Shown here: positions 1 through 52,430 of the stretch, piece after piece
Position numbering within the stretch: position 1 is the stretch's first letter
Layout of the letters: each line of letters starts with the position of its first letter
Assembly (NCBI GenBank): GCA_903873915.1
Contig: CAIQQH010000009.1
Location: 1 to 52,430, forward strand
Direction: 5' to 3'
DNA: 52,430 bases
From: an uncultured Flavobacteriia bacterium
GTDB taxonomy: Bacteria > Bacteroidota > Bacteroidia > Flavobacteriales_D > Crocinitomicaceae
Made by a program: the position numbers and the translations under genes
Notes under the pieces: model-generated
What the model saw: only the letters and a program-made list of their open reading frames with translations
What the model was told of the DNA's origin: nothing
The model's database searches: none

Positions 1-914
1 CCCCTCTTTTTTTGCAAAAAATAAGGCAGATAATTGGCGGTAAAAACTCCTCCCAAGACTATGGCCATTGCACCAATTTCTGTCCAGCCTATTGTCTCTC
101 CAAAAGAAACGCCAATGAACACAGCGACTATTGGGATGAAATAAGTAACCGTACTCGCAAACAAGGCAGAAGAATAGCTGATCACATAATTGAAAATGAA
201 GACCGCCAATGCTGTTCCAACGACAGACAATACAGTGATGTATCCAAAGCCGGTCCAGGCATGTTTGTTTTCTCTGAGTGTGTCAAAGGCACCAAAATAG
301 ATACTGCTGATCAAAGCTGGTACAAACAAGATCAAGAAAGCCAAAGAGGTGATTTCGACCGAACGCATGTCGTGCAAAGCATGCTTAATGGTATTTAAGC
401 TTATACCATACATGAGTGTGGCAAGGACAATGGCTAGAATATGGTACCATGTGCCGTTCATGCTCAGTTGTTTCCCTGCCAGCATCAATAAAACAACACC
501 AATTGTCCCGATTGATATTCCTATAAGTTGAAGGGTGCTGATTCGAACCTTAAAAATGATGAAACCAATCAGGATTGTAAAAATGGGTGTGGTGCTATTC
601 AGCATTCCAGTTAAGCCAGAGGACAACCCGGTTTCTGCATAGGTAAATAAAAAGGCGGGGACGAAATTCCCACAAAACCCAACAATGGCCAGTGAAATAA
701 AGCGTTTCATCGCGTTGATTTTTCGAAGGTGTTGGATGGCAAAGGGTAAAAGGACTGCGGAAGCAAGAAGCATGCGCAGCGATCCAACTTGGGACGAACT
801 AAAAATGGGCTCCCCACTTGAGGTAAACATCCCCTTTTTCATGAGAATAAATGAACTGCCCCAAATGCAGGCGAGCAGCAGCAGCAGTATCCAACTTCGA
901 ATTTCTTTGGTCAT
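1..914 (-). CDS. EamA/DMT-family membrane transporter, 3' end cut by window edge
   Basis: Reading leftwards from the ATG at 912-914, an open frame of about 304 codons runs off the window with no stop. It begins MTKEIRSWILLLLLACIWGS. The N-terminal CIWGSSF stretch and two halves of alternating hydrophobic segments are typical of the drug/metabolite transporter (EamA) superfamily, whose members have ten membrane helices and export small metabolites. The length seen is already close to a full family member, so only a few C-terminal residues should be missing. The substrate cannot be told from sequence. It is divergent from mraZ across a 278-base gap. A TACTTTTG element ends 4 bases before the ATG, which supports this start. 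Confidence 0.85.
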   Translation of the reverse strand, partial: MTKEIRSWILLLLLACIWGSSFILMKKGMFTSSGEPIFSSSQVGSLRMLLASAVLLPFAIQHLRKINAMKRFISLAIVGFCGNFVPAFLFTYAETGLSSGLTGMLNSTTPIFTILIGFIIFKVRISTLQLIGISIGTIGVVLLMLAGKQLSMNGTWYHILAIVLATLMYGISLNTIKHALHDMRSVEITSLAFLILFVPALISSIYFGAFDTLRENKHAWTGFGYITVLSVVGTALAVFIFNYVISYSSALFASTVTYFIPIVAVFIGVSFGETIGWTEIGAMAIVLGGVFTANYLPYFLQKKR

Positions 915-918
915 GGCA

Positions 919-926
919 CAAAAGTA
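919..926 (-). promoter_or_regulatory. Bacteroidetes -7 promoter element of the transporter gene
   Basis: TACTTTTG on the minus strand fits the Bacteroidetes sigma-A -7 consensus TAnnTTTG and ends 4 bases before the ATG at 914. Transcription would begin at or next to the start codon. No good TTTG -33 element was seen at the usual 19-base spacing. Confidence 0.5.
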
Positions 927-1140
927 AAAGAATTCACGGTCCAAGCCCGAGTGGCCTTGTTAATAAACTGTTTAAAAAGTGTTGATAACGAATCAAGGGA
1001 AATCAAATCAAATCTATCCCACAAATTCCCACTAAGCTCAATGGAAAGCCCTATTTTTAAGAAAAAAAGCAAAAAATTACGCCTTGTTTTGAAACTTTAA
1101 TTACCTTGCAACGTTAGTATTTATCAACAATTGAAAACCC

Positions 1141-1168
1141 AAGTGGTAAAAAGTGGTAAAATCCACTT
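1141..1168 (+). promoter_or_regulatory. Probable MraZ operator (direct GTGGT repeats)
   Basis: Two perfect tandem copies of the decamer AAGTGGTAAA (1141-1150 and 1151-1160) are followed by an inverted CCACTT (1163-1168), 25 bases before the mraZ ATG. MraZ proteins are known to bind short G-rich direct repeats with 5-base spacers upstream of their own operon. GTGGT-N5-GTGGT fits that geometry and resembles the AAAGTGG-type boxes of Mollicutes. Autoregulation of the division operon is inferred. Confidence 0.7.
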
Positions 1169-1192
1169 AATTTTACCCATTATTTATTTGCC

Positions 1193-1651
1193 ATGGCAGG
1201 CTTAGTAGGAGAATTTGAGGTTAAACTGGATGCGAAAGGTCGCTTCCTATTTCCTTCCGGATTACGGAAGCAGATCTCTCCTGCGTCAATCCGAGATTTC
1301 ATGCTGAATAAGGGATTTGAAGATTGTTTGACATTGTATCCACTTCCTGAATGGGAAAAGGTCAGTGTGAAGCTTTCAAAAATGAACTTGTTTGTTCCGA
1401 AGAATCGAATGTTTTACCGACTGTTTCATCAGGGCGCAAAATTGGTTTCTTTGGACAATGCCGGTCGAATCCTGGTGCCAACAACGCATATGGAGCGTGT
1501 TGGTTTACAACAGGATGTGATGCTGATCGCGTACAACGATCGCATCGAGATTTGGGATAAGCAGAAATACTTCGACTTGATTGAGGCCAACATGGCGGAC
1601 TTCGCAGATTTAGCGAATGATGTAATGGGTGACTCAGATGACAGCGAATAA
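1193..1651 (+). CDS. mraZ: Transcriptional regulator MraZ
   Basis: A 152-residue protein, the usual MraZ length. It holds two SpoVT/AbrB-like swapped-hairpin halves: GEFEVKLDAKGRFLFPSGLR near residues 5-24 and SLDNAGRILVPTTHMERVGL near 84-103, each with the family's D-x-x-GR-hydrophobic-x-P pattern. MraZ forms a ring-shaped multimer that binds repeats in front of the division and cell wall operon and tunes its expression. It is the first gene of that operon, and its 3' end overlaps rsmH. Tandem GTGGT repeats lie 25 bases upstream of the ATG, as expected for autoregulation. Confidence 0.96.
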   Translation: MAGLVGEFEVKLDAKGRFLFPSGLRKQISPASIRDFMLNKGFEDCLTLYPLPEWEKVSVKLSKMNLFVPKNRMFYRLFHQGAKLVSLDNAGRILVPTTHMERVGLQQDVMLIAYNDRIEIWDKQKYFDLIEANMADFADLANDVMGDSDDSE

Positions 1652-2555
1652 GACAGATTACCACAATCCAGTGATGCTCAATGAATGCATTCAGGGTCTA
1701 AATATTGATCCTGAGGGTGTTTATGTGGATGTCACGTTTGGTGGTGGAGGTCACTCCCGTGAGATTTTTAAGCACCTGAGCGAAAAAGGACGTCTGCTGG
1801 TATTTGATCAAGATCCAGATGCGGCAGCAAATGCTTGGTCAGCGCCAAATTTTACATTCATTCCAGCAAACTTTGAGTTTTTAGCCAATCACCTGCGCCT
1901 CAATGGTATCAAACAGGTGAATGGAATTTTGGCCGATTTAGGCGTTTCATCGCATCAGTTCGATGAAGAATCTAGAGGATTTTCAATCCGTACAGATGCC
2001 CCTCTCGATATGCGCATGAATCAGCATGGAGCTTTGTCAGCATGGAACGTTGTGAATGAGTATGAGGAACAAGATCTTATTGACTTGCTCCGGAAATACG
2101 GTGAGCTGCCAAATGCTCGACGCATCGCAGGAGAAATTCTTCGTGCCCGATCAGCGCGCAAGATTAAAACTACGGGTCAGCTGATGGAGGCCTTAGCTGG
2201 ATGTGCACCCAAATTTAAAGACCATAAGTTTTTCGCCCAAGTTTTTCAAGCCATACGCATCGAGGTGAATCGAGAAATGGATGCTTTGGAGAAATTCCTT
2301 GAACAAACGGCAGAGGTGATGCACCCAGGAGGAAGACTCGTGGTGATGTCATACCATTCCTTGGAAGATCGCTTGGTGAAAAACTACATGAAACGCGGCT
2401 CTCTAGATGGCGAAATTTCGAAAGATTTTTTTGGGAATGTATTGAAACCGTTTACGGAAATAAATAGGCATCCGATTGTGCCAAATGAAGAAGAATTGGA
2501 AAGAAATACGCGCTCCCGGAGTGCAAAACTAAGAATAGCAGAACGAAATGGCTGA
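1638..2555 (+). CDS. rsmH: 16S rRNA (cytosine(1402)-N(4))-methyltransferase RsmH
   Basis: RsmH (MraW) methylates N4 of C1402 in the ribosomal P site using S-adenosylmethionine. The protein begins MTANKTDYHNPVML, the typical HxPVML entry of the family. It has the SAM-binding VDVTFGGGGHS motif near residue 33, GILADLGVSSHQFD, the GFSIRTDAPLDMRM segment, and the C-terminal VMSYHSLEDRLVKNYM. Length is about 305 residues, normal for the family. I chose the ATG at 1638. An in-frame GTG at 1629 would add three residues. It overlaps the end of mraZ by 14 bases and the start of the ftsL-like gene by 8, so translation is probably coupled. Confidence 0.96.
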   Translation: MTANKTDYHNPVMLNECIQGLNIDPEGVYVDVTFGGGGHSREIFKHLSEKGRLLVFDQDPDAAANAWSAPNFTFIPANFEFLANHLRLNGIKQVNGILADLGVSSHQFDEESRGFSIRTDAPLDMRMNQHGALSAWNVVNEYEEQDLIDLLRKYGELPNARRIAGEILRARSARKIKTTGQLMEALAGCAPKFKDHKFFAQVFQAIRIEVNREMDALEKFLEQTAEVMHPGGRLVVMSYHSLEDRLVKNYMKRGSLDGEISKDFFGNVLKPFTEINRHPIVPNEEELERNTRSRSAKLRIAERNG

Positions 2556-2970
2556 TAACGAGTACGTCGAAAAAAGTGCAGCCGATGAACAGATACCTAA
2601 GGCTGACAAAAAAGAGAAAAAGAAAAGTGATTCGGCAAAACCGAAAGGTCGCCCGAATGCTTTTGCTCAAATTCTCAATGGGGATTTTTTAACGCGCGAA
2701 TTCGTGTTGAACAATTTGAATTTCATCTTTTTTGTCATCTTCCTTCTGCTACTTATCGTTGGTAAAGGGTATTACGGCAAGCAACTGACGCGTGACGTTG
2801 ATGATGCTCAAAACCATTTGAACGAAGTGACTTCAGATTATGTGGAAGCTAAAGCTCGACTTGAAGAACAGACACGACGTTACAGGTTGGTTGAAAAACT
2901 TGAGCCTCGAGGAGTGAAAGAAACACAGCAGGAAACAAAGGTGATACGAATAAGAGAAAAGAACAAATGA
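2548..2970 (+). CDS. ftsL: FtsL-like division protein, Bacteroidetes type
   Basis: A 140-residue single-pass protein. It has a charged cytoplasmic N-terminus of about 55 residues rich in Lys and Asp, one membrane helix (FIFFVIFLLLLIVGKGYY, about residues 59-76), and a periplasmic heptad-like coiled coil to the end. It sits between rsmH and the division transpeptidase, where FtsL is found in nearly all bacteria. FtsL proteins are poorly conserved, so the call rests on topology, size and position. FtsL joins FtsB and FtsQ to activate FtsW and FtsI at the septum. It overlaps rsmH by 8 bases and ftsI by 4. The acidic and basic N-terminal extension is longer than in E. coli. Confidence 0.85.
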   Translation: MADNEYVEKSAADEQIPKADKKEKKKSDSAKPKGRPNAFAQILNGDFLTREFVLNNLNFIFFVIFLLLLIVGKGYYGKQLTRDVDDAQNHLNEVTSDYVEAKARLEEQTRRYRLVEKLEPRGVKETQQETKVIRIREKNK

Positions 2971-5057
2971 GTGAAAAACGACATGTTATTTTGCGTGCGT
3001 ATTTCGTATACGCTGGATTTGTTGTGCTCATGATTGCCGTGATTTTTCGCACGATTTCGATTCAATTTGAGGGGCGGTCAAATGTCTTCGCATCCTCTGA
3101 GGAGAAGATGCCTATTCGAAAATCTCCAAGGTATCCGCGAAGAGGTGAAATTCTTGACATCAACCTGACGCCTTTGGTGACATCGGTGTGCTACTACAAC
3201 ATTTATATGGATCCTACCGTGGTAAAGCAAGACATCTTCGATGAAAAACTTGCCGAGCTGTCTAATGGTTTAGCTAGAATTTATCCTGAAAAATCTGCAC
3301 GCGAATACCAGAATATGATCCGAAGCGCTCGTGCTCGAAATTCAAGATACCTGTTAATACATAAAAAGGCGAGTGGTGAAGAACGCGACGCGCTCAACAA
3401 ACTGCCCATTTTTGACTTGGGACGTTTAAAGGGGGGGATTATTGATAATGTAGAGGTTATCGTTCGGAAAAAACCGAATGGTGAATTGATGAGCCGCACT
3501 CTTGGATTTTACCGCAATGATGAAGTAAAGGTTGGGATTGAGGATGCGTACAATAAATACCTGAGTGGCGAGGAGGGAGAAGAGATCGAACAAAAGATTT
3601 CGACTGGATGGAAGAAAACCGGTCAAGTAGTAAAAGAGGCGGTCGAGGGGGCAGATATCGTCACATCGATTGATAAAGATATCCAAGAAGTGGCACATTC
3701 TGAATTGCTAACCCAATTGAAAACGGAAGGTGCGCGAAGTGGATGTGTGATTGTCATGGAGGTTAAAACGGGCTTCATTAAAGCGATATCTAATCTTACA
3801 GAAATGGAAGATGGTTCTTTTCGTGAAGATTACAATTATGCCATTGGTCACAAAGAAGTGCCCGGATCTACCTTCAAATTGGCGTCGTTAATGGCGGCAC
3901 TCGAAGACGGTTTGATCGATACTAAGGACAAGGTGAATGCGGTAGGTTCATACCGTTTTGGAGATAAAACATATACCGATGCCCACGGTGGACCTGGATG
4001 GATTACCATCGAACAAGCCTTTGAAAAATCATCGAATGTTATTACGAAAGTAATCACCAACGCTTACCGAAAAAATCCAATGAGTTTTTATGAACGTTTG
4101 GAGAGTTTTGGACTCACAAAACGAACAGGAATTGCACTGTCGGGCGAACCGAAACCTACGATGTACAAGCCGGGAACGGACCAATGGCATCCCCTGTCAT
4201 TGCCGTCTATGGCCATTGGCTATGAGGTGCAACAAACGCCACTTCAAACGCTTACTTTCTACAATTCTGTGGCAAACAATGGAACGATGGTGAAACCACA
4301 GTTGGTTTATCAAATCCGCCGCGGTGCTGAGGTCATTAAAACTTATAGTCCCTCAGTGCTCATTGAACAGGTCTGTTCAGACGAGACTCTTCGCAAGTTG
4401 AAAAAATGCTTGGAGGGAGTCATGCAAAAAGGAGGGACTGGTTCGCGCTTAACGTCTTCACAATTTACCATTGCAGGAAAAACGGGAACAGCAAAACTAC
4501 CAGGTAAGGACAAACGCTATGGCGCCAAAGGACAAGGTGATTTTCAAGCATCGTTTGTCGGATATTTCCCTGCAAATAAGCCAATTTATTCGTGCATTGT
4601 AGTGATTTCAGCGCCAACTAAAAATATTTACGGAGGAAAAGTTTCAGGGACTGTTTTTGCTGCCGTTGCCAATAAAGTATTCGCTTCAAACCTTCAGTAC
4701 CACAAGGCAATCAATGAAACGAAAAAACGTAAAGGTGGTGTTCCTTCAGCATTGAATGGAAATGTTCATGACCTGGCTCGCGTATACCGCATGTTGAAGG
4801 TGCCTTTTGCGGTTGCGGGAGAAGGAGAGTGGATGCTCGCAGGTAGAGGAAAATCAAAAGCTGTGCTTCGCTCAAGGAAATTTGTCAAAGGCTTGGTGCC
4901 AGACTTAACTGGAATGAGCGCTCGTGATGCTGTATATATGATTGAATCATTGGGAATGACCGCGCATGTCGTTGGATTTGGAAAGGTGACAAAGCAATCT
5001 ATTCCTGTTGGTCGCCCAGTGTATCGAGGAGGTGTAATTGAATTGATTTTGAACTGA
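2967..5057 (+). CDS. ftsI: Penicillin-binding protein, class B septal transpeptidase (FtsI/PBP3) with C-terminal PASTA domain
   Basis: A 696-residue class B penicillin-binding protein that cross-links septal peptidoglycan. An N-terminal membrane anchor (about residues 9-28) leads to the pedestal region starting RYPRRGEILD. The transpeptidase domain carries the SxxK motif PGSTFK (Ser301, Lys304), the SxN motif SSN (355-357) and KTG (505-507). The last 60 residues, with GLVPDLTGMSARDAVYMIES, form one PASTA repeat, so the architecture resembles SpoVD/PBP2x rather than E. coli PBP3. PASTA-tailed division PBPs are common in Bacteroidetes. It overlaps the ftsL-like gene by 4 bases and shares a TGATG stop/start with murE. 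Confidence 0.95.
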   Translation: MSEKRHVILRAYFVYAGFVVLMIAVIFRTISIQFEGRSNVFASSEEKMPIRKSPRYPRRGEILDINLTPLVTSVCYYNIYMDPTVVKQDIFDEKLAELSNGLARIYPEKSAREYQNMIRSARARNSRYLLIHKKASGEERDALNKLPIFDLGRLKGGIIDNVEVIVRKKPNGELMSRTLGFYRNDEVKVGIEDAYNKYLSGEEGEEIEQKISTGWKKTGQVVKEAVEGADIVTSIDKDIQEVAHSELLTQLKTEGARSGCVIVMEVKTGFIKAISNLTEMEDGSFREDYNYAIGHKEVPGSTFKLASLMAALEDGLIDTKDKVNAVGSYRFGDKTYTDAHGGPGWITIEQAFEKSSNVITKVITNAYRKNPMSFYERLESFGLTKRTGIALSGEPKPTMYKPGTDQWHPLSLPSMAIGYEVQQTPLQTLTFYNSVANNGTMVKPQLVYQIRRGAEVIKTYSPSVLIEQVCSDETLRKLKKCLEGVMQKGGTGSRLTSSQFTIAGKTGTAKLPGKDKRYGAKGQGDFQASFVGYFPANKPIYSCIVVISAPTKNIYGGKVSGTVFAAVANKVFASNLQYHKAINETKKRKGGVPSALNGNVHDLARVYRMLKVPFAVAGEGEWMLAGRGKSKAVLRSRKFVKGLVPDLTGMSARDAVYMIESLGMTAHVVGFGKVTKQSIPVGRPVYRGGVIELILN

Positions 5058-6520
5058 TGAGTAAAGAATTGGATATCATTTTGCAGCATGTCGCAGTGAA
5101 GAATCTGGTCGGTTCACGCCAAAGATCAGTTTCATCGCTTGTGTTCGATTCACGCAAAGCGATTGCGGGAACTGCATTTTTTGCCATTCGTGGAGCAGCG
5201 ACCGATGGTCATCAATTTATTGAAGCTGTGATTGCTCAAGGCTGTGACCTTGTTTTCTCGGAAGAGCCAATCAGCGCTCCACATTCTATAACAGTTGTTG
5301 TGGTCGAAAGCACAAAAGAAGCCTTGGCAATCGCTGCGAACAATTTTTACGATGAACCTTCAAAGCACATCACGTTGGTGGGTGTGACGGGTACAAATGG
5401 AAAGACAACAACGACGACCTTGTTATTCAATCTTTACACGGGGCTTGGTTTTCATTGTGGTCTGCTTTCAACGGTTGTAAATAAAATTGGAGCACGAGAA
5501 ATTCCTTCAACTCACACAACACCTGACCCGGTTTCCTTGAATGCCCTTCTCGCTGAAATGGTAGAAGACGGTTGTAGCCACTGTTTTATGGAAGTGAGCT
5601 CTCACGCGATTCACCAACAGAGAATCACTGGTCTTCACTTCGCAGGTGCTGTGTTTACAAATATCACACACGATCACCTCGATTACCACAAGACCTTCGC
5701 TGAATATATTCGTGTGAAAAAAGCATGGTTCGATCACCTGGATAGTAAGGCCTTTGCATTGACAAATGTGGACGATAAAAATGGACTGGTCATGCTGCAA
5801 AATACAGCCGCTAGAAAATTTAACTATGCGTTGAAATCACCTGCAGACTTCAAAGTCAAGGTCTTGGAAAATCAGTTTTCAGGCTTGGTACTTCAACTCA
5901 ATGGTGTAGAGGTATGGACAAGATTAATAGGTGATTTTAATGCGTACAACCTCTTGGCGGTATATGCTGTGAGTCAGCTGCTTGGTGAGGATTCAGATGA
6001 GGTGATGACAGCATTGAGTGCGCTGGAATCTGTGGAAGGACGTTTTGAGTATGTGGTAAGCAACGCGGGTGTCACAGCCATTGTTGATTATGCACATACA
6101 CCAGATGCCCTAGAGAATGTATTGAAAACCATTGGAAATATTCGCACGGGCAATGAAATGGTGTTCACTGTTGTGGGTTGTGGCGGAGATCGTGACCGGG
6201 AGAAACGACCAAAAATGGCGGCCATAGCGTGTGAGTTGAGCAATAAAGTAATTCTTACTTCAGACAATCCGCGCTCAGAAAATCCAGATGCTATTCTGGC
6301 CGAAATGATGACTGGCGTTGAAGGTCAGCACTTTAAAAAAACACTGTCCATTACAGACCGATTGCAAGCCATTAAAACGGCGGTATCGATGGCAGAAAAA
6401 GGTGACATCATCTTGATCGCTGGAAAAGGTCATGAGAAATACCAAGAAATCAACGGAGTCAAGCATGATTTCGATGACATGCAAACAGTAAAAAACATTT
6501 TTAACCAATTCGATAAGTAA
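5057..6520 (+). CDS. murE: UDP-N-acetylmuramoyl-L-alanyl-D-glutamate--2,6-diaminopimelate ligase
   Basis: MurE adds the third amino acid to the UDP-MurNAc peptide in the cytoplasm, using ATP. It is 487 residues long, the normal size. The ATP-binding loop [12 protein letters not shown] begins near residue 110. The substrate-selecting motif DNPR is at residues 403-406; that motif marks enzymes specific for meso-diaminopimelate rather than lysine, so a DAP-type peptidoglycan is expected. HTTPDP and the [12 protein letters not shown] segment are also family features. The start codon overlaps the ftsI stop and the stop overlaps the mraY ATG, so all three are probably translationally coupled. Confidence 0.97.
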
Positions 6521-7764
6521 TGCTGTATTATCTTTTTGATTACCTCGACAAATTCAATTTTCCTGGCGCAGGATTGTTTGATTTTATTTCCTTTCGTGCG
6601 GCAATGGCCTTAATTACCTCACTCATTGTATCCGTGTTCTTTGGGAAAAGAATCATCAATCGTTTGCGCAAACAGCAAATTGGTGAAACCGTTAGAGATT
6701 TGGGCTTGGCAGGACAAATTGAAAAGTCTGGAACCCCAACCATGGGTGGACTAATTATTCTTGCAGCGATTCTTATTCCAACCATTCTCTTCGCCAAACT
6801 TCACAATATTTATGTCATCACCATGATTCTAGCGACCATCTGGCTCGGTGCCATTGGGTTTTTGGACGATTACATTAAAGTATTTAGAAAAAACAAAGAT
6901 GGGCTTGCTGGAAAATCAAAAGTCGTCGGTCAAATTGGTGTTGGGTTAATTGTTGGATGCATTCTTTACTTCTCGGGTGATGTGCGTGTGCACAAGCGCG
7001 TGGACAAGGATTACAAACTTCAAGCTGAAGAGGAGTTTGTTACCCATGAGCATACCAATTCAGGAGATGAGGAATACAAGTGGATCAAAACGGATGACAT
7101 GACTACCACGATTCCCTTTATCAAAGGCAATGAATTCAATTACAACTGGCTTATCGGCGACTCCAACAAATCTTATGGGTGGCTGCTCTTCATTCCTATT
7201 GTCATCTTTATTGTCATCGCTGTGTCCAATGGGGCGAATATGACGGATGGATTGGATGGATTGGCAACGGGAACATCCGCAATCATAGGTTTGGCATTGG
7301 CTGTACTCGCCTATGTCAGTTCGAATGCGAAATTCGCCGATTACCTCGATGTGATGTACATACCACTCGCGGAGGAACTCGTCATCTTCATCGCCGCATT
7401 TGTAGGGGCCTGTATTGGATTCTTATGGTACAATGCCTATCCAGCTCAAGTATTTATGGGAGATACAGGAAGTTTGGCCCTCGGAGGGATTATCGCAGTA
7501 TTTGCCATTTCCATCCGCAAAGAATTATTAATTCCCGTGCTGTGTGGAGTCTTTCTCATTGAAAATTTATCAGTCGTGCTGCAGGTGGGCTACTTCAAGT
7601 TTACAAAAAGGCGTTTTGGGGAAGGCAGGCGCATCTTCCTCATGGCACCATTACACCACCACTATCAAAAAGTAGGGCTTCATGAAGCCAAGATTGTCGC
7701 GCGCTTTTGGATCGTTGGCGTGCTCCTCGCTGTAATTACCATAGTCACATTAAAACTCCGCTAG
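6520..7764 (+). CDS. mraY: Phospho-N-acetylmuramoyl-pentapeptide-transferase
   Basis: MraY transfers phospho-MurNAc-pentapeptide to undecaprenyl phosphate, giving lipid I at the inner membrane. Many hydrophobic segments are visible, with the family motifs [15 protein letters not shown] (Asp116, Asp117), [12 protein letters not shown] (240-251) and the late APLHHHYQK. At 414 residues it is about 55 longer than the E. coli enzyme. The extra length is a polar loop after LYFSGDV (about residues 157-210) that also occurs in other Bacteroidetes MraY proteins. Its TAG stop is followed at once by the murD start. Confidence 0.97.
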
Positions 7765-9108
7765 TTGAACGGAACAAACCGACATATTGCCATTTTGGGC
7801 GCTGGCGAAAGCGGCGTTGGTGCTGCATTCCTTGCTAAAAAACAAGGCTGGGATGTATTCGTGTCGGATGCAGGTGTGATCAAGGACTCCTTTAAAAAAG
7901 AGTTGAATGACCTTGCTGTACAATGGGAAGAAAATGGCCATTCTGAAGAGCGCATTCTCGCTGTGGAACTGGTGATTAAATCTCCCGGAATACCCGAAAA
8001 AGCTCCTTTGATTAAAAAGCTGCGCGAGCGGGGGGTGAAGATCATTTCTGAAATTGAATTTGGAGCTTACTACAACACAGCAAAAACCATTTGCATTACA
8101 GGAAGCAACGGAAAGACGACCACAACGATGCTCACGCACCACATTCTTAAAAAAGCGGGCATTCGGGTTGGACTTGCAGGCAATGTAGGAGCAAGTTTCG
8201 CTAAACAAGTTGCAGAGGAAGTATTCGACTGGTATGTATTGGAGTTGAGTTCATTTCAATTGGATGACATGTACGATTTCCGCGCTGACATCGCCATCAT
8301 CACAAACATCACACCCGATCATTTGGATCGGTACAATTACGAGATGCAGAACTACACCAATGCTAAATTTCGCATCCTTCAAAATCAAACAAAAACCGAT
8401 TGGTTCATTTACAATGCCGATGATCCCATCATTTCAAAAGAAGTAGCACAACGTAAAATCGTGGCCCAGCAAGCTGCATTTTCTCTAACAACTCCGCAAA
8501 AAGTGGGAGGATATATAAACAAGCAACAACTAACAATCAACATAAAAGACCAATTCACCATGTCAATTCACGATTTAGCACTAAAAGGGAAACACAACTC
8601 CCAAAATTCGCTTGCCTCAGGGGTAGCAGCGAGGATTCTAGAAATCCGTAAAGAAATTGTACGCGAAAGTTTGGAGGACTTCGTAAATGTGGAACATCGT
8701 CTCGAATTTGTAGCGAAAGTACACGGCATCGAGTTCGTCAATGATTCGAAAGCAACCAATGTCAATTCGACATGGTTCGCCTTAGAAAGCATGGAAAATC
8801 CAACGGTATGGATCGTCGGTGGGGTAGATAAAGGAAATGATTATTCCCAATTGATAGACCTCGTAAAGGAAAAAGTAAAAGCCATCATCTGCCTTGGTGT
8901 AGACAACAAAAAGCTCATTGAAACTTTTTCGGGAGTTGTAGATAGCATCGTAGAGGCACGTTCTGCTATGGAAGCCGTTGCCTATGGGTATCGTATTGCC
9001 AAAAAGGATGAAACGGTTTTGCTTTCACCTGCTTGTGCTTCGTTCGATCTTTTCGAGAATTACGAAGACCGAGGAAATCAGTTCAAAGAAGCGGTGCGCT
9101 CACTTTAA
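7765..9108 (+). CDS. murD: UDP-N-acetylmuramoyl-L-alanine--D-glutamate ligase
   Basis: MurD adds D-glutamate to UDP-MurNAc-L-Ala. The 447-residue protein opens with the nucleotide-binding HIAILGAGESGVGAAFLA, has the ATP loop TGSNGKTTT at residues 112-120, then ELSSFQLDD, NITPDHLDRY and VNDSKATN, and ends with the C-terminal Rossmann-like domain SPACASFDLFENYEDRG. The start is a TTG at 7765-7767, directly after the mraY stop. No ATG lies early enough to keep the glycine-rich first strand, so TTG is the best choice. The next gene looks like a partial copy of its last domain. Confidence 0.96.
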   Translation: MNGTNRHIAILGAGESGVGAAFLAKKQGWDVFVSDAGVIKDSFKKELNDLAVQWEENGHSEERILAVELVIKSPGIPEKAPLIKKLRERGVKIISEIEFGAYYNTAKTICITGSNGKTTTTMLTHHILKKAGIRVGLAGNVGASFAKQVAEEVFDWYVLELSSFQLDDMYDFRADIAIITNITPDHLDRYNYEMQNYTNAKFRILQNQTKTDWFIYNADDPIISKEVAQRKIVAQQAAFSLTTPQKVGGYINKQQLTINIKDQFTMSIHDLALKGKHNSQNSLASGVAARILEIRKEIVRESLEDFVNVEHRLEFVAKVHGIEFVNDSKATNVNSTWFALESMENPTVWIVGGVDKGNDYSQLIDLVKEKVKAIICLGVDNKKLIETFSGVVDSIVEARSAMEAVAYGYRIAKKDETVLLSPACASFDLFENYEDRGNQFKEAVRSL

Positions 9109-9120
9109 AAAAGTAAAGTA

Positions 9121-9597
9121 ATGGAAAAACAAAGGACAATCTCTGCGGAAGAGCTGCTTTTGGGCGCTCGCAAAGAAAGCTTGAGTAGAATCAACCAATC
9201 GTCATTGCGTTCGCACGGAAAGCTTTGGGGCATGGATGTGTTTTCCTGGATCCATCCAAACATGTCAACCATTGGAACAACAATCAACTCTTTTCCTTCT
9301 TCTGTTAGATGGGTGGGTAATGCGCATGATTTGACTTCTGTATTGGAATCGCAACCGGAACTAATACATAAACTATCAGCAGCATTGATGTTTGACAATT
9401 CCATTTTTACATTGAAAAATGAACACCTGCTAGGCATTGAAAATTGTGTCGGAACAACAAGTGTGGAGGAAGCCCTAAGAATGACGAAAATCGCCGCTAA
9501 ACCACAGTCTGTTTTATTGTTTACGGCGTCAGGAGAAAATGCCGAGGATGCAAAAAATGAGTTTGAACGCACATTGAACCTGCTGCAAGGCAAATGA
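9121..9597 (+). CDS. Uncharacterised dcw-operon protein resembling a lone Mur ligase C-terminal domain
   Basis: A 158-residue soluble protein with no signal peptide or membrane segment and no name I can assign. Residues about 84-157 line up by eye with the last 75 residues of the MurD encoded just before it. LSAALMFDN matches VKAIICLGVDN, VEEALRMTKIAA matches AMEAVAYGYRIAK, SVLLFTASGENAEDAKNEFE matches the MurD VLLSPACASFDLFENYE stretch, and both end in a short helix. The P-loop domain of Mur ligases is absent, so it cannot be a ligase by itself. It lies in the operon 12 bases after murD and overlaps ftsW by 4. A role as a partner or regulator of MurD or FtsW is speculation. Confidence 0.8.
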   Translation: MEKQRTISAEELLLGARKESLSRINQSSLRSHGKLWGMDVFSWIHPNMSTIGTTINSFPSSVRWVGNAHDLTSVLESQPELIHKLSAALMFDNSIFTLKNEHLLGIENCVGTTSVEEALRMTKIAAKPQSVLLFTASGENAEDAKNEFERTLNLLQGK

Positions 9598-10772
9598 TAG
9601 AGTACCTAAAATACCTCAAAGGCGACCGCGTGATTTGGATAATTACGCTGCTGATGCTCTCCTTCTCGTTGGTGAGTGTCTATAGTTTTGTGCCCATTCT
9701 CGTGAAAATTGAAGGAGGCACACCGTTTAAATACCTTTTTAAGCATTTTTTATATGTGGTCATCGGTTTCGTCATCATGTTTGTGATTCATCGTCGCGAT
9801 CCAAAATATATCGCTCAGCTGTCTAAGTTTGCATTTTACTTGGCCATAGCGCTGATGATTTTTACGTTGCTTTTCCCAACTAAGGTGAACGGCGCAGGAC
9901 GATGGATAAAGATTCCATTCGTGGGCTTGACCTTTCAATCATCCGATTTTGCGAAGTTGGCTCTGTTGATTTATCTTTCTCGTATGTTGGTTAAAAAACA
10001 AGAGCTCCTCCACAAATGGCGAGGCGGATTTTGGCCTGTATTGTTGCCGGTGATAGGCATTTGTGGATTGATCTTGAAAGATAATTTCTCAACGGCTGCC
10101 ATTGTGTTTGTGATTTCGTTAACGGTGATGTTTATCGGAAAAGTACCATTGACGAAATTGTTTACAGTTGTTGGAGGGTTTATCGCAGCGGGATTTCTTT
10201 TGGTGATGTTGCACTTGGCTGCGCCCGACCTAGGTATTCTTCCGCGCTTCGATACTTGGAAAAATAGGGTGCTCAATAAAATGGAAAACGATACCGATGT
10301 TTTAGCAAATGCGCAGTCTCTGAATGCTGAACTTGCCATCTATCATGGCAGTATCTTTGGTCAAGGTGTGGGCGATGGTAAATTAAAGGAGTACCTGCCT
10401 GAGGCCTATGCCGATTTCTATTATGCAAGTTTTGTTGAAGAATTTGGATCCATTTCTGCGATATTCTTGGTGTTGCTTTATTTGATTTTACTCTACCGAA
10501 TTATTCGAATAGCACTGAAAACAGACCGACTCTTCGAGACCTATGCCTGTATTTCCATAGGAGTCTTACTTCTCACTCAAGCATCGGTAAATATGCTCGT
10601 TTGTACGGGTATTTTTCCAGTTACTGGCCAAAACATGCCGCTACTTGCCATGGGTGGCTCGGCACTCATCATGACCTGTGTTGCCATAGGTATCGTTCAG
10701 AGCATCGCTAGTCGTTTGGACATGGAAACAGAAAATGAAACAAAGTCTGAAAATAATCTCTCGGCAGCATGA
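9594..10772 (+). CDS. ftsW: Peptidoglycan glycosyltransferase FtsW (SEDS family)
   Basis: FtsW polymerises lipid II into glycan strands at the septum together with the PBP encoded by ftsI. The 392-residue protein has about ten membrane helices. SEDS hallmarks are visible: GAGRWIKIPFVGLTFQSSDFAKLALLIYLSR, the long periplasmic loop with QSLNAELAIYHGSIFGQGVGDG and LPEAYADFYYASFVEEFG, and the late TGIFPVTGQNMPLLAMGGSA. Placement between murD and murG is the classic dcw order and favours FtsW over RodA. It overlaps the preceding gene and murG by 4 bases each. Confidence 0.95.
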   Translation: MIEYLKYLKGDRVIWIITLLMLSFSLVSVYSFVPILVKIEGGTPFKYLFKHFLYVVIGFVIMFVIHRRDPKYIAQLSKFAFYLAIALMIFTLLFPTKVNGAGRWIKIPFVGLTFQSSDFAKLALLIYLSRMLVKKQELLHKWRGGFWPVLLPVIGICGLILKDNFSTAAIVFVISLTVMFIGKVPLTKLFTVVGGFIAAGFLLVMLHLAAPDLGILPRFDTWKNRVLNKMENDTDVLANAQSLNAELAIYHGSIFGQGVGDGKLKEYLPEAYADFYYASFVEEFGSISAIFLVLLYLILLYRIIRIALKTDRLFETYACISIGVLLLTQASVNMLVCTGIFPVTGQNMPLLAMGGSALIMTCVAIGIVQSIASRLDMETENETKSENNLSAA

Positions 10773-11875
10773 GTGTGAATCGAGTGGTGATCTCAGGTGG
10801 CGGCACAGGTGGACATATATTTCCTGCCGTGGCCATCGCAGATGAAATAAAAAGACGTAATCCCAATGCGGAGATACTTTTCGTTGGTGCATTGGGCAAA
10901 ATGGAAATGGAGAAGGTGCCTGCTGCAGGGTATAAAATTATTGGACTTCCGATCGCTGGGTTTCAACGTAAATTGACATTTTCAAATTTTCTTCTTCCCT
11001 TTAAAATTCTTGGCAGTCTGTTAAAGGCACGCAAGCTCCTAAAATCATTTAAACCAGAAGTGGTTATTGGTGTTGGGGGATACGCGAGTGGACCAACCTT
11101 GCAGGCAGCAACGTATTTGAAAATTCCAACACTGATTCAAGAGCAAAATGGTTTTCCGGGAAAAACCAATAAACTGCTCGCAAAATCAGTGAACTCGATC
11201 TGTACAGCCTACGATGGACTTGAACGATTTTTTCCAAAAGAAAAAATCTTGTTGACGGGAAACCCCGTACGAAAAGAAATGGTAGAGATTGCCAACAAAC
11301 GCGAGGAAGCCTGCGAATTTTATGGCATGGATTCTACCAAACCAATTGTGCTCATCATAGGAGGCAGTCTTGGCGCACGGACATTAAACCGGTCCGTTGT
11401 TCATGCCTACGAAGAATTGAGAAATTCTGGCATTCAGGTGCTCTGGCAATCGGGTAAATTGTACTACAGTGACTTGAAAAATGAACTGACGCAAGGCGCC
11501 GCAGAGAATATTCATCTCGTTGAGTTTATCGAGCGCATGGACTTTGCCTATGCGATGGCCGACATTATTGTATCGCGCGCAGGTGCAATTTCTGTTTCAG
11601 AGTTATGCATCATCGGTAAGCCCGTGATCTTGGTGCCTTCGCCAAATGTAGCTGAAGACCATCAAACAAAAAACGCGATGGCGCTGGTTGAAAAAAACGC
11701 AGCAATCTTGGTCAAAGATATCGATGCACCGTCTCAGTTAATAACCAATACATTGCAACTTTTGAAGGATAAGGATCAATGTGATTCTTTATCAAAAGCT
11801 ATACATTCCCTTGGAAAACCAAACGCAACCGGCGCAATCGTCGATGAAGTTGAACGCATTTTAAGCATGAAATGA
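10769..11875 (+). CDS. murG: UDP-N-acetylglucosamine--N-acetylmuramyl-(pentapeptide) pyrophosphoryl-undecaprenol N-acetylglucosamine transferase
   Basis: MurG adds GlcNAc to lipid I to make lipid II on the inner face of the membrane. The 368-residue protein is a GT-B fold enzyme. The N-terminal glycine loop GGGTGGHIFPA is at residues 10-20, GVGGYASGP follows, and the C-terminal nucleotide-binding part holds LIIGGSLGA, the VEFIERMDFAYAMADIIVSRAGA helix and PSPNVAEDHQTKNA. Length is typical. It overlaps ftsW and murC by 4 bases each. Confidence 0.97.
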   Translation: MSVNRVVISGGGTGGHIFPAVAIADEIKRRNPNAEILFVGALGKMEMEKVPAAGYKIIGLPIAGFQRKLTFSNFLLPFKILGSLLKARKLLKSFKPEVVIGVGGYASGPTLQAATYLKIPTLIQEQNGFPGKTNKLLAKSVNSICTAYDGLERFFPKEKILLTGNPVRKEMVEIANKREEACEFYGMDSTKPIVLIIGGSLGARTLNRSVVHAYEELRNSGIQVLWQSGKLYYSDLKNELTQGAAENIHLVEFIERMDFAYAMADIIVSRAGAISVSELCIIGKPVILVPSPNVAEDHQTKNAMALVEKNAAILVKDIDAPSQLITNTLQLLKDKDQCDSLSKAIHSLGKPNATGAIVDEVERILSMK

Positions 11876-13245
11876 AGTCCATTGTAAATCCCATCGAAGT
11901 GTTTAAACGTGCGTACTTTATTGGCATCGGTGGGATTGGAATGTCCGCACTTGCGCGCTATTTTAAGCGACAAGGATGGGAAGTTTCAGGATACGATAAA
12001 ACACCATCTTCACTGACCGATGCGCTTCAAGAGGAAGGTATTGCTGTTCATTTTTCTGATGTAGGCGATGACATACAAGCTGCGTTTAAGTCCAAGGCAG
12101 ATACATTGGTCATTTATACTCCCGCCATCAAGAAATTGGGGGAATTGTCTTATTTTAAGAATGAAGGATTTCAGGTTCACAAGCGATCAGAAGTTCTTGG
12201 AATGCTCACTCGCTCATCGCTTGGATTGGGTGTAGCGGGCACGCACGGAAAAACAACAACGAGCGCCTTATTGGCTTACATATTGGATTCATCAGAGTTG
12301 AAATGCTCTGCCTTTCTCGGTGGAATAGCGACAAATTTCGACTCCAATTTGGTCATCAGCACCACGAGCAAATACACCGTCGTGGAAGCAGATGAATTTG
12401 ACCGATCATTTCTCGCTTTGAGTCCATTTGCTTCGATCATTACCTCTGTCGACCCTGACCATTTGGACATTTATGGAGATGTCGATTATTTTAAACAAGG
12501 GTTTCAGAGTTACGCAGAATTGATTCATCTTGAGGGATTTGTCATCATGAAGGAGGGCCTGCCCTTGGAACCAAAAGCGAGAATCATAAGCTATGCCGTG
12601 GCATCTGAAACGGCTGATGTTTCCGTTGAACAGATGCACTTTGAAAATGGCTACTTCACTTTTGATGTGCGTATTCGTGAAGAAAATTGGAAAGGAGTGC
12701 AGTTGGGCATTCCAGGTATACACAATGCAGAAAACGCCGCAGCATGCATCGCGATGTGCTTGGAATTGGGAGTAAAAGAAACTCTTATTCGTGAAGCGTT
12801 GAAGACATTTAAAGGGGTAAAAAGAAGATTTGAATACCACATTCGAAAAGAAAATCTGGTGTATATTGACGACTACGCTCACCACCCGACAGAACTTCAT
12901 TCTTTCCTTAGTTCCGTGCGCTTGATGTATCCTGGTAAACGCGTAATTGGCGCATTTCAACCGCATCTTTTTACACGAACGCGCGACTTCTTTGAGGGGT
13001 TTGCACATGAACTTTCCGCACTGGATGAACTTGTCCTCTTGCCCATTTATCCAGCGAGAGAACAGCCCATTGAAGGGGTAAGTAGTGAACATCTATTGGC
13101 AGCGATAAAGGCACCAAAAAAACAGGTTTTAGCTGCTGAAGAAGCACTCCATTATTTGTCGTTGCAAAATGATTGTGTGATTCTAACTATCGGTGCAGGA
13201 GACATTGATCGAATCGTTGAACCATTAACAAAGGCATTGTCATGA
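11872..13245 (+). CDS. murC: UDP-N-acetylmuramate--L-alanine ligase
   Basis: MurC attaches L-alanine to UDP-MurNAc, the first step of stem peptide assembly. The 457-residue protein starts with a Rossmann loop (YFIGIGGIGMSALA), carries the ATP loop GTHGKTTTSA from residue 123, and shows VVEADEFDRSF, DPDHLDIYGD, KRRFEY, DDYAHHPTE and FQPHLFTRT. All are standard MurC features. It overlaps murG and ftsQ by 4 bases each, so the cluster is tightly packed here. Confidence 0.97.
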   Translation: MKSIVNPIEVFKRAYFIGIGGIGMSALARYFKRQGWEVSGYDKTPSSLTDALQEEGIAVHFSDVGDDIQAAFKSKADTLVIYTPAIKKLGELSYFKNEGFQVHKRSEVLGMLTRSSLGLGVAGTHGKTTTSALLAYILDSSELKCSAFLGGIATNFDSNLVISTTSKYTVVEADEFDRSFLALSPFASIITSVDPDHLDIYGDVDYFKQGFQSYAELIHLEGFVIMKEGLPLEPKARIISYAVASETADVSVEQMHFENGYFTFDVRIREENWKGVQLGIPGIHNAENAAACIAMCLELGVKETLIREALKTFKGVKRRFEYHIRKENLVYIDDYAHHPTELHSFLSSVRLMYPGKRVIGAFQPHLFTRTRDFFEGFAHELSALDELVLLPIYPAREQPIEGVSSEHLLAAIKAPKKQVLAAEEALHYLSLQNDCVILTIGAGDIDRIVEPLTKALS

Positions 13246-14069
13246 GAATTTGGATAAAACGAATCGTTTGGGTATTGTTTTTTGTGGGTGTCATTGTGCT
13301 TGTGGTGCGTTCGTGCAATGTGCACAGTACGCGCTCGATGGACAAGCCAAAAATTGTTATTCACGTCAAAGGTGAGGATGCATTTTTGACCGAAGATGAG
13401 TTGTATGAGCGCTTGAAACGAAAAGGGCTAATCTATGAAGGTCAAACACATAAAACCTTGAAAACGTCTGTCATTGAGCGCTATATTTCTGCCATGTCAG
13501 AGATCAAGGATGTTCGGGTGTTTACGCGCATCGGAAGTTCATGGACGATAGAAGTTACCGTGAGAAAGCCAATCGCAAGAATCTACAATCAATACCATGA
13601 AACATTTTACTTGGATGAGGATGGAATTGTAGTACAAACATCGGGTTTACATACTGCGCGGGTGGTTGTTGTAACTGGTTTGATTCCAGATAGAATAACA
13701 TCCATCTCCGTAAAAGAAATTATTAACAACGATTCCTTGAAAAGTATTCGAAAGCTTGATGATGTGTATCGAATTTCGAATTATGTTTGCAATGATCCCG
13801 AATTGCAAGCGCTTATTGGACAAATTCACTTGAAAAAGAATGGTGATTTCGTTCTAATTCCACTTGTTGGTGATCAACTCATCGTATTTGGTTCTGCGTT
13901 TTCAGACCGGGAAGTGAGGGATAAATTTGAAAAATTAAAGATTTTTTATACGAAGGGCTTGCCATACGAAGGCTGGGAGAAATACTCAGAAATTAATTTG
14001 AAGTATGGTGGTCAAATCGTTGGCAAGATCAAAGAAGGATACAAGAACGGTAACGAAGAAAACGAATAA
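13242..14069 (+). CDS. ftsQ: Cell division protein FtsQ
   Basis: A 275-residue bitopic protein. A short basic N-terminus leads to one membrane helix (about residues 5-23, VWVLFFVGVIVLVVRSC), then a periplasmic region with a POTRA-like part (about 33-110, including VRVFTRIGSSWTIEVTVRKP) and the beta domain with FYLDEDGIVVQTS. Sequence identity in FtsQ is always low. Topology, size and the place between murC and ftsA support the call. FtsQ bridges FtsL/FtsB and early divisome proteins. It overlaps murC by 4 bases. Confidence 0.9.
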   Translation: MRIWIKRIVWVLFFVGVIVLVVRSCNVHSTRSMDKPKIVIHVKGEDAFLTEDELYERLKRKGLIYEGQTHKTLKTSVIERYISAMSEIKDVRVFTRIGSSWTIEVTVRKPIARIYNQYHETFYLDEDGIVVQTSGLHTARVVVVTGLIPDRITSISVKEIINNDSLKSIRKLDDVYRISNYVCNDPELQALIGQIHLKKNGDFVLIPLVGDQLIVFGSAFSDREVRDKFEKLKIFYTKGLPYEGWEKYSEINLKYGGQIVGKIKEGYKNGNEENE

Positions 14070-14080
14070 ATAATAGATCA

Positions 14081-15361
14081 ATGGTTATTGTAGGATTGGA
14101 TATAGGAACGACGAAAATTGCATGTTTCGTTGGGAGGAGGAATGAGCATGGCAAAATTGAGATTTTGTCAATGGGGAAGAGCGAGTCCTTAGGGGTAATG
14201 CGTGGGATTGTAGCGAATATCGATAAAACAATTCAATCCATTCAAGCAGCAGTCAATGAGACACAGGGTCGTGTCGATGGGTCCTTGGTGATTCGTTCAG
14301 TGAACGTAGGCATCGCAGGTCAACACATCAAAAGCTTGCAGCACCGTGGAATTCATACACGCAAGCAAATTGACAGTGAAATTTCCCAGAAGGATGTTGA
14401 CGTGTTGATTGAGGACATGTACAAATTGGTGATGCAGCCTGGTGAAGAAATCATTACCGTATTGCCGCAGGAATATATCGTAGACAACGAGCAAGGAATT
14501 AAGGATCCAATTGGAATGTCAGGTCGTCGGCTTGAGGCCAATTTCCACATTATTACAGGGCATGTAGGTGCCGTGTTGAATATCCACAAATGTGTGGAGC
14601 GTTCTGGTTTAGAGGTCAAAGAAATTATCCTTGAACCCATTGCCTCTGCAGATGCGGTGCTTTCTGAAGAAGAAAAAGAAGCAGGTGTCGTATTGGTGGA
14701 CATAGGCGGTGGAACCACAGATGTAGCCATTTTCCATGAGGGAATTATCCGGCATACTGCCGTGATCCCATTTGGTGGAAATGTCATCACAGACGACATC
14801 AAGGAGGGATGCACCATCATGCGTCGCCAAGCTGAATCCTTGAAAGTAAAATTTGGATCTGCTTTGGCTTCACAGAGCCAAGAAAATGAAGTGGTTTGTA
14901 TTCCAGGTTTGAAGGGTAGAGATCCAAAGGAAATTACAGTGAAGAATTTGGCGAGCATCATTCAAGCGCGCATGGAGGAGATCATTGAAATGGTTCAAAT
15001 CGAAATCGTGAATAGCGGCTATTCGAAGAAGCTAATCGCTGGAATAGTAGTAACTGGTGGTGGGTCGCAATTGAAGCACATTACGCAATTGTTTGAATAC
15101 ATGAGCGGAATGGATACACGCATCGGTTATCCAACAGAACACTTAGCAAATACCAACCACATTGAAAATTTGACGAGCCCAATGTTTGCTACAGGTATCG
15201 GTCTTGTGTTGAAAGGATTTGAGAAGTTGGATGCACAAACCGAACAGCCGGAAGTGGCAAGCCCCGGTCAAGTGAAAGGCCATTCAACGAAAACGCGTGG
15301 ATCATTTTTCGATGAATTGATCAAACGAGGACAGAAGTTCTTTTCAGATAGTGAAGATTAA
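14081..15361 (+). CDS. ftsA: Cell division protein FtsA
   Basis: FtsA is the actin-like protein that tethers FtsZ filaments to the membrane and recruits later divisome proteins. The 426-residue product has the phosphate-1 loop VGLDIGTTKIACFVG at the N-terminus, the phosphate-2 loop VVLVDIGGGTTDVAIF, and the adenosine motif GIVVTGGGSQLKHI. The last residues, FFDELIKRGQKFFSD, can form an amphipathic helix, as in the FtsA membrane-targeting tail. It starts 11 bases after ftsQ, with ftsZ 24 bases downstream. Confidence 0.97.
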   Translation: MVIVGLDIGTTKIACFVGRRNEHGKIEILSMGKSESLGVMRGIVANIDKTIQSIQAAVNETQGRVDGSLVIRSVNVGIAGQHIKSLQHRGIHTRKQIDSEISQKDVDVLIEDMYKLVMQPGEEIITVLPQEYIVDNEQGIKDPIGMSGRRLEANFHIITGHVGAVLNIHKCVERSGLEVKEIILEPIASADAVLSEEEKEAGVVLVDIGGGTTDVAIFHEGIIRHTAVIPFGGNVITDDIKEGCTIMRRQAESLKVKFGSALASQSQENEVVCIPGLKGRDPKEITVKNLASIIQARMEEIIEMVQIEIVNSGYSKKLIAGIVVTGGGSQLKHITQLFEYMSGMDTRIGYPTEHLANTNHIENLTSPMFATGIGLVLKGFEKLDAQTEQPEVASPGQVKGHSTKTRGSFFDELIKRGQKFFSDSED

Positions 15362-15385
15362 TAACAACAATACAATATAGAAATT

Positions 15386-16990
15386 ATGGAATTCGATTTA
15401 CCAAAAGAGACAAGTTCAATCATTAAAGTGATTGGTGTAGGTGGCGGCGGAAGCAACGCGGTAAACCACATGTACAACCAAGGAATCATTGGTGTAGATT
15501 TTATCGTGTGTAACACAGACCGTCAGGCATTGGATATCTCTCCGGTTCCATTGAAAATTCAACTCGGACCCTCATTGACAGAAGGACGTGGTGCTGGATC
15601 TTTGCCAGAAATTGGTAAAAATGCAGCCATCGAAAACATCGATGAAATTCGTGAATTGCTAGGCAAGAATACGAAAATGGTCTTCATCACCGCTGGAATG
15701 GGTGGTGGAACAGGTACAGGTGCTGCTCCAGTGATTGCTGAGGTAGCAAGAGAAATGAACATCCTTACCGTGGGAATCGTAACTGTACCATTCAACTTTG
15801 AAGGAAGAAAACGCCGTCAACAAGCTGAAGAAGGATTGGAAAGTATGCGTCAAAATGTAGATACACTTTTAGTGATCAACAATGAGCGCCTTCGTGAAAT
15901 CACAGGTAACTTGACGATTTCTAATGCGTTCTCGCAAGCAGATGACGTGCTTACAATTGCAGCGAAAGGGATTGCAGAGGTGATTTCTGTTACAGGCTCT
16001 ATGAATGTGGACTTTAACGATGTGAACACGGTTATGCGCAACAGCGGACGCGCCATCATGGGTAGCGCTTCAGCAGAAGGTGAAAATCGCGCTGTAAATG
16101 CAGTGCAACAAGCCTTGGCTTCACCATTATTGAATGACAACGACATTAGCGGTGCACAGTATGTCTTATTGAACATCACGTATGGCAATAAAGAAGTCTT
16201 GATGGATGAAATCACAGAGATCACCGATTTTATCCAAGACGAAGCTGGTTCAACTGCCGATGTGATTTGGGGACATGGATTTGATCCATCTCTAGGAGAT
16301 AAATTAAGCGTTACATTGATTGCCACTGGTTTCAAGTCAAATCACCCAATCTCGGGTTTTGAGAAAGCTCCGGAGAGAACAGTAGTTACACTCGACCTGG
16401 AGCAGAAAAATGAAATCAAAGAACAACTTTCTTCGCCAACGCAATCTACACCATTCATCAATGCAGTAGAAGTAAAGGCGCCAATCGAAGAGCCGTTCAT
16501 GAAATCTGAACCGAAACAAGATTCGGTGCAAGATGAATCGATTGCCTCTGTTAGCCCAAGCATAGAACTTCCTATTTCAAAAATAGAAGAAGCTCCTGTT
16601 GAAAAACAAGAGTCCTTGGAATTGAGTTGGCAGATTCAAGATGTTCAATCTGAACAAAAGAAGGATTCCGTAATCGTTCACCATTTGGAAGACGATAGCC
16701 AAGTAAAAATGGAATTGGAGAATCAATCAACACGAGCCGTCCTTTCTCCGGAAGAACAACAGCGTAAAACACAAGAGCGCATGTCACGCATTCAAGACTT
16801 GACCATTAAATTAAAAAAGTCTGAAGGCATTGCTGAATTCGAAAATGAACCAGCCTATGTGCGTCGCAATATTCAGTTGGACAATTCTAAACCAAGCACT
16901 GAAGAAACATTTAGCCGCTTTGGATTGGCTGAGGAAGACAACAAAGGTGTCTTGAGAAGCAATAATTTCTTACATGATAATGTGGACTGA
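15386..16990 (+). CDS. ftsZ: Cell division protein FtsZ
   Basis: FtsZ is the tubulin-like GTPase that forms the Z ring. The GTP-binding domain has [13 protein letters not shown], the tubulin signature GGGTGTG at residues 106-112, and NNERLREI and NFEGRKRR nearby. At 534 residues it is well above the roughly 380 of E. coli. The surplus is a long acidic, Glu-, Ser- and Gln-rich linker from about residue 330, followed by a conserved-looking PAYVRRNI peptide near residue 490 and about 40 further residues. Bacteroidetes FtsZ proteins often have such tails. The PAYVRRNI stretch probably corresponds to the conserved C-terminal peptide that binds FtsA. Confidence 0.97.
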
Positions 16991-17433
16991 TGAGCTTTAC
17001 AGAACGCATAAATGGTGACATAAAATCGGCAATGCTTGCTAGGGAAAAAGAACGCCTTGCCGTATTGCGTGACATCAAGTCAAAGCTATTGTTGGAAGCA
17101 ACATCAGGTTCAGGCGAAGCCTCTGAAGAAGTCGCACTAAAAATCTGCATGAAGTTGCACAAACAGCGCTTGGAAACGTACGAATTGTATACCGCCCAAG
17201 GTCGTCAAGATTTAGCGGATGAAGAATTGTTTCAAGCAAAAGTAATCGAAGAATACCTGCCTAAAATGATGTCGGAGGAAGAGATCCGCGCGGAAGTTTC
17301 CGCAGCAATCGCTCAAACTGGCGCCACAGGTCCCCAAGAAATGGGGAAGGTCATGGGGGTTTTAACGGGTAAATTGGCGGGTAAAGCCGATGGTAAACTC
17401 ATCGCAACTCTTGTGAAAGAAGCACTTTCTTAA
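16990..17433 (+). CDS. GatB/YqeY domain-containing protein
   Basis: A 147-residue helical protein of the YqeY family, related to the C-terminal domain of the amidotransferase subunit GatB. Family features are [33 protein letters not shown] at the start, the middle YLPKMMSEEEI, and MGKVMGVLTGKLAGKADGKLI near the end. The molecular role is not established; a link to tRNA-dependent reactions is inferred from the GatB relationship. Its ATG overlaps the ftsZ TGA. It is the last gene of the operon, followed by an intrinsic terminator. Co-transcription with ftsZ is common in Bacteroidetes. Confidence 0.93.
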   Translation: MSFTERINGDIKSAMLAREKERLAVLRDIKSKLLLEATSGSGEASEEVALKICMKLHKQRLETYELYTAQGRQDLADEELFQAKVIEEYLPKMMSEEEIRAEVSAAIAQTGATGPQEMGKVMGVLTGKLAGKADGKLIATLVKEALS

Positions 17434-17455
17434 TTGAATAGATATTAACCAATAG

Positions 17456-17493
17456 AAGCGTGTTTCATGAAAATGGAACACGCTTGTTTTTTG
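17456..17493 (+). terminator. Intrinsic terminator of the dcw operon
   Basis: AAGCGTGTT (17456-17464) pairs perfectly with AACACGCTT (17477-17485), with a 12-base loop that can extend the stem slightly. A GTTTTTTG tail follows directly. It lies 23 bases after the yqeY-like stop. The same T tract overlaps the start of the mtnB promoter. Confidence 0.9.
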
Positions 17494-17512
17494 TAAATAG
17501 ATGATACTTTTG
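17484..17512 (+). promoter_or_regulatory. Promoter of mtnB
   Basis: TTG (17484-17486), 18 bases, then TACTTTTG (17505-17512) matches the Bacteroidetes -33/-7 pattern. The element ends 4 bases before the mtnB ATG, so the mRNA probably has almost no leader. It overlaps the preceding terminator. Confidence 0.7.
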
Positions 17513-17516
17513 TAGC

Positions 17517-18116
17517 ATGAAGGTCACAGCATTTAAAGAAGAATTGGCACAAACCATTCGCACATTACACCTCAAAGGGTGGTCACCTGCGACATCAACA
17601 AATTATTCCTTCCGAGAGGATGAAGGTCAAATTTGGGTCTCGCGCTCAGGGGTGGACAAATCCAATTTCTTATCGACGGATTTTATTACTGTAGATCAGG
17701 ATGGGAATGCGACTGGGGGATATGTTGGAGTCAAACCGTCCGCAGAAACCTTAATCCATTGCGTCATCTATGCGCTCTTCCCCGAAACAAAAGTGATCTT
17801 GCACAGCCATGGCGTTTATCCAATTGTCGCAACAGCGACATCTGATTCTGCCATTGCATTCGAAGGATATGAAGTACAGAAAGGTTTCGCAGGACAAACA
17901 ACACATGAGGGAAGGGTTGAAATTCCAGTATTTGAGAATACCCAAGACATGATCGAATTCGCTGACACCTTACGTAAAAATGCTTCACGCTTCGACTGCC
18001 ATTCATTCATCATGCGAAAACACGGGACCTATGTCTGGGGAACAAGTCTTTTAGAGGCCAAACGCCACCTAGAGACTTTGGATTATTTGTGTCAGTGTGA
18101 CTATATGTTGAAATAG
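17517..18116 (+). CDS. mtnB: Methylthioribulose-1-phosphate dehydratase
   Basis: MtnB dehydrates methylthioribulose-1-phosphate in the methionine salvage pathway. It is a 199-residue class II aldolase/adducin-fold protein. GWSPATSTNYSFR opens the active site region, Glu77 lies in KPSAETLIH, and the zinc ligands His96 and His98 lie in ILHSHGVYP. The third zinc histidine is probably in IMRKHGTYVWG. Length is typical. It is the first of four salvage genes in order B-D-C-A, with the later genes separated from it by repeats. A promoter ends 4 bases before this ATG, which supports the start. Confidence 0.94.
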   Translation: MKVTAFKEELAQTIRTLHLKGWSPATSTNYSFREDEGQIWVSRSGVDKSNFLSTDFITVDQDGNATGGYVGVKPSAETLIHCVIYALFPETKVILHSHGVYPIVATATSDSAIAFEGYEVQKGFAGQTTHEGRVEIPVFENTQDMIEFADTLRKNASRFDCHSFIMRKHGTYVWGTSLLEAKRHLETLDYLCQCDYMLK

Positions 18117-18120
18117 ATAT

Positions 18121-18185
18121 TAAGACAAGAGACAAGAGACAAGAGACAAAAGACAAAGGACAAAAGACATGATCTTACTTCGGAG
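18121..18185 (+). repeat. Heptamer array GACAARR with edge motif (copy 1 of the mosaic repeat family)
   Basis: From 18125 seven units follow in a strict 7-base period: GACAAGA three times, GACAAAA, GACAAAG, GACAAAA, GACATGA. They run into TCTTACTTCGGA. The array starts 9 bases after the mtnB stop. The same pieces recur at six other places in the window. Confidence 0.85.
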
Positions 18186-18199
18186 TATCGAATCATTTC

Positions 18200-18254
18200 C
18201 CCCGCTAGAGTGCTTGTCCCGCAAGGAACGATGCGGGAGGGATCAAGGGGGAGG
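18200..18254. repeat. C-rich/G-rich intergenic hairpin repeat
   Basis: CCCCCGC at the left pairs with GGGGG at the right. Inside, TGTCCCGCAAGGAACG and ATGCGGGAGGGAT form a second stem (CCCGC/GCGGG). The inner part is the reverse complement of 45615-45645, and a simpler relative lies at 34875-34903. Confidence 0.7.
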
Positions 18255-18258
18255 ATTG

Positions 18259-18332
18259 TAGATATTAGGATATCAAGATTTTAAGATGTTAAGACAAGAG
18301 ACAAGAGACAAAGGACATGATCTTACTTCGGA
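18259..18332 (+). repeat. Octamer plus heptamer array with edge motif (copy 2)
   Basis: Octamer units of the form ATNTYAAG (ATATTAGG, ATATCAAG, ATTTTAAG, ATGTTAAG) lead into heptamers GACAAGA, GACAAGA, GACAAAG, GACATGA (18293-18320), then TCTTACTTCGGA. The right edge is the same as in copy 1. Confidence 0.85.
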
Positions 18333-18368
18333 TGGTGAAGCAGCCAATTCGTAATTAGTAACTAAAAA

Positions 18369-18412
18369 AGTAACTAGTGGCTTCGAGTATGCTGCGCACC
18401 TCAGCCACCAAA
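18369..18412. repeat. Dispersed hairpin repeat, GTGGCT/AGCCAC stem (copy 1)
   Basis: GTGGCT (18377-18382) pairs with AGCCAC (18403-18408) around a loop holding the palindrome TGCGCA. A second copy on the other strand lies at 45340-45372. The flanks on both sides contain TTAGTAA/TTACGAA-type short repeats. A GTG inside this copy could extend mtnD by 18 residues, but that extension would be coded by the repeat. Confidence 0.75.
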
Positions 18413-18430
18413 TTAGTAATTAAAAGAAAA

Positions 18431-18970
18431 ATGGCAATTCTAAGCATTCCAGAACAAAATATTGAGCTTCGAGATCCTATGGAAATTAAAGCGTTTTTTA
18501 GTGCGCGAAATTTATTTTTTGACCAGTGGTCTTGTGATGTGATTTTTGATGATCACGCCACACAGGAAGAAATAATAGCCGCCTATGACAAGGACCTTAA
18601 ACCTTTCATGGTAGACGGAGGATATTTAACCGCTGATGTCATTTCCATCAATTCACAGACCGAAAACTACGATGCTATCCGTGCTAAATTCCTAGCAGAA
18701 CATACCCATTCAGAGGATGAGATTCGCTTCTTTGTGGATGGTCAGGGTTTGTTTTGGTTTAACATGGAAAATGAACCTGTGTTCAATCTCTTGTGCCAAC
18801 GGGGAGATTTAATCTCTGTTCTCGCTGGAACGAAACATTGGTTCGATGCAGGTGAATCAAATCCCTTCGTGAAGGCCATTCGGATCTTCATTGACATGAG
18901 TGGTTGGGTGCCTGAATACACGCAATCAGGACTGGAAAAGAACTTCTCGGACTTTAATATGCCACAATAA
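18431..18970 (+). CDS. mtnD: Acireductone dioxygenase (ARD)
   Basis: MtnD oxidises acireductone with O2 in methionine salvage, giving the keto-acid precursor of methionine and formate when iron is bound. The 179-residue product is a cupin. Metal ligands are visible as His91, His93 and Glu97 in HTHSEDE and His136 in GTKHWFDAG. GEDEIRFFVDG-like spacing and length agree with the family. I chose the ATG at 18431. An in-frame GTG at 18377 would add 18 residues read out of an intergenic hairpin repeat. mtnB lies 314 bases upstream, across repeats. Confidence 0.94.
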   Translation: MAILSIPEQNIELRDPMEIKAFFSARNLFFDQWSCDVIFDDHATQEEIIAAYDKDLKPFMVDGGYLTADVISINSQTENYDAIRAKFLAEHTHSEDEIRFFVDGQGLFWFNMENEPVFNLLCQRGDLISVLAGTKHWFDAGESNPFVKAIRIFIDMSGWVPEYTQSGLEKNFSDFNMPQ

Positions 18971-19027
18971 ATAGAGATATTCTCCCAAATTAAGGATTTG
19001 ATGCTAAAGCAATTTGGTGACTACGTC

Positions 19028-19054
19028 AATTTGAAGCCTTAGGCAATTCGGCAG
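19028..19054 (+). repeat. AATTTGATGCC-GGCAATT dispersed repeat (degenerate copy)
   Basis: AATTTGAAGCCTTAGGCAAT followed by TCGG resembles the units at 23780-23805 (opposite strand) and 48064-48112. The core is a tiny GCC-3 nt-GGC stem. Confidence 0.5.
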
Positions 19055-19121
19055 ATCCATACGAGGGTAGCAATCATTACAAATTTGCGCAGCGGTATTT
19101 CATAAAACTAAAGCTTCTAAC

Positions 19122-19129
19122 TACATTTA
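19122..19129 (+). promoter_or_regulatory. Probable -7 element of mtnC
   Basis: TACATTTA fits TAnnTTTG except for its last base and ends 4 bases before the mtnC ATG, the same spacing as at mtnB, the transporter and the GNAT gene. A TTTC lies about 20 bases upstream as a possible -33 element. Confidence 0.45.
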
Positions 19130-19133
19130 CACA

Positions 19134-19829
19134 ATGAAATTTGAAGGCGTTAAATATGTGCTGACCGACATTGAAGGAACTACCACTTCAGTGAAGTTCG
19201 TCTACGACCAATTGTTTCCTTATTTCCGGTCGCACATCGGTGATTTGAAGTCAATGATCCAACTGCCCGATGTTCAGGAGGCCTTTCGTCTAACGGTGAA
19301 ATTGAGCTTGGACTTGGAAGGCCGAAAGCTCAATTCTGTCGATGAAATCATCAATACACTGAACCGTTGGTCGGAAGAAGACCGAAAAATTACACCACTC
19401 AAATCCGTGCAAGGAATTCTTTGGGAAGATGGGTATAAAAAGGGTGAGTTGAAAGGCCATGTGTATGCGGATGTTTTACCTGCTTTGGAACAATGGAAAT
19501 CACAAGGCATTCAAATGGGTGTATTCTCTTCGGGCTCTATTGCTGCACAAAAGTTGATTTTTGGCTTCAGTGAATTGGGTGATCTGACCCCTTTCTTTTC
19601 GCATTATTTTGATACGACAACGGGTGGTAAAAAGGTAGCTGAAACCTATCCGAAAATTGCGGATGCTATCGGGCTTCAAGCTTCTGAAATCATCTTTCTT
19701 TCTGATATCACCGATGAATTGGTCGCGGCAGATGCTGCAGGATTTCAAACGGTTCAATTGGTTCGGCCAGGGACTGAAGCCAATTGGAAATGCACCGTGA
19801 AGGATTTCACTGAAATAGAATTGGCATAA
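19134..19829 (+). CDS. mtnC: Enolase-phosphatase E1 (acireductone synthase)
   Basis: MtnC is a bifunctional HAD-family enzyme that enolises and dephosphorylates 2,3-diketo-5-methylthiopentyl-1-phosphate to give acireductone, the substrate of MtnD. The 231-residue protein has the family's LTDIEGTTTS motif with nucleophile Asp12 and Glu14, the motif II serine in GVFSSGSIAAQKLIF, and the motif III/IV region FLSDITDELVAADAAG. Length is normal. It lies 163 bases after mtnD and 27 bases before mtnA. Confidence 0.95.
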   Translation: MKFEGVKYVLTDIEGTTTSVKFVYDQLFPYFRSHIGDLKSMIQLPDVQEAFRLTVKLSLDLEGRKLNSVDEIINTLNRWSEEDRKITPLKSVQGILWEDGYKKGELKGHVYADVLPALEQWKSQGIQMGVFSSGSIAAQKLIFGFSELGDLTPFFSHYFDTTTGGKKVAETYPKIADAIGLQASEIIFLSDITDELVAADAAGFQTVQLVRPGTEANWKCTVKDFTEIELA

Positions 19830-19856
19830 TTACCATTGCAAAATAGAACGAGCAAA

Positions 19857-20957
19857 ATGACAAAATTCCGCACCATTTGGACCACTGAAGATGCTTATGT
19901 TGAAGTCATCGATCAACGTAAGTTGCCACATGAATTCGTCACCGTGCGTCTCGAAACGTATGACGATGCCGAGGAGGCGATTAAGGAAATGACGGTTCGT
20001 GGAGCCCCACTTATTGGAGCAACTGCCGCTTATGGAATTTATCTCGCTGTGCGCGAAATGATCGAAGATGAATTGGACGGATCCTTCTTGGATGAAGCTT
20101 TCACGGCCTTGCGTGCATCTCGACCAACAGCTGTTAATCTTTTTTGGGCCCTGGATAAAATGCGTGTGGCCTTAGACAATTGTGAAGGTGACTTTATGAA
20201 AACCGCATGGGAGGCAGCCGCTCAAATCGTGGAAGAAGACGTTGAAACATGCCGAATGATTGGTGTTCATGGTCTTCCCTTGATTGAAGCGATTGCGGCG
20301 CGCAAAGAAGGCGAAGTAGTCAATATCTTGACGCATTGTAACGCTGGAATGCTCGGCTGTGTGGAGTGGGGAACAATCACTTCACCCATCTATCAAGCGA
20401 TTCAAAAGGGAATAAAAGTACATGTCTGGGTGGATGAAACGCGTCCAAGAAATCAAGGTTCGAATTTGACGGCTTACGAATTGACTCGTCATGGGGTTCC
20501 GCACACACTTATTGTAGACAATGCCGGTGGACACTTGATGCAACACGGCATGGTGGACATGGTCATCGTAGGAACGGACCGCACAACGCGCCAAGGAGAT
20601 GTGGCGAATAAAATTGGTACTTACTTGAAAGCACTCGCTGCACACGACAACAACATTCCTTTTTATGTAGCACTTCCGTCCACGACACTGGATATGTCAA
20701 TCCGCAATGGATTAACAGAAATTCCAATCGAGGAACGCAATCAAGACGAAGTACGCTACATGATTGGGAAAGGACAGAATGGTAAAATTCAACCTGTTTT
20801 GATTTGCCCGGAAACAACCCCTGCAAGCAATTATGGCTTCGATGTGACCCCAGCGCGCTTGGTGACCAAAATTATTACTGAACGAGGTGTGTGCGATGCT
20901 TCGGAAGAAGGATTGTTGGAATTGTTTCCTGAGTTCAACTCACCTAAAACAAATTAA
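19857..20957 (+). CDS. mtnA: S-methyl-5-thioribose-1-phosphate isomerase
   Basis: MtnA isomerises methylthioribose-1-phosphate to methylthioribulose-1-phosphate, the step before MtnB. The roughly 366-residue protein has the aIF2B-like isomerase motifs MTVRGAPLIGATAAYG, THCNAGMLGCVEWGT (catalytic Cys) and GTDRTTRQGDVANKIGTY (catalytic Asp). I chose the ATG at 19857. A TTG at 19836 would add seven residues that are not family-like. The gene for the MTA phosphorylase or MTR kinase that feeds this pathway is not in the window. Confidence 0.95.
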   Translation: MTKFRTIWTTEDAYVEVIDQRKLPHEFVTVRLETYDDAEEAIKEMTVRGAPLIGATAAYGIYLAVREMIEDELDGSFLDEAFTALRASRPTAVNLFWALDKMRVALDNCEGDFMKTAWEAAAQIVEEDVETCRMIGVHGLPLIEAIAARKEGEVVNILTHCNAGMLGCVEWGTITSPIYQAIQKGIKVHVWVDETRPRNQGSNLTAYELTRHGVPHTLIVDNAGGHLMQHGMVDMVIVGTDRTTRQGDVANKIGTYLKALAAHDNNIPFYVALPSTTLDMSIRNGLTEIPIEERNQDEVRYMIGKGQNGKIQPVLICPETTPASNYGFDVTPARLVTKIITERGVCDASEEGLLELFPEFNSPKTN

Positions 20958-20958
20958 A

Positions 20959-21816
20959 ATGGCTTCATTCCTTAAAAAGCTGTATCGATTTTTTTCTCCA
21001 AAGCATCAAACTGTTTTTCTTGATTATAAGGTAAATATGACTCCTAGATGGGGGGAAGGCAAACCACCTAATCAACAGTTAAATGCAATAATTGAAAAGG
21101 GAAGAGACAGATATAGGGTCCTGCTGGAATCATCACATGGGTACTTCGAGAACTTAAAATCGATTCGTAAGTTCGGTGAAAATTCAGATGCCTTGGCTCC
21201 AGTGTACAACAATGGTTTTTTACCCGGATTGGACATTGCCATGATTTATACAATTATTCGAGAGAATAAGCCAAAGAGGTATGTAGAAGTGGGTTCTGGT
21301 AACTCAACAAAAGTGGCTGCAAAGGCAAAGAAAGATGCTGAAATAGACATGGAAATTATTTCGATTGATCCAATGCCGCGTGCTGAAATAGATCAATTGG
21401 CGAATAGGATTATTCGTGGTCCATTTGAAAATTCTGACATTTCACTTTTTTCTGAACTCAATGAAAATGATATCGTTTTCATAGATAATTCGCACCGAAT
21501 ATTGCCAAACTCAGATGCGACGGTTTTCTTTATGGAAGTTCTTCCTATTCTTAAAAAAGGAGTTATTGTTCATGTCCATGACATTTATTTGCCCTATGAT
21601 TATCCTCAATTCATGTGTGATAGAGCTTATTCAGAACAGTATGGCTTGGCCGCATTTTTATTGGCGAACCCTGAAAAGTTCGAGGTGATGATGCCAAATT
21701 ATTTTGTGTCAGAAGATTCTGAATTGTCAACCATTTTGTCACCATTATTTGACTCTCCAGAATTGTCAAATGTGGAACGTCATGGTGGATCCTTTTGGAT
21801 ACGAATAGCAAGGTAA
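20959..21816 (+). CDS. Class I SAM-dependent methyltransferase, Methyltransf_24 type
   Basis: A 285-residue protein with a Rossmann methyltransferase core. RYVEVGSGNSTKVAAKAKKD (about residues 112-131) is the SAM loop, IISIDPMPR the second strand, and VFIDNSHRILPNSDATVFF with VIVHVHDIYLPYDYP the later strands. That pattern is typical of the Methyltransf_24 family found near polysaccharide genes. The substrate is unknown. The start at 20959 directly follows the mtnA stop, so it may be read through from the salvage genes, though no functional link is clear. Its stop lies 1 base from the stop of the convergent gene. Confidence 0.85.
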   Translation: MASFLKKLYRFFSPKHQTVFLDYKVNMTPRWGEGKPPNQQLNAIIEKGRDRYRVLLESSHGYFENLKSIRKFGENSDALAPVYNNGFLPGLDIAMIYTIIRENKPKRYVEVGSGNSTKVAAKAKKDAEIDMEIISIDPMPRAEIDQLANRIIRGPFENSDISLFSELNENDIVFIDNSHRILPNSDATVFFMEVLPILKKGVIVHVHDIYLPYDYPQFMCDRAYSEQYGLAAFLLANPEKFEVMMPNYFVSEDSELSTILSPLFDSPELSNVERHGGSFWIRIAR

Positions 21817-21817
21817 A

Positions 21818-22207
21818 TCAATCCTTGATCTTCTCGAGAAAAGAGCTAGGCTGAGGGAATAGTCCATCGCGAGAAATACGCTTTCCACGGTTGTAAACAA
21901 CAATGCGCTCTCCTGCCAACTGACCATCCATTCGGCAATCTAAAACGATGTAATTTTTTCCTTCGAAAAGAACGTGATATATACCATGTAAAGCGTTATT
22001 TCCGACAGTGATATCTACACTGTCTGCGTCAATTTTAATAAGTATTGCCACAGCGTCAACATCCACGTTGTCCGTTCCAACATCCAATTTAAATGCAGGG
22101 ATTTCACCTTGATAACTTCCGTAAAATTTCTTTTTTAGCGTAATGGGCTTTTGGGCCACCGCCGAAATGGAGAAACAAATGAATAAGTATAGCAAGTGCT
22201 TTCGCAT
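21818..22207 (-). CDS. Small exported protein of unknown function
   Basis: A 129-residue protein I do not recognise. It begins MRKHLLYLFICFSISAVAQ, a clear signal peptide likely cleaved after AVAQ. The mature part of about 110 residues is predicted mostly beta strand, alternating short polar and hydrophobic stretches, with no cysteine pair or lipobox. An upstream in-frame start at 22225 would add six residues and spoil the signal peptide, so I used 22207. It lies 37 bases after the start of no other gene and is convergent with the methyltransferase. Confidence 0.7.
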   Translation of the reverse strand: MRKHLLYLFICFSISAVAQKPITLKKKFYGSYQGEIPAFKLDVGTDNVDVDAVAILIKIDADSVDITVGNNALHGIYHVLFEGKNYIVLDCRMDGQLAGERIVVYNRGKRISRDGLFPQPSSFLEKIKD

Positions 22208-22244
22208 GAAGCAAATGTATAACATTGAACGAGAAAAACAAGTG

Positions 22245-22958
22245 TTAAAGAGACTTTCCTTCTTTTATTCGGCCTAAATAAGCCCAGTCACCCTGCAGCT
22301 TTTCGCATGTGAAATCGTTCAATGGAATCTTTGATATCAGCGTTTCCTTCTGAGGGAAAAAGTTAACATGCTCATCCAATGTGTAGTAAAAGTAGCGCTG
22401 ACAGGGTGTAACGATAAACAATTGTTTTCGCGTGATGCGAATGAGCTCAGAAATGCACAGGTCTAATTTTAACAAATGTTCCACGGTGTGACAACAAACA
22501 ACCACATCAATCGAATGATTTTCGAAAGGCAATTGTTCAACATTTCCATGCACGAAGGTAAAATGATCATTTTTCTCGGGTGCTTTAAGGTCGAAGCCGC
22601 TCAATGTGATGGATGGATGCCGTTCTTGAATTTTATTCAATAAATACCCGCCACCACAACCAATGTCAACAAGTGTGTCGGCTGTCGGATCAATCTTGTC
22701 GAGAATAAAATCGATACATGCCTGATTCAAATCGGTCGCTCGATTTCTTGAAATGGTATTTAACCCATTGTAAAAATCGGAGTATTCCTCGGGGGTGTAG
22801 CTGTAGACCTTTGTCTTGAATTGCATCACTTCCTTGATGTTCTTTCCGCGGTAGGCAAACAGGTAAAACGGATACATAAATACTTTCGAATCACGGATGA
22901 ATGGAGGAATCATTTCATCCATCACAAAACGTATGGCATTGGTCAATCTTCTGTTCAT
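22245..22958 (-). CDS. Class I SAM-dependent methyltransferase, Methyltransf_11 type
   Basis: A 237-residue methyltransferase. The SAM loop is DTLVDIGCGGGYLLNKIQER (about residues 94-113), followed by SGFDLKAPE, the acidic IDVVVCCHTVEHL strand and the helical ISELIRITRKQLFIVTP. The first 40 residues are basic and hydrophobic and may lie at the membrane. Its start overlaps the end of the glycosyltransferase gene by 4 bases, so the two form a pair. A joint role in modifying a glycan or lipid-linked sugar is inferred from that pairing only. Confidence 0.85.
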   Translation of the reverse strand: MNRRLTNAIRFVMDEMIPPFIRDSKVFMYPFYLFAYRGKNIKEVMQFKTKVYSYTPEEYSDFYNGLNTISRNRATDLNQACIDFILDKIDPTADTLVDIGCGGGYLLNKIQERHPSITLSGFDLKAPEKNDHFTFVHGNVEQLPFENHSIDVVVCCHTVEHLLKLDLCISELIRITRKQLFIVTPCQRYFYYTLDEHVNFFPQKETLISKIPLNDFTCEKLQGDWAYLGRIKEGKSL

Positions 22959-23674
22959 CGTTTGGCGTATTTTCCCAACATGTGGTTGCGTTTTATGCGG
23001 AGCAGGTCCATAACCATTCCGAAGCCATGACGCAGCACACTCACACTGCTGCCATCTTGACTGCGCAATGTTACGGGGATTTTTTTAATGTCGTAATTAC
23101 GCTTTAAGGAAATGTACATCAATTCCACATCGAAGGTAAAGCCATTGACTCGGGATGCGCGAAACAAATCGTCCGCAACAGCTGCCCTAAATCCTTTCAA
23201 TCCACACTGCGTATCGGAAATTCCGGTGGTGATAAATCGACCGACGATAAATGTAAAGAACCCGCTTCCGAAGCGCCGTTTGGCAGAGATTTCGTTGAAG
23301 TAATTTGATTCCTCTAGTCCCCGATCGCCAATGACAACATCGTATTCTTTTTCGCTGAGGTAATGCATAATTTTGTCAATGGCTGCGGTTTCAAAGGGGA
23401 TATCTGCATCTGTGTAAATCCGAATTTCCTTGGTGGCATGATGCATTCCAAAACGCACCGCACCACCCTTGCCGAGATTCTTTGGATAAGATAAAAATCG
23501 GCAGCCATTTTCCTTAGCTACGCTTTCCGTTTCTCCATTGTCATTCGAACCATCATCCACAACAATCACTTCATGATCAATTTGCTTATCGCTTAAATAC
23601 TGAATTAGGTACGGCAAATTTTTTCGGAGAGCCTCCGAAGAACGATAGGATGGTATGACAATGCTGATGCTCAA
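22955..23674 (-). CDS. Glycosyltransferase family 2, dolichol-phosphate-sugar synthase type
   Basis: A 239-residue GT-A fold enzyme. It opens with ISIVIPSYRSSEAL, has the nucleotide-sugar VVDDGSNDNGE motif near residue 40, NLGKGGAVRFGM, the metal-binding TDADIPFE motif, and later SDTQCGLKGFRA and FTFDVELMY. This pattern matches the DPG/DPM synthase-like GT2 subgroup that loads a sugar onto a polyprenyl phosphate. There is no C-terminal membrane segment. It heads a two-gene unit with the methyltransferase and diverges from the YfhO-like gene. Confidence 0.9.
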   Translation of the reverse strand: MSISIVIPSYRSSEALRKNLPYLIQYLSDKQIDHEVIVVDDGSNDNGETESVAKENGCRFLSYPKNLGKGGAVRFGMHHATKEIRIYTDADIPFETAAIDKIMHYLSEKEYDVVIGDRGLEESNYFNEISAKRRFGSGFFTFIVGRFITTGISDTQCGLKGFRAAVADDLFRASRVNGFTFDVELMYISLKRNYDIKKIPVTLRSQDGSSVSVLRHGFGMVMDLLRIKRNHMLGKYAKR

Positions 23675-23716
23675 CTGCGATGAATGAAGTGTAAAAATAG
23701 GGAATTATTGTTTTGA

Positions 23717-23765
23717 AAAGGGACAAAGGGACAAAGGGACAAAGGACGTCAAGATATTAAGACAT
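23717..23765 (+). repeat. GGGACAAA heptamer/octamer array (mosaic repeat family)
   Basis: GGGACAAA is repeated three times, followed by GGACGTCAAGATATTAAGACATT, a merger of the heptamer and octamer modules seen at 18121-18332. It lies between the divergent glycosyltransferase and YfhO-like genes. Confidence 0.75.
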
Positions 23766-23774
23766 TCAAACAAT

Positions 23775-23832
23775 TTTCGAATTCCGAATTGCCGAAGGCA
23801 TCAAATTCCCAAGGGGAACAAATTGCGGAGCA
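23775..23832 (-). repeat. AATTTGATGCC-GGCAATT dispersed repeat
   Basis: Read on the minus strand this block matches 48058-48114 over about 50 bases. Shared pieces are CTCCGCAATTTG, TTTGATGCC and CGGCAATT-CGG. It lies 47 bases before the YfhO-like ATG. Confidence 0.65.
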
Positions 23833-23878
23833 CCAAATTTCAACTAGATGATTAACTTTATCCAACATTAAAAACCCA

Positions 23879-26029
23879 ATGGCAGGAACCAATCGGCAGT
23901 TATGGCAACATACAGGAATCCTTTTCCTCATGGCAGTGCTGGCTTTTTTTCCTGTGGTGATGAACATCCATCCGGTAAAATGGGACATGATCGATTGCTT
24001 TTATCCCTGGCGTTTTCACATTGGTGAATGTCTGCAAAATGGTCAGCTTCCGTGGTGGAATCCCTATCAAGATCTAGGTTATCCGATACACGCCGATCCG
24101 TCGAGTGGGGCGTGGTATCCCATGGTTTGGTTCATCGGTTCAACGGTCGGCTATAGTATTTGGACGATAGGCTTTGAATTGTGGATTCATGTATTTTTTG
24201 CCGGAGTCGGCATGTATTTCTTGGCAAAAACACTAAAGTTTGATCCGCGTTTTGCGCTGATGGTTGGAATCGCCTACATGTTGTGTGGATTTTTCATAGG
24301 AAATGCACAGCACCTTCCTTACATCATCAGTGCCTGTTGGCTGCCTTATGTGCTTGCTTTTTATCTCAAAATGAGAGAGCGAAAGGGATGGCAAGACGCA
24401 GTAAAAGCAGGATTGTTTATGTTTCTCATGATCATGGGTGGTTATCCCGCCATTACCATTATTCTTTTCTATTTGTTGATGATTTTCTTTGGTGTAACGG
24501 CGTTCAAATTGTGGCGCGAAAAGGACTATAACAGCATTTTTGCATTCATTGGAAGAAATGCCCTTTTCACATTGACAACAGTATTGACTTCAGCCGTGAT
24601 GCTCATGTCGGTTGCGGTTGTCAGCCCATACCTATCCAGACTTGGAAATTTCGACCTTGAACAAGCTTTGTTTTCGCCATTTTCTCCACAGTCGTTTTTC
24701 AGTTTTATTCTTACGTATTCAACCACGGCAACAATCCCCTGGTTCAATTCGGATTTGTCCATGCGCAATGGCTACTTCGGGATCATCGTTTTCCTCTTCT
24801 TTATCTTGGGGACATTCCGCAAAAAACCATTGGAATTACGCATCTTCTTTTGGTTCGGAATTTTTTGCTTGTGCTCAGCAGTGGGCGAATATCTCCCGGT
24901 GCGTGAGTTTCTCTTTCGCTACGTGCCGATGATGAATGTCTTTCGTTTTCCAAGTGTTTTTCGTCTGTTTTTTATTCTCGGCGCAGTGCTTACTGGTGTT
25001 TGGACCTTGCAGCAGTATCTTGTAGAATCTAAGCGAGAAAATCGCACACTTTACCTTGCCTTGGGGATTTCTTTTTGTGCGATGCTTTCTGTCATCGTAG
25101 CCTTCCGTTTACAAGTGTTCTTGGCGATGGGCAACTTTCTGAAATTAGGCATTTTCTCTTTTAATACAGGGGCAACATTTGCTCAATTGGCTGTTTTTCA
25201 GGCCGCCATTCAAGTGTTAATTCTTGGTATCGGGTTCATCCTCTTTTGGAAAGCGAAAAATACGAATATGCGCATCCTTTCCATCACTGCATTGATTGCC
25301 ACGGATCTGCTCATTGCCGCAAGCTTGAATGGTCCCGCTACGGTATATTATGGCGAAGTGGAAGCCAAAGTTGCTCAAGCCAATGTGGACAAATACCCCC
25401 ACGGATTTCCAAAGCAACTCGACATCAGCATCGACTCAGCCGGACATTTACCGGGGATTGGAACACCCTACTGGCAAAATCAGCAAACCTTCCAAAAACA
25501 GATTTCTGCTGAAGGATACAATTCCTTTTCGTTTACATCCTACGAAGAATTAGAAAGTGATTTCCCGAAGTTGTATGCGGCAGTCAAGAAGTGTCATTTG
25601 CTTACTTTATCAGACCGACTACTACAAAACGCCATTGGAGATCGCATTCAACCGGGAGAACTTTTCGTCCAATTTGGCAGCGATCGTCATCCTGGGATTT
25701 ATGCGCTTTCGAAGGGAGATTCTGTCGTTTTGGAGAACTATAACGCCAATGAATTTCATGTTCGTGCCTTCGTGAAACGACCTTGCTTATTGACGCTTCA
25801 CCAAAAGGATTTTTCGGATTGGAGGGCCTTCATCAATGGAAAAGAAACGCCGATTTTTCTGAGTAACATGAATTTCATGACCATAGAGTTGCCAGCAGGG
25901 AAGTCAAAGGTCAGCTTTGTATTTGACAACACGCTTGTTCGCATCGCCTTTTATGTCAGCATAAGCACACTTGTTTTCTTATTGTTTATGCTCTTGCGCG
26001 ACACAGTCAAAGGAAGAGTTCCGCGTTGA
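23879..26029 (+). CDS. YfhO-like polytopic membrane protein
   Basis: A 716-residue protein with about 11-13 membrane helices in the first 490 residues, an extracytoplasmic domain, and a last helix near residue 690. FYPWRFHIGECLQNGQLPWWNPYQDLGYPIHADPSSGAWYP in the first loop, with NPY and acidic residues after the first helix, matches the YfhO/GT-C-like family. Such proteins are thought to transfer sugars from lipid carriers to surface polymers. Lying opposite a dolichol-phosphate-type glycosyltransferase, it may use the lipid-linked sugar made there; that is an inference. Confidence 0.8.
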   Translation: MAGTNRQLWQHTGILFLMAVLAFFPVVMNIHPVKWDMIDCFYPWRFHIGECLQNGQLPWWNPYQDLGYPIHADPSSGAWYPMVWFIGSTVGYSIWTIGFELWIHVFFAGVGMYFLAKTLKFDPRFALMVGIAYMLCGFFIGNAQHLPYIISACWLPYVLAFYLKMRERKGWQDAVKAGLFMFLMIMGGYPAITIILFYLLMIFFGVTAFKLWREKDYNSIFAFIGRNALFTLTTVLTSAVMLMSVAVVSPYLSRLGNFDLEQALFSPFSPQSFFSFILTYSTTATIPWFNSDLSMRNGYFGIIVFLFFILGTFRKKPLELRIFFWFGIFCLCSAVGEYLPVREFLFRYVPMMNVFRFPSVFRLFFILGAVLTGVWTLQQYLVESKRENRTLYLALGISFCAMLSVIVAFRLQVFLAMGNFLKLGIFSFNTGATFAQLAVFQAAIQVLILGIGFILFWKAKNTNMRILSITALIATDLLIAASLNGPATVYYGEVEAKVAQANVDKYPHGFPKQLDISIDSAGHLPGIGTPYWQNQQTFQKQISAEGYNSFSFTSYEELESDFPKLYAAVKKCHLLTLSDRLLQNAIGDRIQPGELFVQFGSDRHPGIYALSKGDSVVLENYNANEFHVRAFVKRPCLLTLHQKDFSDWRAFINGKETPIFLSNMNFMTIELPAGKSKVSFVFDNTLVRIAFYVSISTLVFLLFMLLRDTVKGRVPR

Positions 26030-26112
26030 TAATTTGCCTTTTTTCTTGATAACTTCCTTTTCAAGACCGCTACAATTTGCGTAAATTCGACATGCAAAAC
26101 AACACGCATTTC

Positions 26113-26907
26113 ATGAAGCAGTATCACGACCTTTTGACGCATATTTTGGACCACGGTACCCGTAAGGAAGACCGCACAGGGACTGGAACAATTTCGACTT
26201 TTGGTTACCAAATGCGCTTTGACCTGTCAAAAGGTTTTCCGGTGGTCACGACAAAGAAACTGCACCTACGGTCCATCATCATTGAGTTGTTGTGGTTTCT
26301 CCAAGGAAATACAAACATCAAATTCCTCAAGGACAATAAGGTGTCCATTTGGGATGAATGGGCAGATGAAAACGGAAACCTTGGTCCAGTATACGGGCAT
26401 CAGTGGAGAAGTTGGCCCGATGGAAACGGTGGGACGATTGATCAAATCACCAACCTCATTGCATCCATCAAAAAGAATCCAGATTCACGCCGCTTGATCG
26501 TTTCCGCTTGGAATGTCGCTGATGTGGATCACATGGCTTTGCCGCCCTGTCATACCTTGTTTCAGTTTTATGTCGCCAATGGAAAATTGAGTTGTCAGCT
26601 GTACCAGCGCAGCGCCGATACCTTCCTCGGGGTGCCATTCAATATTGCATCTTATGCCTTACTTACGATGATGGTTGCACAAGTGTGTAATCTTGAGGTC
26701 GGTGAATTTGTCCACACCTTTGGAGATGCACACATTTACAGCAATCACCTGGAGCAAGTTGACTTGCAGTTGTCGCGCGAATGTCGTCCCTTGCCAACCA
26801 TGAAGATCAATCCAACAGTGAAAGATATCTTCGGATTTACCTATGAAGATTTCGAATTGGTCGGGTACGACCCACACCCCCACATCAAAGGCGCTGTTGC
26901 CGTTTAA
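26113..26907 (+). CDS. thyA: Thymidylate synthase
   Basis: ThyA makes dTMP from dUMP using methylene-tetrahydrofolate. From the ATG at 26113 the protein is 264 residues, the same length as the E. coli enzyme, beginning [20 protein letters not shown]. The active-site Cys lies in [13 protein letters not shown], with [20 protein letters not shown] and the C-terminal [12 protein letters not shown] also diagnostic. An in-frame ATG at 26092 would add seven residues. TACAATTTG at 26071-26079 is a near-consensus -7 element, so either start is possible. It is followed by folA, which regenerates its folate. Confidence 0.96.
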
Positions 26908-26933
26908 TCAAAAAAAATAGAGCAACAGAAATT

Positions 26934-27437
26934 ATGCAAATTCAATTGATCGTAGCCATGGACCGCGAACGTGGTATCGGAAAGAACAACGACCTGATGT
27001 GGCATCTGGCTGCAGATATGCGTTTTTTCAAAGAGACAACATCAGGACATATAGTGGTCATGGGACGAAAAAATTGGGATTCAATTCCAACGAAATACCG
27101 TCCTTTAGCAAACCGTGAAAATGTCGTTTTAACCCGAAATACAGATTTTTCCGCAGAAGGAGCAAGCGTTTTTTATTCCTTGGAAGACAGCATTTCACAC
27201 TACGATGGGGATGACCGCGCCTTTTTTATCATTGGAGGAGGAGAAATTTATCGTCATGCCTTGGAGTTGGGTTGTGTCAATGAAATGTACATCACCCATG
27301 TCGATGCAGTCTATGGTGCGGATACCTTCTTTCCTGAGTTCAACGTAGAAGAATGGACCATGCACGAACTGTTTCATTTCGAAAAGGATGAGAAGAATGA
27401 GGCTTCATTTACTGTGAAGCATTACATACGCAACTAA
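26934..27437 (+). CDS. folA: Dihydrofolate reductase
   Basis: The enzyme reduces the dihydrofolate left by thymidylate synthase. The 167-residue product shows QLIVAMDRERGIGKNNDLMWHL, MGRKNWDSIP, the FIIGGGEIYRHAL segment with the conserved Gly-Gly, and MYITHVDAVYGADTFFP. Length is typical. It follows thyA by 26 bases and precedes the topoisomerase by 15, so the three are probably co-transcribed. The thyA-folA pairing is widespread and functionally sensible. Confidence 0.96.
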   Translation: MQIQLIVAMDRERGIGKNNDLMWHLAADMRFFKETTSGHIVVMGRKNWDSIPTKYRPLANRENVVLTRNTDFSAEGASVFYSLEDSISHYDGDDRAFFIIGGGEIYRHALELGCVNEMYITHVDAVYGADTFFPEFNVEEWTMHELFHFEKDEKNEASFTVKHYIRN

Positions 27438-27452
27438 GCCACACTAATTCAC

Positions 27453-29570
27453 ATGATTCTCTGCATTGCCGAAAAACCTTCTGTAGCGAAAGACATCGCT
27501 GAAATCTTGGGTGCGCGTTCCCGCAAGGACGGCTACTGGGAAGGAAATGGTTTTTGGGTAAGCTGGACATTTGGACACCTTTGTACATTGAAAGAACCTC
27601 ATGATTACAAGGAATCTTGGAAGTATTGGAAGCTAGAAGATTTGCCCATCATTCCACAAAATTTTGGAATTAAAGTGGTCGATGATCCTGGCGTTCAAAA
27701 ACAATTCAAGTGCATCGAGAATTTGGTAGCGAATTGTACTGAAGTCATCAACTGCGGGGATGCTGGTCAGGAGGGAGAATTGATTCAGCGTTGGGTACTC
27801 CTCAAAGCGAAATGCGACAAGCCCGTGCGTCGCTTGTGGATTTCTTCGCTGACAGAAGAAGCCATCAAGGAAGGATTTCAGAAGTTAAAAGACGCCAAGC
27901 TTTACGACAACTTGTACGCCGCAGGTTCGGCACGTGCCATTGGCGACTGGCTTCTCGGCATCAATGCCACCCGTGCGTTCACCACAAAATTTGGCAGAGG
28001 GAAAGCGACACTTTCCATTGGACGGGTACAAACACCAACCCTCGCCATGATTGTGCAGCGCCAGAAGGAAATCAATGCCTTTGTTTCAGCTGAATATTGG
28101 GAATTGAAAACGACTTACCGTGAAACTGAATTCCTTTGTCAGATTGATCGTTTGACCAACGAAGCAAAAGCACATAAAGGCTTAGAATACCTGAAGCAAC
28201 ACGAATTTGAAGTCACCTCATTTGAGCAAAAAGAAGGAAAAGAAGGGAATCCACGCTTGTTTGACTTGACCTCATTGCAGGTGGAGGGAAACAAGAAATA
28301 TGGCTTTTCGGCAGATGAAACACTGAAAATGGTGCAGAGTCTGTACGAAAAGAAAATCGTTACTTATCCCCGTGTGGACACCACCTATTTGTCGGAAGAC
28401 ATTCATCCGAAGGTGGAGGGAATTCTACGTGGAATGCAGTATTACTCTAGGTTCACAGCCCCCTTGTTGCAACAGCCCATTCCGAAATCAAAGACAGTTT
28501 TCGACGATAAAAAAGTGACCGATCACCACGCGATTATTCCTACGGGTATCAATCCAAGTGGCATTACACCCTCCGAGCAACAGGTGTATGAGTTGATTGC
28601 CAAACGATTCATCGCTGTATTTTATCCCGAATGTAAGGTGTCGAATACGACGGTACTTGGTCAGGTTGGGACATTGGTATTCAAGGCAACGGGAAAGCAA
28701 ATCTTGGAACCGGGATGGCGTGTGATCTATGCAGACGAAAAGTACGAAAACAGCGATCCAAAAGCGGAGAGTGAAGAGAAGGTCTTGCCAATATTTACCG
28801 AAGGGGAAAAAGGTTCACATGAACCGATCGTTCACAAAGGAAAAACTTCTGCGCCTAAGCCATATACCGAGGCGACCTTGTTGCGTGCCATGGAAACGGC
28901 GGGCAAGCAAATCGAAGACGAGGAAATGCGCGAACTGATGAAAGACAATGGAATCGGTCGTCCATCAACACGTGCCAACATTATCGAAACCCTTTTTAGA
29001 AGACGGTACATCGAGAAAAATCGAAAGAACATTTTGGCCACCCAAACAGGCATGGACTTGATCGATACCATTCAGAATCAATTGTTAAAAAGTCCAGAGT
29101 TGACAGGGCAGTGGGAGCGTAAAATCCGCCTCATTGAAAAAGGAGAATACGCGCCGGAAATGTTCAAACAGGAGCTTTACAAAATGGTGCGTGAGTTGAC
29201 CGATGAGGTGATTTTCAACAACTACCGTCAAATTCAAGTTGAACCATTATCACCAGTCGAAGCGCCCAAAAAAGAACGAGCCCCGCGTACCCCGAAAGAA
29301 AAAGTCGATTTAGTCACGCTCGATTGTCCAAAGTGCAAAGCCGTGAAATTGATGAAGGGAAACACGGCTGTTGGTTGTTCGAATTTTAAAGTGTGTGGAT
29401 TTAAAATCCCCTTTGAACTCTTAGGTAAAAAGCTGACCGAAGCACAAATGCTCGATCTCATCCAAAAAGGAAAAACAGGTACCATCAAAGGGTTTATTGT
29501 TCCTGGAAATGCGGAGCCAAGAGATGGAAAGTTGGTTTTGGATGGGAGTTTTAATGTGGGATTGGGGTAA
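27453..29570 (+). CDS. topB: DNA topoisomerase III (type IA)
   Basis: A 705-residue type IA topoisomerase that relaxes and decatenates DNA through a tyrosine-linked single-strand break. It starts with the Toprim domain (CIAEKPSVAKDIAEILG, NCGDAGQEGELIQRWVL). The catalytic Tyr305 lies in IVTYPRVDTTYLS. TEATLLRAMETAGKQIEDEE and GIGRPSTRANIIETLFRRRYI follow. The C-terminus has one four-Cys zinc-ribbon-like segment (CPKCKAVKLMKGNTAVGCSN and CGFKIP). Its size and short C-terminal tail suit TopB rather than TopA. It follows folA closely. Confidence 0.93.
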   Translation: MILCIAEKPSVAKDIAEILGARSRKDGYWEGNGFWVSWTFGHLCTLKEPHDYKESWKYWKLEDLPIIPQNFGIKVVDDPGVQKQFKCIENLVANCTEVINCGDAGQEGELIQRWVLLKAKCDKPVRRLWISSLTEEAIKEGFQKLKDAKLYDNLYAAGSARAIGDWLLGINATRAFTTKFGRGKATLSIGRVQTPTLAMIVQRQKEINAFVSAEYWELKTTYRETEFLCQIDRLTNEAKAHKGLEYLKQHEFEVTSFEQKEGKEGNPRLFDLTSLQVEGNKKYGFSADETLKMVQSLYEKKIVTYPRVDTTYLSEDIHPKVEGILRGMQYYSRFTAPLLQQPIPKSKTVFDDKKVTDHHAIIPTGINPSGITPSEQQVYELIAKRFIAVFYPECKVSNTTVLGQVGTLVFKATGKQILEPGWRVIYADEKYENSDPKAESEEKVLPIFTEGEKGSHEPIVHKGKTSAPKPYTEATLLRAMETAGKQIEDEEMRELMKDNGIGRPSTRANIIETLFRRRYIEKNRKNILATQTGMDLIDTIQNQLLKSPELTGQWERKIRLIEKGEYAPEMFKQELYKMVRELTDEVIFNNYRQIQVEPLSPVEAPKKERAPRTPKEKVDLVTLDCPKCKAVKLMKGNTAVGCSNFKVCGFKIPFELLGKKLTEAQMLDLIQKGKTGTIKGFIVPGNAEPRDGKLVLDGSFNVGLG

Positions 29571-29572
29571 AT

Positions 29573-29668
29573 GAAATGAAGAATTAAAAATGAAGAATGA
29601 ACAATGAAATCCTTCTTCGCTTTTGAACTTCGATGGACAAAAGACAAAGGACAAAAGATGAGGAAAAA
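29573..29668 (+). repeat. AT-rich GAAGAATTAAAAAT repeat plus heptamer repeat
   Basis: GAAGAATTAAAAATGAAGAA (29578-29597) is followed by CCTTCTTCGCTTTTGAACTT, CGATGG and heptamers GACAAAA, GACAAAG, GACAAAA. The AT-rich part occurs on the opposite strand at 34913-34965. An ATG in the heptamers (29633) precedes the next gene in frame but is not its likely start. Confidence 0.7.
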
Positions 29669-30082
29669 ATGAAGAATGTCATCACTTTAAGCACTGAAGT
29701 GCGTGGTTCAATAAAAAGTGTTTGGGAATTGTGGACATCCCCAGAGCACATTGTCCATTGGAATTTTGCTGCCGACAGTTGGCACGCTCCAGCCGCAGTG
29801 AATGACCTACAAGTTGGCGGGAAATTCTCTTACCGCATGGAAGCCAAAGATGGAAGTGTGGGTTTTGATTTTTCGGGGGTGTATTCAGAAATCATCGAAC
29901 ACGAAGTAATTGCGTATACCATGGATGATGGACGGAAAGCACGCGTAACATTTGAAGCCCTTGGTGAGTCCATAGTTGTCACTGAAGTATTTGAGCCAGA
30001 AACGATGAATGCGCATGAGCTTCAACAAACGGGCTGGCAAATGATTTTAGATAACTTCAAGTGTCACGCTGAGTCGCTTTAG
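29669..30082 (+). CDS. SRPBCC (AHSA1-type) domain protein
   Basis: A 137-residue protein of the Bet v1-like SRPBCC fold. Characteristic pieces are VRGSIKSVWELWTSPEHIVHWNF, WHAPAAVNDLQVGGKFSYRMEAKDG, FDFSGVYSEIIEHEVIAYTMDDGRKARVTFE and the C-terminal helix QTGWQMILDNFKCHAESL. These proteins bind hydrophobic ligands or Hsp90-like partners; the ligand here is unknown. I started at the ATG at 29669. The upstream in-frame ATG at 29633 lies in the heptamer repeat and would add twelve residues (MDKRQRTKDEEK) coded by it. Confidence 0.85.
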   Translation: MKNVITLSTEVRGSIKSVWELWTSPEHIVHWNFAADSWHAPAAVNDLQVGGKFSYRMEAKDGSVGFDFSGVYSEIIEHEVIAYTMDDGRKARVTFEALGESIVVTEVFEPETMNAHELQQTGWQMILDNFKCHAESL

Positions 30083-30097
30083 GAGCGTATTCCTAAA
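30078..30097. terminator. Symmetric hairpin holding both convergent stop codons
   Basis: TTTAGGA (30078-30084), loop GCGTAT, TCCTAAA (30091-30097) is a perfect 7-bp stem. The TAG of the SRPBCC gene lies in the left arm and the TAG of the GNAT gene in the right arm. It has no T run, so any terminator function would be weak. Confidence 0.4.
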
Positions 30098-30620
30098 CCA
30101 AGGAAAGCCGCATCAAAATGTCCGTTTGGATGTCTTTTCCAAGAATAAATTGTTGTGTTCCAAAGGGTTCAAAGCCTAACTTTTCATAGAAACGAATCGC
30201 ACGCGGGTTGTGTTCCCAGACACCAAGCCATAGGTGAGTTGCTCGTATTTCAGTGGCTTTTTCTACCGCGAAAGCATACAATTCCTGTCCGATTCCTGTT
30301 CCGAGATATTCCTCCACGACATAAATGCGTTCGATTTCAAGTCCTTGTCCTTCCAAATCGTTTTGGTCTGAAATGCCTTGATTCAACTTCAAGTACCCAA
30401 TCGTTATACCCTCAATTTTCGCCAGGAAAAATGAAGATACTTCTGTTTCCATTTCTTTGTTCAACTGCTCAATACTCAAGCAATTCTCCAGGTACAGTTG
30501 CATATCATCCGCTGTGTTGAATTGCTCAAACGCTTGACAAAACGTGAGGATGCTGATGGACTGAAGATCGCTCAAGTCAGTTTCGGTAGCACGCTGAATG
30601 ATGAGGTTTGGGAATGACAT
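30093..30620 (-). CDS. GNAT-family N-acetyltransferase
   Basis: A 175-residue acetyltransferase. IIQRATETDLSDLQSISILTF is the first strand and helix. The acetyl-CoA binding motif is IYVVEEYLGTGIGQELYAFAVEKA (about residues 103-126), followed by LWLGVWEHNPRAIRFYEKLGFEPFG. The substrate is unknown. I took the ATG at 30620 because TACCTTTG ends 4 bases before it. A longer frame to 30680 would put the promoter inside the gene. Confidence 0.88.
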   Translation of the reverse strand: MSFPNLIIQRATETDLSDLQSISILTFCQAFEQFNTADDMQLYLENCLSIEQLNKEMETEVSSFFLAKIEGITIGYLKLNQGISDQNDLEGQGLEIERIYVVEEYLGTGIGQELYAFAVEKATEIRATHLWLGVWEHNPRAIRFYEKLGFEPFGTQQFILGKDIQTDILMRLSLV

Positions 30621-30624
30621 GGTG

Positions 30625-30632
30625 CAAAGGTA
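30625..30632 (-). promoter_or_regulatory. -7 promoter element of the GNAT gene
   Basis: TACCTTTG on the minus strand is a full match to TAnnTTTG and ends 4 bases before the ATG at 30620. A TTG lies 23 bases further upstream, a little too far for a good -33 element. Confidence 0.55.
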
Positions 30633-30818
30633 GAAGAGATTTTGTGATCTAGCCCCAAAGAATCTGCACTTCACACTCACACTCTCTTAGGCTTTCGGGA
30701 CTGGTTTTTTGTGCAGGCCATAATTGGATTATCGAACCAATTATAATATACTTTGGGATTCAGTTAACAACCTTCCTTGTAAAATCGAGAAGAACGAGAA
30801 TCAGAATGAAAATGAAGA

Positions 30819-30872
30819 AAAAAACCAGAGGTCGTGTCACCGCTCTCGCTCTCACACTCACTCTGGTTTTTT
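30819..30872 (-). terminator. Inverted repeat after tRNA-Leu, probable terminator
   Basis: Twelve bases (AAAAAACCAGAG on the minus strand, 30861-30872) pair perfectly with CTCTGGTTTTTT (30819-30830), leaving a 30-base loop. The 3' arm ends in a T tract. It begins 2 bases after the tRNA-Leu end. The long loop is unusual. Confidence 0.6.
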
Positions 30873-30873
30873 G

Positions 30874-30956
30874 TACTCGGAGCGGGACTTGAACCCGCAC
30901 GCCCATACAGGCACAGGATTTTAAGTCCGGCGTGTCTACCATTCCACCATCCGAGC
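30874..30956 (-). tRNA. tRNA-Leu(UAA)
   Basis: Minus-strand sequence of 83 bases from GCTCGGA to TCCGAGT plus discriminator A. The anticodon stem-loop is GGACTTAAAATCC with anticodon TAA (UAA, Leu). A variable arm of class II length (TGCCTGTATGGGCG) and the T arm GCGGGTTCAAGTCCCGC are visible. The first acceptor pair is G-U. CCA is not encoded. Confidence 0.93.
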
Positions 30957-30972
30957 ATCCTGTTTGATGAAT

Positions 30973-30996
30973 AAAAAAGGAGCACGAATGCTCCTT
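30973..30996 (-). terminator. Hairpin with TTCG loop between the two tRNA genes
   Basis: On the minus strand AAGGAGCA, TTCG, TGCTCCTT form a perfect 8-bp stem with a very stable tetraloop, followed by a T tract. It lies 15 bases after tRNA-Gly and 20 before tRNA-Leu in the direction of transcription, so it looks like an intrinsic terminator of tRNA-Gly or a processing stem. Confidence 0.7.
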
Positions 30997-31010
30997 CTCC
31001 GATTCCTCAG

Positions 31011-31083
<73 letters not shown>

Positions 31084-31117
31084 ATTGTTATAAATAATTC
31101 TACCGCGTTTCTGTGGG

Positions 31118-31260
31118 TCGTGCTCCACTCCGCCGCGGCGGAAGCTATTCTCGCATTTTTTAGAATTTCTGACACAAGGTGTATTCTTGCTCAGCTATTC
31201 TCGCATTGTTGAGTTCCACCGTTACAAAGAAATTCGTTGTAATCAGCTCTTCTCGATTTC
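31118..31260 (-). repeat. Degenerate partial copies of the tRNA-Gly 5' half
   Basis: Three blocks repeat the tRNA-Gly 5' end and upstream bases: 31118-31156 (CTATTCTCGCATT with GTCGTGCTC, compared on the plus strand), 31193-31210 (AGCTATTCTCGCATTGTT, identical to 31065-31089 apart from the left edge) and 31243-31260 (weaker, AGCTCTTCTCG). None has a complete cloverleaf. Confidence 0.65.
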
Positions 31261-31279
31261 ACTGCATCGTTTTGCAGTG
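31260..31279. repeat. CACTGCA/TGCAGTG hairpin after mutS
   Basis: A perfect 7-bp stem with a 6-base loop lies 54 bases after the mutS stop. It has no T run in the mutS direction, so a terminator role is doubtful. Confidence 0.35.
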
Positions 31280-31332
31280 GGGGGACAAAGATAAGAAGGA
31301 AATTAAAAAATGCAACGGCAGAATTAAAAAAA

Positions 31333-33990
31333 TTAACCCCCTGTCATTTTTTTAATTTCATGCAATTTTAATAATGCCTCGACGGGTGTCAAGGTGTTGA
31401 TGTCGATGGAGACCAATTCTTCGCGAATATTTTCCAAAACGGGATCGTTCAGTTGGAAGAAACTCAATTGCATGTTGGGCGAAGCTACGGCATCTTGGAC
31501 CTTTTCTTTCATCTTTTTCTTGCCGGTCATGTCATGACTTTTTTCCAATTCTTTGAGCATCAACTCGGCGCGTGACAATACTTGTGGTGGCATTCCGGCT
31601 AAACGTGCCACGTGTATCCCAAAGGAGTGTTCGCTTCCGCCTGCCACCAACTTGCGCATGAACAAAATCTTTTGACCAATTTCTTTGACTGAAACATTAT
31701 AGTTTCGAATGCGGTCAAATTTCTTGGTCATCTCGTTGAGTTCATGGTAGTGCGTGGCAAATAATGTTTTTGCTTTTGATCGCGGGTTTTCGTGGATGTA
31801 CTCGGCAATCGCCCAAGCAATGGAAATTCCGTCATACGTGCTCGTTCCTCGTCCAATTTCGTCAAGTAAAACCAAACTGCGCTCGGAAAGGTTGTTCAAG
31901 ATGCTTGCTGTTTCATTCATCTCGACCATGAAGGTGGATTCACCGGAGGAGATGTTGTCGGATGCTCCTACACGGGTAAACACCTTGTCGACCAAGCCCA
32001 ATTTTGCACTTTTAGCTGGGACAAAACTTCCCATTTGTGCCATCAAGCTTATAAGGGCCGTTTGCCGTAGTATCGCACTTTTACCGCTCATGTTCGGACC
32101 GGTAATCATGATGATCTGCTGCGATTCGGGATCTAAATCAATGTCATTGGCTATGTAAGCTTCGCCGTGACGCAATTGCTTCTCAATCACAGGGTGACGT
32201 CCTTCTCGAATTTCTATGGCATAACCGTCATTGATTTCTGGGCAGTTGTATCCATTCGCCAAAGCAATCGTGGCAAAGGATCCTAGACAGTCGAGCTGAG
32301 CCAATAAAAAGGCGTTGTGCTGAATGGGAAGTATATAATCAGCCATGGAAATCACCAAGTCGTTGAAGAGTTTGTATTCAATGGAATGGATGCGCTCCTC
32401 GGCGCCGAGAATTTTTGTCTCGTAGATTTTAAGTTCTTCGGTGATGTAGCGTTCCGCATTGACTAAGGTCTGCTTGCGGATCCATTCTTCGGGTACCTTG
32501 TCCTTGTGGGTATTTCGTACCTCAAGGTAATAGCCAAATACATTGTTGAATGCTACTTTCAAACTTGGGATTGACGTCCGAGTGGATTCACGCTCTTCTA
32601 GATCTTTTAAATAGCCCTTGCCGTTGTTCGAGATCTCACGTAACTCATCCAGTTCAGCTTGATATCCATCGCGAATAACTGCTCCTTTTCCTAGTTGAAT
32701 GGACGGTTCATCCATCACTGTTTTTTCAATGATGTCGACGAGATTTTCACACGGATTTAATTGATCTGCGATTTTTCTTAGGATGTCACTCTCACTTTGT
32801 TCAAACAAGGAACAGATGGGACCAATTTGACGCAAAGTGCGCTTCAGTTGGATGACCTCTTTCGGGTTCACTTTCCCCACAGCTACTTTTGAGATGAGTC
32901 GTTCAAGATCGCCAATTTGACCAAGTCGGTCGCCAAGTTCACTGTTGAGCGCGGAATTTTCTTTCAAGTAAGCTACCGCAGAAAGTCGATCGCGAATTGG
33001 ACGTTCATCCTTCAAAGGAAGTACAATCCAGCGTTTCATCATTCGTCCACCCATGGGTGTGAGCGTGCGGTCTAGCACATCAGCTAAAGTTGTTGCATTT
33101 TCATGCGCTGAAGAAATCAATTCTAGGTTTCGAACAGTAAATCGGTCGAGCCACACGTAACGTTCTTCTTCAATCCTCGCGATGGTGGTGATGTGTCCGA
33201 GGCGGTCGTGTTGATTCTCTCCAAGGTAGTGCAACACGGCTCCCGCGGCAATCGTTGCCTTGTCCAAATTTTCAATTCCAAAGCCTTTCAATGAATTGGT
33301 TTGGAAATGCTTTTGGAGCGATTCATGCGCAAAGTCTGGCGTAAACACCCAATCTTCCAAACGGAAGGTATAGTAACGATCTCCGAAGGTTTCTTGAAAC
33401 TCTTTCGATCGATTTTTTTGATAGACAATCTCGGTAGGTTCAAAACCTTGAATCAGCTTATCGATGTATTCTTTGTTTCCTTGTGCAATTAAAAATTCAC
33501 CTGTCGAGACATCTAAAAAGGCAATCCCATGTTCGTTTTTATCGAAGTGAATGGCACATAGAAAATTGTTTTTCTTTTGATCGAGCACCTGGTCGTTGAA
33601 GGATACGCCTGGTGTCACGAGTTCGGTAACACCACGCTTGACAATCGTTTTTGTCATTTTCGGGTCCTCCAGTTGATCACAAATGGCCACACGTTCACCC
33701 GCTCGAACAAGTTTTGGTAAATAGGTGTCCAAGGAATGATGCGGGAATCCAGCCAATTCAATTTCTGAACTCGAACCTGCGCCTCGTTTTGTAAGGATAA
33801 TTCCAAGGATCCGCGATGTTTTTATGGCATCTTCTCCGAAGGTTTCGTAAAAGTCACCCACGCGAAAAAGCAACAAGGCCTGAGGATGTCGGGCCTTAAT
33901 CTGATTGTATTGCTTCATTAAGGGAGTTTCACTCGCGCTTTTTTCTTGCTTTTCCTTCGCCAAGTCGGATGATTTAATGATTTTTGCCAT
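31333..33990 (-). CDS. mutS: DNA mismatch repair protein MutS
   Basis: MutS recognises mismatches and starts methyl-independent or MutL-linked repair. From the ATG at 33990 the protein has 885 residues, normal for MutS1. The mismatch-binding domain shows LLLFRVGDFYETFGEDA (the conserved Phe-x-Glu lies in VGDFYETF). The ATPase has Walker A GPNMSGKSAILRQ, FTRVGASDNISSGESTFMVEM, the Walker B LVLLDEIGRGTSTYDG and FATHYHEL. A C-terminal helical tail with PVEALLKLHEIKKM completes it. A longer frame to 34035 adds 15 residues not typical of MutS. It diverges from the RNA methyltransferase gene. Confidence 0.96.
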   Translation of the reverse strand: MAKIIKSSDLAKEKQEKSASETPLMKQYNQIKARHPQALLLFRVGDFYETFGEDAIKTSRILGIILTKRGAGSSSEIELAGFPHHSLDTYLPKLVRAGERVAICDQLEDPKMTKTIVKRGVTELVTPGVSFNDQVLDQKKNNFLCAIHFDKNEHGIAFLDVSTGEFLIAQGNKEYIDKLIQGFEPTEIVYQKNRSKEFQETFGDRYYTFRLEDWVFTPDFAHESLQKHFQTNSLKGFGIENLDKATIAAGAVLHYLGENQHDRLGHITTIARIEEERYVWLDRFTVRNLELISSAHENATTLADVLDRTLTPMGGRMMKRWIVLPLKDERPIRDRLSAVAYLKENSALNSELGDRLGQIGDLERLISKVAVGKVNPKEVIQLKRTLRQIGPICSLFEQSESDILRKIADQLNPCENLVDIIEKTVMDEPSIQLGKGAVIRDGYQAELDELREISNNGKGYLKDLEERESTRTSIPSLKVAFNNVFGYYLEVRNTHKDKVPEEWIRKQTLVNAERYITEELKIYETKILGAEERIHSIEYKLFNDLVISMADYILPIQHNAFLLAQLDCLGSFATIALANGYNCPEINDGYAIEIREGRHPVIEKQLRHGEAYIANDIDLDPESQQIIMITGPNMSGKSAILRQTALISLMAQMGSFVPAKSAKLGLVDKVFTRVGASDNISSGESTFMVEMNETASILNNLSERSLVLLDEIGRGTSTYDGISIAWAIAEYIHENPRSKAKTLFATHYHELNEMTKKFDRIRNYNVSVKEIGQKILFMRKLVAGGSEHSFGIHVARLAGMPPQVLSRAELMLKELEKSHDMTGKKKMKEKVQDAVASPNMQLSFFQLNDPVLENIREELVSIDINTLTPVEALLKLHEIKKMTGG

Positions 33991-34048
33991 AAAGTTAGGC
34001 CCCTGCGTCGAGAGGTCAAAACATACGGTCTTCATCTTATCAACAAAA

Positions 34049-34582
34049 ATGAACAGGAAGTTAAAATTGTGGGAATTGGATCGGGTGAGTGAGGAAGATT
34101 TTCGCGCTCAACAGAAGTTTCCATTGATTGTCATCTTGGATGATATCCGAAGTCTAAATAACATCGGTTCGTTCTTTCGAACGGCGGATGCCTTTAATGT
34201 GGAAAAGATTTATCTGTGCGGTATTACCGCCAATCCTCCGCACCGCGATATTCAGAAAACAGCCCTCGGCGCCACGGAAACAATAGCATGGGAATACCGA
34301 AAGTCAATTACGGAGCTTGTTGCCGAATTAAAAGAACAAGGAGTGGTTGTTTGCACCATTGAGCAAGCGGAGAAGACTGTCCATTTGCAACATGTGGGCG
34401 ATTTACCTGGGGAACGATTTGCGCTTGTCTTTGGCAACGAAGTCGATGGGGTAAATCAAGCCGTGATTGACATGACCGACCACGTCATCGAAATCCCTCA
34501 GTTCGGAACAAAACACAGTTTAAATGTGTCGGTTTGTGCGGGGGTGGTGTTGTGGGAGTTTGGGAAAAATTTTTTTGTTTAG
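34049..34582 (+). CDS. SpoU/TrmH-family RNA 2'-O-methyltransferase
   Basis: A 177-residue SPOUT methyltransferase. The three family motifs are visible: LDDIRSLNNIGSFFRTADAF (motif 1, about residues 30-49), FALVFGNEVDGVNQ (motif 2) and IEIPQFGTKHSLNVSVCAGVVLWEF (motif 3, forming the knot that binds SAM). There is no N-terminal L7Ae-like domain, so it resembles short TrmH/TrmL-like enzymes that modify tRNA. The exact target is unknown. The frame is open upstream to 33905, but the ATG at 34049 gives the family-like start and clears the divergent mutS. Confidence 0.9.
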   Translation: MNRKLKLWELDRVSEEDFRAQQKFPLIVILDDIRSLNNIGSFFRTADAFNVEKIYLCGITANPPHRDIQKTALGATETIAWEYRKSITELVAELKEQGVVVCTIEQAEKTVHLQHVGDLPGERFALVFGNEVDGVNQAVIDMTDHVIEIPQFGTKHSLNVSVCAGVVLWEFGKNFFV

Positions 34583-34620
34583 ATATTAAGATGTTAGGAT
34601 TTTAAGATGTCAAGACAAGG
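34582..34620 (+). repeat. Octamer array leading into the 36-bp repeat
   Basis: ATATTAAG, ATGTTAGG, ATTTTAAG, ATGTCAAG and ACAAGG repeat with an 8-base period, starting right at the stop of the RNA methyltransferase gene. The same octamers occur at 18259-18292 and, inverted, in the 113-bp units. Confidence 0.8.
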
Positions 34621-34792
34621 GACACTTCTTCGCTTTAAGAGCTTCGAAGGACAAAGGACACTTCTTCGCTCTTTGAGCTTCGAAGGACAAAAGACACTTC
34701 TTCGCTTTAAGAGCTTCGAAGGACAAAGGACACTTCTTCGCTTTAAGAGCTTCGAAGGACAAAGGACAAAAGATTTGATCGTACTTCGAATC
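34621..34792 (+). repeat. 36-bp tandem repeat, four copies, with edge motif
   Basis: Units start at 34621, 34657, 34693 and 34729, exactly 36 bases apart. Each reads GACACTTCTTCGCTTTAAGA then GCTTCGAAGGACAAAG; unit 2 differs in the middle (GCTCTTTGAGC). After unit 4 come GACAAAA and GATTTGATCGTACTTCGAAT, the edge motif. The period is a multiple of three, so a spurious frame (34607-34855) reads as a 12-residue repeat. Confidence 0.92.
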
Positions 34793-34874
34793 GTAAAGAA
34801 ACGGACATTAAGAGATCAGGAGATTCAGATTTTAAGACATTTTCCCGGAATATAACGAACGCAATGATTTGTTT

Positions 34875-34903
34875 CCCCCGCCGGAGGGGGATGAAGGGGG
34901 AGG
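34875..34903. repeat. CCCCC/GGGGG hairpin repeat
   Basis: CCCCCGCCGGAGGGGG is a hairpin, followed by ATGAAGGGGGAGGG. It resembles the outer part of the repeat at 18200-18254. Confidence 0.6.
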
Positions 34904-34912
34904 GCCTTACAA

Positions 34913-34965
34913 TTCTTCATCCTTAATTCTTCATTTTTAACTCTTCATTCTTAATTTTTAACTTT
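34913..34965 (-). repeat. AT-rich ATTCTTCATTTTTAA repeat
   Basis: ATTCTTCATCCTTAATTCTT, CATTTTTAACTCTTCATTCT and TAATTTTTAAC repeat with loose 15-20 base units. It is the reverse complement of the AT-rich block at 29573-29606 and lies directly upstream of the AhpD-like gene. Confidence 0.6.
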
Positions 34966-34971
34966 AAAAAA

Positions 34972-35304
34972 ATGGAAACATACTACGACCCAAAAGACCT
35001 GAAAAACTTCGGGAAAATCGGTGAGTTCGGACAAGAACTAGCGGACAATTTTTTTGATTATTACGGCAACGTATTCAAGGATTCGGCCTTGTCGGCGCGT
35101 GAGAAATCATTGATCGCTTTGGCTGTTGCACACGCTGTTCAATGCCCGTATTGCATCGATGCTTATACTTCAGATACGCTTGAAAAAGGGTACACAGAGG
35201 AGCAGCTGATGGAAGCGGTGCATGTCACAACGGCAATTCGCGGTGGAGCATCTTTGGTGCATAGCGTGCAAATGATGAAGCAGGCGAAAAAATTGATGAT
35301 GTAA
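34972..35304 (+). CDS. Carboxymuconolactone decarboxylase/AhpD-like protein of arsenosugar type
   Basis: A 110-residue all-helical protein of the AhpD-like peroxidase fold. CPYC (Cys58, Cys61) with the nearby His54 and Glu44 forms the usual redox site in VAHAVQCPYCIDAYT. The N-terminus METYYDPKDLKNFGKIGEFG and immediate coupling to an ArsS-type radical SAM gene match the family annotated as arsenosugar biosynthesis-associated peroxidase-like protein. Its role there is presumed, not proven. Its TAA is followed without a gap by the ATG of the next gene. Confidence 0.88.
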   Translation: METYYDPKDLKNFGKIGEFGQELADNFFDYYGNVFKDSALSAREKSLIALAVAHAVQCPYCIDAYTSDTLEKGYTEEQLMEAVHVTTAIRGGASLVHSVQMMKQAKKLMM

Positions 35305-36336
35305 ATGAAGTCATTGTTCGCCTCACACAATCCCTTGGCGGCACCAGATGTTCAATTGGATGCCCTACACAAGCTTGAGTTGACTCCTTTTTCGGAGCGT
35401 TTGAAGAATACTGGTTTAGAGGAGATAAAACCTTTGCCAATATCAATTCTCCAAGTGAATTTGGGAAAGATGTGCAACCAGACGTGCAAGCATTGTCATG
35501 TGGATGCAGGTCCGGACCGCAAGGAAATCATGTCGCGTGAAACGATGGAACAGTGTCTATCTATACTGCGCAATTCGTCCATTCAAACGGTTGATTTAAC
35601 AGGTGGAGCACCCGAAATGAATCCTCATTTTCGTTGGTTCGTGGAGGAATTGACTGCACTAAAAAAACACATCATCGTGCGGTGCAATCTCACCATCATT
35701 CTTGCCAACAAGAAATACCACGATTTACCTGAATTTTTCAAGGCACATCACGTCGAAGTGGTGTCATCTTTGCCTCATTTCACGGCACTGCGCACCGATC
35801 GCCAGCGAGGGGAAGGGGTGTTTTCAAAGTCAATTGAGGCCCTTCAAAAACTGAATGCGGTTGGATACGGTATTGATGGCAGTGGACTGATTTTAAACCT
35901 TGTTTACAATCCAACGGGGGCAATTTTACCTTCCGATCAAAAAGGACTTGAGGCTGAATTCAAACTGCGGTTGAAGACGGAATTCAATATCGATTTCAAC
36001 GCACTCTTTTCCATTACGAACATGCCAATTAGTCGCTACCTTGAGTATTTGATCGAAAGTGGAAACCTGGAATCCTATATGGAGAAATTGGTCGAAGCTT
36101 TCAATCCTATGGCAGTGCAAAACGTGATGTGTCGAAATACCATTTCTGTAGGATGGGACGGGAATTTGTACGATTGTGATTTCAATCAAATGCTTGAACT
36201 GCCAGTGAATACCGAAAAAAGAAATATTCGCGATTTTGATGAACGAGCACTGGGTTTCCGTTCGATTCGGGTGGACGACCATTGTTACGGATGCACGGCT
36301 GGAGCAGGTTCAAGTTGTGGTGGTGAAATTGCCTGA
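35305..36336 (+). CDS. arsS: Arsenosugar biosynthesis radical SAM protein ArsS
   Basis: A 343-residue radical SAM enzyme. The [4Fe-4S] motif CNQTCKHCH has cysteines at 57, 61 and 64. VDLTGGAPEMNPHFRWFVEE follows. The Cys-rich C-terminal domain has MCRNTISVGWDGNLYDCDFNQML and ends CYGCTAGAGSSCGGEIA, the tail typical of the ArsS/DUF3641 family. ArsS is thought to attach the adenosyl group to dimethylarsenic acid made by ArsM. Some members are selenoproteins; here the positions are ordinary Cys codons. No arsM gene is in the window, so the substrate supply must be elsewhere. Confidence 0.9.
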   Translation: MKSLFASHNPLAAPDVQLDALHKLELTPFSERLKNTGLEEIKPLPISILQVNLGKMCNQTCKHCHVDAGPDRKEIMSRETMEQCLSILRNSSIQTVDLTGGAPEMNPHFRWFVEELTALKKHIIVRCNLTIILANKKYHDLPEFFKAHHVEVVSSLPHFTALRTDRQRGEGVFSKSIEALQKLNAVGYGIDGSGLILNLVYNPTGAILPSDQKGLEAEFKLRLKTEFNIDFNALFSITNMPISRYLEYLIESGNLESYMEKLVEAFNPMAVQNVMCRNTISVGWDGNLYDCDFNQMLELPVNTEKRNIRDFDERALGFRSIRVDDHCYGCTAGAGSSCGGEIA

Positions 36337-36366
36337 ATTTCGATTGGAATTAAACAATTGTCTCGG

Positions 36367-36397
36367 TTTCGTGTTACTGAACTAATCGCTACCTTTG
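36367..36397 (+). promoter_or_regulatory. Promoter of the ferredoxin-NADP reductase gene
   Basis: TTTC (36367-36370), 19 bases, then TACCTTTG (36390-36397), a full -7 match. The ATG lies 24 bases downstream, so this mRNA would have a short leader. Confidence 0.6.
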
Positions 36398-36421
36398 CAG
36401 CGGTTTTGTTAACCTTAAAAA

Positions 36422-37432
36422 ATGATCCAAACAGATATTATCATCATCGGTGCGGGGCCTGTAGGACTTTTCACCGTTTTCGAAGCAGGACTCTTGAAAC
36501 TGCGTTGCCACTTGATTGATTCACTTCCGCAACCTGGTGGACAATGCTCAGAAATTTACCCGAAAAAACCCATTTACGATATTCCAGGTTTTCCCTCTGT
36601 TCTTGCAGGGGAATTGGTAGACAATTTAATGGAACAAGCAGCGCCATTTAAACCCGGATTTACCCTGGGTGAGGCAGCCATGTCGATTGTGAAAACCGAT
36701 GAAGGCAAGTTCATTGTTACAACGATAAAAGGAACTCAACACGAAGCGCCCATCGTCATGATTGCGGGTGGATTGGGAGTGTTTGAACCACGTAAACCAC
36801 CTATTGATAACTTAGAAGCGTTTGAAGATAAAGGAGTTGAATACATTATCAAGGACCCAGAATTTTATCACGGCAAGCGCTGTGTGATTGCGGGTGGTGG
36901 GGACTCCGCGTTGGATTGGTCCATCTTTCTTGCAGAAAACAACATCGCGAGTGAAGTGATTCTTGTTCACCGAAGCAGCTCATTCCGCGGTCACCTCGAC
37001 TCTGTTCAAAAGGTGATTGACATGGCAGAAAAAGGAAAAATCAAGTTGGTAACTGAAGCTGAGGTAACGGGAATCAACGGGAATGGAAAGGTGGAGAATG
37101 TGGTGATTACGCACCAAAAAAATGGTGAAATGATCCAAGAAGCAGATCACTTTATACCTTTGTTCGGGTTGAAGCCAAGCTTAGGTCCAATCGCGGATTG
37201 GGGATTGGAAATCGAGAAAAGCGCGATCAAAGTCGATACGAAGGACTATTCAACGAATATCCCTGGGATATACGCCATTGGCGATGTGAACACCTACGAA
37301 AACAAACTGAAGTTGATCTTGTGTGGATTCCATGAAGGCACCTTGGCGGTACAGTCGGCGTTTGCACGCATACATCCCGATAAAAAGAATATCCTGAAAT
37401 ACACCACCGTGAATGGTGTAAACGGGTTTTAA
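36422..37432 (+). CDS. Ferredoxin--NADP+ reductase, thioredoxin reductase-like
   Basis: A 336-residue FAD- and NAD(P)H-binding protein. The FAD loop is DIIIIGAGPVGLFTVFEAG at the N-terminus, then GGQCSEIYPKKPIYDIPGFP. The NADP loop is CVIAGGGDSALDWSIFLAE, and the last FAD motif is IPGIYAIGDVNTYENKLKLILCGFHEG. It lacks the CxxC redox pair of thioredoxin reductase, which marks the TrxR-like ferredoxin-NADP reductase family (YumC type). It would pass electrons between NADPH and ferredoxin. It has its own promoter. Confidence 0.9.
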   Translation: MIQTDIIIIGAGPVGLFTVFEAGLLKLRCHLIDSLPQPGGQCSEIYPKKPIYDIPGFPSVLAGELVDNLMEQAAPFKPGFTLGEAAMSIVKTDEGKFIVTTIKGTQHEAPIVMIAGGLGVFEPRKPPIDNLEAFEDKGVEYIIKDPEFYHGKRCVIAGGGDSALDWSIFLAENNIASEVILVHRSSSFRGHLDSVQKVIDMAEKGKIKLVTEAEVTGINGNGKVENVVITHQKNGEMIQEADHFIPLFGLKPSLGPIADWGLEIEKSAIKVDTKDYSTNIPGIYAIGDVNTYENKLKLILCGFHEGTLAVQSAFARIHPDKKNILKYTTVNGVNGF

Positions 37433-37459
37433 GTTGACGAAATCTCGTCTTTAAAAGCA

Positions 37460-38803
37460 ATGAACAGAAGGAACATCAACGCCGTTGTTATCTTGGGAAT
37501 CATTTCCCTGGCAAGCATCCTTCTTGTGCAAATGGTCTGGATCCGAAAGACCATCGCCATGCAGCAAACGAACATTGCCATTCAGGAGCACGAAGACAGC
37601 TTGAATCTCAAGCAATTCTCTGAACAAGCACACATCGCATTAAGGAATGTGTTGGAAGAAATTTCAACCCAGCATGCCGATAGTTCCGATCTTTATGGTG
37701 CAGTAAAGCAGGTACGCACGAATTATTTCGCGGTAGATGTCAACGAAGAATTACATCCGTATTACCTCGAAACGCTGCTCAAACGAGAGTTCTACGACCA
37801 AAGTATCCACCAGGATTTTCAATATGGAATTTATGACTGCTTCACGGATTCGATCGTTTTCGGGAATCTCATCAAATTTACCAAGGACTCACTCTATGCG
37901 CCAGTTTCGGATACTCTGAATGGCATCACATCGGCAAAGTTGAGTTGGAAAAAAGATGGGCATTATTTCACGGTTTATTTTCCAAATGTTGTAGCTAAAA
38001 GCATTCAATCGCCGGATGAACTCATTTCTCCGTGGATTTACGTGACCATTATTGTTCTCTTGGTCTTGGTGTTTTTTGGGTACTCCATCAATGTTATTGT
38101 GCGCCAAAAACGGGTCTCGGAAGTGAAAACAGACTTCATCAATAACATGACGCACGAATTGAAGACGCCGATTTCAACCATCGGTTTGTCCAGTGAAATG
38201 TTGATGAAGAGTGATTTCTCCAATGACCCTGAAAAGCTCAAACGCTACGCAAGCATCATTTATAAGGAAAATAAGCGCTTGGAAAATCAAGTGGAAAGGG
38301 TCTTGAATGTCGCGAAGTTGGACAAGGAGGAATTGACCCTGACCTGTGAATCAATGGATTTGCACGAGATTATAGATGAAGCACGCGAAAGTTTTGAATT
38401 CAATCAATCTGAGTTAGGAGGAAAGTTGACGGTGGAATTGAATGCCGAGCTCCCCACGATCAAAGCCGACGCTGTACACTTGACGAATGTGGTGTACAAT
38501 CTTTTGGACAATGCGGTGAAATATTGCGATATGAAACCTGAGATTACCTTATCTACCCGAAATGAGAAGAAAGGTTTGGTATTGGAAATCACAGACAATG
38601 GTATTGGAATAAAGCGTGAAGAACTGCGCATGATTTTTGATAAATTTTACCGCGTTCCGACTGGGAATGTCCACAATGTGAAAGGCTTTGGTCTTGGCTT
38701 ATTTTATGTAAAACTCATCATCGATGCGCATAGAGGAAAAATCGATGTAAAAAGTAAACCAGGGGAAGGAACAACCTTCACCATTTGGTTACCGCTGAAT
38801 TAG
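37460..38803 (+). CDS. Sensor histidine kinase, orphan
   Basis: A 447-residue membrane kinase. There is a membrane helix at residues about 9-27, a periplasmic sensor of about 165 residues with no domain I recognise, and a second helix near 192-212 ([19 protein letters not shown]). The HisKA domain has [20 protein letters not shown] with the phospho-accepting His232. The ATPase has the N box [14 protein letters not shown]1 [10 protein letters not shown] and G2 [14 protein letters not shown]. No HAMP domain is evident. No response regulator lies next to it, so its partner is elsewhere. Its stop overlaps that of the convergent pyrF by 4 bases. Confidence 0.92.
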
Positions 38804-39618
38804 AACGAATGACTATCTAAGATTGCTGCCATGTCTACCTGAATTTTCTTCGCTTCCTCACATGCACGCTCTGCGAAGTCAAGTCCATTGGATGCATAGA
38901 TGATCCCTCTTGACGAATTGACAAGCAAGCCACAATCTGTGTTCCATCCGTATTTCGCTACATCTTCAAGTGAACCTCCTTGCGCACCAACACCAGGAAC
39001 CAAAAAGAAATGATCGGGTACAAGTTTTCTGACTTCACCGATGCCTTCTGCACGCGTGGCGCCAACGACAAACATTAAATTCTCAGGGGTTCCCCATTCG
39101 CATGACTTTCGCAAGACTTTCTTGTACAATTCTTCGCCATTGGCATCCTGAATCATCTGAAAATCGAGGGCCCCTTTGTTTGATGTCAAGGCCAATAAAA
39201 TCACCCATTTATTGTCGAATGCTAAGAAAGGTGAAACACTGTCTTCGCCCATGTAAGGAGCAACAGTCACAGAATCACAGTTCAAGTAATCAAAGAATGT
39301 TTTGGCGTAATAGCTCGAGGTATTCCCAATGTCACCGCGTTTTGCATCGGCGATGGTGAAAATGTCTTTTGGAATGTAGTCAATGGTTTTTTGCAAAGAT
39401 TCCCAACCTTTTGGACCATAGCATTCGTAGAAGGCAATGTTCGGCTTGTAGGCTATAGCGAAATCTTTCGTCGCATCAATGATGGCTTTATTGAACTCAA
39501 AAATGGGGTCCTCGGTGTCGAGTAAATGAACAGGAATTTTGGAAATATCTGTATCTAGTCCAACGCAAAGGAATGAACGCTTCAGTTTAATTTGTGCAAT
39601 GAGTTCGTGTCGTGTCAT
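38800..39618 (-). CDS. pyrF: Orotidine 5'-phosphate decarboxylase, type 2
   Basis: PyrF makes UMP in the last step of pyrimidine synthesis. The 272-residue protein shows [14 protein letters not shown] at the N-terminus, [17 protein letters not shown], the catalytic Asp-Lys-Asp region [29 protein letters not shown] and the phosphate-binding [12 protein letters not shown]. These features fit the longer type 2 (PyrF-2) group common in Bacteroidetes. A TACCTTTG element lies 20 bases upstream of the ATG. It overlaps the histidine kinase tail-to-tail. Confidence 0.95.
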
Positions 39619-39637
39619 ATTGGATTAAATTCGCCAA

Positions 39638-39645
39638 CAAAGGTA
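39638..39645 (-). promoter_or_regulatory. -7 promoter element of pyrF
   Basis: TACCTTTG on the minus strand lies 19 bases before the pyrF ATG. No matching TTTG -33 element was found, so support is partial. Confidence 0.5.
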
Positions 39646-39667
39646 ATAAACGCCACGAATTTTTGAC

Positions 39668-40447
39668 TTATGGAATAATGACTTGCTTGACCGATTTCGT
39701 TTGCACGGAGAAATACCCCAGACATCCACCACTGATATTCGATGTTGGATTGGCTGGTGTTGATCCTTGCTGATTTTGCTGCAAGGTGTAAAAGAAGTCA
39801 TATACTTCACGGTTGATGCTTAGCATTTCTACATCAATCGTATCTCCAGAGTTTACACCGTCCGCAAAAATTGGTTCCTGTGCTAGATTTCCGTCGTTGT
39901 ATTGGTCTGACTGGATGAAAAATCCGGGAATTGGATTTGGCTTGCCGTGTTTTATAAGTTTGAACTCATAGTAATTCGCTACGCCACCTGGATCGAGGCG
40001 AAGAGGAACAATGGCGTTGAACGTCTGTGGACCGAAAGCAAACGGGAAGGTCAGAACATTCAACAAGTTTACTGCCTGCGGAACAACAGCTGTTGAAGTG
40101 AATACTTGTCCACCAATGGTTACCTGGAGGGTGTACGTTCTGTTTGCACTAATGGGGTAATTGACAGTCTCGTATCTGCCTGGAGCAACCAAATTCATGG
40201 CCTGTGAATTCCCCACATCATCTGTGAGGATCACTTCGGCGTTATCAATGGTTGGAAACGGACTCGAATCGCTAATGTTTAGGGTTTGAGTAATGTCGAC
40301 ATGGTGAATGGAGTCACCCAGGGTGACATGTCCTTCAATGACATATTGAGGATCTTTGTCATTGATGTTTACATCGATAACTTTGGTGCAAGATCCCATG
40401 ACGAAAATCAATGCGATTGAACTTAATACTTGAATAAATCCTCTCAT
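39668..40447 (-). CDS. DUF4249 domain lipoprotein
   Basis: A 259-residue exported lipoprotein. The signal peptide MRGFIQVLSSIALIFVMGSC ends in a lipobox with Cys20. The rest is beta-rich, with YVIEGHVTLGDSIHHVDITQT and the Ig-like VILTDDVGNSQAMNL, and matches DUF4249, a Bacteroidetes family nearly always encoded next to a TonB-dependent receptor. It probably sits at the outer membrane as the receptor's partner in nutrient uptake, in the manner of SusD, though no ligand is known. It starts 1 base after the receptor's stop. Confidence 0.88.
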   Translation of the reverse strand: MRGFIQVLSSIALIFVMGSCTKVIDVNINDKDPQYVIEGHVTLGDSIHHVDITQTLNISDSSPFPTIDNAEVILTDDVGNSQAMNLVAPGRYETVNYPISANRTYTLQVTIGGQVFTSTAVVPQAVNLLNVLTFPFAFGPQTFNAIVPLRLDPGGVANYYEFKLIKHGKPNPIPGFFIQSDQYNDGNLAQEPIFADGVNSGDTIDVEMLSINREVYDFFYTLQQNQQGSTPANPTSNISGGCLGYFSVQTKSVKQVIIP

Positions 40448-40448
40448 C

Positions 40449-42773
40449 TTATTTGAATTTAAAGTTATACGTCACGGAAGGAATCCATCGGAAAAGTGAT
40501 GTTTGTACCGCTTCGGTCACATTTGGGTTGTCTGCATTTTGTCGGAAAGCAATGGTATAGGCATTTTCGCGACCATACACGTTGTACATTGAGAAGTTCC
40601 AGCTGCTTTCAAATTTCTCAGTGCTCTTTCTCAACCATGTTACACCGATGTCCATTCTGTGGTAAGCCGGCATGCGGTAGCCGTTTCGCTCCGTGTAAAG
40701 CAATTGAGTCTGTCCGTTGATGATGTATTTTCCTGAAGGGAAGGTGATCGCATTTCCTGTGTAATAAACGAACAATGCGGAAACACTCAGTTTTGGTGTG
40801 ATGTCGTAAATCCCTACTATGGAGATGTCGTGCGTGCGGTCCTGTTTTGCAGCATACCAGTTGTCGTTGTTGATGCCAATAATTTTTCGCTCTGTACGGG
40901 ATAAGGTGTAACCGACCCAACCGGTGAGTCGTCCCATTTTTTTCTTGAAGATCAACTCAACGCCATAGGCACGACCAATGCCATAGAGCAATTCACCTTC
41001 AATCAGTTCATTGGCTTGAAGATTTGCGCCATTGCGGTAATCGATTTGATTCTGCATGGATTTGTAATAGGTCTCCACATTGAATTCAAACATGTTTTCA
41101 CTGAAATTCTTGAACCATCCAACAGATACTTGATCGCTAATTTCTGGCTTGGTATTGATCGACGAAGGAATCCACAAGTCGGTCGGTGAGGAGGTCGTGG
41201 TGTTTGAGATCAGGTGAATGTACTGGGCATTGCGTGCATATCCCGCCTTGAAAGATGCTGACTTCGAATAGACATAACTCAAGGAAACCCTTGGCTCGGG
41301 AACGAAATAGGATTTTACGAAGGAGTTGTTTGTATACACTGCTGTGTCAATGACATCGCCTGCTGCATTGTATGAATACGTATTTCCATTGTTTCCCAAC
41401 ACCGAAAATGTACTCAAGCGTACGCCATAACTGACATTCAACTTTTCACTAATTGACCAGTCATTGGTGACAAAAACAGCCCCTTCCAACGATTTATTTG
41501 GCGTTAAGTCTTGGGTGTTGATGCCCGATGCCTCATTTGCGGTAATCTGTCCAGGGACAATTTCGTGGTGAATGGCATTGATTCCAAACTTAATTTTGTT
41601 CCGCGTATTCATGTAATACTGAAACTCTTGTTTGATATTGACATCGCGAATAATCGATTTGATGTCGAATGCGAGATCTGCATTGGAGATGGCAATTTTA
41701 TAATCGTATGAGCTGTAAATAAGTGAGGTATTCGAAAATAGTTTGTCTGAAATAAGGTGGTTCCAACGCATTGTTCCTGTAGCATTCCCCCAATTGATGC
41801 CAAATTGATCGGCCAAGCCGAGTTTGTCTCGACCAAAATATCCGGACAGGAACAATTTATTGCGGTCGTTGATGCGGTAATTTACTTTGGCATTCAAATC
41901 ATAGAAGTATAGAATGTTGTCTTTAAATTGATCCGTGGCCTTCAAGAAAACGTCGGCATAGGTGCGTCGACCAGAAATCAGAAAAGACGCTTTGTCTTTT
42001 ACGATCGGTCCTTCAATGTTAAGGCGGGAGGATATCACACCAATTCCCCCACTGACATTGTACCGTTTGATGTTTCCATCATTCATTTTGATGTCGAGCA
42101 CGGATGCCAAGCGTCCACCGTAATTGGCAGGTTGATTTCCCTTATAGATGACCGCATCTTTAATGGCATCGGAGTTAAAGGTCGAAAAGAAGCCCAACAA
42201 GTGTGAGGCATTGTAGACGGGCGCTTCATCGAGCAAGATGAGGTTTTGATCCCCGGCACCCCCACGAACATAGAACCCAGAATTTCCTTCTCCCGCACTT
42301 TTCACACCAGGCAAAAGCTGCATTGTTTTAATGATGTCTTTTTCCCCTAACAATACTGGGATTTTCGCTATTTCTTGCGGATTTAAACGCTCCACACCCA
42401 TCACAGCTTCGGTGATGTTTTGGTCGTTTTTCTTTGCTGTGGCGTTGACTTCTTTTAAATTCTGAATTTTATTGATCACAGGTGCGATTTGCACATTCAA
42501 TTGAATGTTTTTTGTGAGGTCTAGTACAAATTCTTTAGGCGTGTAGCCAGCGGTTGAGAACACGATGGTATAGTTGCCTTTTGCCAAAGTGATGGAATAA
42601 AATCCATAGTCATTTGAAATTGCACCAATGTTTTGACCTTTCACTCGAACGGTGGCATTGATCATGGCTTCTCCTCGAAGTGAATCAGAAATGGTACCGC
42701 TGAGGGTAAATTTTTCCTGCCCGAAAGAAACTGTGTAAAAGGTGAGGAGGAGAAGTGTAAAAATGAATTTCAT
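40449..42773 (-). CDS. TonB-dependent receptor with carboxypeptidase-like regulatory domain
   Basis: A 774-residue outer-membrane receptor. The signal peptide is MKFIFTLLLLTFYTVSFGQ. A carboxypeptidase-like domain (GTISDSLRGEAMINATVRVK, about residues 26-105) leads to the plug domain with LLPGVKSAGEGNSGFYVRGG and LILLDEAPVYNASHLLGFFS. A 22-strand-type barrel follows and ends in the aromatic YNFKFK. It imports a ligand using energy from TonB. The DUF4249 lipoprotein gene follows by 1 base. The ligand cannot be told. Confidence 0.93.
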   Translation of the reverse strand: MKFIFTLLLLTFYTVSFGQEKFTLSGTISDSLRGEAMINATVRVKGQNIGAISNDYGFYSITLAKGNYTIVFSTAGYTPKEFVLDLTKNIQLNVQIAPVINKIQNLKEVNATAKKNDQNITEAVMGVERLNPQEIAKIPVLLGEKDIIKTMQLLPGVKSAGEGNSGFYVRGGAGDQNLILLDEAPVYNASHLLGFFSTFNSDAIKDAVIYKGNQPANYGGRLASVLDIKMNDGNIKRYNVSGGIGVISSRLNIEGPIVKDKASFLISGRRTYADVFLKATDQFKDNILYFYDLNAKVNYRINDRNKLFLSGYFGRDKLGLADQFGINWGNATGTMRWNHLISDKLFSNTSLIYSSYDYKIAISNADLAFDIKSIIRDVNIKQEFQYYMNTRNKIKFGINAIHHEIVPGQITANEASGINTQDLTPNKSLEGAVFVTNDWSISEKLNVSYGVRLSTFSVLGNNGNTYSYNAAGDVIDTAVYTNNSFVKSYFVPEPRVSLSYVYSKSASFKAGYARNAQYIHLISNTTTSSPTDLWIPSSINTKPEISDQVSVGWFKNFSENMFEFNVETYYKSMQNQIDYRNGANLQANELIEGELLYGIGRAYGVELIFKKKMGRLTGWVGYTLSRTERKIIGINNDNWYAAKQDRTHDISIVGIYDITPKLSVSALFVYYTGNAITFPSGKYIINGQTQLLYTERNGYRMPAYHRMDIGVTWLRKSTEKFESSWNFSMYNVYGRENAYTIAFRQNADNPNVTEAVQTSLFRWIPSVTYNFKFK

Positions 42774-42865
42774 TGATCGATTTATGATTTTGAATGCTGT
42801 TTGATGCCATTTATACCGAAAGCATGCATGTGACTTTAATAAGGAACGTTTAGTTACACGTGAGT

Positions 42866-42886
42866 AAAAAAGTCCTTCTACTTTTT
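42866..42886. terminator. Weak hairpin AAAAAGT/ACTTTTT between prfA and the receptor gene
   Basis: A 7-bp A/T-rich stem with a 6-base loop and T tracts on both strands lies 38 bases after the prfA stop. It could be a weak terminator for prfA (minus strand). Confidence 0.35.
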
Positions 42887-42923
42887 ATTAAACAATGAAA
42901 GCTATAATTGTTTTGTGTTTAAT

Positions 42924-44006
42924 TTAGAAAGCATCCTGACCTTGAAGCTTTTCTGCATTTTCAGCCAACTTCAATGAGTCAATCATGTCTTTGATGTCGC
43001 CGTTCATAAATGCACTTAGGTTATAAATGGTCTTGTTGATGCGGTGATCAGTAATACGCCCTTGCGGATAATTGTAGGTGCGGATTTTCTCTGAGCGGTC
43101 GCCTGTAGAAACAAGGGTTTTTCTCTGAGCAGCGCGTTCGTTGTGCACGCGATCGAGTTCTTTTTGGTAAAGTCGAGAACGCAACACTGAAATCGCTTTA
43201 TCTAAGTTTTTATGCTGTGAACGTCCATCCTGACATTCTACCACTGTGCCTGTCGGAAGGTGTGTCAAACGAATAGCCGATTCAGTCTTGTTGATGTGCT
43301 GTCCTCCAGCTCCTGATGCGCGGAAGGTATCTTTACGCACATCGTTCATGTCGAGGTTGAAATCGACTTCCTCTGCTTCTGGAAGAATCGCTACCGTTAT
43401 GGCGGATGTATGCACACGGCCTTGGGATTCTGTTTCTGGTACGCGCTGCACGCGGTGCACACCTGATTCAAATTTTAAAGTTCCGTAAACACCTCCCCCC
43501 GTAATTTCAATCACAATTTCTTTATAACCTTTCATGGATCCTTCAGATGAATTCATCACGTCATATTGCCAGCCCATTTCCTTGAAAAACATGGTGTACA
43601 TGCGGAAACAGTCCTCGACGAAAATACAAGACTCGTCACCCCCCGTTCCTGCGCGAAGTTCCATGATGGCATTTTTATCGTCTTCTGGATCTTTGGGAAT
43701 AAGAAGCATTTTAATGTCTTCCTCCATGACTGGCCGCTTGTGTTCAAGATCTTCGATTTCCATCTTCGCCATGTCACGCATCTCAGGATCTGTCTCGATT
43801 TCTAAGAGTTCGCGTGAACTTTGAATATTCCCCAACAGGTTTTTATAGGACTTATAAATGGTGTCAATTTCCTCCAAATCCTTGTATTCTTTGTTCAGTT
43901 TTACATAACGCGTCATGTCACTGATGATATCTGGATCGACAATCATTTTCCCCACTTCGATAAAACGGAAATGGATGGCTTCAAGTTTTGAGAGTAGATC
44001 TGACAT
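42924..44006 (-). CDS. prfA: Peptide chain release factor 1
   Basis: RF1 releases proteins at UAA and UAG codons. The 360-residue product is full length. The peptidyl-tRNA hydrolysis motif GGQ lies in FRASGAGGQHINKTESAIRLTH. The stop-codon reading region shows HRVQRVPETESQGRVHTSAI, whose position fits domain 2 near the PxT tripeptide. SQHKNLDKAISVLRSRLY and RTYNYPQGRITDHRI are also family features that mark RF1 rather than RF2. It may be co-transcribed after purM across a 106-base repeat-bearing gap. Confidence 0.95.
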   Translation of the reverse strand: MSDLLSKLEAIHFRFIEVGKMIVDPDIISDMTRYVKLNKEYKDLEEIDTIYKSYKNLLGNIQSSRELLEIETDPEMRDMAKMEIEDLEHKRPVMEEDIKMLLIPKDPEDDKNAIMELRAGTGGDESCIFVEDCFRMYTMFFKEMGWQYDVMNSSEGSMKGYKEIVIEITGGGVYGTLKFESGVHRVQRVPETESQGRVHTSAITVAILPEAEEVDFNLDMNDVRKDTFRASGAGGQHINKTESAIRLTHLPTGTVVECQDGRSQHKNLDKAISVLRSRLYQKELDRVHNERAAQRKTLVSTGDRSEKIRTYNYPQGRITDHRINKTIYNLSAFMNGDIKDMIDSLKLAENAEKLQGQDAF

Positions 44007-44025
44007 GGGAGTGCGAATTTTATTT

Positions 44026-44100
44026 TAAGGGACAAGAGATAAGGGACAAAAGACAAAAGACAATCCTTCTTCGCTCTGTGAGCTTCGAAGGATAAAAGGA
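44026..44100 (+). repeat. Heptamer array and CTTCTTCGC module (mosaic repeat family)
   Basis: GGGACAAGAGATAAG, GGACAAAAGACAAAAGACAA, then TCCTTCTTCGCTCTGTGAGC and TTCGAAGGATAAAAGGA. It lies between purM and prfA and runs against the direction of those genes, unlike most other copies. Confidence 0.8.
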
Positions 44101-44112
44101 CTTTAAAAAGCG

Positions 44113-45279
44113 CTAATACTCAAATGTGCCGAATTCCGATTGTATGGTCAATTTCTTTCCTTCATATGCTTCTACACGTCCAACTATTTTTGCTTCGATG
44201 TTGAATGACCGAGAAATTTCCATGATGGCGTCAGCATGCTCAGGAGAAACATAAATTTCCATGCGATGCCCCATGTTGAACACTTTATACATTTCAGCCC
44301 ATTCCGTACCTGATTGTTCTTGAATCAATTTGAACAATGGAGGAACAGGGAATAGTGCATCTTTAATGATGTGCACCTCGTTTACGAAATGCAATACCTT
44401 AGTTTGTGCGCCACCAGAGCAGTGGACCATCCCATGAATATCCGCACGGTGTTGATCGAGTATTTTTTTGATCACCGGTGCATAGGTTCTCGTCGGAGAA
44501 AGCACCAATTTACCAGCGTCCAATGGTGAACCGTCCACTGCATCGGTCAAGTCCTTTTCTCCAGAATACACCAATGATTCTGGCACAGATGGATCGAAGC
44601 TTTCTGGAAATTCAGCGGCTAATTTTTTCGAGAACACATCGTGACGTGCCGAGGTGAGACCATTCGATCCCATACCGCCATTGTATTCATTTTCGTATGT
44701 AGCTTGACCAAACGAAGCCAGTCCGACTATCACATCTCCGGGCTGAATGGTATGATTTGAAATGACATCCTTGCGCTTCATGCGGCAAACAACTGTAGAG
44801 TCAACGATGATCGTGCGAACGAGGTCACCGACATCTGCCGTTTCACCTCCTGTTGAATGAATCCCAATGCCTTGTTCACGAAGGGTATTCAATAATTCTT
44901 CCGTTCCGTTGATGATGGCAGAGATCACTTCGCCAGGCACAAGGTGCTTGTTACGACCAATCGTAGAAGAGAGAAGGATTTTATCCGTCGCTCCCACACA
45001 AAGCAGGTCGTCGATGTTCATGATCAAGGCATCTTGAGCAATTCCTTTCCACACGGATAAATCACCAGTGCGTTTCCAATACATGTAGGCCAAGGAAGAC
45101 TTTGTTCCAGCACCATCGGCATGCATGACGATGCAATAGTCCTCATCGCCCGAAAGATAGTCGGGTACAATCTTGCAAAACGCCTGTGGGAACAAGCCCT
45201 TGTCGACATGCTTTATTGCATTGTGCACGTCTTCCTTGTCTGCGGAAACCCCTCGTAAATTGTAGCGCGTATTTGCCAT
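44113..45279 (-). CDS. purM: Phosphoribosylformylglycinamidine cyclo-ligase (AIR synthase)
   Basis: PurM closes the imidazole ring in purine synthesis. The 388-residue product is longer than the roughly 345 residues of E. coli, as in other Bacteroidetes enzymes. Features include MANTRYNLRGVSADKEDVHNA, YCIVMHADGAGTKSSLAY, ALIMNIDDLLCVGATD, TGGETADVGDLVRTI, MVHCSGGAQTKVLHF and the late FNMGHRMEIYV. I used the ATG at 45279; a TTG at 45297 lies inside the promoter element. A full -33/-7 promoter is present upstream. Confidence 0.93.
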   Translation of the reverse strand: MANTRYNLRGVSADKEDVHNAIKHVDKGLFPQAFCKIVPDYLSGDEDYCIVMHADGAGTKSSLAYMYWKRTGDLSVWKGIAQDALIMNIDDLLCVGATDKILLSSTIGRNKHLVPGEVISAIINGTEELLNTLREQGIGIHSTGGETADVGDLVRTIIVDSTVVCRMKRKDVISNHTIQPGDVIVGLASFGQATYENEYNGGMGSNGLTSARHDVFSKKLAAEFPESFDPSVPESLVYSGEKDLTDAVDGSPLDAGKLVLSPTRTYAPVIKKILDQHRADIHGMVHCSGGAQTKVLHFVNEVHIIKDALFPVPPLFKLIQEQSGTEWAEMYKVFNMGHRMEIYVSPEHADAIMEISRSFNIEAKIVGRVEAYEGKKLTIQSEFGTFEY

Positions 45280-45294
45280 GTGTGAATGAAAGGG

Positions 45295-45325
45295 CAAAGA
45301 TAGTGAGAATTGGAATAGTTACAAA
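45295..45325 (-). promoter_or_regulatory. Consensus promoter of purM
   Basis: On the minus strand TTTG (45325-45322), exactly 19 bases, then TATCTTTG (45302-45295). This is the best match to the Bacteroidetes TTTG-N19-TAnnTTTG pattern in the window. The ATG lies 15 bases downstream. Confidence 0.8.
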
Positions 45326-45339
45326 TGAATTACGATTTT

Positions 45340-45372
45340 GGTGGCTGAGGTGCGCAGCACAATCGAAGCCAC
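45340..45372. repeat. Dispersed hairpin repeat, GTGGCT/AGCCAC stem (copy 2)
   Basis: GTGGCT (45341-45346) pairs with AGCCAC (45367-45372) around GAGGTGCGCAGCACAATCGA. It is the reverse complement of the copy at 18377-18408 with a few changes. TTACGAATTACGAAT flanks follow. Confidence 0.75.
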
Positions 45373-45474
45373 GAGTTACAAATGAATTACGAATTACGAA
45401 TCATTGTTGTCCGACTAAAACCACCATTATATTTTATCTAAATTGCACAGTGTACTTTTGGTCATTTTGAATTA

Positions 45475-45600
45475 TGTTCAGGTTTTGTTCGCTCACCTCT
45501 GCTCTCCGCTGCGGAAAAGCCGCTGGGGCGGAATATCAGAAGCGAATTTTAGTGAACTTCTCTAGTATTGACACCTGCGTTATAGTTTAGGAAGCATGTA
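45475..45600. other. Noncoding stretch with a GC-rich patch
   Basis: No coding frame supported. CCGCTGCGGAAAAGCCGCTG at 45511-45530 and GGGGCGGAAT nearby resemble CCGCCGCGGCGGAAGC near the tRNA fragments (31129-31145). I see no promoter or gene here. Confidence 0.4.
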
Positions 45601-45614
45601 TAAACCACCCCTTT

Positions 45615-45660
45615 AATCCCTCCCGCAGCGTTCCTCGCGGGACAGGCGTTCCTCGCGGGG
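45615..45660. repeat. C-rich hairpin repeat, CCCGC/GCGGG
   Basis: ATCCCTCCCGCAGCGTTCCT, CGCGGGACAG then GCGTTCCTCGCGGGG. The first 30 bases are the reverse complement of the inner part of the repeat at 18200-18254. The GCGTTCCTCGCGGG piece is duplicated. Confidence 0.7.
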
Positions 45661-45776
45661 ATTTTTATTTTTTTCTTGCTGAGTGTCAACTCACCGAACA
45701 TTCATAATTCGTAATCATTGTTGTCCGACTAAACCCACCTTCATGTTATATCCAATCCGGTTTACTTAGATTAACT

Positions 45777-45843
45777 GACCCCATCGGGGTCGAATCTTTG
45801 TAACCAAAAGCTCTCCCTAAAGGCCAATGACCCCATCGGGGTC
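45777..45843. repeat. Paired GACCCC-ATC-GGGGTC hairpins
   Basis: The 15-base hairpin GACCCCATCGGGGTC occurs at 45777-45791 and again at 45829-45843, 52 bases apart and in the same orientation. A run of nine C (45883-45891) follows 40 bases later. None of this is in a gene. Confidence 0.8.
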
Positions 45844-46000
45844 AAACAATTTAAATCCAAAATGATAAAATCACTTAAAATACCCCCCCCCTTGCCTTAA
45901 AACCACTTTAAAAAACCACTGATTTCGATGGTTTCAAGATGAGTCGTTAAATTTTATCGGACAACAATGAGTTACGAGTTACGAAGTGCGATCAAGTTTT

Positions 46001-46443
46001 TTGTCCTTTAGCACAGCGGTCCTTTGTCCTTCGAAGCTCATAGAGCGAAGAAGTGTCTCGTGTCTCGGTCTTAGAATCTTGATGTCTTAACATCTTGATA
46101 TCCAAAAGGTCCTTTGTCCTTTAGCGCAGCGGTCCTTCGTCCTTCGAAGCTCATAGAGCGAAGAAGTGTGTCGTGTCTCGGTCTTAGAATCTTGATGTCT
46201 TAACATCTTGATATCCAAAAGGTCCTTTGTCCTTTAGCGCAGCGGTCCTTCGTCCTTCGAAGCTCATAGAGCGAAGAAGTGTCTCGTGTCTCGGTCTTAG
46301 AATCTTGATGTCTTAACATCTTGATATCCAAAAGGTCCTTTGTCCTTTAGCACAGCGGTCCTTCGTCCTTCGAAGCTCATAGAGCGAAGAAGTGTCTTTT
46401 GTCTTTTGTCTCAAAGCGCAGCGGTCCTTTGTCTATTGTCCTT
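46001..46443 (-). repeat. 113-bp tandem repeat, four copies
   Basis: Units start at 46001, 46114, 46227 and 46340, exactly 113 bases apart. On the plus strand each reads TTGTCCTTTAGCRCAGCGGT, CCTTTGTCCTTCGAAGCTCA, TAGAGCGAAGAAGTGTCTCG, TGTCTCGGTCTTAGAATCTT and GATGTCTTAACATCTTGATA before TCCAAAAGG. Units 1-3 are almost identical; unit 4 turns into heptamers after GAAGTGTC. The content is the inverse of the octamer, heptamer and CTTCTTCGC modules. The edge motif lies just left at 45982-45997. The last unit codes the C-terminus of the next gene. Confidence 0.92.
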
Positions 46444-47640
46444 TTCTACAGCCAACTCCACCAACTGAACCTGCAATTTCAACATGTTCAAGTTTTGGAG
46501 CACAAGAGAAAAACTAGTATAAGAGAAATTCAAGGTTTCCCATGTCATTAATTCTGAATCTTTGACATCCAAGGGATAAGCATCAGCTGTGTTGAATAAT
46601 TCAACTGCATCAATATTATGTTTTTTGAGTAGCGAAGTAATTTCGTTCAAGCCATCTTTTATTTCAATCAACGCTCGTTTGGGTTGTTTTGCGTTGGTAA
46701 AAAGAACTTTGTCTGCTTGATTAAGATCACTGCCATAGATTCTGCAAATTGCCGTCTCGCTTAGGTTGCGATGTTCTTTTGGCAAGGACTGAATTAACTT
46801 CTTTTTTAGCGCCTCAATTTGTTTACTAAGTGATTCGCATTTTTTCATTAGTTCAGAATCGCCTGTTGAATTTCGTTTCGCATTTAATTGTTCCGCAAAA
46901 GAAAGTGTTTGCAAAACTCGTCTATTCGAAAGCATTTGTGATTCATCTGCCCATTTCGTATTGTGCAAAGCCGTCAAGGCGAAAAGCATTCCCCCTGCAA
47001 CAAGAATTAAGATCGATGAAATAATCGTGTTGACTTTGGTTTCAGCATTTCGTATTCCGGTGAAGAAAAAGAGGGGGAGGAAAACGAACAGAAGGATACC
47101 CAGGCAGGAAAGCCAAAGGACATTTGCATAAGGCCAATGCATCAGTTTGAATAAGGTGGATATCCCGAACAGAAAACAGAAAATAGTAGCAATGCCGATG
47201 ATTATTTTTTGGCTGCGTAAATCCACTTCTTTCGTTTTGAACAGAAACAGGATGGGTAGAAATAAAAAGCTGAAAACCGTGATGGAAGCAAGTTGCAATG
47301 CAGCTGCGCCAGGCCAGTGCATCAATTTAAACAGAATTCCTGCGGTGAAGCAGATTGCGGTAAAAGCTCCGCTGCGAATCATTACATTTTTCATGGCATA
47401 ATAATTTTTAAATGTGAGTACTAATTTTGTCTCTTCCTGAATTTCTTCCAGGTTTCGATGATAAAAGCGTGGAATAATGCGTGCGTAGAATTCTTCAAAC
47501 CGATCGTCCTCGGTCATCTCTTCTTCGATTACACAGCAAATATGATCCACCAACGACATTCTCAGGTCATCCATTTCAATCCCATTGCGCAATAGGTCGT
47601 CATGGATATACTGCACTTGTTTTTCGCTCAGCACAATCAT
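46411..47640 (-). CDS. Membrane protein with GldL-like FKLMHWP helices, partner of PadR regulator
   Basis: A 409-residue protein of unknown function. Residues 1-80 are soluble and acidic and resemble the small helical domain often encoded next to PadR regulators. Four to five membrane helices cover about 88-225. Two hairpins carry LFKLMHWPGA and LFKLMHWPYA, a motif also seen in the gliding motor protein GldL. A soluble coiled-coil-like tail from about 235 to the end follows. It overlaps the PadR gene by 4 bases, so the pair is one operon. The last residues, KDNRQRTAAL, are read from the intergenic repeat, so the native C-terminus was probably altered by it. Confidence 0.75.
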   Translation of the reverse strand: MIVLSEKQVQYIHDDLLRNGIEMDDLRMSLVDHICCVIEEEMTEDDRFEEFYARIIPRFYHRNLEEIQEETKLVLTFKNYYAMKNVMIRSGAFTAICFTAGILFKLMHWPGAAALQLASITVFSFLFLPILFLFKTKEVDLRSQKIIIGIATIFCFLFGISTLFKLMHWPYANVLWLSCLGILLFVFLPLFFFTGIRNAETKVNTIISSILILVAGGMLFALTALHNTKWADESQMLSNRRVLQTLSFAEQLNAKRNSTGDSELMKKCESLSKQIEALKKKLIQSLPKEHRNLSETAICRIYGSDLNQADKVLFTNAKQPKRALIEIKDGLNEITSLLKKHNIDAVELFNTADAYPLDVKDSELMTWETLNFSYTSFSLVLQNLNMLKLQVQLVELAVEKDNRQRTAAL

Positions 47641-47981
47641 GCTTCTCCTGCCCTAGGTTGCAAGTCAAGCAAAATACGCATGGTCGCCATAAATTCGGAA
47701 AACTCTGTGACTTTCTCTTGAGCCACAGCCTTTCCTGAGGGAGTTATTGTATAGTATTTTCGGAGGCGATTTCCTACATTCACCACCTCAGTGGTTAAAA
47801 TTCCCTGTGCCTCCAGCGCATGCAATGTAGGATACAATGCACCTTCGGTCAATTGAATTTTTCCACCTGTGAGATTTTTTACCTTTTGAGTAATCTCATA
47901 CCCATACATCTTTTCCTCATCAGTTAGCAAGGACAAAATGATTGTCTTTAGTGTTCCTTTGATCAATTCGGACGAATACAT
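47637..47981 (-). CDS. PadR-family transcriptional regulator
   Basis: A 114-residue winged-helix repressor. MYSSELIKGTLKTIILSLLTDEEKMYGYEITQKV and TEGALYPTLHALEAQGILTTEVV are the DNA-binding helices and wing of PadR proteins, and a C-terminal dimer helix follows. I used the ATG at 47981. A longer frame to 48068 would cover the promoter. Two inverted repeats in front (47980-47996 and 48001-48017) could be its operator. It is coupled to the downstream membrane protein, the usual target gene arrangement for small PadR regulators. Confidence 0.9.
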   Translation of the reverse strand: MYSSELIKGTLKTIILSLLTDEEKMYGYEITQKVKNLTGGKIQLTEGALYPTLHALEAQGILTTEVVNVGNRLRKYYTITPSGKAVAQEKVTEFSEFMATMRILLDLQPRAGEA

Positions 47982-48017
47982 AAACGTGTTGTTTATACAA
48001 AGGTAACATATATACCT
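47980..48017 (-). promoter_or_regulatory. Promoter and probable PadR operator
   Basis: TACCTTTG on the minus strand (48005-47998) is a full -7 element, 16 bases before the ATG. It is overlapped by the inverted repeat AGGTA-N7-TACCT (48001-48017). A second inverted repeat, ATAAAC-N5-GTTTAT (47980-47996), covers the leader and start codon. Binding here would block its own transcription. Confidence 0.6.
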
Positions 48018-48057
48018 AAGAAAATTATGTATTGTAAAAAATATTGTTAAAAATTTG

Positions 48058-48114
48058 ATGCTCCGCAATTTGATGCCTCCGGCAATTGGAGATTTGATGC
48101 CCTCGGTAATTCGT
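48058..48114 (+). repeat. AATTTGATGCC-GGCAATT dispersed repeat, two units
   Basis: CTCCGCAATTTGATGCCTCC, GGCAATTGGAGATTTGATGC and CCTCGGTAATTCG. It matches the minus strand of 23775-23832. Confidence 0.65.
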
Positions 48115-48167
48115 GAGTTAGAATTTTACCTAAGAATATGGAACGCTTCGCTAATGGGGCATAGAAC

Positions 48168-48385
48168 ATGGTTTTAGTCTATTGTCCTTTGTCTTTCGTT
48201 AATTGGCAGAAAATCCCAACCAGTTCGAAGCACAATCAAGTCGTTTGTCTTTTGTCTTGCAGCGCAGCGGTCTTTTGTCTTATTTCGTCAAAAGCAGAAA
48301 ACCCCAACCAGTTCGAAGCACAATCAAGTCGTTTGTCGTTTGTCTTTTGTCTTACAGTCAGCCTCGGCTGACGGGTCTTTTGTCT
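48168..48385 (-). repeat. Heptamer mosaic with an 88-base direct duplication
   Basis: Inverse heptamers (TTTTGTC, TTTGTCC) alternate with a block GCAGAAAATCCCAACCAGTT CGAAGCACAATCAAG that occurs at 48206-48249 and again at 48294-48337, 88 bases apart. CGAAGCACAATCAAG is the edge motif inverted. GTCAGCCTCGGCTGAC at 48357-48372 is a perfect hairpin inserted in a heptamer run. Confidence 0.85.
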
Positions 48386-48391
48386 TAAATA

Positions 48392-49150
48392 CTACTCAAT
48401 CACCAATCGCTGTATGCTTGCTCCCGCCACGTTTTCCTTTTGCACAAAATAAACGCCCGCATCTAAATTCACGCTTAACGATTCTCCAGCTCCAGAAACT
48501 GTGAATGAATCAACAGCTTGACCGTTGGTATTGAAAATGGTGAATGATTCTCCATTCTTCACATCGCCAATTACGGCAAATGTGCCATCAGATGGATTTG
48601 GTACCATCAACCAAGAATAATTTCCTTCAAGCACTTCGATGGATGCATTGGATGTATTGATGACAAGGGTATAAGGCAGGTTTGCGGCAGGAAGATCCAA
48701 TGAGGTACCACCAATTAGCGGAACAACTGCAGGAACAGACACATTGTATGATCCAGTGACAATGACTTGATTCACACCAGATGAGGTAGGTGTGCCACTA
48801 AAAACAATACATCCGGTTGTTCCGCCATTCATTACACACGTCGATGGAAAACAACTTTGAGACAATCCATTGGGTAAACCGATGGGATTATTCAATGTCA
48901 ATGTATTGACCACCGTCCCAACAGGTGGAGTAGGAAATCCGATTTGAGCAGAAAGGTCAACAACAAGTGCCAACGGTACCTTAATCGTGATGATTGTTTC
49001 ATAAGGGTTGCCGATTGATCCAACGGGAAGACCTGGGTTTGTGTTTGGGTCAGGATGAAGTCCATCGCCAGTTACTGTTGCTGGAGTGCAATTTTGGGCA
49101 ATAGCACCAATGCTTAAAAATAAAGAAAAGAGTAGAATGCTTGTTTTCAT
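48392..49150 (-). CDS. Secreted protein with type IX secretion sorting domain (type A)
   Basis: A 252-residue exported protein. The signal peptide is MKTSILLFSLFLSIGAIAQ. The middle is a beta-rich Thr/Val/Pro-rich region of about 145 residues with two Cys near CFPSTCVMNGGTTGC and no named domain. The last 70 residues (NYSWLMVPNPSDGTFAVIGD, IFNTNGQAVDSF, LDAGVYFVQKE, RLVIE) form a typical Por secretion system type A sorting domain. It is exported by the type IX system and probably anchored to the surface. I used the ATG at 49150; a longer frame to 49243 has no signal peptide at its start. Confidence 0.88.
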   Translation of the reverse strand: MKTSILLFSLFLSIGAIAQNCTPATVTGDGLHPDPNTNPGLPVGSIGNPYETIITIKVPLALVVDLSAQIGFPTPPVGTVVNTLTLNNPIGLPNGLSQSCFPSTCVMNGGTTGCIVFSGTPTSSGVNQVIVTGSYNVSVPAVVPLIGGTSLDLPAANLPYTLVINTSNASIEVLEGNYSWLMVPNPSDGTFAVIGDVKNGESFTIFNTNGQAVDSFTVSGAGESLSVNLDAGVYFVQKENVAGASIQRLVIE

Positions 49151-49301
49151 AGTTGTGTAAATTGTACGGTACAAAATTACAGAAAATTGAAGAATGGAAC
49201 TTGGATGTTTCTTTTCTTCGAATAATTGAAATGGTTTTATCAAAAAATGACCATTTATTTCGTGAATTTGATATTTTTACCATTCCTACTACACTCTGAT
49301 A

Positions 49302-52133
49302 ATGAAAAAACTATTTATCGTTTGCCTTTTTTTAAGTGCAACGTTTCAAATTTCTGCCCAGCTTGATACTGTCTTTTGGTTTGTTGCCCCAGAGGTAGCT
49401 CAGCAGCATGGCGATCGACCAATTGTTTTTCGGTTTGCAACGCTTGCCAATCCTGCGACGATTACCATTTCTCAGCCAGCAAATCCACTTTTTCCAACGC
49501 AAATATTAAATCTAGCCGCCAATTCGGCACAAACACTGGATTTGACTCCTTGGATTGACATCGTTGAAAATAAACCGGCAAATACGGTATTGAATTATGG
49601 GTTTAAAATCTCGGCCACTGCCAATATCACGGCTTACTATGAGGTGAATCCAACGTGTGCTTGCAATCCGGATATATTTTCATTAAAAGGAAAGAATTCA
49701 ATAGGGACATCATTTTTAACGCCTTTTCAAAACTTCTTGAACAATGCATCGTATGCCCGTTCTGCCTTCAATATCGTTGCAACCCAAAACAATACGACAA
49801 TAACAATCATCCCAAAACAAAATATCGTTGGACATGCTGCGAATGTTCCATTTAACATCGTTCTAAACAAAGGTCAAACCTATTGCGCAGAAAATGCGAG
49901 CACGCTTGCTGCTTTGCACATGAGTGGATCAGCCATTGTATCAGACAAACCCATCGCGGTAACACTTTCAGACGATACGGCAGAAGGAACACCTTATGGT
50001 GGCTGTGCGGATATCATGGGAGATCAACTTATCCCTACGAACATCATTGGGTCAGAGTATATCGCCATTAAAGGATACCTCAACGGCCCCGATAAATTGT
50101 ATATCGTCGCAGCGACAAATGGAACCCAAATCACAATTGATGGTACTGTAGTCGGAACGATCAATGCAACGCAAACATACGTGCATACCTTGAGTGCACC
50201 GACGGCATACATTCAAACCTCTCAACCTGCCTACGTTTTGCATCAATCTGGTTTTGGTTGTGAAGTAGGAGAGGCAATCTTACCTCCTATAGTTTGCACA
50301 GGTTCGAACGTGGTCCCTTTTGTGCGCTCAACAAACGAATTTTTTGCTTTGAATATCTTGGTGCCAACTGGAGGTGAAAATTCCTTCATACTGAACGGGA
50401 ATCCTGCATTGATCAATCCTGCAAGTTTCAACTTTGTTCCTGGAACGGGTAATACATGGAAATATGCACAGGTCGATGCCTCAGCAATGTTGGCGGCACT
50501 GCAAAACTCACGTTTAGAAAATTCAGTCGAGAAATTTCATCTTGGCCTTATTCACGGCGGAGCAAGTTCAGGTTGTCGCTTTGGCTATTTCAGTGATTTT
50601 GCTTCTTACCGGTATGAAATTCAAATGAATGGTCAGTCGTATTGTACTGGTGATGACATCAATTTTTCCACGACGCAATTGCCCGGGGCTACCTATGAGT
50701 GGACAGGACCAAACGGCTATTCAGCTACTGGTGTGACGGTTACAATTCCCAATGCGCAGTTGGTGAATGCTGGTCAATACATCATTTCAGGAAATCTTCC
50801 TAACTCGTGTGAATTATTGCCCGATTCTGTCTTGATTACGATTGTTGAACTTCCATTGGCCCCGCAAATCTTCACGAATGGTCCTGTGTGTGCAGACGAT
50901 TCACTTCTTTTTTGGAACCAAGTCAATGCACCTCTAGGTTTTACATGGTTTGATGCTGCGGGAAATACCTTGGCTCCAATTGACACAATTGCATATTATC
51001 CAGCTCAGGTAGGATCGGCTACAATATCTTTAACCGCGAATGTTGGGGGCTGTGTCTCAGCGCCAAGCTCGATAACCATAGATGTGTATGCACGACCATT
51101 GGTCACATACACCGGACCTTTGGATGCCTGCGGAAATCAAGTGAATTTCAGCGCTACGGCAGTGCCTGATCCACAAGATCCTATTTCACAATTTGCCTGG
51201 ACTTCATCACCAACAAATCTTCCTTTAGGCATAGGTCAGTCGCTTGCGAATGTCAATGCTTCAGGGACACCAAGTGTCTCGAATGATTTTGTGGTCACCG
51301 CCACTTCCATTTTAGGGTGTGTGGATCAAGACACCTTTACGGTGAATTTCCATGCTGTGCCTTCTGTTGACTTTACATGGAAGGATATGTGCGATGGCGC
51401 ATCGATAGACTTTACGAATGCTTCATCTTGGACAGGAAATCCTGCTGCTACGGATGTACAAAATTACACGATGACTTTTGGCGATGGCACCACGGGTGCG
51501 GATCCCAATGTGACACATGTTTATCCTGCACCGGGCTCATACATGGCTTCCCTGGTTTCTGAAACGGATTTTGGGTGTACTGATTTTATGGCTACTTCTG
51601 TGCTTGTTGGAACAATTCCTGAAACCAACATCACCATAGACGATGGGTGTGGATTGATTCATCTCAACGCAGACATCGTTCTCGGAAATGTTGCGTTGGA
51701 TTCATTGTTATGGTTGGTGCCTGGGCAGTTTTCAAACAACCAGCAAAACGCTGAGTTCTTCTTAAATACAGCAGGCAATTATGCGGGTACTTTAACTTTG
51801 TACACCTCCAACGATTGTATCTTCACTGAACCATTTAATTTAATCGTAATCCCTTCCATTGGTTATGATGACTTGATTATCCCGAATGTCATCACAGCAA
51901 ATAACGATGGCATCAATGATGAAATTCAAATCGATCCGCTCTTTGGTGTGTGTAACGAATACACTATGGAAATTGTCAATCGATGGGGGAATTCTGTTTT
52001 TACATTGTCGAATGGTTCGGCAGCGTTTAAAGGGGATGATGCTGGAGGAAAAGCATTGTTACCAGGCGTTTATTTCTATGTGTTTAAGTGTGAAGAGGGC
52101 ATGAAGCAAGGAAACATTACCATCGTTCGCTAA
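49302..52133 (+). CDS. Large secreted protein with IgGFc-binding-like N-terminus and gliding-motility C-terminal domain (type B)
   Basis: A 943-residue surface protein. The signal peptide is MKKLFIVCLFLSATFQISAQ. Residues about 20-455 resemble the IgGFc-binding N-terminal domain, with GFKISATANITAYYEVN, GTSFLTPFQNF, FNIVATQNNTTITIIPK and PIAVTLSDDTAEGTPYGGCADIMGDQLIP. Ig-like and PKD domains follow, including YTMTFGDGTTGADPNVTHVYPAPGSY near 725. The last 85 residues (IIPNVITANNDGINDEIQID, NRWGNSVF, LLPGVYFYVFKCEEG) are the CHU_C/type B sorting domain exported by the type IX system. A role in adhesion or colony structure is inferred. Confidence 0.9.
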   Translation: MKKLFIVCLFLSATFQISAQLDTVFWFVAPEVAQQHGDRPIVFRFATLANPATITISQPANPLFPTQILNLAANSAQTLDLTPWIDIVENKPANTVLNYGFKISATANITAYYEVNPTCACNPDIFSLKGKNSIGTSFLTPFQNFLNNASYARSAFNIVATQNNTTITIIPKQNIVGHAANVPFNIVLNKGQTYCAENASTLAALHMSGSAIVSDKPIAVTLSDDTAEGTPYGGCADIMGDQLIPTNIIGSEYIAIKGYLNGPDKLYIVAATNGTQITIDGTVVGTINATQTYVHTLSAPTAYIQTSQPAYVLHQSGFGCEVGEAILPPIVCTGSNVVPFVRSTNEFFALNILVPTGGENSFILNGNPALINPASFNFVPGTGNTWKYAQVDASAMLAALQNSRLENSVEKFHLGLIHGGASSGCRFGYFSDFASYRYEIQMNGQSYCTGDDINFSTTQLPGATYEWTGPNGYSATGVTVTIPNAQLVNAGQYIISGNLPNSCELLPDSVLITIVELPLAPQIFTNGPVCADDSLLFWNQVNAPLGFTWFDAAGNTLAPIDTIAYYPAQVGSATISLTANVGGCVSAPSSITIDVYARPLVTYTGPLDACGNQVNFSATAVPDPQDPISQFAWTSSPTNLPLGIGQSLANVNASGTPSVSNDFVVTATSILGCVDQDTFTVNFHAVPSVDFTWKDMCDGASIDFTNASSWTGNPAATDVQNYTMTFGDGTTGADPNVTHVYPAPGSYMASLVSETDFGCTDFMATSVLVGTIPETNITIDDGCGLIHLNADIVLGNVALDSLLWLVPGQFSNNQQNAEFFLNTAGNYAGTLTLYTSNDCIFTEPFNLIVIPSIGYDDLIIPNVITANNDGINDEIQIDPLFGVCNEYTMEIVNRWGNSVFTLSNGSAAFKGDDAGGKALLPGVYFYVFKCEEGMKQGNITIVR

Positions 52134-52155
52134 GATAAAACGAAGTATTATTCAG

Positions 52156-52194
52156 GAAAACCATTGTCATACGGCGATGGTTTTCTGCTTTTTC
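52156..52194 (+). terminator. Intrinsic terminator after the large secreted protein
   Basis: GAAAACCAT (52156-52164) pairs with ATGGTTTTC (52177-52185) around a 12-base loop, followed by TGCTTTTTC. It starts 23 bases after the stop. Confidence 0.8.
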
Positions 52195-52221
52195 CTACCT
52201 TCACTCTCCTAAATTTAGTTC

Positions 52222-52430
52222 ATGAAGAAGTTATTTATTTCTCTGTTGGCATTTTTTTGCATCGCGACAGCTTTCGCTCAAACGGCTTTAACGCCAGAAA
52301 TTCTATGGTCGATGCGCCGTGTTTCAGGGGGAACAGTTTCGCCGGATGGCACTATGGTTCTCTATGGCCAACGCACATTCAACATGGATGAAAACAAGGG
52401 AAACACGGATTTATTTATTCTTGATGTGAA
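52222..52430 (+). CDS. Probable S9-family peptidase, 3' end beyond window
   Basis: About 69 codons are visible from the ATG at 52222. The signal peptide is MKKLFISLLAFFCIATAFAQ. The next residues, LTPEILWSMRRVSGGTVSPDG, TMVLYGQRTFNMDENKGNTD and LFILDV, match the first blades of the beta-propeller in exported prolyl oligopeptidase/dipeptidyl aminopeptidase-type enzymes. The catalytic domain lies outside the window, so the assignment is by N-terminal pattern only. TAAATTTA at 52210-52217 may be its -7 element, again 4 bases before the ATG. Confidence 0.7.
   Translation, partial: MKKLFISLLAFFCIATAFAQTALTPEILWSMRRVSGGTVSPDGTMVLYGQRTFNMDENKGNTDLFILDV

Follow-up and report, generated by a model that had tools for sequence, protein, structure and literature searches.

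Among the short repeats of bacterial spacers, STRRs are tandem heptamer repeats of cyanobacteria. The same phylum reportedly also carries small dispersed repeats (SDRs), which Elhai is said to have described in 2008 as elements of 21-27 nt with a common hairpin shape and compensating changes, often situated within heptamer arrays and thought to be mobile. Heptanucleotide long simple sequence repeats (LSSRs) are intergenic tandem heptamers, commoner than repeats of other short periods, for which slippage has been proposed (Mrazek 2007, via the available part of PMC4679880). Intergenic arrays of the heptamer TAACTGA, accompanied by other heptamers and shorter in relatives, have been described in Bacteroidetes and Beggiatoaceae, with a suggested role in rearrangement (MacGregor 2015; available part of PMC4679880). 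That source already reports arrays of heptamer direct repeats between Bacteroidetes genes, which supersedes the view of the initial annotation that no such Bacteroidetes family was known. REPs are short imperfect extragenic palindromes carrying a GTAG or CGTC tag, described together with the Y1 genes of RAYTs in the accessible sections of PMC3733652, PMC6006769 and PMC3116915.

The window analysed here, i.e. the whole stretch of 52,430 nt of one contig, derives from assembly G000 (2,817,404 bases; 137 contigs; 87.5% complete). Repeat modules had been noted at seven intergenic places, and direct reading and pattern scans located them in all seven. In comparison with 100 dinucleotide shuffles of the window, the GACAARR tandems (GACAARRx2: 12 matches; shuffle mean: 0.01), the ATNTYAAG octamer (ATNTYAAGx2: 6 matches; shuffles: 0) and the CTTCTTCGC...GAGCTTCGAAG block are all more frequent than in their controls and are real repeats. 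The block had been interpreted as a shared edge motif, a reading which we dropped, as it stands alone as an imperfect palindrome and also recurs in 36-bp and 113-bp tandems. This 25-bp palindrome, here named HP25, accounts for 18 strand matches (9 sites) in the window and for none in the shuffles. The true right-hand edge word is TGATCnTACTTCG, found three times in the window and eight times in the genome. The features of the window are as follows:

18124-18165, plus strand: GACAARR heptamer run of 6 units, 7 bp past the stop codon of an aldolase-II gene
18170-18182, plus strand: edge word TGATCTTACTTCG, from the pattern scan
18260-18293, plus strand: octamer run of the ATNTYAAG type, from the pattern scan and shuffles
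18293-18313, plus strand: GACAARR heptamer run of 3 units, from the pattern scan and shuffles
18318-18330, plus strand: second copy of edge word TGATCTTACTTCG, from the pattern scan
23717-23745, plus strand: octamer run, 3.6 units of AAAGGGAC with period 8, from the repeat scan and direct reading
29610-29634, plus strand: decayed HP25 copy, read from the sequence
29636-29656, plus strand: GACAARR heptamer run of 3 units, where the start of an AHSA1-domain ORF (29633-30082) is called
34583-34614, plus strand: octamer run beginning at the base right after a stop codon
34614-34768, plus strand: 36-bp tandem of 4.3 copies with one HP25 each (34625-34649, 34661-34685, 34697-34721, 34733-34757)
34758-34771, plus strand: GACAARR heptamer run of 2 units, from the pattern scan and shuffles
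34776-34788, plus strand: edge word TGATCGTACTTCG, from the pattern scan
34911-34961, plus strand: AATTCTT heptamer run, a separate heptamer family, from the repeat scan
44026-44063, plus strand: GACAARR heptamer run with one variant unit, from the repeat and pattern scans
44066-44090, plus strand: single HP25 with loop TGT, absent at the orthologous place in relative G011
45969-45984, plus strand: GAGTTAC heptamer run, a separate heptamer family, from the repeat scan
46000-46404, minus strand: 113-bp tandem of 3.6 copies with octamers and mini-hairpins, from the repeat and pattern scans
46029-46053, 46142-46166, 46255-46279 and 46368-46392, minus strand: four HP25 copies in the 113-bp tandem, from the pattern scan
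46397-46410, minus strand: GACAARR heptamer run of 2 units, from the pattern scan and shuffles
48180-48385, minus strand: interrupted GACAARN heptamers without HP25; the hairpins present are a CCGCTGCGCT mini-hairpin at 48261-48270 and the longer CGTCAGCC...GGCTGAC form

One of the seven places, 23717-23745, is an octamer run of period eight and does not follow the 7-base phase originally ascribed to the heptamers. HP25 thus occurs in three settings, namely alone (44066-44090), in the 36-bp tandem and in the minus-strand 113-bp tandem. Further modules at the same places comprise CGCTGCGCT-type mini-hairpins, GTGGCT...AGCCAC hairpins and GARTTAC and AATTCTT heptamers, while array spacers also harbor the short palindromes CGCTTCGCT and CGCCTTCGGCTG. 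When the loci are read on a common strand, in G000 stretches picked for array content, module order is loose: octamers precede heptamers and/or hairpins, which precede edge word TGATCnTACTTCG, mostly on one strand per locus, with an exception at L044 (9042-9148), where octamers follow the heptamers. Within these array-selected stretches GAC lies at most 6 nt upstream of 28/35 HP25 and 20/29 CGCT[GT]CGCT copies (spacer background: 5.1%), of 3/3 and 4/4 copies of two rarer mini-hairpins and of 7/8 octamer blocks, and is weaker before edge words (3/5) and GTGGCT-type hairpins (3/7). The claim of a mosaic holds, but two things are combined in it, slippage-type heptamers and dispersed palindromes.

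Other repeats were observed in passing. A recurrent spacer palindrome of the CCCGCAAGGAACG-TGCGGGAGGGA type (CCCCC...GGGGG) was noted by eye at 18213-18256 and at loci L141-L144. A MITE-like element at 45715-45970 has 19-nt inverted ends (TCATTGTTGTCCGACTAAA; 89% complementary) with an extra left-end copy at 45401, and many contigs of the relatives carry matches to parts of 45328-46021.

Across the genome, GACAARRx3 gives 51 matches at 17 places, as grouped by eye, with none for the reversed pattern. The loose HP25 pattern has 76 matches per strand (reversed control: 0) and a stricter oriented pattern 71; as the nearly palindromic pattern matches 76 times on each strand, about 76 HP25 sites are indicated.

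The cyanobacterial heptamer repeats, to which the arrays had been likened from the outset, were judged the best comparison. As in heptanucleotide LSSRs and STRRs, these are 7-bp tandems above chance which lie mainly outside genes and vary in unit number between relatives; unlike those, they employ their own words (GACAARR, GARTTAC and AATTCTT), and a single spacer can combine these with octamers and hairpins. HP25 is similar to the SDRs in that a 25-bp core is dispersed at about 76 sites, forms a compensated hairpin and is embedded in heptamer arrays, but it belongs to another phylum, and the likeness is one of description. We know of no joining by GAC, nor of several hairpin types in one order, among the SDRs. 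The composites as a whole look like an other-phylum relative of the tiny cyanobacterial repeats. With the TAACTGA arrays, as presented in the available part of PMC4679880, they share the form of heptamer arrays in Bacteroidetes spacers, but have another sequence and, in addition, the dispersed hairpin. HP25 is furthermore like REPs in being a short imperfect palindrome with tens of extragenic copies and with Y1 genes in many host genomes, and unlike REPs and the REPtron in lacking a GTAG or CGTC tag, in standing singly or head-to-tail and in not flanking the Y1 gene. The one open-access library searched showed no account of HP25 or of modules joined by GAC, although absence there is not equivalent to absence from print.

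We consider that these loci are non-coding spacer composites of slippage-prone heptamer arrays and small dispersed hairpins, reshuffled by misalignment at repeated words, and place the probability of this reading at about one half. Each place combines short modules, most of them preceded by GAC. The heptamer and octamer runs differ in unit number between relatives, with units probably added and removed by slipped-strand replication. HP25 is a palindrome of about 25-31 bp, dispersed among spacers and multiplied in one subclade. Fork misalignment or template switching may occur at the repeated words flanking the hairpins. Hairpins and blocks with such words on both sides are seen to be lost, put together in another order or duplicated, the last as in the tandems of 36 and 113 bp, and misalignment or template switching is the probable cause of these outcomes. 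The composites would be tolerated where harm is least, in gene spacers and more frequently where two genes converge, and we infer that they are mainly neutral or selfish and carry no regulatory code. Slippage leaves the arrival of HP25 in many unrelated spacers unexplained.

That the modules arose by chance or from faulty assembly is highly improbable. The draft of 137 contigs, some of which end within arrays, agrees with an artefact, and exact unit numbers remain tentative. However, the shuffles, the absence of reversed-pattern matches and the recurrence of these modules in the orthologous spacers of four further assemblies speak against it and settle their existence. Neither are the arrays confined to the window, GACAARRx3 being found elsewhere in the assembly and in other genomes, nor do they match a family catalogued in Rfam, which identified only two tRNAs in the window and left 45290-46450 blank at E up to 1.

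Spacer turnover was followed in the relatives G004, G008, G011 and G016, whose long gene-bearing matches are 79-93% identical to G000. Spacer length agreed within 10 bp in 2/21 array-bearing versus 30/31 array-free comparisons (Fisher p: 5e-11), where array-free spacers of at least 40 bp were counted and some G000 spacers enter several rows, once per relative. HP25 number was equal in 8/19 comparisons and the longest heptamer run in 4/19; the relatives' loci outside the window were selected for HP25 content, while the window rows, not so selected, gave 2/8 for both. One relative locus, L131, is not among the HP25 contig matches listed. At 44010-44113, HP25 lies within the heptamer run in G000, G008 and G016, in the last two with base changes, while G011 has the run alone. 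Since G016, the most distant relative, has the hairpin, a precise loss from G011 explains this more simply. The octamer-heptamer-edge block after the stop codon at 34574-34953 is restricted to G000 and G008, and the four hairpins there to G000. Further spacers, placed side by side, show similar kinds of change, and some are alike.

The composites are concentrated outside genes. In G000 stretches, where spacers make up 11%, 54/57 HP25 or heptamer features and 19/20 heptamer runs of at least 3 units lie outside called ORFs, as do 97/104 features in the relatives' loci, where two of the ORFs containing the remaining seven are long (1312 and 451 codons). The ORF caller is a simple one that keeps the longest ORFs, rendering start sites uncertain. 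The initial annotation had placed the modules always between genes, and they are mainly intergenic; the run at 29636-29656, by contrast, overlaps the opening codons of a called ORF. The AHSA1 domain of this ORF begins at residue 26, so that translation probably starts downstream of the array. The dcw operon was correctly described as devoid of arrays, the stretch of about 1193-17433 holding single GACAARR words only; MurD and FtsZ therein were confirmed by Pfam, while the remainder of the operon follows the earlier naming. Pfam families of the array neighbours include aldolase II, ARD, topoisomerase, SpoU methylase and AIR synthase. Period-7 arrays lie outside genes 40 times and inside genes three times in four samples: other G000 contigs (3 in 286 kb outside; 1 inside), the window (5; 0), HP25-rich relatives (23 in 394 kb; 1) and HP25-free members of the genus (9 in 400 kb; 1), the last of which use other heptamers, such as AATGACT. 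The window is denser in such spacer arrays, with 5 in 52 kb versus 3 in the 286 kb of other G000 contigs, a sample in which contigs chosen by number were supplemented with five stretches that either came from contigs known to carry HP25 or were picked by hand.

HP25 can be written as CTTC-TTC-GCTC-nnn-GAGC-TTC-GAAG, with stem CTTC/GAAG, mismatch TTC/TTC, stem GCTC/GAGC and a three-base loop. Covariation was assessed in 121 distinct copies, all retrieved by a pattern in which TTCGCT-5-AGCTTCG is invariant; those that belong to tandems or to related genomes are non-independent. Stem pairs 20-24, 12-32, 9-35 and 8-36 exceed dealt-out letters (1000 shuffles; as high as observed in 4, 0, 2 and 0 of them) and pair 11-33 does so weakly (18 of 1000), while pairs 7-37 and beyond show no excess in this set. 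In a subset split off post hoc, 32 copies that have neither of the two common right flanks, pairing was 75% vs 45% at 9-35 and 78% vs 42% at 8-36. The HP25 stem is thus statistically shown to be kept by compensating changes, whereas the loop and outer stem vary. The longer-stem form folds well (DNA z: -4.17, -3.89; RNA z: -4.26, -5.42) and the common heptamer-flanked form weakly (DNA z: -0.83, -1.16; RNA z: -1.26, -2.15), and the heptamer run itself showed no fold in this test. By eye, none of the 121 copies ends in a GTAG or CGTC tag, the usual flanks being GACA and GGAC.

The kept stems could also reflect selection for function. The composites might be functional RNA parts, with gene-end hairpins that stop transcription or protect transcripts and heptamers that bind an RNA-binding protein, an explanation we regard as rather improbable. 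The co-varying stem pairs are in line with it, as is the placement of the 68 clusters with both neighbours called: convergent-gene spacers hold 24/68 of these versus 18% of spacer bases (p: 0.0007) and divergent-gene spacers 10/68 versus 27% (p: 0.03), the baseline shares deriving from G000 stretches mostly selected for arrays. Translational control has furthermore been proposed for the Beggiatoaceae heptamers (available part of PMC4679880). However, the clusters show no orientation rule relative to the upstream gene (co-oriented in 39/68; p: 0.27), the composites vary at orthologous spacers, 21/26 genus members are free of HP25, and the same flanking genes occur without it.

Among 60 genomes, GACAARRx3 is present in 10, namely 9/26 of the genus, G000 included, 1/11 of the rest of the family and 0/23 of other families; five genomes have at least 22 matches and the other five one or two. 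The same five rich genomes are the HP25-bearing members of the genus (5/26). Their MurD proteins share 92-95% identity with that of G000, versus at most 83% for other members, in a comparison to which G001, G007 and G021 contributed no true match. HP25 has thus multiplied in one subclade of five sister species. Order-wide, HP25 was found in at least 10/399 sampled genomes, the five beyond the rich set all belonging to genus g11, Fluviicola chungangensis included, with 1-3 copies each.

A REP-like HP25 may have been moved as a single-stranded hairpin by a RAYT-type Y1 (HUH) transposase, the heptamers being landing pads only, although we consider this unlikely. One Y1_Tnp gene (93-98 bits) occurs in 4/5 HP25-rich genomes, its product 83-94% identical to the G000 protein, compared with 34-37% identity for the Y1 proteins of five other members of the genus. 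The ortholog would accordingly be present in 4/5 rich versus 0/21 other genomes, the latter figure being based on five compared proteins and match scores. Heptamers adjoin the Y1 gene at 4/4 loci, and Bacteroidetes Y1 genes flanked by atypical hairpins have been reported (PMC6006769, accessible sections). However, the five rich genomes are mutual nearest relatives, so the link between HP25 and Y1 may reflect descent alone. G004 (91% complete) is HP25-rich yet without a Y1_Tnp match, which is conversely present in 13/21 HP25-free genus members (17/26 overall); in g11, the gene occurs in 3/5 HP25 carriers and 8/9 non-carriers, and it is absent from F. chungangensis (100% complete), which has HP25. 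In the flanks retrieved, HP25 lies beside 0/4 Y1 genes and the GTGGCT hairpin beside 2/4, the G000 flank being partly N, and HP25 shows no strand preference by GC skew (28 to 17; p: 0.14). An HP25-dedicated RAYT mobiliser, promising at 4/5, is weakened by G004, F. chungangensis, g11 and the lack of HP25 beside the gene, and is kept as a rival; a tie between the Y1 transposase and HP25 is unsupported by these data. Separately, Y1_Tnp genes of other genus members (L138, L140, L145 and L148) are, by eye, flanked by palindromes of their own (GTCCCTAAGGGAC, AACCCCTTCAGGGTT) in a REPtron-like manner.

The exact HP25 core extends to at least 87 contig stretches, which include, among the matches listed, Verrucomicrobiota, Omnitrophota and Patescibacteria records. 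Two Verrucomicrobiota records hold HP25 inside RNase P RNA genes (RF00010; 181.7 and 183.5 bits) at L082 2427-2451 and L088 7024-7048, and no shared flanks other than this common context of L082 and L088 were seen among the other-phylum matches listed, several of which lie inside called ORFs of at least 100 codons. Most other-phylum records are metagenome bins, so that contigs may be misbinned. A PF01797 match is present in 8/9 HP25-bearing genomes of other phyla, among the matches listed, which speaks for the Y1 transposase, although genes of this kind are frequent. The PF01797 survey as listed gave 20/26, or 19/23 with three doubled genomes (G066 = G184; G068 = G245; G069 = G397) merged, and the G000 Y1 protein as sole query matched in 2/13 genomes.

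In a search of 29 genomes for the TTCGCT-n-AGCTTCG palindrome, only the Omnitrophota genome G065 was clearly above control outside the five rich ones (25 vs 1). Weak excesses were seen in G064 (7 vs 2), G068 (5 vs 1) and G069 (7 vs 0), and the remaining genomes had 0-4 matches and controls of 0-7. With one clearly enriched outside genome, most distant copies are not expanded families. A general cross-phylum family was dropped in view of the near-control counts in most of the genomes, as was phage carriage of HP25, since no viral-contig stretch has the exact core. The palindromes of G065 (locus L098) perhaps form a family of their own.

The exact copies in other phyla stay outside the best explanation, that of slipping arrays and reshuffled hairpins. 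A bolder proposal is that HP25 is among the smallest mobile elements, at about 25-31 bp, driven by a putative host activity with heptamer arrays as landing pads in one Flavobacteriales subclade, and that it crossed to Verrucomicrobiota, Omnitrophota and Patescibacteria and entered RNase P RNA genes as well; this we hold to be doubtful.

The composites touch on why 7 bp is favoured in bacterial spacers and how hairpins without cargo spread. Five close species share a common vocabulary in differing arrangements at orthologous spacers, while their congeners use other heptamer words, and together they provide a natural series for counting unit gain, hairpin loss and module swapping. The occurrence of one 25-bp core in several phyla raises the question of whether it is a moving element or a shape favoured repeatedly.
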